A stretch of 64,000 nt of DNA from Cryphonectria parasitica EP155 (lineage: Eukaryota > Ascomycota > Sordariomycetes > Diaporthales > Cryphonectriaceae). Every line of letters begins with the position of its first letter. The first letter of the stretch is position 1. This document shows positions 1 to 64,000 of this stretch, piece by piece. A model generated the notes under the pieces. It was given only the letters and a program-made list of their open reading frames with translations. It ran no database searches and was not told the DNA's origin. A program made the translations under genes and the position numbers. Where the stretch lies: the NCBI RefSeq assembly GCF_011745365.1, contig NW_024468910.1:4678068-4742067 (forward strand), read 5' to 3'.

Positions 1-760
1 GAAAGTGAGACTCTCAGCAAGTCAGTTCGTTCCGGAGCAATAAGGAAAAGCTTCAGAATATGAATTGTAGAACTATACAGGAAAAACCTCGAAACCAAGC
101 TCTCGAGCGCTCAGTTCAGCTTGGAGTGAACGCTTAAAGCTCTCAAAAACGTTACCAAAAACAACGAATAAAAAGAAGTATGCTTAATAGTATCTACTAT
201 TTCTTCAGATAGCAGAAACAGTATAAGAATTAGAACTAATACTTGCAAATATATTACGAGAATATTACAAGTTTAAGAAACTGTTTTAGGAAGAATTAGA
301 TATAGGATTGCTGAAATATAGCTTATATAATCATAAGATCTTGCTATAAGAAGAGAAATAGCTCAAATTCTTTCCTATTTATGAACTAAACAAGATATGA
401 TTAGAAGCATTTAGAGAGTATCTTGACGAGAATCTTAAAAAAGAATATATATAATCATTGTAATTACTAGCAGAATACCCTATCCTATTTATATCTAAGA
501 AAAACAGCAAGCTTAAGCTATGTATTGATTACAAGCAACTCAACAATATTACAATTAAGAACTAATATCTGTTGCCACTTATCAAGGAACTACGAGATAA
601 GTTGCAAGGAGTATAGTAGTTCATAGTTCTGAATCTGAAAGGAGCTTATAATCTGATTAGAATAAAGAAAGGAGAAGAATGGAAAACTGCTTTCAGAATA
701 TGCTATGAATACTACAAATATTTGGTTATGCTTTTTAGTCTAACGAATATCCTAGCTTCG
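1..760 (+). pseudogene. pol: pol of element A, first part (linker and RT fingers)
   Basis: Encodes the protease-RT linker and the first RT blocks. The RT box CIDYKQLNN is readable at 521-547, followed by the conserved segment around [10 protein letters not shown] and EEWKTAF. In-frame TAG and TAA codons fall at ancestral Gln or Trp positions. The frame breaks at 760, where the TRIM is inserted, and continues at 3444. The distance from Cys-521 to the YLNN box at 3501 is a multiple of three once insert and duplication are removed. Dead copy; the function in the ancestor was reverse transcription in the virus-like particle. Confidence 0.88.
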
Positions 761-973
761 TGTCAGGTGGAAAGGTTGCAAAGGCAATGTGGCGAGGTCT
801 TTCTCTCTTTCAGGAGCATACAACCAGAATAACATTGAGGCCTAAGGAGCTAAGTTCTGCTCAGCAGTGCTAACGTGGCTAGAAAGCCGCTTTATAGCCG
901 CATATTGCTTAGTCATCCGTAATTCAGCTGGCTTAGCTAGCCCTGAGCCTTGCTGGCACAATCAGCCCTAACA
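761..973. repeat. TRIM left LTR (213 bp)
   Basis: Starts TGTCAGGTGG at 761, ends CAGCCCTAACA at 973, preceded by the target duplication CTTCG at 756-760. Identical in length to the right LTR. Confidence 0.92.
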
Positions 974-1026
974 GATTGTCCCCCCTTATCAGGCCTTGTT
1001 CTCAAAGCCTTTGAGGCTTCCGAGCT

Positions 1027-1107
1027 TTCGTTGCTTTCAGGCTTCCGTTGCTCCCAGGCTTCCGTTGCTCCCAGGCTTCCGTTGCTTCCAGGCTTTCGCT
1101 GCTTCCT
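1027..1107. repeat. 17-bp minisatellite in TRIM
   Basis: About four to five copies of a 17-bp unit close to GTTGCTCCCAGGCTTCC, diverging at both ends. Confidence 0.8.
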
Positions 1108-1130
1108 AGCTGCTCCTACGCTTTCTCAAT

Positions 1131-1574
1131 GCTTCAGGCTCTTAAGATCTCTCAGTGCTTCAGGCTTCTCAAAGCTTCTCAAGATCTCTCAGTGCCTCAG
1201 GTTTCTCAAAGCCTCTCAAGATCTCTCAGTGCTTCAGGCTTCTCAAGGCCTTTCAAGATCTCTCAGTGCCTCAGGCTTCTAAGCCACTCAAGGTCTCTCA
1301 AGGTCTCTCAGTGCCTCAGGCCTCTCAAGATCTCTCAGTGCTTCAGGTTTCTCAAAGCCTCTCAAGATCTCTCAGTGCTTCAGGCCTCTCAAGGCCTCTC
1401 AAGGTCTCTCAGTGCCTCAGGCCTCTCAAGGCCTCTCAAGGTCTCTCAGTGCCTCAGGCTTCTAAGCCACTCAAGGTCTCTCAAGATCTCTCAATGCCTC
1501 AGGCCTCTCAAGGCCTCTCAAGATCTCTCAGTGCCTCAGGCTTCTCAAGGCTTCTCAAGGCTTCTCAACCATCT
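1131..1574. repeat. 37-bp minisatellite with about 12-bp substructure in TRIM
   Basis: Roughly a dozen units of about 37 bp (some shortened to about 25 bp) built from CTCTCAGTGCCTCAGG plus variants of CTCTCAAGGC. The array lacks stop codons in all plus frames, which creates overlapping Ser/Leu/Gln-rich open frames (the longest 231 codons, 1048-1743). Those look like by-products of the repeat, since they have periodic composition in every frame. Confidence 0.88.
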
Positions 1575-1969
1575 CCCTCCTTCTCTTCTGGCTTCATCCC
1601 CGAAGCCTGTGAAAAAAAAATCTCTTTTTAATCACATTTCAGATGTAAGTTTTCCAAGTGCAATACCCGCGCTATATACGCTGCTCAGTTGCTGCTCCCT
1701 TAGCGCTTTATCCAAGCATTCTTCAGAACTTAAAGCTATTTGATATAGATTGCAAGCTTTCCACTAGAAACTTAGTTTGCAGCTAAGAAGCTCAGCATTC
1801 AAAACAGCATTCCTGCAGCTATAATAGATAATTACAGCTTTCCATCTTAAGAGTTGCTTTCTAGCAACTCTAAAGCTATTATTACATTTTACTTCACTAC
1901 TAAGTATAGAAAGATAATTAGTTTGCAATCTAATACTCAAGCAATTTTAGTTGCTAAGCAGATACTCTG
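1575..1969. other. TRIM internal spacer, no gene seen
   Basis: About 395 bp between the arrays with a run of A at 1611-1619 and no periodicity, coding pattern or recognisable site. Confidence 0.6.
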
Positions 1970-2307
1970 CTTCAGCTCTATATTCTCGCTCAAATAGCAA
2001 AGAGTATACTCTTGAAAACAGAAGATACTTAGATCTACTACTTGCTTACTCTGCTTTCTTACTCGAATAATAAAGAACATATTCTCGAAAACAGAAGATA
2101 CTCAGATCTACTGCTTGCTTACTCTGCTCTCTTGCTTGAATAGCGAAGAATATACTCTCGAAAACAGAAGATATTCAGATTTACTGCTTGCTTACTCTGC
2201 TTTCTTGCTTGAATAGCAAAGAATATACTCTCGAAAACAGAAAATACTCAGATTTATTGCTTGCTTATTCTGCTCTTTCGCTTGAATAGCAAAGAATATA
2301 TTTTGTT
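1970..2307. repeat. 73-bp tandem array in TRIM
   Basis: The word GAAAACAGAAGATA or a close variant starts at 2014, 2087, 2160 and 2233, an exact 73-bp period, with a partial unit on the left and on the right. Confidence 0.88.
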
Positions 2308-2989
2308 CTAGCTTAGCAACTTGAATGCTCTGAATCTCTTCTGAATATTTCTTGCATGCTGCTTGCATATTGCTTGCTTGCTATTTGCTCTAGCTTAGCA
2401 ACTCGAATACTCTGAATCTCTTCTGAATACTTCTTATATGCTACTTGTATACTGCTTGCTTGCTGTTTGCTCTAGCTTAGCAACTCAAATGCTCTGAATC
2501 TCTTCTGAATGCTTCTTGCATGCTGCTTGCATACTGCTTGCTTGCTATTTGCTCTAGCTTAGCAACTCGAATGCTCTGAATCTCTTCTAAACGCTTCTTG
2601 CACACTGCTTGCATACTGCTTGCTTGCTGTTTGCTTTAGCTTAGCAACTCGAATGCTCTGAATCTCTTCTGAATGCTTCTTGCATGCTGCTTGTATACTG
2701 CTTGCTCGCTGTTTGCTCTAGCTTAGCAACTCGAATGCTCTGAATCTCTTCTGAACGCTTCTTGCATGCTGCTTGCATACTGCTTGCTTGCTGTTTGCTC
2801 TAGCTTAGCAACTCGAATGCTCTGAATCTCTTCTGAATGCTTCTCGCATGCTGCTTGCATACTGCTTGCTCAATACTGCTTGCTTGCTATATACTCTAGC
2901 TTAGCAACTCGAATGCTTTGAATCTCTTCTGAACGCTTCTCGCACGCTGCTTGCATACTGCTTGCTCAGCACTGCTTGCTTGCTGTATT
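2308..2989. repeat. 82-bp tandem array in TRIM
   Basis: The word CTAGCTTAGCAACT or a close variant starts at 2308, 2390, 2472, 2554, 2636, 2718 and 2800, an exact 82-bp period, then at 2896 after a 14-bp internal duplication. Eight units. Units contain nested TGCTTGCATAC-like subrepeats. Confidence 0.92.
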
Positions 2990-3108
2990 CAAAGCTCGAA
3001 AGCTCGAAAATCGAAAGCTTGAAGGTTAAAGGCTCGAAGGTCAAAGGCTCGAAGGTTAAAGGCTCGAAGGTTAAAAGCTCGAAAGTCAAAGGCTCGAAGG
3101 TTTGAAAA
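2990..3108. repeat. 15-bp purine-rich array in TRIM
   Basis: About seven units near GAAGGTTAAAGGCTC. The complementary strand reads as a 5-residue protein repeat (TFEPL-like), which I regard as a by-product. Confidence 0.85.
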
Positions 3109-3225
3109 GGATAGTAGTCTGATCGTTTGCTCTGCTCCTGCTCAGTATTAGCGCTGCTCCTAGGGAAAAAAAAAAGATAGAAAGCCTCGCTGGATTGCCT
3201 CCTTTAAAAGGGCCAAGCTTCAAAC

Positions 3226-3438
3226 TGTCAGGTGGAAAGGTTGCAAAGGCAATGTAGCGAGGTCTTTCTCTCTTTCAGAGGCATACAATCAGAATAACAT
3301 TGAGGCCTAAGGAGCTAAGTTCTGCTCAGCAGTGCTAACGTGGCTAGAAAGCCGCTTTATAGCCGCATATTGCTTAGTCATCCGTAATCCAGCTGGCTTA
3401 GCTAGCCCTGAGCCTTGCTGGCACAATCAGCCCTGACA
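3226..3438. repeat. TRIM right LTR (213 bp)
   Basis: Starts TGTCAGGTGG at 3226, ends CAGCCCTGACA at 3438, followed by CTTCG at 3439-3443. Six transitions relative to the left LTR. A short A-run (about 3166) and a purine-rich AAAAGGG (about 3206) lie upstream; either could be a polypurine tract. Confidence 0.92.
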
Positions 3439-5726
3439 CTTCGTTCCAGGAAATAATCAATCACATTCTATGCAAGCATCTGAATCAATTTATCATTGCT
3501 TATCTTAATAATATCCTTATCTACTCTCGAATACTTGAAGAGTATAAGAAATATATAGAAATAGTATTGCAAATACTTCAAGATGCGAAACTTCTTGTAG
3601 AATCTGCAAAGAATTACTTTCACGTACAAAAGATTAACTATCTCGGATTTACAATCAAACCAGGATGCATTAAGCTATAGAAAAATAAGATAGAAGCTAT
3701 TAGGAATTAGCCAGTTCTTAGGAATGTTAGGAATATTAGATCTTTCCTCGAATATATCAACTTCTATAAACAGTTTATTAAGAATTATAGCTGAATCATG
3801 CATTCTCTTACGAATCTTACTAAAAGAGATTAACTCTTCAAATGAACCTTCAAAGCACAAGAAGCCTTTGATAAGATTATTAAGTATATTATCTTAGAGC
3901 TAGTTCTGTATAAAGCAGACTCTTATAAATCCTTTGAAGTTGAGACTAATGTATCGAGATATGCACTCGGAGAATAACTTAGCTAGCGAGATGATTAAGA
4001 GCATCTAAGAATTATAAGCAACTTCTCAAAGAAGTTAAATAGCTCAGAAATCAACTACAGAATCTCTAATCAGGAACTTATAGTAATAATAAAAGCTTTC
4101 AAGAAGTAGCAATACTATTTTATTAGCATATAATACTCGATTATAGTTCACTCGGATTACAAGAATCTGATTATATTTATAATAACTAAGATTTTGAATA
4201 AGCAATAAGTTAGATGAACAGAATTTCTCTTATAATTCGATTTCAAGATTGTATACTACAAAAGCTTGGAGAATAAATGAGCGGATGCTCTTAATAGAAG
4301 ATTAGACTATCAAGATACAGATTTCTCGGATATATAAAATATCTTTGCTCAAGATAAATTAGAAAATCTTATTAATATATATAGAGAACTAAATGCTGCT
4401 CTTAGAATAGAATTCTTAGAAGAAAATTCAGAATTGATAATTTCAGATGAGCAAAATAACTATATCAAGAATGTATATAATGCATTAGCATATGAATATT
4501 AGGAAGTTAAAGTAATCTATAAATGCATCAAAAGATATTGAAACTTACCAAGCCTTAGAAAAAGAATTGAAAACATTCTATAACAATGCAATAGCTGCAA
4601 GAAGAATAAAGCAGAAAGATATAAGCTTTATAAACTACTATACTTCTTACTAGTACTTATAACTATTTAGTAATCCATTAATCTAAACTTTATTACTAAG
4701 CTATTCTTCTTATAAGAACTCTTAATTAAGATGTAATATAATAGCATTCTAGTAGTAATTTGCAAACTGAGCAAGTATGCTTACTTTCTTTCTTATAAGG
4801 AAAGCAGTATAGTAGAAGAACTTGCATATGCATTTCTTAGAATAATTATTGCTAATTATAGCATACTAGAAGAAGTAATCTCTAATAGAAATAGGAAGTT
4901 TAACTTGAAATTTTGAACTTTACTTATAAAACAGCTTGAAATATACTATAGAATATTTATAGTATTTCATCTGCAGATAGATAAATAGATAGAAAGAATA
5001 AATTAAATTATTAAATAGTATCTTCAATACTATATTAATCAGAAATAGAATAACTGAGTTAATCTATTGCTTCTTATACAGTTCGCTTATAATAGCGTAG
5101 ATATAAGCATAATAAAGAAATCACTATTCTTCATACTCTATAAATATAATCCAACAGCTTACTACAAAGTATTGCTGGGAGTAGATGCAGAAGCTGCGGA
5201 TAAAAGAGTTAAGAAGATTAAGAAAGTTCAGAAGGAATTCCGATCAGAATTACAATTCGTTCAAGAATGAATAATGCAGTATATAAACTCTAAAAGGATT
5301 GAGAAACTAATTCTACAGAAGGAAGATAAGATTTATCTACTTCGAAAAAATATCAAAATAACAAGATCTAGCAATAAACTCGATTATAAGAAGTTAGAAC
5401 TATTCAAAATCTTATAACAGATTTCTCTAGTTAATTATAAATTAGTATTATCTTATAAGATAAGAATATACTCAGTTTTTCACATTTTACTGCTGGAATC
5501 AGCAGTATAGGAAATATTAATGAATAATATAGCAGAAGTGGAAAACAATAAATCAGAATATAAGATAGAAAAGATTCTCAAGCACAGAAGCATAAACAAT
5601 ATAAGGGAATATCTTATCAAATGAAAAGATTATTCAGCAAGTGAAAATTCATGAGAACTACGAGAGAATGTTGAAAACGCTCAGGAAAGGATAGCTGAAT
5701 ATTGGAAAAGGAAAGCTAGTATCTAA
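3439..5726 (+). pseudogene. pol: pol of element A, second part (RT palm to chromodomain)
   Basis: Resumes RT after the TRIM. The catalytic box reads YLNNILIYS from 3501: both Asp codons of YLDD are now AAT. The RNase H start reads FEVETN near 3935. The integrase zinc region ends in CNSCKKNK near 4600, the integrase core begins near 4740, and the second core acid region (IERIN) lies near 4990. A chromodomain follows at about 5557-5700 (EYKIEKILKHRS, then EYLIK, then SASENS). Stop TAA at 5724-5726 overlaps the stop of the antisense gene. Ancestral function: DNA synthesis, RNA removal and integration, with the chromodomain reading heterochromatin marks. Confidence 0.88.
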
Positions 5727-6370
5727 GATGATCGCTCCACTCCGAACTAAGATCCAAAAGCCTTAGAAACCTTGCTCTTCAGAAAATCCAATCAATCTAT
5801 TACTGCACTTCTCAAATCCACGGAATCTCAGTTGAAATCTTCAAAGAAAGAATCTCCAGCTACAACAGCAGATTCCTCCGCTACTACAGCCTGCACTTCA
5901 GCAGCAATACACACCCTCTCAGCTTCAGCTTTCTCAGCTTTCATACAATCCAATTCCTTTATGCAAGTAATGCTATAATGCAGAGCACATTTCATCTTTT
6001 CGGATTATATCCGCTTCTATTAGCGCAAACAGAGAAGCTTAGTTTCTTTCTTCTTAATCTCATTCTCCAACTTTCAATATTGAATAATGATATTGCAAAG
6101 CTTCTTGGAAAAAGAGCTTATAATATTGTACTTGAAGCAGCTTAATTGAATACATTCGATGCAATAAGAAGAGTTTCTGGGAAACATCTTATAAAACTCG
6201 AAACTATAATTCTTACAATAGGAATAAATGAGCATTTCAATAAAATTTTCCAAGAAGCAGGAAATCAAGAGATCTTGATCTTGGATACTCTTTGGAATGA
6301 AAGAAGGTTTGCAAATACAGAATTTATTGATTCTGTTTAACATTTCAATCAGAAAAGCAAGATTATGCAT
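5723..6370 (-). pseudogene. Antisense accessory gene (asORF) of element A
   Basis: Runs opposite to Gag-Pol from ATG at 6370 to TAG at 5725-5723, 216 codons, one frame throughout. The first 98 codons are open (MHNLAFLIEML start), with a Cys-rich patch (YCIECIQLSC) near residue 72. A TGA (CGA in element D) and further RIP-type stops follow. The middle is Lys/Glu-rich and heptad-like (KLENEIKKKETK, then KAEKAEAER), and the end reads EDFN-stop-DSVDL...GVERSS, matching the FDWNSV region of other copies. No family recognised. No intron in this copy. Its conservation across copies with distinct sequence argues it was a real gene rather than a mirror of the 3' untranslated region. Confidence 0.8.
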
Positions 6371-6435
6371 ATGAAGAATTTGCTAGAATATTTATAGAAG
6401 ATTGTTGGAAATAATAACTAATAGAAGAAAGATGA

Positions 6436-6881
6436 TATTATAATTTATTCAATATGCAGATTACAGGATAAGCTCTACTAATTAAGAAATCAGATATTAT
6501 AATCCAATATTGAATACTAATCAGGATTATATAACTCGGATTAGAATTACTAGCGCAATTATATCGATTATGAATATAATTAATATATTTAGGAAATAAT
6601 TATGAGAAATCGGAATATAGTTAGAATAGTTAGAACTGAAAAGCTGGATATATAAGAATACATTCATTACCATTAGATAGATTTAGTATATAGCTCTTCA
6701 GTTATCAATCTAAGTATTCAGTTTCATATACTGAGTAGCTCCAAAGGCAGTGAACACTTGCATTGCTTATTAGGATTTGTACAGTTCCGTATTCAAGAAC
6801 TTGATACTTTAATACCGCTCTTGTTAGCATAAACCCCTTCGTATACTTAGGAATCTTCGGATTGCTGCAGTGCTCATTACA
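6436..6881 (+). repeat. 3' LTR of element A (446 bp)
   Basis: Starts TATTATAATTTATTC (RIP form of TGTTATAACCCATTC) and ends GCTGCAGTGCTCATTACA. Its U3 module resembles that of F and G. Confidence 0.85.
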
Positions 6882-6934
6882 ATCAGCCAGCGGGGGAATG
6901 CACTGTATCCAGTCTCTCGGGAATCTTCTTTCTC

Positions 6935-7376
6935 TTAATAGCCTAGCAATATCAGTGCAGCGCTATATATACAATATATATGAGTACTCATGGAGGCTGT
7001 GAGAGTGATGGGAGGCGGAGCTTCCGGAGCAGGAGTCTCGGGAGACTTAAGGGGGAGCGAGAGAGAGGGCGAGGGCGAGGGAGAGGCTCTCTTGCGCTTC
7101 TTGCTAGCGGGAGCCTTGCAGCCACCACGCTAACTGCTGCAGCAGCTACGAGAGGGAGAGGATGCAGAAGCAGCAGGAGCGCCTGAGGGCAGAGAGTAGC
7201 GAGGAGGGAGCACTGCATTAATAGCACTGAAGGAGGCATTGCTAGCTTCCGAAGCTTTAGGAGCAATCTGACTTTCAGAGATTTCAGAAGCTAGTGCAGC
7301 TTCTCTAGATGCATTAATAGCAATAAAAGAAGATATCTGTAATAAATTAGCTTTTATGTAATGCTTCAGAGAATAG
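6935..7376 (-). pseudogene. Possible coding remnant, disordered and basic
   Basis: Reading the minus strand from about 7376 to a TAA near 6935 gives about 147 codons broken by one TAG (7130-7132, which would be CAG before a C-to-T change). The translation is Ala/Ser-rich (NASREAALASEISES), then has a basic patch ASKKRKRASPSPSPS that resembles a nuclear localisation signal, then a Pro-rich stretch. No start, family or partner is visible. It could be the tail of a host or transposon protein, or chance in a low-complexity island. Confidence 0.25.
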
Positions 7377-7390
7377 GGATATATATATTA

Positions 7391-7440
7391 TATTATTGCT
7401 GCTATTATTATTGTTATTACTGCTGCTGCTGTAGTAGCTG
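7391..7440. repeat. Imperfect trinucleotide microsatellite (TAT/TGC)
   Basis: Consecutive TATTATTGC-, TATTATTGT- and TGCTGCTGC-type triplets. Confidence 0.75.
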
Positions 7441-8139
7441 AGGAAAGAGAAAAATAGAAAGAGAGAGGGGTTTAGGTGCAAGAGCGAAATAGGGAGCAAT
7501 AGTGCTTTATTAGTATGCATATCCCAGACAACTCTGTTATCTAGCTCTAGAAGCTATTCCGAGATCGCAGTAGCATGAATAATTGCACTAAGCTGCACAG
7601 TCTTCGTAATTATGCTGCATTTGCGCTGCGCTAGCGCTGGAGCAACCTTTACAACATCATATAACTTACTAGCAGAGGAAAACTTAGCTCTCTAGAGCAA
7701 GGCATCTTAATAACAAGAACTAATTGATAAGAGAATTATTAATAAGTATGAAGAAATCTGTGAGTTTGTACGAAAGCAGCTCGGATGCATAGTTTCTAGA
7801 AACAGAAATCTGAAAGAGGGAGGATTCTGTTAGAGCTTGTATATATACAAAGAAAATAAGTAGCTCTTGCAATTTCTGGTAGCAGTTCAGAGCTGCTGCA
7901 AGGGCTTCGCTCCGAAGCAGCGCTCTTGTACGATGCTGCGTAGCTATTAGGCTATTATTATCCTATCTAGTCCAGGCCAATTGTGTACATAAGGGAAAGG
8001 GGAACAATAGGTTCAGCAGCGAAAAGAGGAGGAGGGAGATAGGTTCAGTAGTCCCTTTGAATGGAAGCATTAACAGAGCGGCTTGGGAGCAGCTTACACC
8101 CCTTCACCTCACTTGTGTGCCCTTTTTACTCTGATAATA

Positions 8140-11100
8140 TTTAAGAATACAAGTATAGTATATTATTGAATAGTAGCGCTTAGAGAAACTTTATATTCCT
8201 ATATATCATTAATCAAGCATAATTACAATAGAAATGAAAGAAATGCTTATATACTCTCAGTACTATGAAAGAACAATCTGTTGTATACAATTAAGAAGTA
8301 ATCAATAAGAAAACTAATCATTTACTTATTTTAATTCAAGAATATATAATTAAGATTTCCTTTAATATTACAGATATAGCATAGCATAAGCTGATTATAA
8401 GATTTTCATAGCTTAAGAAGCATAATTCTTGAATTGATTGAACTACTAGCCAGATCTTATAAGAATGAGCTATACTTAAGAAGATAATTATAATTAATAG
8501 CGTAGAATAAAAGCTAGTTATTGAAGAGCATTCAGGAAAAGAAGCTTTATATAACTTTATATATATTTCTAAATCAGCAGAACTAGCAATTCAAAGAGAA
8601 AAACCTAGTAATAAGTAAATCCAGATAGTGCTAGAGCGTTAACAGATTAGCAAAATAATAGAAGCAAAGCTTTCAGCAGATCAGTTTGCTTCAGAGTAAT
8701 AAGAAAAAGCTTCAGAAAGTGAATTATAAATCTATATAAGAAAAATCTTGGAACTAGGCTCTTAAGCGCTCAGTTTAGCTTGAAGTAAACGCTTAAGATC
8801 CTCAAAAATATTACTAAAAATAACAAATAAAAAGAAGTATATTCAACAGTATTTACTATTCTTTCAGATAGCAGAAATAGCATATAGACTAGAATCAATA
8901 CTTACAAATATACTATAAGAATACTATAAGTTCAAGAAACTATTTCAAAAGAAATTGAATACAGGATTATTAGAATACAGCTTATACAATTATAGAATCC
9001 TATTATAAGAAGGAAAATAGCTCAAGTTCTTTCTCATCTATAGATTAGATAAGGCATAATTAGAAGTACTTAAGGAGTATCTTGATGAGAACTTTAAAAA
9101 GAGATATATATAATTATTGCAATCATTAGCAGAATATCCTATTCTGTTTATATCCAAGAAAAATAGCAAGCTCAAGCTCTGTATTGATTATAAGTAGCTT
9201 AATAATATTATAATCAAGAATTAGTATTTGTTGCTACTTATTAAAAAATTATACAATAGATTGCAGAGAGTATAATAGTTTATAGCTTTAGATCTAAAAG
9301 AAGCTTATAATCTAATTAGAATAAAGAAAGAAGAAGAATGGAAAACTGCTTTCAGAATATGCTATGAATACTACGAGTATTTGATTATGCTCTTCAGCTT
9401 AATAAATATCTCAGCTTTATTTCAGGAAATAATTAATTATATCTTATACAAGCATTTGAATCAGTTTATTATTATATATCTTAATAATATTCTTATTTAC
9501 TCTTGAATACTAAAGAAATATAAGAAGTATATGAAAACAATATTATAAATGCTTTAAGATGCAAAACTTCTTATAGAATCTGCAAAAAGTTACTTTTATA
9601 TACAAAAGATTAACTATCTTAAATTTATAATTAAATCAGAATGCATTAAGCTATAGAAGAATAAGATAAAAGCTATTAGAAACTAGCTAATTCTTAGAAA
9701 TATTAGAAATATTAGATCTTTTCTCAAATATATCAACTTTTATAAGCAGTTCATTAAGAACTATAGCTGAATTGCATATTCTCTTACAAATCTTACTAAA
9801 AAAGAGCAGCTTTTCAAATAGATCTTTAAAGAATAAGAAGCTTTCAATAAAATCATTAGATATATTATCTTAGAACTGATTCTGTATAAAGCAAATCTCT
9901 ATAAACCTTTTGAGATTGAAACTAATGCATTAGAATATATATTTGGGAAACAACTTAGTTAGCAAGATAATCAAGAGCATTTAAGAATTATAAGCAACTT
10001 TTCAAAGAAGTTGAATAGTTCAAAAATCAATTACGAAATCTCTAATCAGAAGCTTATAGCAATAGTAAAAACCTTTAAAAAATAATAATACTATCTTATT
10101 AGCATATAATACCAGATTATAGTTTACTCGGATTATAAGAATCTAATTATATTTATAATAATTAAAGTTTTGAACAAATAATAGATTAAATAAGCAGAAT
10201 TCTTATTACAATTTGATTTTAGAATTATATACTGCAAAAGCTTAGAAAATGAATAAGCAGATGCTCTTAGCAAGAGATCAGATTATTGAAATACAGACTT
10301 CTTAAATATATAGAATATCTTTGCTTAAAATAAATTAGGAAATCTTGTTAATATGCATAGAGAACTGAATACTGTTTTTAGAATTAGATTTTCAGAAAAA
10401 GATTCAGAATTAATAACTTCAAACGAACAAGATAATTACATTAAAGATGTATATAGTATACTAGTATACAAATATTAGAAAGTTAAAGCAACTTACAAAT
10501 ATATTAAAAAATACTGAAATTTACTAAGCTTTAGGAAAAGAATTGAAAATATTCTATAATAATATAATAGCTATAAGAAGAATAAAGCAGCAAGATACAA
10601 GCTTTATAAACTACTATATTTCTTATTAATACTTATAACTATTTAGCAATTTATTAATCTAAACTTTATTATTAAGCTACTTTTCTTATAAGAATTCTTA
10701 ATTAAAGTATAATATAATAATATTCTAATAATAATTTGCAAACTAAATAAATATACTTACTTTCTTTTCTATAAGAAAAGCAGTATAGCAGAAGAACTTA
10801 TATATATATTTCTTAGAATGATTATTGCTAATTATAGTATGCTAAAAGAAGTAATCTTTAATAGAAATAGAAAGTTTAATTCAAAGTTTTAAACTTTGCT
10901 TATAAAACAACTTAAAATATATTACAGAATATTTATAATATTTTACTTATAAATAGATAAATAAATGAAAAAAATGAATTAGATTATTAAATAATATTTT
11001 TAATATTATATTAATTAGAAATAGAATAACTAAATTAATCTATTACTTTTTATACAGTTTGCTTATAATAGCACAAATATAAATATAATAAAGAAATTAT

Positions 11101-11705
11101 TATTCTTTATACTTTATAAATATAATCTAATAGCTTATTATAAAATATTGCTAGAAGCAGATATAAAAGCTGCAAATAAAAGAATTAAGAAGATTAAGAA
11201 GATTTAGAAAGAACTTTAGTTAGAATTACAATTCATTCAGAAATAAATAATACAATATATAAATTCTAAAAGAATTGAGAAATTAATTCTATAGAAGGAA
11301 AATAAGATTTATTTACTTCAGAAAAATATTAAAATAATTAAGCTTAGTAATAAATTTAATTATAAGAAGTTAGAATTATTTAAGATCTTATAATAAATCT
11401 TTCTAATTAATTACAAATTAGTATTATTTTATAAGATAAGAATATACTTAGTTTTTCATATCTTACTGCTAGAATTAGCAGTATAAGAAATATTAATGAA
11501 TAATATAGCAAAGATAGAAAATAATAAATTAGAATATAAGATAGAAAAAATTCTTAAGCATAGAAGTATAAATAATATAAGAGAATATCTTATTAAATAG
11601 AAAAGTTATTTAGCAAGCAAAAACTTATAAAAACTACAGAAAAATATTAAGAATGCTTAGAAAAGAATAGCTGAATATTGAAAGAGAAAGAAAATCAGTA
11701 TCTAG
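8140..11705 (+). pseudogene. pol: pol of element A' (protease to integrase; C-terminus eroded)
   Basis: Begins at the protease active site, read as ILLNSSA from 8160 (D of the D-S/T-G/S triad changed to N). RT box YLNNIL at 9477. RNase H, the integrase zinc region (near 10500) and core follow. The chromodomain part (about 11536-11680) is recognisable by alignment with element E, with Lys-stop replacing Lys-Trp. Stop TAG at 11703-11705 overlaps the antisense stop. Dozens of in-frame stops of the CAA/CAG/TGG type; no indel at the checkpoints. Confidence 0.85.
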
Positions 11706-12343
11706 AATAATTGCTTCATTCCGAACTGAAACTCAGAAACTTCAGAAATCTTGCTCTTCAGAAAATCCAATTAATTTATTACAGAATTCCTTACATCTAC
11801 AGAATTCTAATCAAATCTCTCAAAGAAAGAATTTCTAATAGCTACAGCTAACTCTTCCAAAATAGCCTTCTATATAGCAGTAGTAGCATAGCAATATTTC
11901 TCTTCAGCTTTCTTAGCTTCAATGCAATTCAGCTTCTTTATATTATTAATACTGCAGTAAATAGCATATATTATTTTCTCAAACTATATTCGTTTCTGCT
12001 TGCATAGCTAAAGAATCTTCTTCTCAGCAGCCTGCAGCTCATTCTTCAGCTTTTAGTACTGAATAGCAATCTTATACAGCTCTGAAGAACTAATATCTTA
12101 TACATTGTATTGGGAACGATTGAATCGAATATATTCAGTGCAATAGAAAGAATCGAGAGAAGAAACTTAGCAGGAAGAAATGCTTTAATTCTTACAAAAT
12201 AAATAGAAAAGCATAGTAAAAGAATGTTGAAGAATAGCAAAAAGAAAGCTTTTATATTTCTTAGTTTTTCAAGAATAAGACTTGGGAATACGAGATTTAT
12301 TAATTCTATTCAATATTTTGATTAAAAAAGCAAGATCATATAT
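11702..12343 (-). pseudogene. Antisense accessory gene of element A'
   Basis: One frame of 214 codons from a lost start (ATA at 12343) to TAG at 11704-11702. Recognisable blocks: Cys patch SFYCTEYI, IAIQY-stop-KLKNEL, LCKQKRI, then KKLNCIEAKKAEE and FERFD-stop-NSVDVRNSVIN. Same order as in A, D, F and G. Multiple RIP-type stops. No intron. Confidence 0.78.
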
Positions 12344-12408
12344 ATAAAGAACTTGCTGAAATACTTATAGAAAAATATTAAAAATAATAACTAATAAGAA
12401 GGAAATAA

Positions 12409-12445
12409 TATTATAATCCATTCAATATACAGATTACAAAACAGA
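12409..12445 (+). repeat. 3' LTR of A', first 37 bp
   Basis: Starts TATTATAATCCATTC and is cut by element B after ACAGA (12441-12445), the target duplication. Continues at 19892. Confidence 0.88.
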
Positions 12446-12884
12446 TGTTATAACTCATTCAACATGCAGGTTACGAAACAGGCTCCGCTAACAAGAAACC
12501 AGGTATCACGATCCAACATCGGACAACCATCAGGAATTACATAAGCAAGGGTTAGGATTGGATCACGATAACACAGATAAGCCGCTCACTGAATCATCAC
12601 AACACAGATCACGGATTACAGTAAGCTAGGTGAGCTACGATGAAGAGCTGAATATATAAGAATACAGTCATTACTATTAGATGGATTTAGTATATAGCTC
12701 TTCAGTTATTAATCTAAGTATTCAGTCTTCTATACTGAGTAGCTTTAAAGGCAGTAAATACTTGCATTGCTTATTAGAACTTATATAGTTCTATATTCAA
12801 GAACTTAATACTTTGATACTGCTCTTGTTAGCATAAATCTCTTGTATACTTAGAAATCTTCGAATTGCTGCAGTACTTATTACA
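12446..12884 (+). repeat. 5' LTR of element B (439 bp)
   Basis: Starts TGTTATAACTCATTC, ends CAGTACTTATTACA. A TATATAAG box lies in the middle, about 50 bp before the block that should pair with the primer site. Confidence 0.92.
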
Positions 12885-12931
12885 TTTTGATAATTCTTGT
12901 TCAAGAACAGTTTAGTATTATCTCTTGAGCA

Positions 12932-15043
12932 ATACAGAATACGATAGCTTCTTCAGAAATCTCTTTGTTCTTGTATGCTTCTACTTAGGAAGAACTGATT
13001 AACTAGATATATTAGCTTATTTAGCATATTTAGAATCTATGCGAATAATAGCAAGCTTAGAGCGCTATTATTGCTAACTAATAAGCTTAGCTAGCTTAAT
13101 AAGCTCAGCAGGTGTAGTTTATCTCTGCGATTATTAGTAGCGCTGGAAAAGCATATAAGATGAATAAGCTTGCTATATATAATAGCAATTAGAAAACGCT
13201 GCATAAATTCCTTATTTACTGCAGAGCATATTTCTTGTATTATATAATTCAGTTTATTATAAAATCTAAAAAGATTATTCTTATAGAAACTTATTTCAAA
13301 AAGAATGCTTTCATTTAATACAAGCCTTTTCTATATAATCACTTGAAGTATCAGAATAATCCTAATATATGTATTCAGAATATCAAGAATATATTCAATT
13401 TCTTTGAAAGCTTCAAGAAAGCTTTCAAAGAAATCTTTAGTAATCTTAATGAAGAATGCATTACAGCTTAGCAGCTTATAAATCTCAAGCAGACTAAGTT
13501 AGCTTCTGCTTATATAATTAGATTCAAGCAGCTTTTAGCAAGATTTCTATAGAAAGATAAGAATCTCATGAAATATTATTATAAGAGATTCAAGAACAAT
13601 ATTAAGAACGAAATCTTCAAATAGAATTAGCTAGAAAACTTTGCAATATTCTCTAATCAAGTAATTCATATTAATAATCGTTTATACAAATAATGAATAG
13701 AGAAATTCAAGAAAAGAAGAAGCTAGACTTGGAAGTTTTCAGCTAATATAAGCAAGAAACTTCAAAATAAGAATAGCAGTTGATATAGCAGTACAGCTTA
13801 AAGCAGTATTATACATGCTAGTTTCATAAAACTCAATACAGCTAATAAGCAATATAGTAAGAAGAATAATATTACTTGCTATAATTGCAATAAACAAGAA
13901 TATATAGCATACAACTGCTATTAATTTCAGAAAAACAAATAGCAATTAGTTTAGAAAGAATACTAGATGAATATTGCTCAGCAATAAAAATCCAATCAAC
14001 TAAGCAAAAATACTCCCTTAGAGCAAGTATCGGATTCTATTAATTACAGAAGTCTTAGCTGAATATTCTACTATAATAACAACTGCTTAATATATCTCTC
14101 AAGTAAGAAAGGTTTAGAATAGTTTCTTTAGAAATCTAAGTGCTATAGACAAATAGCAATAGCAGAACGAGAATATATACTTAGCACTCCTACGAGTAGC
14201 AATTCGGATTGCTTTAATATTGCAGAATAGAATATTCAAGCATTAGAAGAAGAACTTAGCAACAATACTCTTCAACATTCTTTATTGCTTATGCTAAGCA
14301 TTATAATTAGAAATATAGATAAGAGATAATATTCTCTTGATTATTAGTATAAATATATAAATAATACTAAAAATGCTTCTTAGATAACGGAAGAATTAAA
14401 TTAGAATAAACAGCTTAACGATTTATTAGAATCTTCTGTAAACAATAAACTTAAGAAGCTTATAAAAAGATTTTCCTTCAGCATTAAATGAAATAAGAAA
14501 ACAATATAAATTGAATATCTTATCTATAGAATAGAGCTAGAAAAGCTCTTTACTTACATTTTCTTGCAAGATATCAAAGTATAACAAGATAAAAATCCTC
14601 AGATTAGCTTACTTTATAATCTATATTACGAATTAGCTTGAATCTTCTGCATCTATTATAGCTGCAGAATACATTTCTCGAATAAAGTACAATACAAATA
14701 ATTCTCTATTAGAAAATCAGAACAAATTCTTTAAGCTATTGAAGAATCAGAATTCCATTTCAGGGAAATTCTTAACAAGCAGTATTACAATGCATATATT
14801 GAGCTACTAGATAATTGCTCTATGCAATATATAAACAAGAAAATAGAATGATAGCAATACAAAATAATGCTCTGTATAATTTATATTAATAATAAGATTT
14901 GTAACTAGTATTAACAAAAGAAAGATTAGAAATAATAATAATATAAGCAAAAGCAAGCTAAGAAGCTTGCTTAAGAAGTAGCAAAGCAAGCTTAGAAGAA
15001 TAGATAGTTCTTAATGAATCTAAAAGAATAGGATTGCTTGTAA
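12932..15043 (+). pseudogene. gag: gag of element B
   Basis: 704 codons from ATA at 12932 (in-frame, conserved as ATA in every copy, a likely RIP form of ATG, with TGA two codons upstream) to TAA at 15041. Order: Gln-rich coiled segment, capsid-like domain around KMNKLAIYNSN, zinc knuckle at 13877-13918 read as CYNCNKQEYIAYNC (C-x2-C-x4-Y-x4-C; the His is Tyr here), then a second Cys cluster near 14070 and a Lys/Gln/Ala-rich stretch before the stop. Codon count almost equals that in D (704) and E (705). Structural protein of the particle; dead through nonsense codons only. Confidence 0.85.
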
Positions 15044-18000
15044 AGAAACTGCAGATAATTAGATTAGAATAATTCCTATATAAAGCTTTTAGAATAGATT
15101 ATGCTTATATTAAGTTTAATATATATATTCAAGGATATAAGTACAGCGCACTATTGAATAGTAGCATATAGAAAAACTTTATATTTCTATATATCATTAA
15201 TCAAACATAATTATAATAGAGATGAAAGAGATGCTTATATACTTTTAGCACTATGAAAGAATAATCTATTGCATATAACTAAGGAATAATCAATAAGGAA
15301 ACTAATCATCTATCTATTTTGATTTAAGAATATATAACTAGAGCTTCCTTTGATATTACGGATATAGTATAATATGAGCTAATTATAAAATTTTTATAGC
15401 TTAAAGAGTATAATTCTCGAATCAATTGAACTACTAGCTAGATCTTATAAGAATAAGCTATATTCAGAGAGATAATTGCAATCAATGATGCAGGATTGAA
15501 GCTAGTTATTGAAGAATACTCAGAAAAAGAAGCTTCAAACAACTTTACAGATAGTTTCAAATCAGCAGAGCTAGCAATTCAAGAAGAAGAATCTAGTAAT
15601 AAGCGAACTTAAATAGTGCTAGAGCGCTAGTAGATTAGCAAAATAACAAAAGCAAGGCTCTTAGCAAGTCAGTCTGCTCCGGAGCAACAAGAAAAAGCTT
15701 CAGAATATGAATTGTGAATTCATACAGAAAAAATCTCAAAATCAGGCTTTCAAACGATCGATTCAGCTCAGAGTGAACGCTCAAAGCTCTTGAAAACGCT
15801 ATTAGAAAAGAAGCATGCTTAACAGTATCTACTGTTTCTCCAGATAGCAGAAATAGCACAAGAATCAGAACTAATACTTACGAATATATTACAAGAATAT
15901 TATAAGTTTAAGAAACTATTCCAGAGAGAATTAAATATAGGATTATCGGAATACAGCTTATATAACTACGAGATCTTGCTATAAGAAGAAAAACAGCTCA
16001 AATTCTTTCCTATTTATAGATTAAACAAAGTATAATTAGAAGTATTCAAGAAGTATCTTAATAAGAATCTTAAGAAGGGATATATATGATTATTATAATT
16101 ACTAGCAGAATACTTTATCTTATTTATATCTAAGAAAAATAGCAAGCTTAGATTATATATTAATTATAAGCAATTTAATAATATTATAATTAAGAACTAA
16201 TATCTATTGCTATTCATTAAGAAATTATAAGATAGGCTGCAAGAAGTATAATGGTTTACAGTTTTAAATCTAAAAGGAGCTTATAATCTAATCAGAGTAA
16301 AAGAAGAAAAAGAATGGAAAATTGCTTTCAGAATATGCTACGAATATTACAAATATTTAATTATGCTTTTTGATTTAACAAATACTTCAGCTTTATTTCA
16401 GGAAATAATCAATTATATTCTATACAAGCATTTGAATTAGTTCGTTATTGCTTATCTTAATAATATTCTTATTTACTTTCGAATATTAGAAGAATATAAG
16501 AAATATGTGAAAACAGTATTGCAAATGCTTCAAGATGCAAAACTCCTTATAGAACCTGCAAAGAGTTATTTTTATATACAAAAGATTAATTACTTTGAAT
16601 TCATAATCAAACTAGGATGCATTAAGCTACAGAAAGATAAGATAGAAGCTATTAGAAATTAGCTAGTTTTCAGAAATATTAGAGATATTAGATTTTTTCT
16701 TAGATATATCAATTTCTATAAGCAATTCATTAAGAACTATAGCTGAATTATATATCTCTTTATAAATCTTATTAAAAAGAAGCAGCTCTTCAAGTAGATC
16801 TCTAAGGCATAAGAAGCTTTCAATAAGATTATCAGATATATTATCTCAGAACTAGTTCTATATAAAGCAGATCTCTATAAGCTTTTTGAAATTGAAACTG
16901 ATGCATCAGAATATGTATTCGGAGAATAACTTAGTTAGCGAAATGATTAAGAATATCTAAGAATTATAAGCAACTTTTCAAAGAAGCTGAATAGATTAGA
17001 AATCAATTACAGAATTCCTAATTAAAAGCTTATAGCGATAGTAAAAGCTTTTGAGGAATAGCAATACTATCTTATTAGCATATAGTACTCGATTATAATG
17101 CACTTAGATTACAAAAATCTAATTATATTTATAATAATCAAAGTCTTAAACAAGTAATAAATTAGATAAGCAGAATTCCTCTTATAGTTTGACTTCAAGA
17201 TTGTATACTGCAAAGGCTTGGAGAACAGATGAGCAGATGCTCTCAGCAGAAGATCAGACTATTGAAATGCAGATTCTTCGAATATACAGAACATCTTTGC
17301 TTAAGATAAATCAGGAAATCTCATTAATGCATATAAGAAACTGAATGCTGCTCTCAGAATAGAATTCTTGGAAAAGAATTCAGAATTAATAACTTTAGAT
17401 AAATAAGATAACTATATCAAGAATATATACAGTATACTAGCATACAGATATCAGAGAATTAGAATAATCTATGAATATATTAGAAGATATTGGAATCTAT
17501 TAAGCTTTAGGAAAAGAATTGAGAATATTTTATAATAATATAATAGCTGCAAAAAGAATAAAGCAGAAAGATATAAGCTTTACAAACTACTATACTCCCT
17601 ATTAGTATTTACAACTATTTAGCAATTTATTAGTCTAAACTTTATTATCAAGCTATTTTTCTTACAAGAACTCTTAATTAAAATATAATATAATAGCATT
17701 CTAATAATAGTTTGCAGACTGAGTAAGTATGCTTATTTTCTTCTTTATAAGAAAAGCAGTATAGCAGAGGAACTTGTATATGTATTCCTCAGAATAATTA
17801 TTGCTAATTACAGTATATCAGAAGAAATAATCTTCAATAGAAATAGAAAGTTCAATTCAAAGTTTTGAACTTTATTTATGAAATAGCTTGGAATATACTA
17901 CAGAATGTTTATAGCATTTTACTTGCAAACAAATAAACAGATAGAAAGAATAAATCAGATTATTGAATAATACTTTCAATACTATATTAATCAGAAATAG

Positions 18001-18739
18001 AATAATTGAGTTAATCTATTACTTCTTATACAGTTTACTTATAATAGCATAAATACAAGTATAACAAAGAAATCACCATTCTTCATGCTTTACAAATACA
18101 ATCCAACAGCTTACTACGAGATATTACAAGAAGCAGATACAGAAGCTGCAAACAAAAGAGTTAGAAAAATTAAGAAGATTTAAGAAGAACTTCAATCAGA
18201 ACTACAATTCATTCAAGAACGAATAATATGCTATGCAAACTCCAAAAGGATTAAGAGATTAATCCTATAGAAGAGAGATAAAGTATATCTACTTTGCAAA
18301 AACATTAAAATAACCAGGCTTAGCAGCAAACTTAACTATAAGAAACTAGAACTATTTAAAATTCTACAAAAAATCTTTCTAATTAACTACAAACTTATAC
18401 TATCTTACAGAATGAAGATATACTCAGTTTTTTACATCTTGCTACTAGAATTAGCAGTAAAAGAAATACTAATAAACAATACTATGGAAATCGAAAATAA
18501 TAAACTAGAATACAAGATAGAAAAGATTTTCAAATACAGAAGCAATAATAATATGCTTAAATATCTCATTAAGTAGAAAGATTATTCAGCAAGCGAAAAC
18601 TTATAAGAACTGCAGAAAAATATTGGAAATGCTAGAAAAAAATTGATAAAATACTAAAAAACAAAAACTAGCTTTAATCCTACTACTACATCATTAGCAG
18701 TTATTTTAGCATTATAATAATAACAGAAATCACTACTTA
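15001..18739 (+). pseudogene. pol: pol of element B
   Basis: Reads in the -1 frame relative to gag and overlaps its end. Protease ALLNSS at 15148, RT box YLNNIL at 16453, RNase H FEIETDASEY near 16886, integrase zinc region near 17466-17570, integrase core, and chromodomain with EYKIEKIFKYRS at 18508. Frame checked at three points. The C-terminus differs from A, D and E: after KYW-like it runs on into a Thr/Leu-rich tail overlapping the end of the antisense gene, so the exact stop is uncertain and may lie beyond 18739. RIP stops throughout. Confidence 0.83.
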
Positions 18740-19355
18740 AGACCTCCCTATCTCAGAACAGAAATTAGATGCTACAATTCCACCCAAAACGCTATCCCAA
18801 TCCACCACATCAAAAGCATCCCAAGACTGAGCCTCAGCTACAGCTTCAGATTCAGCAGCATGCTAAGCATTCTCCTTCCGATGCTCCTCCTCCTTCAGCT
18901 TATTCAGAAAATGCAGATTCTGACTAACTATCTTTGCGCTATAATCATGCAGAGAACATTTCTGTTTCCGCAAACATACTAAACGAGCTATTATCTCGCT
19001 CAATTTAGATTAAAGCTTAAAAAGAACTTTCTCTGCATTCAATTCCTTCCGATTTAAACAATTAAGCTTAGTAGTAATATGAAATACTATCAGAGAAATC
19101 AGAAGGCAAATAAGAAATAACTCAGAAAAGAACAAATCTATAAGCATTTACTAAAATATTAGAATTATTACAGAAACAATTCCAGCGAATATAATAGAAA
19201 TATCTTTTAATATCTTCTATTATCTTATACTCCAACTTCTTCGAAATATAGAAAGAATAAAGCATAACTTTAAAATCTTGAAGATTAATAATTAGAGAAA
19301 GCTGAAAGCATTATTCGGATTTTCGAGAAAGAAACTTCTCAATTCTATTCAACAT
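18737..19355 (-). pseudogene. Antisense accessory gene of element B, two exons
   Basis: Exon 1 from ATG 19355 to 19142, exon 2 from 19086 to TAA at 18739-18737, joined length 564 bp (188 codons). The upstream ATG seen in other copies is lost here. Readable parts: KRYFYYIRWNCFC (Cys patch), KLSEIIARLVCLRKQKCSL, the coiled KLKEEEHRKENA, then DAFDVVDWDSVLGG near the end. The block LSEIIARLVCLRKQKCSL aligns with ISESAARLARLRIQRRSL in element E. The tail is relatively GC-rich (about 18740-18960). Divergent from the A/D/F/G type. Function unknown. Confidence 0.75.
19087..19141 (-). other. Probable intron of the element B antisense gene (55 bp, decayed)
   Basis: Needed to join the two frames: 55 bp, phase 1, ending CTGATAG. 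Its first bases are AT instead of GT; the preceding base is T, so a TG-to-TA RIP change explains it. Same position and phase as the element E intron. Confidence 0.6.
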
Positions 19356-19447
19356 CTTAATTAGGAAAGCATAACCAGGCTTACAAATAGCTTACCAGAA
19401 AACTTACAGAAGTACATTGAGAATAACAACTAATAGAAGGGAGATGA

Positions 19448-19886
19448 TGTTATAATCCATTCAACATGCAGATTACAAAACAAGCTCCGCTAACAAGGAA
19501 CTAGATATTACAATCCAACGTTGAACAATCATTAGAAATTATATAAGCAAGAATTAGAATTGGATTACAATAACACAGATAAGCTGCTCACTGGATCACT
19601 ACAACACAGATTACAGATTATAATAAGCTAGATAAGCTACAATGAAGAGCTGGATATATAAGAACACAGTTATTACCATTAGACGGATTCAGTATATAGC
19701 TCTTTAGTTATTAATCTAAGTATTCAGTTTTCTATACTGAGTAGCTCTAAAAGCAGTGAATACTTGCATTACTCATCAGAATTTGTACAGTTCCGTATTC
19801 AAGAACTTGATACTTTGATACCGCTCTTGTTAGTATAAACTTCTCGTATACTTAGGAATCTTCGGATTGCTGCAGTGCTCATTACA
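19448..19886 (+). repeat. 3' LTR of element B (439 bp)
   Basis: Starts TGTTATAATCCATTC, ends GCAGTGCTCATTACA, followed by ACAGA. Confidence 0.92.
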
Positions 19887-20298
19887 ACAGATTACAAGCA
19901 ATAAGAATCAGATATTAAGAATCCAATATTCTAATAGAATATTAATTATATAATTCAGAGTTAGAATTATAATAGAGATAAATCACTGAATCATTAGATA
20001 ATTCAGTAAGCTTGGATTATCTGAATTAATAGTAAGCTAGAATAAGCTATACTGAAGAGCTAAATATATAACTATATATTCCTTACTCTTGGATAGACTC
20101 AGTATACAGCTCTTCAGTTATCAATCTAAGTATTCAGTCTTCTATACTAAGTAGCTTCCAAAAGCAGTAAATACTTGCATTGATTATCAAGACTTGTATA
20201 GTTTTATATTCAAGAACTTAATACTTTAATACTGCTCTTGTTAGCATAAACTTCTTTGTATACTTTGAAATCTTCGGATTACTGCAGTGCTCATTATA
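19887..20298 (+). repeat. 3' LTR of A', remainder
   Basis: After the duplicated ACAGA, continues the A' LTR exactly where 12445 left off and ends TGCTCATTATA. Its U3 module matches that of element H. Followed directly by half an LTR of G in reverse. Confidence 0.88.
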
Positions 20299-20527
20299 AA
20301 TATATTCTTATATATTCAGCTCTTCAGTTCTAATTATTCTAATTATATTTCAATTTCTCATAGTTGTTTCCCAAATATATTAATTATATTTATAGTTAAT
20401 ATAGTTATGCTAATAATTCTAACTCGGATTATATAATCCTGCTTAGTATTCAATATTGAATTATAATATCTGATTTCTTTATTAGTAAAGCTTATTCTAT
20501 AATCTATATATTGAATAAATTATAATA
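20299..20527 (-). repeat. 3' LTR of G, truncated (229 bp)
   Basis: Only U3 to the TATA region is present (about half of 445-453 bp). Ends ATTATAATA, the reverse of the TGTTATAA start. Confidence 0.85.
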
Positions 20528-20602
20528 TCATTTCTCTTCTATAAATTATTATTTCTAATAATCTTTTATAAATTTTTTCAGCTATTCTCTCTGCTGTATA
20601 TT

Positions 20603-20926
20603 ATGCTTTTCTAATTTATTATATTAAGCAGAGTTAATAAATCTTGTATTTGTAAATCTTCTTCTGTTTCAAAAAATATCCAAGATTAAAATCTCTTAGT
20701 TTCCTGTTTCTTGAAGAATTTTGTTGAGATGCTTATCTATTCTTATTATAAGGAATATAGCTTCGAATTCTATAAAGCGTTTTCTGGAAACTTTTCTTGT
20801 TGTATTGAATATATTTGCTTGGATTGCTTTAAGTGCAATATTATAAATTTCTTCTTTAAGAAGCTTTGTAATATTGCTACTTAATATTGAAAGTTGGAAA
20901 ATGAGATTGAGAAGAGGAAGATTAAG
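20603..20926 (+). pseudogene. Antisense accessory gene of G, N-terminal part
   Basis: From ATG 20603, 324 bp until element F interrupts it; the rest is 50117-50431. Joined length 639 bp, 213 codons, in frame. Readable: INKSCICKS-like start, VEMLIYSYYKEYSFEFY, a dense Cys patch CCIEYICLDCFKCN (near 20800-20840; pattern C-x4-C-x2-C-x2-C), then KLENEIEKRK. Stops are RIP-type. Confidence 0.8.
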
Positions 20927-21371
20927 TATAATAAGCACTGCAGCAATCCGAAGATTCCAAAGTATACAAGAGATTTATATTAATAAGAGCAATATTAAAG
21001 TATTAAGTTTTTAAATATGGAATTATACAAATTCTAATAAATAATGCAAGTATTCACTGCTTTTGAAGCTACTTAGTATATAAGACTAAATACTTAGATT
21101 AATAACTGAAGAGCTATATACTGAATCTATCTAATAATAATAAACATATTCTTATATATTCAGCTCTTTAATTCTGATTATTCTAATTATATTCCGATTT
21201 CTTATAATTATTTTTCAAATATATTAATTATATTCATAATTAATATAATTATACTAATAATTCTGATCTGAATTATATAATCCTATTTAATATCTAATAT
21301 TAAGTTATAATATCTAATCTCTTTATTAATAAAGCTTACTCTATAATCTATATATTGAATAAATTATAATA
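20927..21371 (-). repeat. 3' LTR of F (445 bp)
   Basis: Starts TATAATAAGCACTGCAG, ends AATTATAATA. Same length and U3 type as the right LTR at 49667-50111. Confidence 0.9.
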
Positions 21372-21446
21372 TTATCTTTCTTCTATGAATTATTATTTCT
21401 AATAATCTTTTGTAAGTTTTCTTAGCTATTCTTTCTGCTATATATT

Positions 21447-21917
21447 ATGCTTTTCTAATTCATTATATTAAGCAGAATTAACAAATCTTGCATCTGCAAA
21501 TCTTCTTCTATTCTAAAAAGTATCTAAGATTGAAATCTCTTAGTTTCCTGCCTCTTGGAGAATTTTATCGAGATATCTATCTGTTCCTATTATAAGAAGT
21601 ATAGCTTCGAATTCTGTAAAATGTTTTCCGGAGATTCTTCTTATTATATTAAATATATTTGTCTGGATTACTTCAAGTATGATATTATAGATTCTTTCTC
21701 TAAAAAGCTTTGAAATATTGCTATTTAATATTGAAAGTTGGAGAATGAGATTGAGAAGAGGGAAATTGAGCTTTTCTATCTATATTAATAGAAGCGAATA
21801 TAGTTTGAGAAGATGAAATATGCTCTGCATTATAGCATTATTTGCATAGAAGAGTTGGATTGTATGGAGGCGGAGAAGGCTGAGGCTGAGAAGGTGTATG
21901 TTGCTGCTAAAGTGTAG
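21447..21917 (+). pseudogene. Antisense accessory gene of F, N-terminal part
   Basis: 471 bp from ATG 21447; continues at 43675-43842 after element C. Joined 639 bp, 213 codons, the same length as in G. Contains the block KLENEIEKREIEL, LHYSIICIEELDCMEAEKAEAEK and VAAKVQ at the break. The near-perfect frame after removal of 21.7 kb of insert is strong support for both gene and insertion model. Confidence 0.82.
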
Positions 21918-22381
21918 TATAATGAGCACTGTAGCAATCCGAAGATTCCCAAGTATATGAAGAGGTTTATACTAATAAGAGCGATATTAAAGTATCAAAT
22001 CCTTGAATACAGAACTATACAAGTCCTAATAAGCAATGCAAGTATTCACTGCCTTTAAAGCTACTTAGTATATAAGACTGAATACTTAGATTAATAACTG
22101 AAGAGCTATATACTGAGTTTATCTAATAATAATGAACATATTCTTATATATTTAGCTCTTCAGTATGAATTACAAGAGTTAGTAGTTGATTATTGTAGTT
22201 TACTGCTTGAACTGCAAGAACTGATTATCAACTGCTTCAGTTCTCTTCTAATTAATTGCAGCTTGTAATTCTAACTCTGAATTACATAATCCTTATTAAT
22301 TATCTGATATTAAATCATAATATCTGATTCTTGTTGCTTGTGATCTTATTTTATAATCTATATGTTAAATGAATTATAACA
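21918..22381 (-). repeat. 3' LTR of C (464 bp)
   Basis: Pairs with 43206-43669, same length. Distinct U3 with short repeats of AACTGCAAGAACTG type. Confidence 0.9.
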
Positions 22382-22444
22382 TTATCTTCCTTTTATTAAT
22401 TGTTATTCTTAATAATCTTTTATAAGTATTCTAGCAAATCTTTT

Positions 22445-22612
22445 GTATATAATCTTGCCTTTTTAATCCGGATAATAAATAGAATCAATAAAGCTTGTTA
22501 TAAAAAGATAAAACAGTTTATCTCTCTCTAGCTTATTGCTCTTTCTCGTTGTGTCGAGATGCTAACGTATTCTTTCTGCAGGGGTCGCAAAGCTTGCTGC
22601 TTTGCTTCTGAA
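22445..22612 (+). pseudogene. Antisense accessory gene of C, N-terminal stub
   Basis: Keeps the family start (NLAFLIRIINRINKAC) and a VEMLTYSF block that matches VEMLIYSY in G, then runs straight into pol. About 0.5 kb is missing relative to F and B, including the Cys patch, coiled coil and acidic tail. The stretch near 22560-22620 is GC-rich, unlike the rest of C. Confidence 0.65.
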
Positions 22613-25433
22613 GAGAATCTTCTCCACCTCATACTCTGATTTATTGTTTTCTACTTCTGCTATATTATCCGCTAGTATTTCCTATGCTGCTGATTCTAGC
22701 AGTAAGATATAGAAAACTGAATATATTCTCATTCTATAAGATAATACTAATTCATAATTAACTAAGAAAATTTATTGCAAGATTTTGAATAGCTCTAGCT
22801 TCTTATAATCAAGTTTATTGCTAGATTTAGTTATTTTAATATTTTTTCGAAATAGATAGATCTTATTTTCTTTCTATAGGATTAATCTCTCAATTCTTTT
22901 GAAATTTGTATACTGCATTATTCATTTCTGAATAAATTATAATTCTAATTAGAATTCTTTCTAAATCTTCTTAATCTTCTTAACTCTTTTATTTATAGCT
23001 TCTGCATCTGCTTCTAGCAATGCTTTATAGTAAGCTATTGAATTGTATTTATAGAGTATAAAGAATAGTAATTTCTTTATTATACTTATATTTGTATTAT
23101 TATAAGCAAACTATATAAGAAGTAATAAATTAATTTAATTATTCTGTTTCTGATTAATATAATACTAAAGATATTATTCAATAATCTGATTTATTCTTTT
23201 CATTTATTTATTTATTTATAAATAAAATGCTATAAATATTCTATAATATATTCTAAGCTATTTTATAAGCAAAATTCAAAATTTTGAATTAAACTTTCTA
23301 TTTCTATTAGAGATTACTTTTTCTAGCATACTATAATTAGCAATAATCATTCTAAGAAATATATATACAAGTTCTTCTACTATACTGCTTTTCTTATAAG
23401 AAAGAAAGTAAGCATATTTACTTAGTTTGCAAATTATTATTAGAATACTATTATATTGTATTTTAATTAAGAATTCTTATAAGAGAAGTAGCTTAATAAT
23501 AAAATTTAAACTAATGAATTGCTAAATAGTTATAAATATTAATAAGAAGTATAGTAGTTTATAAAGCTTATATTTTTCTGCTTTATTTTTCTTGCAGCTA
23601 TTGCATTATTATAAAATATTTTCAATTCTTTTTCTAAAGCTTAATAGATTTTAATATCTTCTAATATATTCATAAATTGCTCTAACTTCCTAATATTTAT
23701 ATGCTGGTATGCTATATACATTCTTGATATAGTTATCTTATTCATTTAGAATTATTAATTCTGAATTTCTTTCTAAAGATCTAATTCTGAAAGCAGCATT
23801 CAGTTCTCTATATATATTAATAAGATTTTCTAACTCATTTTGAGCAAAGATATTCTATATATTCAAGAAATCTATATCTTAATAATCTGATCTTCTACTA
23901 AGAGCATCTGCTTATCCGTTTTCTAAGCTTTTGTAATATATAATCCTGAAATCAAATTATAAAAGAAATTCTGCTTATTTAACTTATTGCTTATTCAAAA
24001 CTTTGATTATTATGAATATAATTAGATTCTTATAATTTAAGTGAATTATAATCAGATATTATATGCTAATAAGATAGTATTGCTACTTTTTAAAAGCTTT
24101 TATTATTGCTATAAGCTTCTAATTAGGAATTCTATAATTAATTTCTAAGCTGTTTAACTTTCTTGAAAAGTTGCTTATAATTCTTAAATACTCTTGATTA
24201 TCTTGCTAACCAAGTTATCTTTCAAGTATATATTCTAATGTATTAATTTCAATTTTAAAAGATTTATAAAGGTTTGCTTTATACAGAATTAGTTCTGAAA
24301 TAATATACTTAATAATTTTTTCGAAAGCTTCTTATATCTTAGAGATTCATTTGAAAGGCTGCTTCTTCTTAATAAGATTTGTAAGAGAATGTATAATCCA
24401 GCTATAATTCTTAATAAACTGCTTATAAAAGTTAACATATCTGAGGAAAAATCTAATATCTTTAATATTTCTAGAAATTAGCTAATTTCTAATAGCTTTC
24501 ATTTTATTTCTCTGCAGCTTAATACATTCTAGTTTAATTATAAATCTGAGATAGTTAACTTTTTATATATGAAAGTAACTCTTTGTAAGTTTTATAAGAA
24601 GCTTTGCATTTTAAAGCATTTGCAATACAGTCTTTATATATTTCTTATACTTCTTTAGCATTTAAGAATAAATAAGAATATTATCAAGATATGCAATAAC
24701 AAACTAATCCAGATACTTGCATAGAATATAATTGATTATTTTCTAGAATAAAGCTAGAGTATTTGTTAAATTGAAGAGCATAATTAAATATTTATAGTAT
24801 TTGTAGCATATTCTGAAAGCAGTTTTTCATTCTTCTTCTTTCTTTATTCTAATCAGAGTATAAGCTTTTTTTAGATCTAGAGCTGTAAATTACTATACTC
24901 CTTGCAATCTATCTTACAATTTCTTAATAAGTAGCAATAAATATTAGTTCTTGATTATAATATTATTAAATTGCTTATAATTAATATATAATCTAAGCTT
25001 GCTATTCTTTTTAAATACAAATAGAATGAAATATCTTGCTGATAATTATAATAATTATATATATTCTTTTTTAAAATTCTTATCAAGATACTTCTTAAAT
25101 GCTTCTAGTTATATCTTATCTAATCTGTAAATAGGAAAGAACTTAAGCTATTTTCCTTTTTATAATAAGATCTTATGATTATATAAGCTGTATTCTAATA
25201 ATTCTATATTTAATTCTTTCTGGAATAATTTCTTGAATTTATAATATTTCTATAATATATTTGCAAGTATTGGTTCTAATCTATATACTGTTTCTGCTAT
25301 CTGAAGAAATAGTAGATACTGTTAAGCGTATTTCTTTTCATTCATTGTTTTTAGTAATATTTTTAAGAGCTTTGAGTATTCGCTTCGAGCTGGACTGACT
25401 GCTCGAGGGCCTGATTCCGAGGTTTTTGTATGA
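22613..25433 (-). pseudogene. pol: pol of element C, C-terminal part with truncated chromodomain
   Basis: Reads from the protease-RT linker (right) through RT, RNase H and integrase. RT box is YLDNILIYS (first base 24691), one of two copies that keep the first Asp. The chromodomain stops after SEYEVEKIL, where the 3' deletion begins. With element D and one TATGA removed, the frame runs unbroken from the protease at 40926. Stops are RIP-type. Confidence 0.83.
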
Positions 25434-25883
25434 TGTTATGACCCATCCAACATGCAGATCACGAAAACAAGTCATGAGTAACAAGGACCAGATATCAAGG
25501 ATCCAACGTTCTGACAAAGCATTGATTACATAACCCAGAGTTAGAGTTGTAAAGGAGAGAGGATCGTTGGGCTCGCTAACGATCCCAACGAGCTTCACAC
25601 CTTGGATCGCTAGGCTCGCTAGCAATCCCAACGAGCTGTACTGAAAAGCTGGATATATAAGAATACATTCATTACCATTAGATGGATTCAGTATATAGCT
25701 CTTCAATTATCAATCTAAGTATCAGATTACTCTTCTACTCTGATAGCTCCAAAGGCAGTAAACACTTGCACAATTATCCCAGTTGTGTTTCCGTATTCAA
25801 GGCCTGTACTTAGCACTGCTCTTATTAATATAAACCTTCTTCGTATACTTAGAAATCTTCGGATTGCTGCAGTACTCATTACA
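25434..25883 (+). repeat. 5' LTR of D (450 bp)
   Basis: Starts TGTTATGACCCATCC, ends CAGTACTCATTACA. U3 holds a tandem pair of about 36-bp units, each with an internal near-palindrome (25561-25639). Confidence 0.92.
25561..25639 (+). repeat. Tandem duplication in the U3 of D
   Basis: Two diverged units starting GGATCGTTGGGCTCGCTAAC and GGATCGCTAGGCTCGCTAGC, about 43 bp apart, each ending CCCAACGAGCT. Present, RIP-decayed, in the 3' LTR at about 40026-40103. A candidate upstream regulatory or protein-binding element. Confidence 0.7.
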
Positions 25884-25930
25884 TTTTGATAACTCTTGTT
25901 CAAGAACGGTTCAGTATTATCCCTTGAGCA

Positions 25931-27846
25931 ATACGGAATACAATAGCTTCTCCAGAAACCCCTTCGTTCTCACGCGCCCCCACTCAGAAGAAACTGATTA
26001 ACCAGGTATACCAGCTTACTTAGCATATCCAGAATCTGCACGAATAACAGCAGGCTTAGAATGCTACTATTGCTAACCAACAGGCTCAGCTAGCTCAACA
26101 GACTCAGCAGATGCAGTTCACTTCTGCAAATACTAGTAGCATTAGAAAAGCATACAAGATGAATAAGCTTGCTATATATAATAGCAATCAAAAGATGCTG
26201 TATGGATTTCTTATTCACTGTAAAGCATACTTTTTGCACTATGCAACTCAGTTTACTACGGAATTTAAGAAGATTATTCTTGCAGGAATTCATCTTAAGA
26301 AAGATGCTCTTATCTAGTATAAACCTTCTCTGTACAACTACTTGAAGCATTAGAGCAATTCCGATATGCATATCTAGAATACTAAGAATATATTTGATTC
26401 TTTTAAAAGCTTCGAGAAAGCTCTTAAGAAAATCTTTGATAATTCCAATAAAGAATATATTACAGCTTAGCAGCTTATAAACTTCAAGCAGACTAAATCA
26501 GCTTCTGCTTATATAGTTAGATTTAAGCAGCTCTTAGTAAAACTTTTATAGAAAAACAAGAATCTCATAAAATACTATTATAAGAAACTTAAGAATAATA
26601 TTAAGAATGAAATCTTTAAGCAGAATTAGCTAGAGAACTTTGCAATATTTTTCAATTAAGCTATTCGCATTAATAATTATCTGTATAAATAATGGATAAA
26701 GAAGTTCAAAAAGAAAGAAAGCTAAACTTGAAGATTTCCAGCTAATACAAGCAAGAAATTCCAAAATAAGAATAGCAGTTGATATAGCAGTATAGCTTAG
26801 AGCAGCACTATGTATACTAATTCTATGAAACTTAATACTGCTAATAAGCAATATAGCAAGAGAAATAGTATTACTTGCTATAACTGCAACAAATAAAAGC
26901 ATATTGTATACAACTGCTATCAATCTCAGAAGAATAAATAGCAATTAGTTCAGAAAGAATGCTAGATGAATATTGCTTAATAACAGAAACTTAATTAACT
27001 AAGCAAAAATACTCTCTTGAAGCAAGTATCGGATTCTATTAATTATAGAAATCTTAGCTGAATATTCTGCTATAATAATAACTGCTTAATATATCTTTCA
27101 AATAAGAAAGATTCAGAATGATTCCCTTAGAAATCTTAGCACTGTAGATAAATAGCAACAGCAGAGCGAGAGTATACGCTCAGCATTCCTACGAATAGCA
27201 ACTCGGATTGCTCTAATGTTATAGAATAAAGCATTCAGGCATTGAAAGAAGAGCTTAGCAATAATACTTTTCAATATTCTTTATTGCTTATACTAAGCAT
27301 TATAATTAGGAATATGAATAAGAGATAATATTCTCTTAGCTACTAGCATGAATATCTAGATAATATAGAGAATGCTTCTCAAGCAACAGAAGAATTAAGT
27401 TAGAACAAACAATCTAGCAGCTTGCAAAAGCTCTCTGCAAACAACATATCCAACAAGCTTAAAGAAAGGTTTCTCTTTAGCATTGAGTGAAATAAGAAAA
27501 CAATATAAATCGAATATCTTATTTACGGAATAGAGCTAGAAGAGCTCTTCATCTGCATTTCCTTGCAGAACATTGAAGCATAATAAGATAAAGATTCTTA
27601 GATCAGCTTATTTTACAATCTATACTATAAATTAGCTTGAATCTTCTGCATATATTATAGCTGCAGAACGCATTTCTCAAATAAAGTATAATACAAATAA
27701 TTCCTTATCAGAAAATCAGAATAAATCCTTTAAGCTATTGAAGAATAGGAATTCCGCTTCAGAGAAGTTTTCAACAAGCAATACTATAATACATATATTA
27801 AGCTACTGAATAATTATTCTATGCAATGCATAGATAAAAAGATAGA
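25931..27846 (+). pseudogene. gag: gag of element D, first part
   Basis: From ATA 25931 to the insertion of E; ends at 35548-35550. Joined length is exactly 704 codons. The zinc knuckle at 26876-26917 reads CYNCNK-stop-KHIVYNC and keeps the His lost in most copies. The second Cys cluster starts at 27068 (CYNNNC). Open stretches: 26111-26317. Confidence 0.86.
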
Positions 27847-28300
27847 TGTTATAACCTATCCAACATGCAGGTCACGAAACAGGTCACGAGCAACAAGGAC
27901 CAGGTGTTAAGAACCCAACGTTCTGACAAAGCATTGATTACATAACCTAGGAAGGAGATAGGAATGGATTACTAGGAGCATCAGGAGCGCAGCTTACTAA
28001 GCTTACCCGGATTACTGCAGTAATCCGCGGGATGCTATCAGACAGTGATTCATACTAAAGAGCTGAATATATAAGAATACAGTCATTATCATTAGAAGGA
28101 TTCAGTACATAGCTCTTCAGTTGTTAATCTAAGTATTCAGTCTCATATACTGAGTAGCTCCAAAAGCAGTGAATACTTGCATTGCTTATTAGAACTTGTA
28201 CAGTTCCGTATTCAAGAACTTAATATTTTAATATCGCTCTTGTTAGCATAAACCTCTTTATATACTTAGGAATCTTCGGATTGCTGCAGTACTTATTATA
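27847..28300 (+). repeat. 5' LTR of E (454 bp)
   Basis: Starts TGTTATAACCTATCC, ends TACTTATTATA (CA changed to TA). Compared with the 3' LTR I see only transitions and no length change. Confidence 0.93.
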
Positions 28301-28347
28301 TTTTGATAATTCTTATTCAAGAACGGTTCAGTATTATCCCTTGAGCA

Positions 28348-30462
28348 ATACAGAATACAATAGCTTCTTCAGAAACCCCTTCGTTCTCGTATACTCCTAC
28401 TCAGGAAGAACTAGTTAACCAGGTATACCAGCTCATCCAGCATATTCAGGATCTGTGCAAACAACAGCAGGCTCAGAGCGCCACTATTGCTAACTAGCAG
28501 GCTCAGCTAGCTTAACAAGCTCAGCAGATGCAGTTCATCTCTGCAATCACTAGTGGTGCTAGAAAGGCTTATAAGATGAATAAGCTTGCTATATATAATA
28601 GCAATCAGAAGATGCTATATAAATTCCTTACTTACTGCAGAGCATACTTTTTGCATTATGCAATCCAGTTTACTATAGAATCTGAGAAGATTATCCTTGC
28701 AGGAACTTGCTTCGAAAAGAATGCTCTCATCTGGTATAAGCCTTCTCTGCACAATCACTTGGAGCATTAGAACAATCCTAGCGCGCATATTCAAAGTACT
28801 AAGAATATGTTTAATTCTTTTAAGAGCTTTAAGAAAGCTTTTAAGAAGATCTTTGATAATTCCAACGAAGAATGTACTACAGCTCAGCAGCTTATGAATC
28901 TCAGGCAGACTAAATCAGCTTCTGCTTATATAATCAGATTCAAGCAACTCTCAGTACAATTCTTATAGGAAAACAAAAATCTTATAGAATACTATTATAA
29001 GAGATTTAAGAATAACATTAAGAATGAGATCTTTAAGCAGAATTAGCTAGAGAACTTTGCAACATTCTCCAATTAAGCTATTCGCATCAACAACTATTTA
29101 TATGAACAATAGATAGAGAAGTTTAAGAAGAGAGGAAGCTAAACTTGAAGATTTCCAGCTAATACGAGTAAGAAACTTCAAAATAAGAATAGCAATCGAT
29201 ATAGCAGTATAGCTTAGAGCAGCACTATGCATACTAATCCTATAGAACTCAATGCAGCTAACAGGCAGTATAGCAAGAGAAACAGCATTATTTGTTATAA
29301 CTGCAACAAACAAGAATACATTGTATACAACTGCTATCAATCTCGGAAGAACAAATAGCAATTAGTTCAGAAAGAATGCTAGATAAATATCGCTCAATAA
29401 CAGAAATCCAATCAATTAAGCAAAAATATTCCTTCGAAGCAAGTATTAAACTCTATTAATTACGAAAATCTTAGCTGAATATTCTGCTATAATAATAACT
29501 GCTTAATATATCTCTTGAGTAAGAAAAGCTTAGAATAGTTCTCTCAGAAATCTAGATGCTGCAAACAAATAGCAACAGCAGAATGAGAATGTATGCTCAG
29601 CACTCTTACAAATAGCAACTCGGACTGCTTTAACATCATAGAACAGAGCATTCAAGCATTGGAAGAAGAACTTAGCAATAATATTCTTCAATATTCTTTA
29701 TTGCTTATACTAAGCATCATAACCAGAAATATGAATAAGAAATAATACTTCTTTAATTACTGATACAAGTATATAAATAATACTGAAAATGCTTCTTAGG
29801 CAACAGAAAGATCAAGCTCGAACAAACAATCTAACGATTTACCGGAGTCTTCCGTGAACAACAATGAACCCAAGAAGCTTACAGAAAGATTCACCTTCAG
29901 CATTGAATAGAACAAAGAAACAACATGGATCGAATATCTCATTTACAGAATAGAGCTGAAAGAGCTCTTTACCTGCATCCCCTTACAGAATATCGAGATA
30001 TGAGAAGATAAGAATTCTCGAATCAGCTTACTTTACAATCTATATTACAAACTAGCTTAGATCTCCTGCATCTATTATAGCTGCAGAATACATTTCTTGA
30101 ACAAAGTGCAATACGAATAGTTCCTTATCAGAGAACCAGAATAAATCCTTCAAGCTATTGAAGAACAAAAACTCCGCTTCAGAAAGATTCTTAACAAATA
30201 GCACTATAATGCATATATCGGATTATCAGATAACTGCTCCAAACAATGCATGAATAAAAAGATAAAATAGTAGCAATATGAAACAATATTCTACACAATT
30301 CATATTAATAACAAGATTTGCAATTAGCATTAATAGAAGAAAGACTAGAAATAATAATAATACAAGCAAAAGCAAGCTAAGAAGCTTGCTTAAGAAGTAG
30401 CAAAGCAGGCTTAGAAGAATAAGCAGTTCTTAACAAACTCAAAAGAACAGAATTATCTATAA
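28348..30462 (+). pseudogene. gag: gag of element E
   Basis: 705 codons from ATA 28348 to TAA 30460-30462, one frame. N-terminal Gln-rich coiled region (QLIQHIQDLCKQQQAQ), capsid-like domain (80 open codons at 28528-28770), zinc knuckle CYNCNKQEYIVYNC at 29293-29334 (His changed to Tyr), second Cys cluster from 29485 (C-x4-C-x2-Y-x15-C), an FSIE...TTWIEYLIY segment near 29890, and a Lys/Gln/Ala-rich stretch (KQKQAKKLA) just before the stop. Large for a fungal gypsy Gag because of about 370 residues after the knuckle. Nonsense codons only. Confidence 0.87.
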
Positions 30463-33400
30463 AGGAACTGCAGATAATCAAACTAGAACAGTTTCTATAT
30501 AAAGCTTCTAGAACAGATTATGCTTACATCAAGTTCAATATATATATTCAAGAATACAAATACAGCATACTATTGAATAGTAGCGCTTAGAGAAACTTTA
30601 TATTCCTATACATTATCAATCAAGTACAACTACAATAGAGATAGAAGAGATATCTATATACTCTCAGCACTATAAAAGAACAATCTATTGCATACAACTA
30701 AGAAGTGATTAATAAGAAAACTAATTATCTACTTATCTTAATCCAAGAACATGCAATCAGAGCTTCTTTTAACATTATAGATACAGCACAATATAAGCTG
30801 ATTATAGAACTTCTATAGCTTAAGAAGCATAATTCTTGAATCAATTAGACTATTAGCTAGATCTTATAAGAACAAGCTGTATCCAGAAAGATAGTTATAA
30901 TCAATAGCGCAGGATTGAAGCTAGTAGTTGAAGAATACTTAGAAAAAGAAGCTTCATACAACTTCCTATATACTTCCAAGTTAGCAGAGCTAGCAGCTTA
31001 AGGAGAAGAATCTAGTAATAAGCGAACCCAAATAGTGCCAGAGCGCTAACAGATTAGCAAAACAACGAAGCGAGATTCTCAGCAAGTCAGTTCGCTTCGG
31101 AGCAACAAGGAAAGGCTTCAGAAAGTGAATTGTAAATCTATACAGGAAAACCCTCGTAAACCAAGCCCTCAAGCGCTTGCTTCAGCCCGGAGCGGACGCT
31201 CAAAGCCCTTGAAAATGCCATCAGAAAAGAAGCACGCTCAACAGTATCTACTGTTTCTTCAGATAGCAGAAACAGTACAAAGACCAGAATCAATACTTGC
31301 AAACATATTACGAGAATACTACAAGTTTAAGAAACTATTCCAGAAAGAATTGAATATAGAATTGCTAGAATACAGCTCATACAACTACAAGATTCTGCTA
31401 CAAGAAGAGAAACAGCCCAAATTCTTTCTTATTTACAAACTAGATAAGGTACAGCTAGAAGCACTTCAGAAATATCTCAATAAGAATCTTAAGAAAGAAT
31501 ACATATAATCATTATAATTACTAGCAGAATATCCTATCCTGTTTATACCTAAGAAAAATAGTAAGCTTAAGCTATATATTAATTATAAGTAACTCAATAA
31601 TATTATAATCAAGAACTAATACTCATTGCTACTCATTAAAGAATTATGAGATAGATTGCAAGAAGCATAATAGTTTACAGCTTTAGATTTAAAAGAAGCT
31701 TATAATCTGATCAGAATAAAGAAAGGAGAAGAATGGAAAACTGCTTTCAGAATATGCTATAGATATTATAAATATTTGATTATACTCTTCAGTTTAATGA
31801 ATATTCCAGCTTCATTCCAGAAAATGATTAATTATATTTTATACAAGCATCTGAATCAATTTATTATTGCCTATCTTAATAACATTCTTATTTACTCTTA
31901 AACATTGAAAGAATACAAGAAGCATATGGAAACAGTATTGTAAACGCTTCAAGATGCAAAACTCCTTATAGAACTCGCAAAGAATCATTTTTACATACAA
32001 AAAATTAACTACTTCGGATTCACAATCAAGCTAGAATATATTAAGCTACAGAAAAACAAAGTAGAAGCTATCAGAAATTAGCCAGTTCCTAGGAATATCA
32101 GGAATATTAAATCTTTCCTCAAATACATCAACTTCTACAAACAGTTTATTAAGAACTATAGCTGAATTATATACTCTCTTACAAATCTTATCAAAAAAGA
32201 ATAGCTTTTTGAATGAATCTTTAAGACACAAGAAGCTTTCAATGAGATTATCAAGCATATTATCTCAGAACCAGTTCTATATAAAGCAAATCTCTACAAA
32301 CTCTTTAAAGTTAAGACTAATGTATCAGAATATGCACTTGGAGAACAATTTGGTTAGCAAGATAACTAAGAATATCTAAGAATTATAAGCAACTTCTCAA
32401 AGAAGTTGAATAGCTCGGAAATCAACTACAAGATCTCTGATCAGAAACTCATAGCAATAGTAAAAGCCTTTAAGAAGTAATAATACTACCTCATTAGCAT
32501 ACAATACTCGATCATAGTTCACTCAGATTACAAGAATTTAACTATATTCATAACAACCAAGATTTTGAACAAGCAACAAGTTAGATGGGCAGAATTCCTT
32601 TCACAGTTCAACTTCAAGATTATGTACTGCAAAAGCTTAGAAAATGAACAAGCAAACGCTCTCAGCAGAAGATTAGATTATCGAGATGCAGATTCCTCGA
32701 ATATATAGAACATCTTCGTTCAAAACGAGTCAGAAAATCTTATTAATGCATATAGAGAACTAAATACTGCTCTCAGAATCAAACTCTTGGAAAGAAATCC
32801 AGAATTAATAATTCCAGATGAATAAAATAACTATATCAAGGATATATACAGTACACCAGCGCACAAGCATCAGAAAGTTAGAGCAATCTATAAATATATT
32901 AAAAAATACTAAAATTTATTAGATCTTAGGAAAAGAATTGAAAGCATTCTACAACAATGCAACAGCTGCAAAAAGAATAAAGCAGAAAAATACAAGCCTT
33001 ATGAATTACTGCATCTCTTATCAGTACCTATAACTATTTAGCAATTCATCAGTCTAAACTTCATTATCAAGCTATCTCTCTTATAAGAACTCTTAACTAA
33101 GATGCAATACAATAGCATTCTAATAATAGTTTGCAAACTAAGCAAATACGCTTACTTTCTTCTCTACAAGAAAAGCAGTATAGCAGAGGAACTTGTATAT
33201 GCATTCCTCAGAACGATTATCGCTAACTACAGTACGCTAGAAGAAGTAATCTCTAATAGAAACAGAAAGTTCAATTCAAAGTTTTGAACTTTACTCATAA
33301 AATAGCTTGGAATATACTATAGAATATCTACAGTATTCCATCTATAAACAGATAAATAAATAGAAAAAATGAATCAGATTATTAAACAGTATCTCTAATA

Positions 33401-34097
33401 CTATATTAACCAGAAACAGAATAATTGAATCAACCTATTGCTTCTTATATAATTCATTTATAACAGTGCAAACATAAGTATAATAAAGAAATCATTATTC
33501 TTCATACTCTATAAATACAATCCAACAGCTTATTACAAAGCATTGCTAGAAGTAGATACAGAAGCTGCGAATAAAAGAGTTAAAAAGATTAGAAAAGTTC
33601 AGAAAGAATTCCAATCAGAACTACAATTCGTTCAGGAACGAATGATACAATACACAAACTCCAAAAGAATTGAGAAACCAATCCTATAGAAAGGAGATAA
33701 GATCTATCTACTTCGAAAAAACATTAAAACAACTAAACCTAGCAACAAACTCAATCATAAAAAGTTAGAATCATTCAAAATCTTGCAACAGATTTCTCCA
33801 GTCAACTACGAGTTAGCATTATCTCATGGAATGAGGATATACCCAGTTTTCCACATCTCACTGCTGGAACCAGCAGCACAGAAAACACTAACAGACAATA
33901 CAGCAGAAGTGAAAAACAATAAATCAAAATATGAAATAGAGAAGATCCTCAAGCATAGAAGCACAAACAACACGAGAGAATACCTCATCAAGTAGAAAGG
34001 TTACTCAGCAAGTGAAAATTCATGGGAACCACGAAAGAACGTCGAAAATGCTCAGAAAAAAGTAGCTGAATATTGAAAAAAGAAAGCCAGCACCTAA
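30420..34097 (+). pseudogene. pol: pol of element E (PR, RT, RNase H, integrase, chromodomain)
   Basis: About 1,226 codons in one frame, -1 relative to gag. Protease ILLNSSA at 30567; linker open 31125-31508; RT box YLNNILIYS at 31872; RNase H near 32302 (TDAS read as TNVS); integrase zinc region ending CNSCKKNK near 32970; integrase core 33102-33287, where the catalytic Asp of VISDR reads Asn (33246) and the later Glu is kept (IEKMNQ near 33355); chromodomain YEIEKILKHRS at 33930, then EYLIK and KGYSASENSWEPRKN near 34000-34040. Frame confirmed at protease, RT, chromodomain and stop (TAA 34095-34097, overlapping the antisense stop). Only nonsense changes. The chromodomain is expected to bind methylated histone H3 and direct integration. 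Confidence 0.9.
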
Positions 34098-34830
34098 GAC
34101 AACCGCTCCAGCCCGAAGAGAAGCCCAGAGCCCATCATCTCACCCAAAAATCCAGAATAATCCACAACAGCCCCACTAGGATTAACAGAGTTCCAGTCAA
34201 AACCATCAAACAAGAGATCCTCAGCCAAAATACTCTCAGCTGATACTGCTTCACAAACCAATGCAGCAAGATTGCATTCCTCCTCCTCACAACATTCCCG
34301 CTCATCCAGCTCATCAAGGGACTCAAAGCCCGCATTCACCATTTAAGCGCCCCAAGAAGCAAGAGATCTACGCTGAATGCGCAGGCGAGCAAGACGAGCA
34401 GCGGACTCCGAGATCTTCGCACAAGCCTTGTCAAGGACTTCCAACGCTCAACGATAAGCCCCCTCCAACTCTGCCTCCGCCTCCCGCTCCTTCGATTCCA
34501 GCCTCTTATCTTCTGCTATAATGCGCGAAACTAAGGAAAGAAGAAGAGCATCAGCAAAGGGATTAGAAAAGAAGAAAAAGAGAACTTACAAGCAGAAACA
34601 GAAACCTCACAGCCATTACAAGAACGAGCATGACAGATATACTGAGAACAACGCTTTGCATCATCCATCATCTTGCATACCAGGCTCCGGAAAGTACAAG
34701 CAGTGCAAAGCATAATCTCAAAACCAAACTAATCAACAGCTAGGAAAAGACGGTTATGCTATTCAGTTTTCTTAGAAAAAGATTTCTCAACCCTGCTCAA
34801 CATCTCAATTAGAAAGGCAAGATTATGCAT
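34094..34830 (-). pseudogene. Antisense accessory gene (asORF) of element E, two exons
   Basis: Exon 1 34830-34590, exon 2 34530-34094; spliced 678 bp, 226 codons, ending TAG at 34096-34094. It starts MHNLAFLIEMLSRVEK, shared with A. Exon 1 carries a Cys-rich region (CTACTFRSLVC, then RCSQYICHARSCNGCE: C-x4-C-x4-C-x2-C). Exon 2 opens with a charged coiled coil (AEDKRLESKEREAEAELEG), then KISESAARLARLRIQRRSL, an acidic patch (DELDERECCEEEE) and the tail FDGFDWNSVN...FGLERLS. Four in-frame stops, none with a frameshift. GC content is clearly above the rest of E. No family recognised: the Cys pattern suggests metal binding, the rest protein-protein contacts. Expression must start inside or near the 3' LTR on the opposite strand. 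Confidence 0.83.
34531..34589 (-). other. Spliceosomal-type intron in the element E antisense gene (59 bp)
   Basis: Begins GTAAGT, has CTAAT and GCTGAT branch-like words, a pyrimidine-rich tract and ends TTTCCTTAG. Phase 1. Its removal joins the Cys-rich and coiled-coil frames exactly, with no stop at the junction. All signals are on the minus strand, so the gene was transcribed antisense to gag-pol. Confidence 0.8.
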
Positions 34831-34895
34831 ATGGAAAACTTGCTAGAATATTTACAGAAGATCATTAGGAACAACGATCGATAGAAGGAAGATGA

Positions 34896-35349
34896 TGTTA
34901 TAACCTATTCAACATGCAGATTACGAAACAGATCACAAGCAACAAGAACCAGATATCAAGAACCCAACGTTCTAACAAAGCATTAATTACATAACCTAGG
35001 AAGGAAACAGGGATGGATTACTAGAAGCACTAGAAGCGCAGCTCACTAAGCTCACCCGGATCACCGCAGTAATCCGCAGAACGCTGCCAGACAATAATTC
35101 ATACTGAAGAGCTGGATATATAAGAACACGGTTATTATCATTAGAAGGATTCAGTACATAGCTCTTCAATTATCAATCTAAGTATTCAGTCTCATACACT
35201 GAGTAGCTCCAAAGGCAGTAAACACTTGCATCGCTTATTAGGACTTGTACAGTTCCGTATTCAAGGACTTGACACTTTGATACCGTTCTTGTTAGCATAA
35301 ACCCCTTCGTGTACTTAGGAATCTTCGGATTGCTGCAGTGCTCATTACA
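34896..35349 (+). repeat. 3' LTR of E (454 bp)
   Basis: Starts TGTTATAACCTATTC, ends GTGCTCATTACA, followed by ATAGA and the resumption of gag of D. Confidence 0.93.
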
Positions 35350-35550
35350 ATAGAATAATAGCAGTATAAAATGATATTCTGTATGATTCATATCAAAAAC
35401 AAAGTTTGCAATTAGCATTAATAGAAGAAAGACTAGAAATGATAATAATACGAGCAAAAGCAAGCTAAGAAGCTTGCTTAAGAAGCAGCAAAGCAAGCTT
35501 AGAAGAATAAGCAGTTCTCAACAAATTCAAAAGAATAGGATTGCTTGTAA
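35350..35550 (+). pseudogene. gag: gag of element D, end
   Basis: Lys/Gln/Ala-rich C-terminus (KQKQAKKLA) and stop TAA at 35548-35550, in frame with 25931-27846 once E is removed. Confidence 0.84.
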
Positions 35551-38500
35551 AGAGATTGCAAATAATCAGATCAGAACAATCTCTATATAAAGCTTTCAGA
35601 ACAGATTATGCTTACATCAAGTTTAATATATATATTCAAGAATACAAATACAATGCACTATTGAATAGTAATGCTTAGGAAAACTTCATATTCTTATACA
35701 TTATTAATCAGATACAACTACAATAGAGATAGAAGAAATACTCATATACTCTCAGTACTATAAAAGAATAATCTATTGCATACAATCAAGGAGTAATTAA
35801 TAAGAAAACTAATTATCTATCTATTTTAATTCAAGAATGTATAACTAAAACTTTCTTTAATATCACAGATACAGCATAGCATAAGCTAATTATAGAACTT
35901 CTATAGCTTAAAAAGCACAATCCTCGAATTGATTAAACTACTAGCTAGCTTTCATAGGAACAAGCTGTATCCAGAGAAATAGTTACAATCAATAATACAG
36001 AATCGAAGCTAGTAGTTGAAGAATATTCAGAAAAAGAAGCTTCATACAACTTCCCACATACTTTCAAATCAGCAGAGCTAGCAGTTCAAGAAGAAGAATC
36101 TAATAATAAGCGAATCCAAATAGTGCTAGAGCGCTAATAGATTAGCAAAATAATGAAAGCGAGACTTTCAGCAAGTTAGTTCGCTTCGAAGCAACAAGGA
36201 AAAGCTTCAGAAAGTGGATTATAAACCCATACAGGAAAAATCTCGAAACCAGGCTCTCAAGCGCTCAATCCAGCCTGGAGCGAATGCTCAAAGCTCTCGA
36301 AAATGCTATCAGAAAAGAAGCATGCTCAACAGTACTTACTATTCCTTCAGATAGCAGAAACAGTATAGAAATCAGAACTAATACTTGCAAACATATTACA
36401 AGAATATTACAAGTTTAAGAAACTATTCCAGAAAGAATTAAATACAGAATTGCTAGAATACAGCTTATACAATTACAAGATCTTGCTACAAGAAGGAAAA
36501 CAGCTCAAATTCTTCCTTATTTACAAACTAGATAAAGCACAGCTAGAAATACTTAAGAAATATCTTGATGAGAATCTTAAGAAAGAATATATATAACTAT
36601 TGCAATTACTAGCAGAATATCCTATCCTATTTATATCTAAGAAAAATAGTAAGCTCAAGCTATATATTAATTATAGATAACTCAATAATATCATAATTAA
36701 AAACTAATATCCATTGCTACTTATTAAGAAACTATAAAATAGATTGCAAGAAGCATAATGATTTACAATTCTAAATCTAAAAGAAGCTTATAATCTAATC
36801 AGAATAAAAGAAGGAAAAGAATGGAAAACTGCTTTTAGAATATGCTACGGATACTACGAATATTTAATTATGCTCTTTAGTTTAACAAATGCTCTAGCTT
36901 CGTTCTAAGAAATAATTAATCACATTCTATACAAGCATCTGAATCAGTTCATTATTGCTTATCTCAATAATATTCTTATCTATTCTTAAATACTTGAAAA
37001 ATACAAGAAATATGTGAAAACAGTATTGCAAACGCTCCAAGATGCAAAACTCCTTGTAGAACTTGCAAAGAATCATTTTTATATATAAAAGATTAACTAT
37101 CTCGGATTCACAATCAAGCTAGAATGTATTAAGCTACAGAAAAACAAGGTAAAAGCTGTTAGAAATTAGCTAGTTTCCAAGAATATTAGGGATATTAGAT
37201 CTTTCCTCGAATATATCAACTTCTATAAGCAGTTCATTAAGAACTACAGCTGAATTGCATATCTTCTTACAAATCTTATCAAAAAAAAGCAATTCTTCAA
37301 ATAAACCTCTAAAGCATAAGAAGCTTTTAATAAAATTATCAAGCATATTATCTCAGAACCAGTTCTATATAAAGCAAATCTCTATAAACCCTTTGAAATT
37401 GAGACTAATGTATTAGAATATGCATTCAGAGAATAACTTAGCTAGCAAGATAACTAAGAATATCTAAGAATTATAAGCAACTTCTCAAAGAAGTTGAATA
37501 GCTTAGAAATTAATTATAAAATCTCTAATTAGAAACTTATAGCAATAATAAAAGCTTTTAAGAAGTAGTAATATTATTTTATTAGCATATAATACTTAAT
37601 CATAGTTTACTCGAATTATAAGAATCTAATTATATTCATAACAACTAAGATTTTGAATAAGTAATAAGTTAAATAAGCAGAATTTCTCTTATAATTCAAC
37701 TTCAAGATTATATACTGCAAAAGCTTAGAGAATGAACAAGCAGATGCTCTTAGCAGAAGATCAGATTATCGAAATGCAGATTCTTCAGATATATAGAATA
37801 TCTTCATTCAAGATAAGTCAGAAAATCTCGTTAATGCGCATAGAGAACTGAATGCTATCTTCAGAATTAAACTCTTGGAAAAGAATTCAGAATCAATAAT
37901 TCCAGATAAACAAGATAATTATATTAAGAATGTATATAGTATACTAGTATATAAATACTAGAGAATTAGAGCAACTTATGAATATATCAAAAGATATTGA
38001 AATCTATTAAGTCTTAAGAAAAGGATTAAGAATATTCTATAATAATGCAATAGCTGCAAAAAGAATAAAGCAGAAAGATATAAGCTTTACAAACTACTGC
38101 ACTTCTTATTAATACTTACAACTATTTAGCAATTCATCAGTTTAAACTTTATTATTAAGCTATTTCTTTTATAAGAACTTTTAACTAAAATATAATATAA
38201 TAGCATTCTAGTAATAGTTTGCAAACTGAGCAAGTATGCTTATTTTCTTCTTTATAAGGAAAGCAGTATAGCAGAAGAACTTATATATATATTTCTCAGA
38301 ATAATCATTGCTAATTATAGCATATTAGAAGAAGTAATCTCCAATAGAAATAGAAAGTTTAATTCAAAGTTTTGAACTTTACTTATAAAACAGCTCGAAA
38401 TATATTACAGAATATCTATAGCATTCTATCTGCAAATAGATGAATAGATAGAAAGAATAAATCAGATTATCGAATAATATCTTTAATACTATATTAATTA

Positions 38501-39185
38501 GGAATAGAATAACTAAATTAATCTGTTACTTCTTACATAGTTTGCTTATAATAGCGCAAATATAAGTATAATAAAGAAGTTATTATTCTTTATACTCTAT
38601 AAATATAATCCAATAGCTTATTACAAAGCATTGCTAGAAGCAGATATAGAAGCTGCAAATAAAAGAGTTAAAAAGATTAAGAAAGTTTAGAAGAAACTTC
38701 AATTAGAATTATAATTTGTTTAGGAATGAATAGTATAATATACAAACTCTAAAAAAATTAAGAAACTAATTCTATAGAAGGAAAATAAGATCTATCTACT
38801 TCGAAAAAATATTAAAATAACTAGATCCAGCAACAAGCTTAATTATAAGAAGTTAGAACTATTCAAAATCTTATAACAAATCTTCCCAGTTAATTACAAG
38901 TTAGTATTATCTTATGAAATAAGAATATATCTAGTTTTCCATATCTTATTGCTGAAACTAGCAGTACAGAAAATACTAACAAATAATACAGCAAAAGTAG
39001 AAAATAACAAATCAGAGTATAAGATGAAGAAGATTCTCAAGCATAGAAGTACAGACAGCATGAGGGAATATCTCATCAAATAGAAAGATTATTCAGCAAG
39101 CGAAAATTCTTGGAAACTGCAGAAAAACATTAAAAATGCTCAGGAAAAGATAGCTGAATATTGGAAAAGGAAAACCAGCACTTAA
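35508..39185 (+). pseudogene. pol: pol of element D
   Basis: Protease ALLNSNA at 35655, RT box YLNNIL at 36960, RNase H near 37396, integrase, chromodomain at about 39015-39160, stop TAA 39183-39185. Same frame at protease, RT and stop. Offset to gag is -1 (after excision of E), as in B, E and H. Stops are CAA, CAG or TGG derived. Confidence 0.87.
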
Positions 39186-39835
39186 GACGATCGCTCCATC
39201 CCGAATCGGAATCCAGAGCTCCCAGAAGCCTCATTCTCCAGAAAACTCAACCAGTTAATCACAGAATTTCTCAGATTCACAGAATTCCAATCAAAACTCT
39301 CAAAAGAAGAATCTCCAGCTACAACAGCAGATTCCTCAGCTATTACAGCCTGCACTTCAGCAGCAATATGCATCCTCTTAGCTTCAGCTTTCTCAGCTTT
39401 CTCTTTCTCAAGCTCTTCAAGATTCTTAAAATCTCAGCAAATAGCTCGAGATATTTTCTCATGCTATATCTTCTTTTATTAATACAGTTAAAGCAATTTT
39501 AATTTCAATTCTTCTATCTCATTCTCTAGCTTTCGATGCTGAGTAGAGATAAGAAGGAGTTCAGCAGCATTCATTAGCTCCAGAATGTTGCACTTAGCAT
39601 AATTCTAAGAGATGCACTCCAAGCAACAGAATGAATCGTAAGAAGAAATAATATACAATTGCAAGCCTTAACTATTATAATAAGAACAGAAATGCATATT
39701 GAAACTGTTTGAAAGAATAAACTAAAGAAGAAGATCTTTCTGCTTCTTTTTATTAAAGCAAGGATTTAAAGATTTCAGTTTTGCAACTTTGTTAATTCTA
39801 TTCAGCATCTCGATTAGAAAAGCAAGATCATGAAT
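39182..39835 (-). pseudogene. Antisense accessory gene of element D
   Basis: One frame of 218 codons from the family start position (ATT for ATG at 39835; next ATG 39808) to TAA at 39184-39182. Cys patch CCLECISQNYAKCN, QHRKLENEIEELK, then the open tail from 39373: HIAAEVQAVIAEES and FESFDWNSVNLRNSVINW, ending FGMERSS. CGA at the position where A has TGA shows the RIP path. No intron. Stop overlaps the Pol stop. Confidence 0.82.
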
Positions 39836-39899
39836 ACAAAAACTTGCTAGAATACTTACAGAAGATTATTAGAAACAATAACTAATAGAAGAGAAATAA

Positions 39900-40349
39900 T
39901 ATTATAATTCATTCAATATGCAGATTATGAAAACAAGTTACAAGTAATAAGAATCAGATATCAAGAATCCAATATTCTAACAAAGCATTAATTATATAAT
40001 CCAGAATTAGGATTGTAAAGAAGGAAGGATTATTGAGCTTGCTAACGATCCTAACGAGCTTCATATCTTGGATCGCTAAGCTTGCTAGCAATTCTAACGA
40101 GCTATACTGAAGAGCTGGATATATAAGAATATGTTCATTATCATTAGATAGATTCAGTACATAGCTCTTCAGTTGTCAATCTAAATATCAGATTACTCTC
40201 CTACTCTGATAGCTCCAAAAGCAGTGAATACTTGCACGATTACCCCAGTTGTATTTCCGTATTCAAGGCTTATACTTGGCACCGCTCTTGTTAGCATAAA
40301 CCCCCTTCGTGTACTTAGGAATCTTCGGATTGCTGCAGTGCTCATTACA
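39900..40349 (+). repeat. 3' LTR of D (450 bp)
   Basis: Starts TATTATAATTCATTC, ends GTGCTCATTACA; same length as 25434-25883. Confidence 0.92.
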
Positions 40350-41073
40350 TATGAACTCATAATTCACATTCTGAAGCTTTTCCTTATTGCTCTAAAGCGA
40401 ACCGATTTGCTGAGAGCCTTGCTTTCATTGTTTTGCTAACTTGTTAGCGCTCTAGCACTATTTGAATTCGCTTATTACTAGATCCTTCTTCTTATACTAC
40501 CAGCTCTACTAACTTGAAAGTATGTATGAAGTTGTATAAAGCTTCTTTTTCTAAATATTCTTTAATAACTAATTTCCATCCTACGCTATTAATTGCAACT
40601 ATCTCTCTGAGTACAGCTTGTTCTCATAAGATTTAGCTAGTAATTCAATCGATTTAAGAATTATGCTTCTTAAGCTATAAAAGCTTTATAATCAGCTTAT
40701 GCTATGCTATATTCGTAATATTAAAGGAAACTCTAATTATATATTCTTAAATTAAGATAGATAAATAATTAATCTTCTTGTTAATTATTTCTTAATTATA
40801 TGCAATAGATTGTTCTTTTATAGTACTGAGAGTATATAATTGCTTCTTTCATTTCTACTGTAGTTATGCTTGGTTGATAATATATAAGAATATAAAATTT
40901 CCTTAAGCGCTACTATTCAATAGTGCGCTATATCTATATTCTTGAATATATATATTAAGCTTGATATGAGCATAGTTTGCTTTGAAAGCTTTACATAGGA
41001 ACTGTTTCAGTCTGATTATCTACAGTTTCCTTACAAGCGATTCTAGCCTTTTAAAGTTGCTAAGAGCTGCTTG
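40350..41073 (-). pseudogene. pol: pol of element C, protease part
   Basis: Protease ALLNSSA with first base 40926 on the minus strand, then the linker that is interrupted by D. Confidence 0.83.
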
Positions 41074-43157
41074 CTCTTCTGAGCTTGCTTCGCTGCTTCT
41101 TAAGCAAGCTTTCTAGCTTGCCTTTGCTCATATTGTTATTGCTTCTAATCTTTTCTCTATTAATGCTAGTTACAAACCTTATTATTGATATAAATCATAC
41201 AAAATATCATCTTGCATTGCTATTATTCTATCTTCTTATTTATGCATTGCTTAGAGCAGTTGTTTAATAGCTTGATATATGCATTATTATGCTGCTTATT
41301 AAGAACTTCTCTGAAGCGAAGTTTTTATTTCTTAATAGCCTGAAGGATTTATTCTAATTCTCTAATAGGAAACTATTTATACTGCATCTTATTCGAGAAG
41401 TATATTCTGCAGCTGTAATAAATATAAGAGATTTATGCTAGCTTATAATATAGATTGTAAAGTAAGCTGATTCAAGAGTTCTTGCTTTATTATATTTCGA
41501 TATTTTGTAAGAAAATAGAGATGAAAAGCTTCTTCAGCTCTATCTCATAAACAAGATATTCAACTTATATTGTTTTCTTATTTCATTCAATGCTGAAGAG
41601 AAACCTTTTCTTCCGAATTTTCGTAAAGCTATTAGATTTGTTATTTATGGAAAACTCTAGTAAATCGCTAGATTATTCGTTCTAGCTTAGTTCTTCTGTT
41701 ATCTAAGAAGTATTTTCAGTATCAGCTAAGTATTTATATTAATAGCTAAGAGAATATCATTCCTTATTCATATTCCTTATTATAGCATCTAGTATAAATA
41801 ATAGAGAGTAATAAAGAGTATTGTTGCTAAGCTCTTTCTTTAATGCTTGAATACTTCGTTTAGCAATATTAGAGCAGTTTGAGTTATTACTGCTTATAAT
41901 TATACTAAGCATATATACTTGCTCTGCTATCATTATCTGCTTATAGCGCTTAGATTTCTGAGGAAACTATTCTGAGCTTTTCTTACTCGAGAAATATATT
42001 AAGCAGTTATTATTATAGCAGAATATTCAGCTAAAACTTCTATAATTAATAGAATTTAATACTTGCTCTAAAAGAATGTTTTTGCTTAGTTGATTAAATT
42101 CCTATTACTAAGCAATATTTACTTAGCATTTCTTCTGAACTAGTTGCTATTTATTTTTCCAGAATTAATAGCAATTGTATATTATATATTCTTATTTATT
42201 GCAGTTATAGCAAGTAATATTATTCTTTTTGCTATATTGCTTATTAGCTATATCGAGTTTTATAAGATTAGCATATATAATGCTGCTTTAAGTTATACTG
42301 CTCTATTAACTGCTATTCTTATATTAGAATTTCTTGCTTATATTAGCTAAAAATCTTCAAATCTAGCTTTCTTTCTTCTTAAACTTCTTTATCTATTATT
42401 CATACAGATAGTTATTAATACAGATTGCTTGATTAGAAAATATTGCAAAATTCTCTAGCTAATTCTGCTTAAAGATCTTATTCTTAACATTATTCTTAAG
42501 TTTTTTATAATAATATTCCATAAGATTCTTATCTTTCTATAGAAGCTTTATTAAGAGTTGCTTAAATCTAATTATATAAGCAGAAGCTAACTTAGTTTGC
42601 TTAAAGTTTATAAGTTGCTAAGCTGTAATATATTCTTTATTAAAATTGCTAAAAATCTTTCTAAAAGCTTTTTCAAAGCTTGCAAAGAAATTAAATATAT
42701 TCTTAGTATTCTAGATATGTATATTAGAATTATTCTAATACTTTAAGTAATTATATAGAGAAAGCTTGTATTAGATAAGAGCATCTTTTTCAAAACAAGT
42801 TTCTACAAGAATAGTTTTCTCAGATTTCTTAATAAACTGAGTTATATAATGCAAGAAGTATGCTCTGCAATAAATAAGAAACTTATTTAGTATCTTTTAA
42901 TTGCTATTATATATAGCTAGCTTGTTTATCTTGTATGCCTTCCTAGCATTATTAGTAATTGCAGAAGTAGACTGCATCTGCTGAGCTTGTTAAGCTAGCT
43001 AAGCCTGCTGATTAGTAATGATAATGCTCTGAATCTGCTGTTGATTATATAAGTTCTGAATATGCTGAATAAGCTGATATATCTAATTGATTAGTTCTTT
43101 CTGAATAGAAGCATATGAGAATGAAGGGATTTCTGAAGAAGCTATTATATTCTGTAT
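41031..43157 (-). pseudogene. gag: gag of element C
   Basis: 709 codons from ATA 43157 to TAA ending at 41031, an exact multiple of three. Zinc knuckle at 42171-42212 (CYNCNK-stop-EYIIYNC). Second Cys cluster and the Lys-rich tail are in the usual order. RIP stops only. Confidence 0.82.
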
Positions 43158-43205
43158 TATTTAAGAGAATAATACTGAACTATTCTTGAATAAGAATTAT
43201 CAAAA

Positions 43206-43669
43206 TGTAATAAGCATTGCAATAATTCGAAGATTTCCAAGTATATAAAGAAGTTTATGCTAATAAAAGCAATATTAAAGTATCAAATCTTTGAATATAG
43301 AACTATACAAATCCTAATAAGCAATACAAATATTTACTGCTTTTAGAGCTACTCAGTATATAAGATTAAATATTTAGATTAATAACTGAAGAGCTATATA
43401 CTAAGTTTATCTAATAATAATGAATATATTCTTATATATTCAGCTTTTTAGTATGGATTGCAAGAGTTAGTAATTGATTATTGCAGTTTACTATCTGAAT
43501 TGCAAGAACTGATTATCAACTGCTCCAGTTCTCTTCTGATTAGTTGCAGCTTATAACTCTAACTCTGAATTACATAATCCTTGTTAGTTATCTGATATTG
43601 AGTTATGATATCTAGTTCTTGTTGCTTATGATCTTGTTTCGTGACTTGTATGTTGGATGAGTTATAACA
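43206..43669 (-). repeat. 5' LTR of C (464 bp)
   Basis: Starts TGTAATAAGCATTGC, ends AGTTATAACA, followed by TGCAA. Confidence 0.9.
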
Positions 43670-43674
43670 TGCAA

Positions 43675-43842
43675 GCTGTAGTAGCTGAGAAATCTGCTAT
43701 TATAGCTGAGAATTCTTCTTTTGAGAGTTTTGATTGGAATTCTGTAGATTTAGGAAACTTTGTAATAGACTGATTAAGCTTTCTGGAGAATGAGATTTCT
43801 GAAGCTTTTGAGTTTTGATTCAGGGCGGAGTAATCATTCTAA
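43675..43842 (+). pseudogene. Antisense accessory gene of F, C-terminal part
   Basis: 168 bp completing 21447-21917: AEKSAIIAENSSFESFDWNS-type tail, TAA at 43840-43842, overlapping the Pol stop (43839-43841) of the opposite strand. Confidence 0.82.
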
Positions 43843-46800
43843 GTGCTAGTTTTTCTCCTTTTTCAATATTCAGCTATTTTTTTCTAAGCATTTTTGATAT
43901 TCTTCTGTAATTTCTATGAATTTTCGCTTACTAAATAATTCTTTTATTTAATAAAATATTCTCTTATGCGATTTATATCTCTATACTTAAGAATCTTTTC
44001 TATCTTATATTCTGATTTATTATTTTTTATTTCTGCTATATTATTTGCTAATATTTTCTATATTGCTAGTTTTAATAATAAGATATAAAAAACTAAATAT
44101 ATTCTTATTTCATAAGATAATACTAATTTATAATTAATTAAGAAAATTTATTACAAGATTTTGAATAGTTCTAACTTTTTATAATTAAGTTTATTGCTAG
44201 ATTTGATTATTTTAATATTTTTCTGAAGTAGATAAATCTTATTTCCTTTCTGTAGAATTAGTTTCTTAATTCTTTTGGAATTTATATATTATATTATTTG
44301 TTTCTGAATAAATTATAATTCTAACTAGAATTTCTTCTAAATTTTCTTAATCTTCTTAACTTTTTTATTTGCAGCTTCTGCATCTGCTTCTAGCAGTATT
44401 TTATAGTAAGCTATTAGATTATATTTATAAAGTATAAAGAATAATGATTTCTTTATTATATTTATATTTGCGCTATTATAAGCGAATTATATAAGAAATA
44501 ATAGATTAATTTAATTATTCTATTCTTGATTAATATAATATTAAAGATATTATTTAATAATCTAATTTATTCTTTCTATTTATTTATTTATTTGTAGATA
44601 AAATGCTGTAAATATTCTATAGTATATTTTGAGTTATTTTATAAGCAAAGTTTAAAACTTTAAATTAAACTTTCTGTTTCTATTAAAGATTACTTCTTTT
44701 AGCATGCTATAATTAGTAATAATCATTTTGAAGAATGTATATATAAATTCTTTTGCTATATTGCTTTTCTTATAAAGAAGAAAGTAAGTATATTTGCTCA
44801 GTTTGCAAATCATTACTAGAATGCTATTATATTATACTTTAGTTAAGAGTTCTTATAAAAGAAATAGCTTAATAATGAAGTTTAAACTAATAAATTGCTA
44901 AATAATTATAAATACTAATAAGGAATATAATAGTTTATAAAGCTTATATCTTTCTACTTTATTCTTCTTACAGCTATTATATTATTATAAAATATTCTCA
45001 ATTCTTTTTCTAAAGCTTAATAAATTTCAGTATCTTCTAATACATTTATAAGTTATTCTAACTTTCTAATATCTATATGCTAATATACTATATATATTTC
45101 TAATATAATTATTTTGTTTATTTAAAGTTATTAATTCTGAATTCTTTTCTAAAGATTTAATTCTGAAAATAGCATTTAGCTTTCTATATACATTAATAAG
45201 ATTCTCTAACTTATTTTAAGCAAAGATGTTCTATATATCTGAGGAATCTGCATTTTAATAATTTAATTTTCTGCTGAAAGTATCTGCTTATTTATTTTCT
45301 AAGCTTTTGTAATATACAATTCTGAAGTTAAATTATAAGAGAAATTCTGCTTATTTAACTTATTATTTATTTAAAATTTTAATTATTATAAATATAGTTA
45401 GATTTTTATAATTTAAGTGAATTATAATTAAGTATTATATGCTAATAAAATAGTATTATTACTTCTTAAAAGCTTTTATTATTATTATAAGTTCTTAATT
45501 AGAGATTCTGTAATTAATTTCTGAGCTATTTAGCTTTTTTGAAAAGTTGCTTATAATTCTTAAATGCTTTTAATTATCTTACTAATCAAATTATTTCTTA
45601 AATATATATTCTAATATATTAATTTTAACTTTAAAAAATTTATAAAAGTTTGCTTTATATAGAATTAGCTCTGAGATAATATATTTAATAATCTTATTAA
45701 AAGCTTCTTATGCTTTAGAGATTTATTCGAAAAGCTGCTTCTTTTTAGTAAGATTTATAAGAAGATATATAATCTAGCTATAGTTCTTAATAAATTACTT
45801 ATAAAAGTTAATATATTTAAGAAAAAACTTAATATTTCTAATATTTCTAAAAATTAGCTAATTTCTAATAGCTTTTATCTTATTTTTCTATAGTTTAATA
45901 TATTCTAGCTTAATTATAAATTCAAAATAATTAACTTTCTATATATAGAAATAATTCTTTGCAAATTCTATAAGAAGTTTTGCATTTTAGAGTATTTGCA
46001 ATACTATTTCTACATATTTCTTATATTCCTTTAGTATTCAAGAGTAAATAAGAATATTATTGAAATATACAATAATGAACTAATTCAGATGCTTATATAG
46101 AATATAATTAATTATTTCTTGAAATAAAGCTAGAGTATTTATTAAACTGAAAAGCATAATCAAATATTCATAATATCTATAGCATATTCTGAAAGCAATC
46201 TTTCATTCTTCTTCTTTCTTTACTCTAATCAGATTATAAGCTTTTTTCAGATTTAGAGCTATAAATTATTATACTTCTTGCAATCTATTTTGCAATTTCT
46301 TAATAAATAATAATAAGTATTAGTTTTTAATTGTAATATTATTAAATTGCTTATAATTAATATATAGCTTAAACTTATTATTCTTTTTAAATATAAATAG
46401 AATAGAATATTCTGCTAGTAATTATAATAATTATATATATTTCTTTTTAAGATTCTTATTAAGATATTCTCTAAATATTTCTAGCTATGCTTTATTTAGT
46501 TTGTAAATAGAGAAGAATTTAAGCTGTTTTTCTTTCTATAGTAGGATCTTGTAATTATATAAGCTATATTCTAGCAATTCTGTATTCAATTCTTTCTGGA
46601 ATAATTTCTTGAATTTGTAATATTCTTATAATATATTTGCAAGTATTAGTTCTGATCTATGCACTATTTCTGCTATCTGGAGGAATAGTAGATACTGTTA
46701 AGTATGCTTCTTTTTATTTGTTGTTTTTGATAGCGCTTTTGAAAGCCTTGAGTATTCGTTCCAAGCTAAACTGAGCGCTCAAGAGCCTGGTTTCGAGGTT

Positions 46801-47531
46801 TTTCTCGTATAGATTCATAATTTATATTCTGAAGCTTTTCCTTATTGCTTTGAAGCGGACTAACTTGCTAAGAATCTCGCTTCTATTATTTTGCTAATCT
46901 ATTAGCATTCTAGCACTGTTTGAGTTCGCTTATTACTAGATTCTTCTCCTTGAATTGCTAGCTTTACTGATTTGAAAATATATATAAAGTTGTTTAAAGC
47001 TTCTTTTCCCGAGTATTCTTCAATAACTAGCTTTAATCCTGCATTATTAATTGCAACTATCTCTCTGAATACAGCTTATTTCGATAAGATCTAGCTAGTA
47101 GTTCAATTGATTCGAGAATTATGCTCTTTAAGCTATAAAAATCTTATAATTAGCTCATGCTATGCTATATTCGTAATATTAAAGGAAATCTTAGTTATAT
47201 ATTCTTGAATTAAAATAGATAAATAATTAGTTTTCTTATTAATTATTTCTTAGTTGTATACAACAGATTATTCTTTTATAGTATTAAGAGTATATAAGCG
47301 CTTCTTTCATTTTTATTATAGTTATGCCTGATTAATAATATATAAAGATATAAAGTTTTCTTAAGCGCTACTATTCAATAGTATGCTATACTTATATTCT
47401 TGAATATATATATCGAGCTTAATATAAGCATAGTTTGCTTTAAAAGCTTTATATAGAAATCATTTTAATCTAATCATCTGCAGTTCTCTTACAAGCGATT
47501 CTAGCCTTTTGAAATTATTAAGAGCTGCTTA
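43839..47531 (-). pseudogene. pol: pol of element F
   Basis: Protease at 47366-47386 (reverse), RT box YFNNIL (46060 region; LNNIL with Leu to Phe), RNase H, integrase and a degraded chromodomain near 43870-44010. Full set of domains in reverse order along the window; heavy RIP. Confidence 0.82.
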
Positions 47532-49618
47532 TTCTTCCTCTAAGCTTGCTTCGCTGCTTTCTAAGCAAGCTTTTTAGCTTGCTTTTGCTTATATTATCAT
47601 TATTTCTAATCTTTCTTCTATTAATGCTAGTTATAAATCTTATTATTAATATAAATTATATAGAGCATTATTCTATATTGCTACTATTCTATTTTCTTAT
47701 TCATATATTGCTTGGAATAATTATTCAGTAGCTTAATATATGCATTATTATACTATTTATTGAGAATTTTCCTAAAGCAAAGTTCTTATTCTTCAATGGC
47801 TTGAAGAATTTGTTCTAATTCTCTGATAAGAAATTATTTATATTATATCTTTTTTAAGAAATGCATTCTGCAGCTATAATAAGCATAGAAGATTCATGCT
47901 AGCTTGTGATATAGATTATAAAGTAAGCTGATCTGGAGATTCTTATCTTGTTATATCTTGATATTTTGCAAGAGAATATTAGTAAAAAGCTCTTTTAGCT
48001 CTATTTCATAAATGAGATATTTAATTTATATTATTTTCTTGTTCTATCTAATGCTAAAGAGAAATTTTCTCTTCTGCACTTCTATAAAGCTATTGAATTC
48101 ATTATTTACAAAAGATTCTAGTAAATTGCTAAGTTGTTTAGCTTAGCTTAATTCTCTTATTATCTGAAAAGTATTTTCGATATTATCTAAGTATTTATAC
48201 TAATAGCTAAGAGAATATCATTTCTTATTCATATTCCTAGTTATAATATTTAGCATAGATAATAAGAAATAATAAAGAATATTATTACTAAATTCTTCTT
48301 TTAATACTTGAATATTTTGCTTAGTAATATTAAAGCATTTCGAATTATTGCTGCTTATAGTTATACTAAGCATGCATTCTTGCTCTGCTATTGCTATCTG
48401 CTTATAGTGCTTAGATTTCTGAGAGAACTATTCTGAATCTTTCTTATTCGAAAGATATATTAAGCAGTTATTATTATAGCAGAATATTCAGCTGAAACTT
48501 TCATAATTAATAGAATTTAATACTTGCTTCAAAAAGATGTTTTTGCTTAGTTGATTGAATTCCTGTTGCTAAGCAATATTCACTTAGTATTCTTTCTAAA
48601 CTAATTACTATTTATTCTTTCAGAGTTAATAGCAGTTGTATGCTATATATCTCTGTTTATTGCAATTATAGCAAATAATACTATTTTTCTTGCTATACTG
48701 CTTATTAGCTGCATCGAATTTTATAGAACTAGCATATATAATGCTGCTCTAAGCTATGCTACTCTATTAACTGCTATTTTTATATTAAAGTTTCTTGCTT
48801 ATATTAGCTGAAAATCTCTAAATTTAACTTTCTCCTTTCTTGAATTTTTCTATTTATTATTCGTATAGATAGTTATTAATGCAAATTACTTAATTAAAGA
48901 ATATTACAAAATTCTCTAGCTAATCCTATTTAAAAATCTTATTCTTAATATTATTCTTAAATTTCTTATAATAATATTCTATAAGATTCTTATCTTCTTA
49001 TAAAAATCTTGCTAAGAATTATTTAAATCTAATTATATAAGCAGAAGCTAATTTAATCTGCTAAAGATTCATAAGTTGCTAAGCTATAATGCATTCTTTA
49101 TTAGAATTACTAAAGATCTTCTTAAAAGCTTTTTCGAAGCTTGCAAAGAAATTAAATATATTCTTAATATTCTGAGTATATATATTAGAATTATTCTAAT
49201 GCTTCAAGTAATTATATAGAAAAGATTTATATTAGATAAGAGTATTTTTTTCGAAATAAGTTCTTATAAGAATAATTTTCTTATATTTCTTAGTAAACTA
49301 AATTATATAATATAGAAAGTATGCTCTGCAGTAAGTAAGAAATTCATATAGTATCTTTTGATTATTATTATATATAGCAAGCTTATTTATTTTATATATC
49401 TTCTCAGCATTGCTGATAATTATAGAGATAAACTGTATCTGCTAAGCATATTAAGCAAGCTAAGCTTGCTAGTTAGTAATAATAGTGCTTTAAGTTTGCT
49501 ATTAATTATACAGATTCTGAATATACTGAATAAGCTAGTATATCTGATTAATCAGTTCTTTCTAAGTAGAAATGCGCAAGAATGAAGAAGTTCTCTAAGA
49601 AGCTATTGTATTCTGTAT
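47489..49618 (-). pseudogene. gag: gag of element F
   Basis: 710 codons from ATA 49618 to TAA ending at 47489. Zinc knuckle 48632-48673 reads CYNCNKQRYIAYNC. Confidence 0.82.
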
Positions 49619-49666
49619 TACTCAAGGAGATAATACTGAACTGTTCTTGAATAAGAGTTATTAAAA

Positions 49667-50111
49667 TATAATAAGTATTATAGCAATCCGAAGATTCCAA
49701 AGTATATAAGAGATTTATGCTAACAAGAGCAGTATCAAAGTATTAAATTCTTAAATATGAAACTGTACAAGTTCTGATAAGCAATGCAAGTGTTTACTGC
49801 TTTTGAAGCTATTTAGTATATAAGATTGAATATTTAGATTGATAACTAAAGAGCTATGTACTGAATTTATCTAATGGTAATAAATGTGTTCTTATATATT
49901 CAGCTCTTCAGTTCTAACTATCCTGATTATATTCTAATTCCTCATAGTTATTCTCCAAATATATTAACTATATTCATAGTTAATATAGTTGCGCTAGTAA
50001 TCCTAATCTGAATTATATAATCCTGTTTGGTATCTGATATTGGATTGTAATACCTGATTCCTTTATTAGTGAGGCTTATTCTGTAACCTGCATGTTGGAT
50101 GAGTTATAATA
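49667..50111 (-). repeat. 5' LTR of F (445 bp)
   Basis: Starts TATAATAAGTATTATAG, ends AGTTATAATA; followed by CTAAG. Confidence 0.9.
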
Positions 50112-50116
50112 CTAAG

Positions 50117-50431
50117 CTTCTCTATCTGCATTAGCAGAAGTAGATATAATCCAAGAAGATGAAACATGCTCTGCATTGTAGTATTACTTGCATAAAGGAA
50201 TTGAATTATATGAAAGCTGAGAAGGCTAAAGCTGAGAGAGTGTATATTGCTGCTAAAGTGCAGGCTATAATAGCTGAGAAATCTGCTATTATAGCTAGGG
50301 ATTCTTCTTTTGAGAGTTTTGATTGAAATTCTGTAAACTTGGGAAACTCTGTGATAGACTGGTTGGGTTTCCTGAAGAGTAAGATTTCTGAAGCTCCTGA
50401 GTTTCAGTTTGGAATAAAGCAATCGTCCTAA
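50117..50431 (+). pseudogene. Antisense accessory gene of G, C-terminal part
   Basis: 315 bp: coiled segment KAEKAKAERVYIAAKVQAII, then FESFD-stop-NSVNLGNSVIDWLGF and FGIKQSS, TAA at 50429-50431. Overlaps the Pol stop 50428-50430. Continues 20603-20926. Confidence 0.82.
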
Positions 50432-53400
50432 GTGCTAGTTTCTTTTCTTTTCCAATACTCAGCTACTTTTTTCTAAGTATTTTTAATATTTTTTTATAAT
50501 TTCTATAAATTTTCGCTTGCTAAATAATCTTTCCATTTAATAAGATATTCTCTTATATTATTTATATTTCTATACTTAAGAATTCTTTCTATCTTATACT
50601 CTAGTTTATTATTTTCTACTTTTGCTATATTATCTACTAATATTTTCTATACTGCTAATTTTAGTAGTAAGATATAAGAAACTGAGTATATTCTTATTCT
50701 ATAAGATAATACTAACTTATAATTAACTAAGAAAATCTGTTGCAAGATTTTAAATAATTTTAACTTCTTATAATCAAGTTTGTTACTAAATCTAATTATT
50801 TTAATATTTTTTCGAAGTAAGTAAATCTTATTTCTCTTCTATAGAATTAATTCTTTAATCCTTTTGAAATTTGCATACTATATTATTCGTTTCTGAATGA
50901 ATTATAATTCTAATTAGAATTCTTTCTAGATCTTCTTAATCTTCTTAATCTTTTTATCTGCAGCTTCTATATCTGCTTCTAGCAATATTTTGTAATAAGC
51001 TATTAGATTATATCTGTAGAATATAAAGAATAATAATCTTTTTATTATACTTATATTTATGCTATTATAAGCGAATTATATAAAAAGCAATAAATTAATT
51101 CAATTATTCTATTTCTAATTAATATAGTATTAAAGATATTATTTAATAATCTAATTTATTCTTTCTATCTATTTATCTATTTATAGATAAAATACTATAA
51201 ATATTTTATAATATATTCTGAGTTATTTTATAAGCAAAATTCAAAACTTCGAATTAAACTTTCTATTTCTATTAGAAATTACTTTCTCTAGTATACTATA
51301 ATTAGTAATAATCATTCTGAGAAATGCATATACAAGTTCTTCTGCTATATTGCTTTCCTTATAAAAGAGAAAGTAAGTATACTTGCTTAGTTTACAAATT
51401 ATTATTAGAATGCTATTATATTATACTTTAGTTAAGAGTTTTTATAAGAAAAATAGCTTAATAATGAAGTTTAGATTGATAGATTGCTAAATAATTATAA
51501 ATATTAATAAAGAATATAATAGTTTATAAAGCTTATATCTTTCTGCTTTATTCTTTTTATAATTATTATATTATTATAAAATATTTTTAATTCTTTTTCT
51601 AAAATTTAGTAAATTCTAATATTTTTTAATATATTTATAAATTGTTCTAATTCTCTAGTATTTATATACTAATATATTATATATATTCTTAATATAGTTA
51701 TCTTATTCGTTTGAAATTATTAATTCTGAATTCTTTTCTAAGAATTCAATTCTAAAAGTAGTATTCAGCTCTTTATATATATTAATAAGATTTTCTGATT
51801 TATTTTGAATAAAAATATTTTATATATTTAAGAAATCTATATTTCAATAGTTTGATTTTCTGCTAAAAGCATCTGCTTATTCATTTTCTAAGCTTTTGCA
51901 ATATATAATTCTAAAATCAAATTGTAAAAGAAATTCTGCTTATTTAATTTATTGCTTATTCAAGATTTTAATTATTATAAATATAATCAGATTTTTATAA
52001 TCTGAATAAACTATAATTAAATATTATATACTAATAAGATAATATTGCTATTTCTTAAAAGCTTTTATTATTATTATAAGTTTCTAATTTAGAATTCTAT
52101 AATTAATTTCTAAGCTATTTAATTTCTTTAAAAAATTGCTTATAATTCTTAAATGCTTTTAATTATCTTGCTAATTAAGTTATTTTCTAAATATATATTT
52201 CAATATATTAGTTTTAATTTCAAAAGATTTATAGAAATCTGCTTTATATAGAATTAGCTTTAAAGTAATATACTTAATAATCTTATTAAAAGCTTCTTAT
52301 ACTTTGAAGATTTATTTGAAAAGCTATTTCTTTTTAGTAAGATTTGTAAAAGAATATATAATCTAGCTATAGTTCTTAATAAACTGCTTATAGAAGTTGA
52401 TATATTTAAGAAAAGATTTAATATTTCTAATATTTCTAAGAATTAGCTAATTTCTAATAGCTTCTATCTTATCTTTCTATAGCTTAATATATTCTAGTTT
52501 GATTATAAATTCGAGATAATTAATCTTTTATATATAAAAGTAGCTCTTTGCAGATTTTGCAAAGAGTTTCGCATTTTGAAGCATTTGCAATACTATTTTC
52601 ATATATTTCTTATATTTCTTTAGTATTCGAGAATAAATAAGAATATTATCAAGATAAATAATAATAAATTAATTCAAATATTTTCATAGAATATGATTAA
52701 TTATTTCTTGAAATAAGGCTGAAATATTCATTAAACTGAAAAGCATAATCAAATATTCATAATATCTGTAGCATATTCTGAAAGCAATCTTTTATTCTTT
52801 TCCTTTCTTTATTCTAATTAGATTATAAGCTTCTTTCAGATTTAAAGCTATAAATTACTATACTTCTTACAATCTATCTTATAATTTCTTAATAAATAGT
52901 AATAAATATTAGTTCTTGATTATAATATTATTAAATTATTTATAATTAATATATAATCTAAGCTTGCTATTCTTCTTAAATATAAACAGAATAGGATATT
53001 CTGCTGATAATTGCAATAATTATATATATTTCTTCTTAAGATTTTTATTAAGATATTTCTTAAGTATTTCTAGTTATATCTTATTTAATCTATAGATAAG
53101 AAAGAATTTAAGCTATTTTTCTTCTTATAGCAGAATCTTATAATTATATAAGCTGTATTCTAGCAACTCTATATTCAATTCTTTCTGAAACAATTTTCTG
53201 AATTTATAGTATTTCTATAATATGCTTGCAAGTATTAGTTCTGATTTATATACTGTTTCTGCTATCTGGAGAAATAATAAATACTATTAAGTATACTTCT
53301 TTTCATTCATTGTTTTTAGTAGCGCTTTTGAAAGCTTTAAGTATTTGCTTCAGGCTGAACTGATTGCTTGAGAGCCTAATTTCGAGATTTTTGTATAAAT

Positions 53401-54117
53401 CTATAATTCACATTCTGAAGCTTTTCCTTATTGCTCCGGAGCAAACCAACTTGCTAAGAATCTCGCTTTTATTATTTTGCTAATCTGTTAGCATTCTAGT
53501 ACTATTTGGATTCGCTTATTACTAAATTCTTCTCCTTGAACTGCTAGCTCTGCTAACTTGAAAGTATATATAAAGTTATATAAAGCTTCTTTTCCTAAGT
53601 ATTCTTTAATAACTAGCTTCTATCCTGCATTATTAATTGCAACTATTTCTCTGAATATAGCTTGTTCTTATAAGATCTAGCTAGTAGTTTAATTGATTCG
53701 AAAATTATACTTCTTAAGCTATAAAAGTTTCATAATCAGCTTATGCTATATTATATCTGTAATATTAAAGGAAATCCTAGCTATATATTCTTGGATTAAA
53801 ATAGATAAATAATTAGTTTTCTTATTAATTACTTCTTAGTTGTATATAACAGATTATTCTTCTATAGTACTGAGAATATATAGTTATTTCTTCTATTTCC
53901 ATTATAGTTATATCTAGTTAATAATATATAAGAATATAAAGTTTCTCTAAGCGCTACTATTCAATAGTATACTGTACTTATATTCTTGAATATATATATC
54001 GAGCTTAATATAAGCATAATCTACTTTAAAAGCTTTATATAGAAACTATTCTAATCTGATCATCTGCAATCCCTTTATAAGCAATCCTAGCCTTTTAAGA
54101 TTATTAAAAGCTGCTTA
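50428..54117 (-). pseudogene. pol: pol of element G
   Basis: Protease at 53950-53971, RT box YLDNIL near 52640 (first Asp kept), RNase H, integrase and chromodomain near 50500-50650, all reversed. Nonsense codons of RIP type. Confidence 0.82.
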
Positions 54118-56195
54118 TTCTTTCTTTAAGCTTGCTTTGCTGCTTCTTAAGCAAGCTTTTTAGCTTGCTTTTGCTCGTATTATTATTATTTCTAATCTTT
54201 TTTCTATCAATACTAATTACAAATCTTATTATTAATATGAATTATACAGAGTATCATTCTGCATTATTACTACTTTATTTTCTTATCTATATATTGCTTG
54301 AAGCAGTTATCTAATAGTTTAATATATATATTATTATGCTGCTTATTAAGAATTTCTCTAAAGCGAAACTCTTGCTTTTCAACAGTCTGAAGAATTTATT
54401 CTAGTTCTCTAACAAGAAATTATTTATACTATACTTTTTCCGAGAAATATATCTTGCAGCTATAATAGATATAGAAGATTCATGCTAGCTTATAATATAG
54501 ATTATAAAATAAGCTAATTCGAGAATCTTCATCTTGCTATATCTCGATATTTTGCAAGGAAATACAGATAAAGAGCTCTTCTAGCTCTATCTTATAAACA
54601 AGATGTTCGATTCATATTGTTTCCTTATTCCACCCAATGCCGAAGGGAAATCTTCCTTTCCAAGCTTTCATAAGCTTGTTGCTTACGAAAGACTTTAATA
54701 AATTGCTAAGTTATTCATCCTAGTTTAATTCTTTTGTTATCTAAGAAGTATTTTCGATATTATCTAAGTATTTATACCAATAGCTAAGAGAATATCATCC
54801 CTTATTCATATTCCTAATTATAATACTTGATATAAGTAACGAGAAATGATAAAGAGTATCATTGCTAAGTTCTTCTTCCAACATTTGAATACTTTATTCA
54901 GTAATATTAAAGCAATCTGAGTTATTGCTACTTATAATTATACTAGATATATATCCTCGCTCTTCTATCGCTATCTGCCTATAGCATCTAGATCTCTAAA
55001 AGAACTATTTTAAGCTTTTCTTATTTAAGAAGTATATTAAGCAGTTATTATTATAGCAGAATATTCAGCTAAGATTTCCATAATTAATAAAATTCAATAC
55101 TTGCTCTAAAAAGATGTTTTTGCTTAGTTAATTGGATTTCTAGCACTAAGCAATATTCACTTAGTATCCTTTCTGAACTAATTATTATTTATTCTTTCGA
55201 AATTAATAGCAATTATATGCTATATATTCCTATTTGTTATAATTATAGCAAGTAATACTGCTTCTTTTGCTATACTGCTTATTAGCTATATCAAGTTTTA
55301 TAAAATCAGCATATATAATGCTATTCTAAGCTATACTGCTCTATCAACCGCTATTTTTGTATTAAAATTTCTTGCTTATATTAACTGAAAACTTCTAAAT
55401 CTAGCTTTCTTCTTTTTTGAATTTCTTTACTTGCTATTCATATAAATAATTATTAATACAGATTACTTAATTAGAAAACATTATAAAGTTCTCTAGCTAA
55501 TCTTATTTAAAGATTTTATTCTTAATATTATTCTTAAATCTCTTATAATAATATTCTATAAAATTCTTATCTTTCTATAAGAATCTTGCTAAGAATTGCT
55601 TAAATCTAATTATATAAGTAGAAGCTGATTTAATCTGCTTGAGATTTATAAGCTGCTAAGCTATAATGCATTCTTTATTAGAATTGCTAAAGATTTTCTT
55701 AAAAGCTTTTTCAAAGCTTGCAAAGAAATTGAATATATTCTTAATACTCTGAATATATACATTGGAATTATTCTGATGCTCTAAATAGTTATATAGAGAA
55801 AGCTTGTATTAAATAAGAATATTCTTTTTGAAATAAGTTTCTGTAAGAATAATTTTCTCAGATTTCTTAATAAACTGAATTGTATAATACAAAAAGTATG
55901 CTCTGCAATAAGTAAGAAATTTATATAGTATTTTTTAATTATTATTATATATAGCAAGCTTATTTATCTTATATGCTTTTCTAGCATTATTAGTAGTTAT
56001 AGAGATGAACTGCGCTTGCTAAGCTTATTAAGCTAGCTAAGCTTACTAGTTAGCAATAGTAGCGCTTTAAGCTTGCTATTAATTATACAGATTCTAAATA
56101 TACTAAGTAAGCTAATATATCTAATTAATTAGTTCTTTCTGAATAGAAGTATATAAGAATAACAAGATTTCTTAAGAAGTTATTATATTCTATAT
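54075..56195 (-). pseudogene. gag: gag of element G
   Basis: 707 codons from ATA 56195 to TAA ending at 54075. Zinc knuckle 55209-55250 has lost its second Cys (TAT). Confidence 0.82.
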
Positions 56196-56243
56196 TGCTT
56201 AAGAGAATAATACTGAACTATTCTTGAATAAGAATTATTAAAA

Positions 56244-56696
56244 TATAATAAGTACTGCAGCAATCCGAAGATTCCAAAGTATATAAGGGATTTATGCTAA
56301 CAAGAGCAGTGCTAAGTACAGGCCTTGAATACAAAAATACAACTAAGATAATCGTACAAGTATTTACTGCCTTTGGAGCTATCAGAGTAAGAGAGTAATC
56401 TGATACTTAGACTAATATTTAGATTGATAACTGAAGAGCTATATACTGAATCTATCTAATGATAATGAATATATTCTTATATATCCAGCTTTTCAGTTCT
56501 AACTATCCTAACTGTATTCCAATTTCTTATAATTATTTCTCAAATATATTGATTATGTTTATAGTTAACATAGTTGCGCTAGTAATTCTAATCCGGGTTA
56601 TGTAATCCTGCTTAGTATTCAATGTTGAGTTGTAACACCTGGTTTCTTTGTTAGTAGGGCTTATTCTGTAATCTGCATGTTGGATGAATCATAACA
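56244..56696 (-). repeat. 5' LTR of G (453 bp)
   Basis: U3 of the A/F type, but the R-U5 side resembles that of element D (TACAACTAAGATAATCG-like), so it looks mosaic. Confidence 0.85.
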
Positions 56697-57386
56697 CAAT
56701 AAAAGCTATAAGATAAATAAGCTTATTATATATAATAATATTTAGAAACTTCTTCAGAAATTCCTTATTTACTGCAAAGTATACTTCTTATATAATGCTT
56801 CTCAGTTTATTACAGAATTCAAGAAAGTTATTCTTGCTAGAATTCGCTTTAAGAAAAATATTCTTATTTAATATAAACCTTCTTTCTATAATTATTTAAA
56901 ATATGCTAATAATTCTAATATATATATTAGAATTATTAAGAAAATATTTAATTTCTTTAAAGATTTTAAGAAAGCTTTTAAGAATATTTTTAATAATTTT
57001 AATAAAGAATATATAATAGCTAAGCAATTAATAAATCTTAAATAAATTAAATTAATATTAGCTTATATAATTAAATTTAAATAATTTGCTATATAATTTC
57101 TATAAAAAGATAAGAATCTTATTAAATATTATTATAAAGAATTTAAGAATAAAATTAAGAATAAGATTACAAAATAAGAATAGCTTAAGAATTTTGCAGT
57201 ATTTGCAAATGCAGCTATTAGAATAAATAATTATTTCTATAAATAATAAATGAAAAGATTTAAGAAGAAAGAAAGCTAATTTATATAGCAATTGCAGCTA
57301 AATATTAGCAAAAGATTTTAATTCCGAAATTAGAATAAAGATTTTCAATAAAGTATAGTATAAAGTGAAAGTATTTATGCTGATAT
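56697..57386 (+). pseudogene. gag: gag fragment J (capsid region), very degenerate
   Basis: Begins abruptly at the capsid block (AYKMNKLAIYN-like, read KAIR-stop-ISLLYI) next to the G LTR and follows the gag of E for about 600 bp, with stronger AT bias than any other copy. The N-terminus is missing and the knuckle is cut off by LTR K. Likely an older or different subfamily. Confidence 0.6.
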
Positions 57387-57859
57387 AATAATATGTACTG
57401 CAATATCCGAAGATCTGAAGTATATAAAGAATTTATGCTAATAAGAGTAGTATTAAAATAGAATTTATTGAATATAGAAATATAACTGAATAATTTATAC
57501 AAGTGCTAATTATTCGCTTTTAAAGCTATTCAAGTATATAATAAATGAATACTTAGATTAATAATTGAAAAGCTATATTCTAATAGTTTATCTAGTAGTA
57601 ATAAATATATTCTTATATATTCAGCTCTTCAGTATGAGTTGATAGAGTTGATATTGATTTCTTCAACTAATTAATAGAATTAATATCAACTTCTTCAACT
57701 GTGCAATCATTATAATTCTAATCCTGATTATATAATCCTGATCTATATTCTTTTATAAGCTAGTGCTGATTTTCTCAGCGCTGAAGGATCTGCTTTGAGT
57801 ATTCTTAATGCTATGCTGCTTTTCCTTATTGTAATCTGCATATTGAATAGATTATAACA
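57387..57859 (-). repeat. Divergent LTR K
   Basis: About 473 bp, same plan as the family LTR in reverse (TACTGCAATATCCGAAG near the start, AGATTATAACA at the end) but with its own U3 containing paired GTTGATATTGATTTCTTCAA-like inverted segments. No partner LTR or target duplication found; may be a solo LTR. Confidence 0.6.
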
Positions 57860-58189
57860 TTGTTGTGATAGCCAGAGTGGTAGTCCGTGGGACATGGAGT
57901 ACAGTGGGTCAAGGGTCCTCATACATATAAAGGATACCACCCACTTTTCAAATTCTTTAGCTATAAGCAAAAAAAAAATAAAAAAAAATAAAGCATCCTT
58001 TCTCTTCTTTTCAATTTTGAACCCTTTGAACAGGTCTAAGACAGGTTTTTCACCCTGTTCTTGCGCTCGTGTGGCCTTAGTTTGCTATCCTCATCTGTAC
58101 AGGCATGCTTGGGTTGCACGAGCCCTTGCTCATTGCTTCAGCAGCTGTTTATCCCTTTTTCTTTCGAGGGCAACAGCGCCCTAGTTCTG
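57860..58189. other. Non-RIPed island
   Basis: About 330 bp with balanced base composition, a TATAAAGG word near 57932, an A-rich run at 57969-57989 and no homology to the rest of the window. Short open frames occur on both strands but show no recognisable product. Could be part of an unrelated LTR or a SINE-like piece, or host DNA. Confidence 0.55.
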
Positions 58190-59687
58190 ATTCATTACTT
58201 TTATATACAAAAAGTTAATTATCTCGAATTCACAGTTAAGCTAGAATGTATTAAGCTATAGAAAAATAAGATAGAAGCTATTAGAAATTGATTAATTCTC
58301 AGGAATATTAGAAATATTAGATCTTTCCTTAAATATATTAACTTCTATAAGCAGTTTATTAAGAATTATAGCTAAATTATATATTCTCTTACAAATCTTA
58401 TTAAGAAGGAGCAGCTTTTCAAATAAATCTCTAAAGCATAAGAAGCTTTTAATAAGATTATCAGATATATTATCTCAGAGCTAATTCTGTATAAAGTAAA
58501 CTTTTATAAATCTTTTAAAATTGAAATTAATATATCAGAATATATATTTAGAGAATAATTTAGTTAGCAAAATAATTAAGAGTATTTAAGAATTATAAGC
58601 AACTTTTCAAGAAAGTTAAATAGCTTAGAAATTAATTATAAAATCTTAAATTAGAAGCTTATAGTAATAATAAAAGCTTTTAAGAAATAGCAATACTATC
58701 TTATTAATATATAATACTTAATTATAATTTATTTAAATTATAAGAATTTAATTATATTTATAATAATCAAAATTTTAAATAAGCAATAAGTTAAATAAGT
58801 AGAATTTCTCTTATAATTTAACTTTAGAATTATATATTATAAGAGCTTAGAAAATGAATAAGCAGATACTCTTAGCAGAAGATCAAACTATTGAAATGCA
58901 GATTTCTCAGATATATAAAACATCTTTGCTCAAAATAAATCAGAGAATCTTATTAATATATATAGAAAGCTGAATGCTATTTTCTGAATTAAACTCTTAG
59001 AAAAGAATTCAGAATTAATAATTCCAAATGAATAAAATAATTATATTAAGAATATATATAGTATATTAGTATATAAATATTAGAAAATTAAAGTAATTTA
59101 TAAATATATTAGAAAATATTAAAGCTTATTAGATTTTAGAAAAAGAATTGAGAATATTTTATAATAATATAATAGCTATAAGAAAAATAAAGCAGAAAGA
59201 TATAAGCTTTATAAACTACTATATTTCTTATTAATATTTATAATTATTTAGCAATTCATTAGTTTAAACTTTATTATTAAGCTACTTTTCTTATAAAAAC
59301 TCTTAATTAAAGTATAATATAATAGCATTCTAGTAATAATCTGCAAACTAAGCAAGTATACTTACTTTTTTCTTTATAAGAAAAGCAGTATAGCAGAAGA
59401 ACTTGCATATATATTTCTTAGAATAATTATTGCTAATTATAGTATATTAGAAGAAGTAATCTCTAATAAAAATAGAAAGTTTAATTTAAAATTCTAAATT
59501 TTGCTTATAAAATAGCTCAGAATATACTATAGAATATTTATAATATTTTACTTGCAAATAAATAAATAGATAAAAAGAATAAATCAGATTATCAAATAAT
59601 ATTTTCAATATTATATTAATTAGAAATAGAATAATTGAGTTAATCTATTGCTTTTTGTATAGTTTGCTTATAATAATACAGATATAA
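58190..59687 (+). pseudogene. pol: pol fragment I (RT thumb to integrase core)
   Basis: Starts inside RT (FYIQKINYLEF at about 58200), continues through RNase H and the integrase zinc region (near 59170) and core (59330-59500), and is cut at 59687 by element H. 5' end truncated against the island. Heavily RIP-mutated. Confidence 0.8.
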
Positions 59688-60134
59688 TGTTATAACCCAT
59701 TCAACATACAGATCACGAAACAGATTACAAGCAATAAGAACCAGATATCAAGAATCCAACATTCTAACAGAACATTGATTACATAACCTAGGGTTAGGAT
59801 TGCAACAGGGATGGATCACTGGATTATTAGATAATCCAGTAAGCTCGGATTATCTGGATCAGTAATAAGCCAGGATAAGCTACACTGAAGAGCTGAGTAT
59901 ATAACTGCACATTCCTTACTCTTAGATAGATTTAGTATATAGCTCTTTAGTTATCAATCTAAGTATCAGATTACTTTCTTACTCTGATAGCTCTTAAAGG
60001 CAGTAAATACTTGCATTACCTCTCAGAACTTATACAGTTCTGTATTCAAGAACTTAATACTTTGATACCGCTCTTATTAGTATAAATCTCTTTGTATACT
60101 TTGGAATCTTCAGATTATTGCAATGCTTATTATA
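59688..60134 (+). repeat. 5' LTR of H (447 bp)
   Basis: Starts TGTTATAACCCATTC, ends TGCTTATTATA. U3 includes GGATTATTAGATAATCC palindrome and matches A' best. TATATAA at 59898-59904. Confidence 0.92.
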
Positions 60135-60136
60135 TT

Positions 60137-60145
60137 TTGATAACT
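60137..60145 (+). promoter_or_regulatory. Candidate self-priming primer binding site of H
   Basis: TTGATAACT, two bases after the LTR, is the exact reverse complement of AGTTATCAA at 59949-59957 in the same LTR, about 50 bp after the TATA box. No TGG-type tRNA site is seen. This resembles self-priming of the Tf1/sushi kind, in which the 5' end of the transcript folds back as primer. The same two words occur, with RIP changes, in B, D and E. Confidence 0.55.
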
Positions 60146-60181
60146 CTTATTCAAAAATGATTCAGTATTACCTCTTAAGCA

Positions 60182-62296
60182 ATACAGAATATAATAGCTT
60201 CTTCAGAAATCTCTTCATTCTTATACATTCCTACTCAGAAAGAACTAATCAACCAGATATACTAGCTTATTCAGTATATTTAAAATCTATACAAATAATA
60301 GTAAGCTCAAAGCGCTATTATTACTAACTAATAAGCTTAACTAGCTTAACAAGCTTAGCAGATATACTTTATCTTTACAATTACTAATAATGCTGGAAAA
60401 ATATACAAAATAAATAAGCTTGCTATATATAATAGCAATTAAAAGATACTATATAGATTTCTTACTTACTGCAGAGCATACTTTTTGTATTATATAACTC
60501 AGTTTACTATAAAATCTAAGAAGATTATTCTTATAGAAACTTGTTTCAAAAAGAATGCTCTCATCTAGTATAAGCTTTCTCTATATAACTATTTGAAGTA
60601 TTAGAATAATTCTGATATATATATTCAGAATATTAAGAATATATTCAATTCTTTTAAAAGCTTTAAGAAAGCTTTTAAGAAAATCTTTAGCAATTCTAAC
60701 AAAGAATGCATTACAGCTTAGCAGCTTATAAATCTTAAGCAGATTAAATCAGCTTCTGCTTATATAATTAGATTTAAGCAACTCTTAGTAAAACTTCTAT
60801 AGAAAGATAAGAATCTTATAAAGCATTATTATAAGGGATTCAAGAATAATATTAAGAATGAAATCTTCAAGCAGAATTAGCTAGAGAACTTTGCAATATT
60901 CTCCAACTAAGCAATCTGCATTAATAATTATCTTTATAAGCAACAGATGGAAAAGTTTAAGAAAGAAGGAAATCAGACTTAGAGATTTCCAGCTAATACA
61001 AGCAAGAAACTTTAATATAAAAATAGCAGTTAATAAAGCAGTACAGCTCAGAGCAGCACTATATATGCTAGCTTTATAAAGCTTAATACAGCTAACAAGC
61101 AGTACAGCAGGAAGAATAGTATTACTTGCTACAACTGCAATAAACAGGAATATATAATATACAACTACTATTAACTCTGGAAAAATAAATAGCAACTAGT
61201 TCAGAAAGAATGCTAGATAAATATTACTCAGCAATAGAAACTTAATTAACTAAGCAAAAATATCTCCTTAGAGCAAGTATTGAATTCTATTAATTATAAA
61301 AGTCTTAGCTAAACATTCTGCTATAACAATAACTGCTTAATACATCTCTTGAGTAAGAAAGATTTAGAATAATTCTCTTAGAAATCTAAATGCTATAAGT
61401 AGATAGTAATAGCAGAATAAGAATATATGCTTAGTGCAACTATAAGCAGCAGCAATTCGAACTGCTTTAGTATTACTGAATAAAGCATTCAAGCATTAAA
61501 AGAAGAGCTTAGTAATAATACTTTTTATTATTCTCTATTATTTATACTAAGCATTATAATCAGAGATATGAATAAGGAATGATATTCTCTTGGTTATTAA
61601 TATGAATATCTGAATAATGCTGAAAATGCTTCTTAAGTAATAGAATTTAGCTAGGATAAACGATTCAACGATTCACTAGGATTTCCTGTATATAATGAAC
61701 TCAGCAAGCTTAAGAGAAAGTTTCTCTTTAGTATTGAGTGAAGCAAGGAAATAATATGGATTAAATATTTCATTTATAGAATAGAGCTAGAGAAGCTTTT
61801 TACTTATATTTCCTTGCAAAATATCAAAGTATAACCAGATGAGAATCCTCGAATTAGCTCATTTTACAATCTATACTACAAACTAGCATGAATCTCCTGC
61901 ATCTATCATAGCTGCAAAACGCATTTTTCAGAGAAGATATAATATGAATGATTTCCTGTTAGAAAACTAGAACAAATTCTTCAGGCAGTAAAGGAATAAA
62001 AGCTTTACTTCAGAAAAGTTCTCAACAAATAGCACTATAATGCATATATCGAACTATTAAACAACTGCTTCATATAATGCATAAATAAGAAGATAAAATA
62101 ATAGCAATACAAAACAGTATTCTGTATAATTTATATTAATAATAAGATTAGCAACTAGCATTAATAGAATAAAAACTAGAAATAATAATAATATAAGCAA
62201 AAGCAAGCTAAGAAGCTTGCTTGAAAAGCAGCAAAGCAAGCTTAGAAGAAGAATAAGCAGTTTTTAACAGCTTTAAAAGAATAGAATCGCTTATAA
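60182..62296 (+). pseudogene. gag: gag of element H
   Basis: 705 codons from ATA 60182 to TAA 62294-62296. Zinc knuckle from 61127 (CYNCNKQEYIIYN, last Cys TAC). Second Cys cluster from 61319 keeps its His (CYNNNCLIH). RIP stops only. Confidence 0.85.
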
Positions 62297-64000
62297 AGGA
62301 ATTGCAGATAATTAGATCAGAATAATTCCTATATAAAGCTTTTAAAGCAAACTATGCTTATATTAAGCTCAACATATATATTTAAGAATATAAATATAGC
62401 ATACTATTGAATAGTAACATTCAGAAAAACTTTATATTCTTACATATCATTAATTAAGCATAATTACAATAGAAATAAAAAAGATGCTTATATACTCTTA
62501 ATACTATAAAGAAACAATCTGTTTCATACAATTAAGAAATAATCAACAAGAAAACTAATCATTTATCTATCTTAATTCAAGAATGTATAATTAAGATTTC
62601 TTTTAATATTATAAATATAATATAGCATGAGCTAATTATAAAACTTTTATAGCTCAAAGAGCATAATTCTCGAATCAATTGAACTACTAGCTAGATCTTA
62701 TAAGAACAAGCTATATTCAAAGAAATAATTATAATCAATAATACAGAATAAAAATTAGTTATTAAAGAATACTCAGAAAAAGAAGCTTTATATAACTTCA
62801 TATATACTTTCAAGTTAGCAGAACTAGCAATTCAAAGAGAAGAACCTAGTAATAAGCGAATCCAGATAGTGCTAGAATGCTAACAGATTAGCAAAACAAC
62901 AGAAGCAAGGCTTTCAGCAAATCAGTTCACTCCGGAGCAATAAGAAGAAGCTTTAGAAAGTGAATTATAGATTTATACAAGAAAAATCTTAGAATTAAGC
63001 TCTCAAGCGCTCAGTTCAGCTTAGAACAAATGCTTAAAACTCTTAAAAACATTATCAAAAACAACAAACGAAAAGAAGTATGCTTAATAGTATTTACTAT
63101 TCCTCCAGATAGCAGAAACAATATATAAATTAGAACTAATACTTGCAAACTTATTATAAGAATACTACAAATTCAAGAAATTATTTCAAGAAGAATTGAA
63201 TATAGAATTATTAGAATACAGCTTATATAATCACGAGATCCTATTACAAGAAGGGAAATAGCTTAAATTTTTTCTTATCTACAGATTAGATAAAGCATAA
63301 TTAGAAGCACTTAGGAAGTATCTTAATAAAAATCTCAAAAAGAAATATATATAATTATTACAATTATTAGCAGAATATTCTATTCTGTTTATACTAAAAA
63401 AGAATAGCAAGCTTAAGCTATATATTAATTATAGATAACTCAATAATATTATAATCAAAAACTAATACTTATTATTACTTATTAAGAAATTATAAGATAA
63501 GCTATAAGGAGTATAGTAGTTTATAGTTCTAAATCTAAAAAAAGCTTATAATCTGATTAGAATAAAGAAAGAAGAAGAATAAAAAACTGCTTTCAGAATA
63601 TGCTATGAATATTATAAATATTTGATTATATTCTTCAGCTTAATAAATGCTTTAGCTTTATTCTAGAAAATAATCAATCATATTCTATATAAGCATCTGA
63701 ATCAATTTATTATTGCTTATCTCAATAATATTCTTATTTACTCTTGAATACTAGAAGAATATAAGAAATATATGAAAATAGTATTACAAATACTTTAGAA
63801 TGCGAAACTTCTTATAAAATCTGCAAAGAATTACTTTTATATACAAAAAATTAATTATTTCGAATTTATAATTAAGCTAGAATGCATTAAACTATAGAAG
63901 AATAAGATAAAAGCTATTAAGAACTAGCTAATTTCTAGAAATATTAGAAATATTAGGTTTTTTCTTAAATATATCAACTTTTACAAGCAGTTTATCAAGA
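62254..64000 (+). pseudogene. pol: pol of element H, protease and RT (partial)
   Basis: -1 frame relative to gag. Protease ILLNSN at 62401, RT box YLNNIL at 63718 in the same frame, ending in the RT thumb at the window edge. Confidence 0.85.

What the first reader, a model, noticed from the sequence alone, without database searches (positions are those of the whole stretch)
34094..34830. A conserved third gene, antisense to gag-pol, carried by a fungal chromovirus
Between Pol and the 3' LTR every sufficiently complete copy carries a reading frame on the opposite strand: A 5723-6370, A' 11702-12343, B 18737-19355, D 39182-39835, E 34094-34830, F 21447-21917 plus 43675-43842, G 20603-20926 plus 50117-50431, and a stub in C. 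Lengths are 188-226 codons. Order of features is constant: start MHNLAFLIEML-like, Cys patch, charged coiled coil, FDWNSV-like motif, GxERSS-like end. B and E are strongly diverged from the A/D/F/G type, yet keep these features, and stops are RIP-type rather than frameshifts. Extra antisense frames near the 3' LTR are known in some plant gypsy elements; I know of no named family matching this one.
Basis: partly seen in the sequence, partly recalled or inferred. Interest (0 to 1): 0.92.

Follow-up and report, generated by a model that had tools for sequence, protein, structure and literature searches.

The report
Backward third gene in fungal retrotransposon
A gypsy-type jumping element in a fungal genome carries, on the strand opposite its usual genes, a third protein-coding gene that selection has preserved across its subfamilies; it is predicted to be spliced in some of them and likely helps regulate the element, and a gene in the same position (brtn) was already reported from grey-mould elements.

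Summary
Some copies are open as they stand. Between subfamilies nonsynonymous change is lower than synonymous change in 21 of 21 pairs, and random placement of the same changes reached the observed ratio in 0 or 1 of 200 shuffles in each of six pairs tried. New here: in three of six subfamilies, the finding's own copy E among them, the gene holds a predicted antisense intron of 51-59 nt at one position and phase. Intron length varies in 17 of 35 copies, while only 3 of 65 copies break frame in the exons, all three truncated or interrupted. The protein has six spaced cysteines and a charged core, and matches no Pfam family. 'No named family' is too strong: brtn (Zhao 2011) is an antisense gene of Boty-like gypsy elements, named in four held papers. 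Homology to BRTN could not be tested. Function (likely an HBZ-like regulator made from the 3' LTR) is inferred. Verdict: a real gene, a new variant of a known kind.

The parts
27847..28300 (+). 5' LTR of the complete element carrying copy E (454 bp; preceded by ATAGA at 27842-27846)
   Evidence: blastn pairing 27839-28298 with 34889-35347, 88%; ends read by eye
28345..34097 (+). degenerate gag-pol of copy E (start approximate); stop codon TAA at 34095-34097
   Evidence: sequence; chromodomain PF00385 and SH3_Tf2-1 shown on sister copy L005
34590..34830 (-). antisense gene, exon 1 (241 nt from the upstream ATG; a second in-frame ATG at 34803): six-cysteine segment
34531..34589 (-). predicted antisense intron, GTAAGT...CTGAT...CTTAG, 59 nt
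   Evidence: splicing itself not observed
34094..34530 (-). antisense gene, exon 2 (437 nt): charged, probably coiled-coil core, FDWNSV motif, LERLS end; stop codon shares two bases with the pol stop (sense CCTAAG)
34880..34895 (+). polypurine tract (GATAGAAGGAAGATGA), directly before the 3' LTR
   Evidence: read; junction matched within 3 mismatches in 47 of 65 loci
34896..35349 (+). 3' LTR, 65 nt from the antisense ATG; would hold the antisense promoter (predicted); followed by ATAGA 35350-35354
5723..6370 (-). copy A of the antisense gene, subfamily I-like
11702..12343 (-). copy A' of the antisense gene, subfamily I-like
18737..19355 (-). copy B of the antisense gene, with predicted 55 nt intron
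39182..39835 (-). copy D of the antisense gene, no intron needed
21447..21917 (+). copy F, 5' piece, subfamily I-like
43675..43842 (+). copy F, 3' piece
20603..20926 (+). copy G, 5' piece
50117..50431 (+). copy G, 3' piece

Best explanation
This is a third, protein-coding gene of a family of chromodomain gypsy elements, lying antisense between pol and the 3' LTR and held under purifying selection; its protein is predicted to bind zinc and form a coiled coil, and it would likely act as a nuclear regulator of its own element, made from a promoter that likely sits in the 3' LTR. Shown: position, frame conservation, codon-level selection, naturally open copies, and the intron pattern. Predicted: splicing of that intron in three of six subfamilies. 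A GT-AG intron on this strand reads CT-AC in the genomic (sense) RNA, so the transposition template would keep it while the antisense mRNA loses it; that would explain how an intron survives rounds of reverse transcription. Inferred: antisense transcription from the U3 end of the 3' LTR, zinc binding by the six cysteines, dimerisation by the charged core, and a role in controlling LTR transcription or the pre-integration complex, as HBZ does from the antisense strand of HTLV-1 (recalled).
For: Position: pol C-terminal sequence on the opposite strand at the antisense stop in 63 of 65 loci, and an LTR anchor upstream in 63 of 65. Selection: pN<pS in 21 of 21 pairs, in both parts of the gene; null placement reaches the observed ratio in 0 of 200 shuffles for five of six pairs tried and 1 of 200 for the sixth; the other two antisense frames give pN/pS 0.81-1.53 and carry stops in every copy. 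Transversion-variable columns by codon position: E 7/11/25, B 12/9/18, D 5/7/16. Intron: same position and phase in E, B and H ([A/S]|LSRI); transversion columns 8 of 59 (E) and 11 of 56 (B) in the intron against 24, 27 and 59 of 632 at codon positions 1, 2, 3 of E, B and D pooled; acceptor AG kept in 33 of 35 copies and a branch-like YTRAY present in 35 of 35; length differs from the commonest in 8 of 16 E and 9 of 19 B copies, while before the FDWNSV-type motif 3 of 65 copies have a frame-breaking exon gap, all three truncated or interrupted (L056, L068, L069), none a small indel. Naturally open over the stretch fetched: L003 (once the intron is removed), L075, L076, L077, L078. Six cysteines in register.
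Against: No transcript, splice junction, protein or activity was seen; no RNA data were available. Nothing tests the regulator role. No Pfam family passes its cut-off, and none listed is Zn_clus or bZIP; no PDB chain matches (one search lists one at E 7.2). Donors are often altered: 5 of 16 E copies depart from GTRAGN, and 10 of 19 B copies begin AT instead of GT. In H the intron is 51 nt, a multiple of three, so its frame is open unspliced as well. In B the codon-position test alone is not significant (p 0.20). In the C-terminal part E-B and B-J are near neutral (dN/dS 0.92 and 0.79). Part of the 3' end is shared between subfamilies by exchange, so pairs are not independent. Core pS is near saturation in many pairs (5 of 21 gave no ratio).
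Confidence: 0.55

Rival explanations
1. The antisense protein is an accessory factor other than a transcription regulator: for example it counters host silencing, or works in particle assembly or nuclear import of the element.
For: Same coding evidence as the main reading. Antisense genes of plant gypsy elements are discussed as nuclear or accessory factors of unknown role (PMC7264820, passages). Copies decay by C>T change, so the host attacks the element or leaves it to decay, and counter-silencing would be useful.
Against: No domain match points to any such role. The cysteine spacing of E and B is that of DNA-binding fungal zinc clusters (comparison recalled).
Confidence: 0.25
2. The conserved unit is a spliced antisense regulatory RNA feeding silencing; the open frame is incidental.
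For: In Blumeria hordei, spliced antisense transcripts of transposable elements, Ty3 elements among them, were read as noncoding, and introns were verified in two of eight cloned lncRNAs (PMC10648671, passages). Antisense transcripts are proposed to make siRNA (PMC7264820).
Against: Change is concentrated at third codon positions of one antisense frame, and indels avoid the exons. An RNA-only function does not predict this.
Confidence: 0.08
3. The stretch is a plus-strand extension of Pol or an env-like gene and the antisense frame is its shadow.
For: Sense frame 1 also shows pN/pS of 0.40-0.71, as expected if its third positions coincide with those of the antisense frame.
Against: That frame holds 2-5 stops in each copy of all six pairs, the other sense frames hold 1-8, and pol ends at its own stop after the chromodomain.
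Confidence: 0.02
4. A host gene fragment was captured once and is carried passively by all subfamilies.
For: The gene is richer in G+C than the pol side of the same copy in 8 of 8 copies measured, by 9-16 points.
Against: Subfamilies near synonymous saturation still keep the frame, most of the cysteines and an FDWNSV-like motif. 63 of 65 loci examined lie beside pol, and no free-standing host copy was seen, though not all matches were opened.
Confidence: 0.05

Closest known systems
[quoted passage not shown] 2011)
   Same: Fungal gypsy element with chromodomain; additional gene antisense, between pol and the 3' LTR (PMC7264820, PMC8365987, PMC4227169, PMC5987419; passages only)
   Different: The original paper is not held, so its sequence, motifs and any intron are unknown to me; homology not tested. 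The ITS of this host (L074) looks to me like Diaporthales (recalled, not tested), not Sclerotiniaceae.
Antisense genes of plant gypsy elements: Grande gene23, RIRE2, Retand ORF with TRP28 (PF04195)
   Same: Antisense between pol and 3' LTR; some nuclear or predicted to bind DNA (PMC7264820, PMC11963269; passages)
   Different: Plants; Retand is a non-chromovirus lineage; TRP28 not among the Pfam matches here; the word 'intron' does not occur in the main text of PMC11963269
HBZ of HTLV-1
   Same: Works-like model: antisense gene read from the 3' LTR, spliced, nuclear, coiled coil (recalled)
   Different: bZIP protein of a retrovirus; no bZIP match here; no sequence relation claimed
Fungal Zn(II)2Cys6 cluster (PF00172)
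   Same: Cysteine spacing Cx2Cx6Cx8Cx2Cx6C in E and B type fits the recalled pattern Cx2Cx6Cx5-12Cx2Cx6-8C
   Different: No PF00172 match; D and I types are spaced Cx2Cx7Cx9Cx2Cx7C; H lacks one cysteine
Spliced antisense lncRNAs of transposable elements, Ty3 among them, in Blumeria hordei
   Same: Antisense, spliced RNA from elements of a fungus (PMC10648671, passages)
   Different: Authors found no meaningful peptide; whether any overlaps such a gene is untested

Membership tests
brtn-type antisense gene of fungal gypsy elements | antisense to gag-pol, between pol and 3' LTR | tested here: met
   63 of 65 loci
brtn-type antisense gene of fungal gypsy elements | carrier is a chromodomain gypsy element | tested here: met
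   PF00385 E 2e-16 in pol of sister copy L005
brtn-type antisense gene of fungal gypsy elements | sequence homology to BRTN | not testable with these tools
   no BRTN sequence held; protein search failed five times and was then capped; source paper not held
Zn(II)2Cys6 cluster PF00172 | six cysteines at Cx2Cx6Cx5-12Cx2Cx6-8C (recalled) | tested here: inconclusive
   met in E (L003) and in B (L052 exon 1); D, I, J spaced otherwise; H L075 and B L046 each lack one
Zn(II)2Cys6 cluster PF00172 | match to the Pfam model | tested here: not met
   not among matches at E up to 1 or 10
plant TRP28 antisense ORFs | PF04195 domain | tested here: not met
HBZ-like antisense retroviral regulator | spliced antisense transcript from the 3' LTR | not testable with these tools
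   intron predicted; no RNA data
HBZ-like antisense retroviral regulator | bZIP domain | tested here: not met
   no bZIP match

The most novel reading that the evidence does not exclude
Fungal chromoviruses have, independently of HTLV-type retroviruses, evolved a spliced antisense regulator gene: a zinc-cluster/coiled-coil protein read from the 3' LTR whose intron is hidden from the genomic RNA by strand, spread as an unnamed family through many subfamilies, so that some antisense 'noncoding' RNAs of fungal Ty3 elements are really its messages.
Probability: 0.3. Interest if true: 0.8.

Novelty: new variant of a known kind. Interest (0 to 1): 0.55.

Why it matters
Antisense genes of LTR retrotransposons have been listed for years, but PMC7264820 and PMC11963269 (passages) call their function unknown. 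Here one genome holds at least six diverged subfamilies and natural open copies, so codon-level constraint could be measured rather than assumed. The antisense intron gives a yes/no test: one RT-PCR or long-read experiment across the predicted junction shows whether the gene is expressed. If the protein acts on the LTR, it would parallel HBZ and suggest that antisense regulators arise repeatedly in LTR elements. It also warns that antisense RNAs called noncoding in fungal elements may carry short spliced genes.

Tried and rejected
Tried without result. (2) IMG/VR scan with the D-type protein: 46 pattern matches, none confirmed. (3) Pfam and PDB sequence: only matches below cut-off. (4) Zhao et al. 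2011 is not held. (5) Structure prediction was not run: its stated rule admits window sequences and loci of other tools, and the open copies came through the genome search and the fetch from genomes.

Considered and rejected: plus-strand Pol extension (stops in all sense frames); chance open frame; classical RIP as the decay process (no CpA preference; the product and substrate indices, TA/AT 0.36-1.09 and substrate 1.21-2.66, are not clearly in the classical range either, as I recall it); a second intron in the 5' leader. For the last, GTRAGT lies 50-53 nt before ...AG|ATG in 36 of 52 anchored copies (E 9 of 13, B 10 of 13, D 17 of 26), but the acceptor is GAG or AAG and the branch-like site very close, so I only note it.

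Slips in my own work. One search aligned loci without turning them to one strand; it was redone and one search is not used. Exon gaps: one search counted terminal gaps and exchanged 3' ends as indels (8 of 16 E, 5 of 19 B, 0 of 30 D); one search cut the exons at an arbitrary point (1 of 65), cut at the FDWNSV-type motif and without terminal gaps, replace both (E 2 of 16, B 1 of 19, D 0 of 30). In one search the exchanged 3' ends were left in, which may add some transversion columns.

Full report
What was checked. The window is G000:C2:4678068-4742067 of a 43.8 Mb assembly in 17 contigs.

The observation. A, A', F and G are nearest to a subfamily that I call I (L078), D to L076/L077, E to L003, B to L046. 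Copy E sits in a complete element, about 27847-35349, with 454 bp LTRs and the same five bases ATAGA on both sides. The antisense ATG at 34830 lies 65 nt from the 3' LTR. The antisense stop and the pol stop share two bases (sense CCTAAG).

Genome-wide. DNA searches gave 41 places for E (40 of 70 candidates scored), 40 for D (40 of 267 scored) and 23 for B (23 of 23). A protein search gave 159 matches with 150 of 395 candidates scored. I used 65 loci of the three types, L001-L057 and L062-L069; eight short or partial loci (L058-L061, L070-L073) were left out of the counts. In 63 of 65 the pol C-terminal sequence lies on the opposite strand at the antisense stop (exceptions L056, L069), and in 63 of 65 an LTR anchor lies upstream. 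Naturally open over the stretch fetched: L003 once its predicted intron is removed, and L075, L076, L077 and L078 as single frames; L075 and L078 were not fetched to their starts. L079 and L080 share an internal stop.

Selection. Pairwise Nei-Gojobori counts on seven natural sequences of six subfamilies gave pN<pS in 21 of 21 pairs, for the N-terminal core and for the C-terminal part. The clearest unsaturated pair, D L077 with I L078, has dN/dS 0.25 in the core and 0.12 in the C-terminal part. Near neutrality are the C-terminal parts of E-B (0.92) and B-J (0.79). In six pairs I placed the same base changes at random 200 times: the observed pN/pS (0.33-0.60) was reached 0, 1, 0, 0, 0 and 0 times. 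The other two antisense frames gave 0.81-1.53 with stops in every copy. Sense frame 1 gave 0.40-0.71, as expected if its third positions fall on the same bases, and has 2-5 stops in every copy. Within types, columns with transversions by codon position were 7/11/25 (E, p 0.002), 12/9/18 (B, p 0.20) and 5/7/16 (D, p 0.025). Transversions were used because the C>T decay of copies makes transitions. The test is not significant in B alone.

The intron. In E the frame changes at a stretch that begins GTAAGT and ends CTTAG, with a CTGAT or CTAAT branch-like site. B has a stretch of 55 nt at the same place, and L075 (subfamily H) one of 51 nt; the last is a multiple of three, so H is open with or without splicing. 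Removing each gives the same junction, [A/S]|LSRI, in the same phase. Lengths differ from the commonest in 8 of 16 E and 9 of 19 B copies, two B copies by a run of T. In exons before the FDWNSV-type motif, 3 of 65 copies have a frame-breaking gap: L068, L069 and L056, all truncated or interrupted by other sequence; none is a small indel. Transversion columns are denser in the intron (8 of 59 in E; 11 of 56 in B) than at third positions (25 of 225; 18 of 187). So the stretch behaves as an intron of the antisense gene. Splicing was not observed. Donors are damaged in many copies: 11 of 16 E copies fit GTRAGN, and 9 of 19 B copies begin with GT; the acceptor AG stands in 16 of 16 and 17 of 19. 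D, I and J copies are single frames and need no intron.

Decay. C>T changes against the chosen natural copy occur at CA/CC/CG/CT at rates 0.19/0.18/0.24/0.10 (E), 0.34/0.30/0.37/0.20 (B) and 0.25/0.29/0.35/0.12 (D). The direction is that of RIP; the CpA preference of the classical process (recalled) is absent.

The protein. About 195-216 residues from the shared ATG. Six cysteines in register: Cx2Cx6Cx8Cx2Cx6C in E and B, Cx2Cx7Cx9Cx2Cx7C in D and I (B L052 exon 1). Then a core with 33-45% charged residues and 1-4 prolines plus glycines, then FDWNSV or a variant and a short tail. It matches no Pfam family above cut-off and no PDB chain below E 1. The spacing of E and B fits the recalled pattern of fungal Zn2Cys6 clusters, but PF00172 does not match, so I do not file it there. 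The coiled coil is a reading of composition, not a prediction run.

Known work. brtn is named as an additional antisense gene of Boty-like retrotransposons in the title of Zhao et al. 2011, which I saw only as a reference. PMC7264820 (passages) places it between pol and the 3' LTR in B. cinerea and S. sclerotiorum and calls the function of such genes unknown. PMC5987419 (passages) reports a Monilinia transcript with similarity to BRTN. PMC11963269 (passages) describes TRP28 antisense ORFs in plants. PMC10648671 (passages) reports spliced antisense RNAs of transposable elements in Blumeria, read as noncoding. Eight searches of the library listed no title or abstract opening on a spliced antisense coding gene in a fungal gypsy element; I read passages of seven papers only, so this is weak evidence of absence.

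Mechanism. I commit to an antisense-transcribed regulator, HBZ-like in layout, made from the 3' LTR. Layout, coding constraint and intron pattern are shown; transcription, splicing, zinc binding, nuclear action and control of the element are inferred. The main rival is another accessory role, such as counter-silencing.

Noticed in passing
E, B and D copies genome-wide: C>T decay of the copies shows no CpA preference (CG highest, CT lowest), unlike classical RIP as I recall it; the process may be a broad-context RIP or deamination of methylated cytosine.
   Followed up: partly
3' part of the antisense gene, e.g. L006, L008, L061, L063 against L003: Copies of one subfamily carry the 3' end of another (for example E body with D-type tail), as if template switching swapped the end next to pol.
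   Followed up: partly
about 34803-34857 and the same place in other copies: GTRAGT followed 50-53 nt later by CTAAT..AG|ATG is conserved as DNA in 36 of 52 anchored copies: a possible second, leader intron, or a replication signal by the polypurine tract.
   Followed up: partly
34860-34879: A GATCGTT...AACGATC-like hairpin beside the polypurine tract (one mismatch in this copy), recognisable in several subfamilies.
   Followed up: no
L042 and L049 (B type): The predicted intron carries long runs of T (84 and 86 nt against 55).
   Followed up: no
30262-30561 and 35350-35649: The flank right after the element carrying copy E repeats an internal stretch of that element at 87%, as if it were inserted in a relative.
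   Followed up: no
1016-3102: G+C-richer tandem arrays (periods 17, 37, 73, 82 and 15-45) with long, probably accidental open frames.
   Followed up: no
antisense gene against the pol side, eight copies: The antisense gene is 9-16 points richer in G+C than the pol side of the same copy in 8 of 8.
   Followed up: partly
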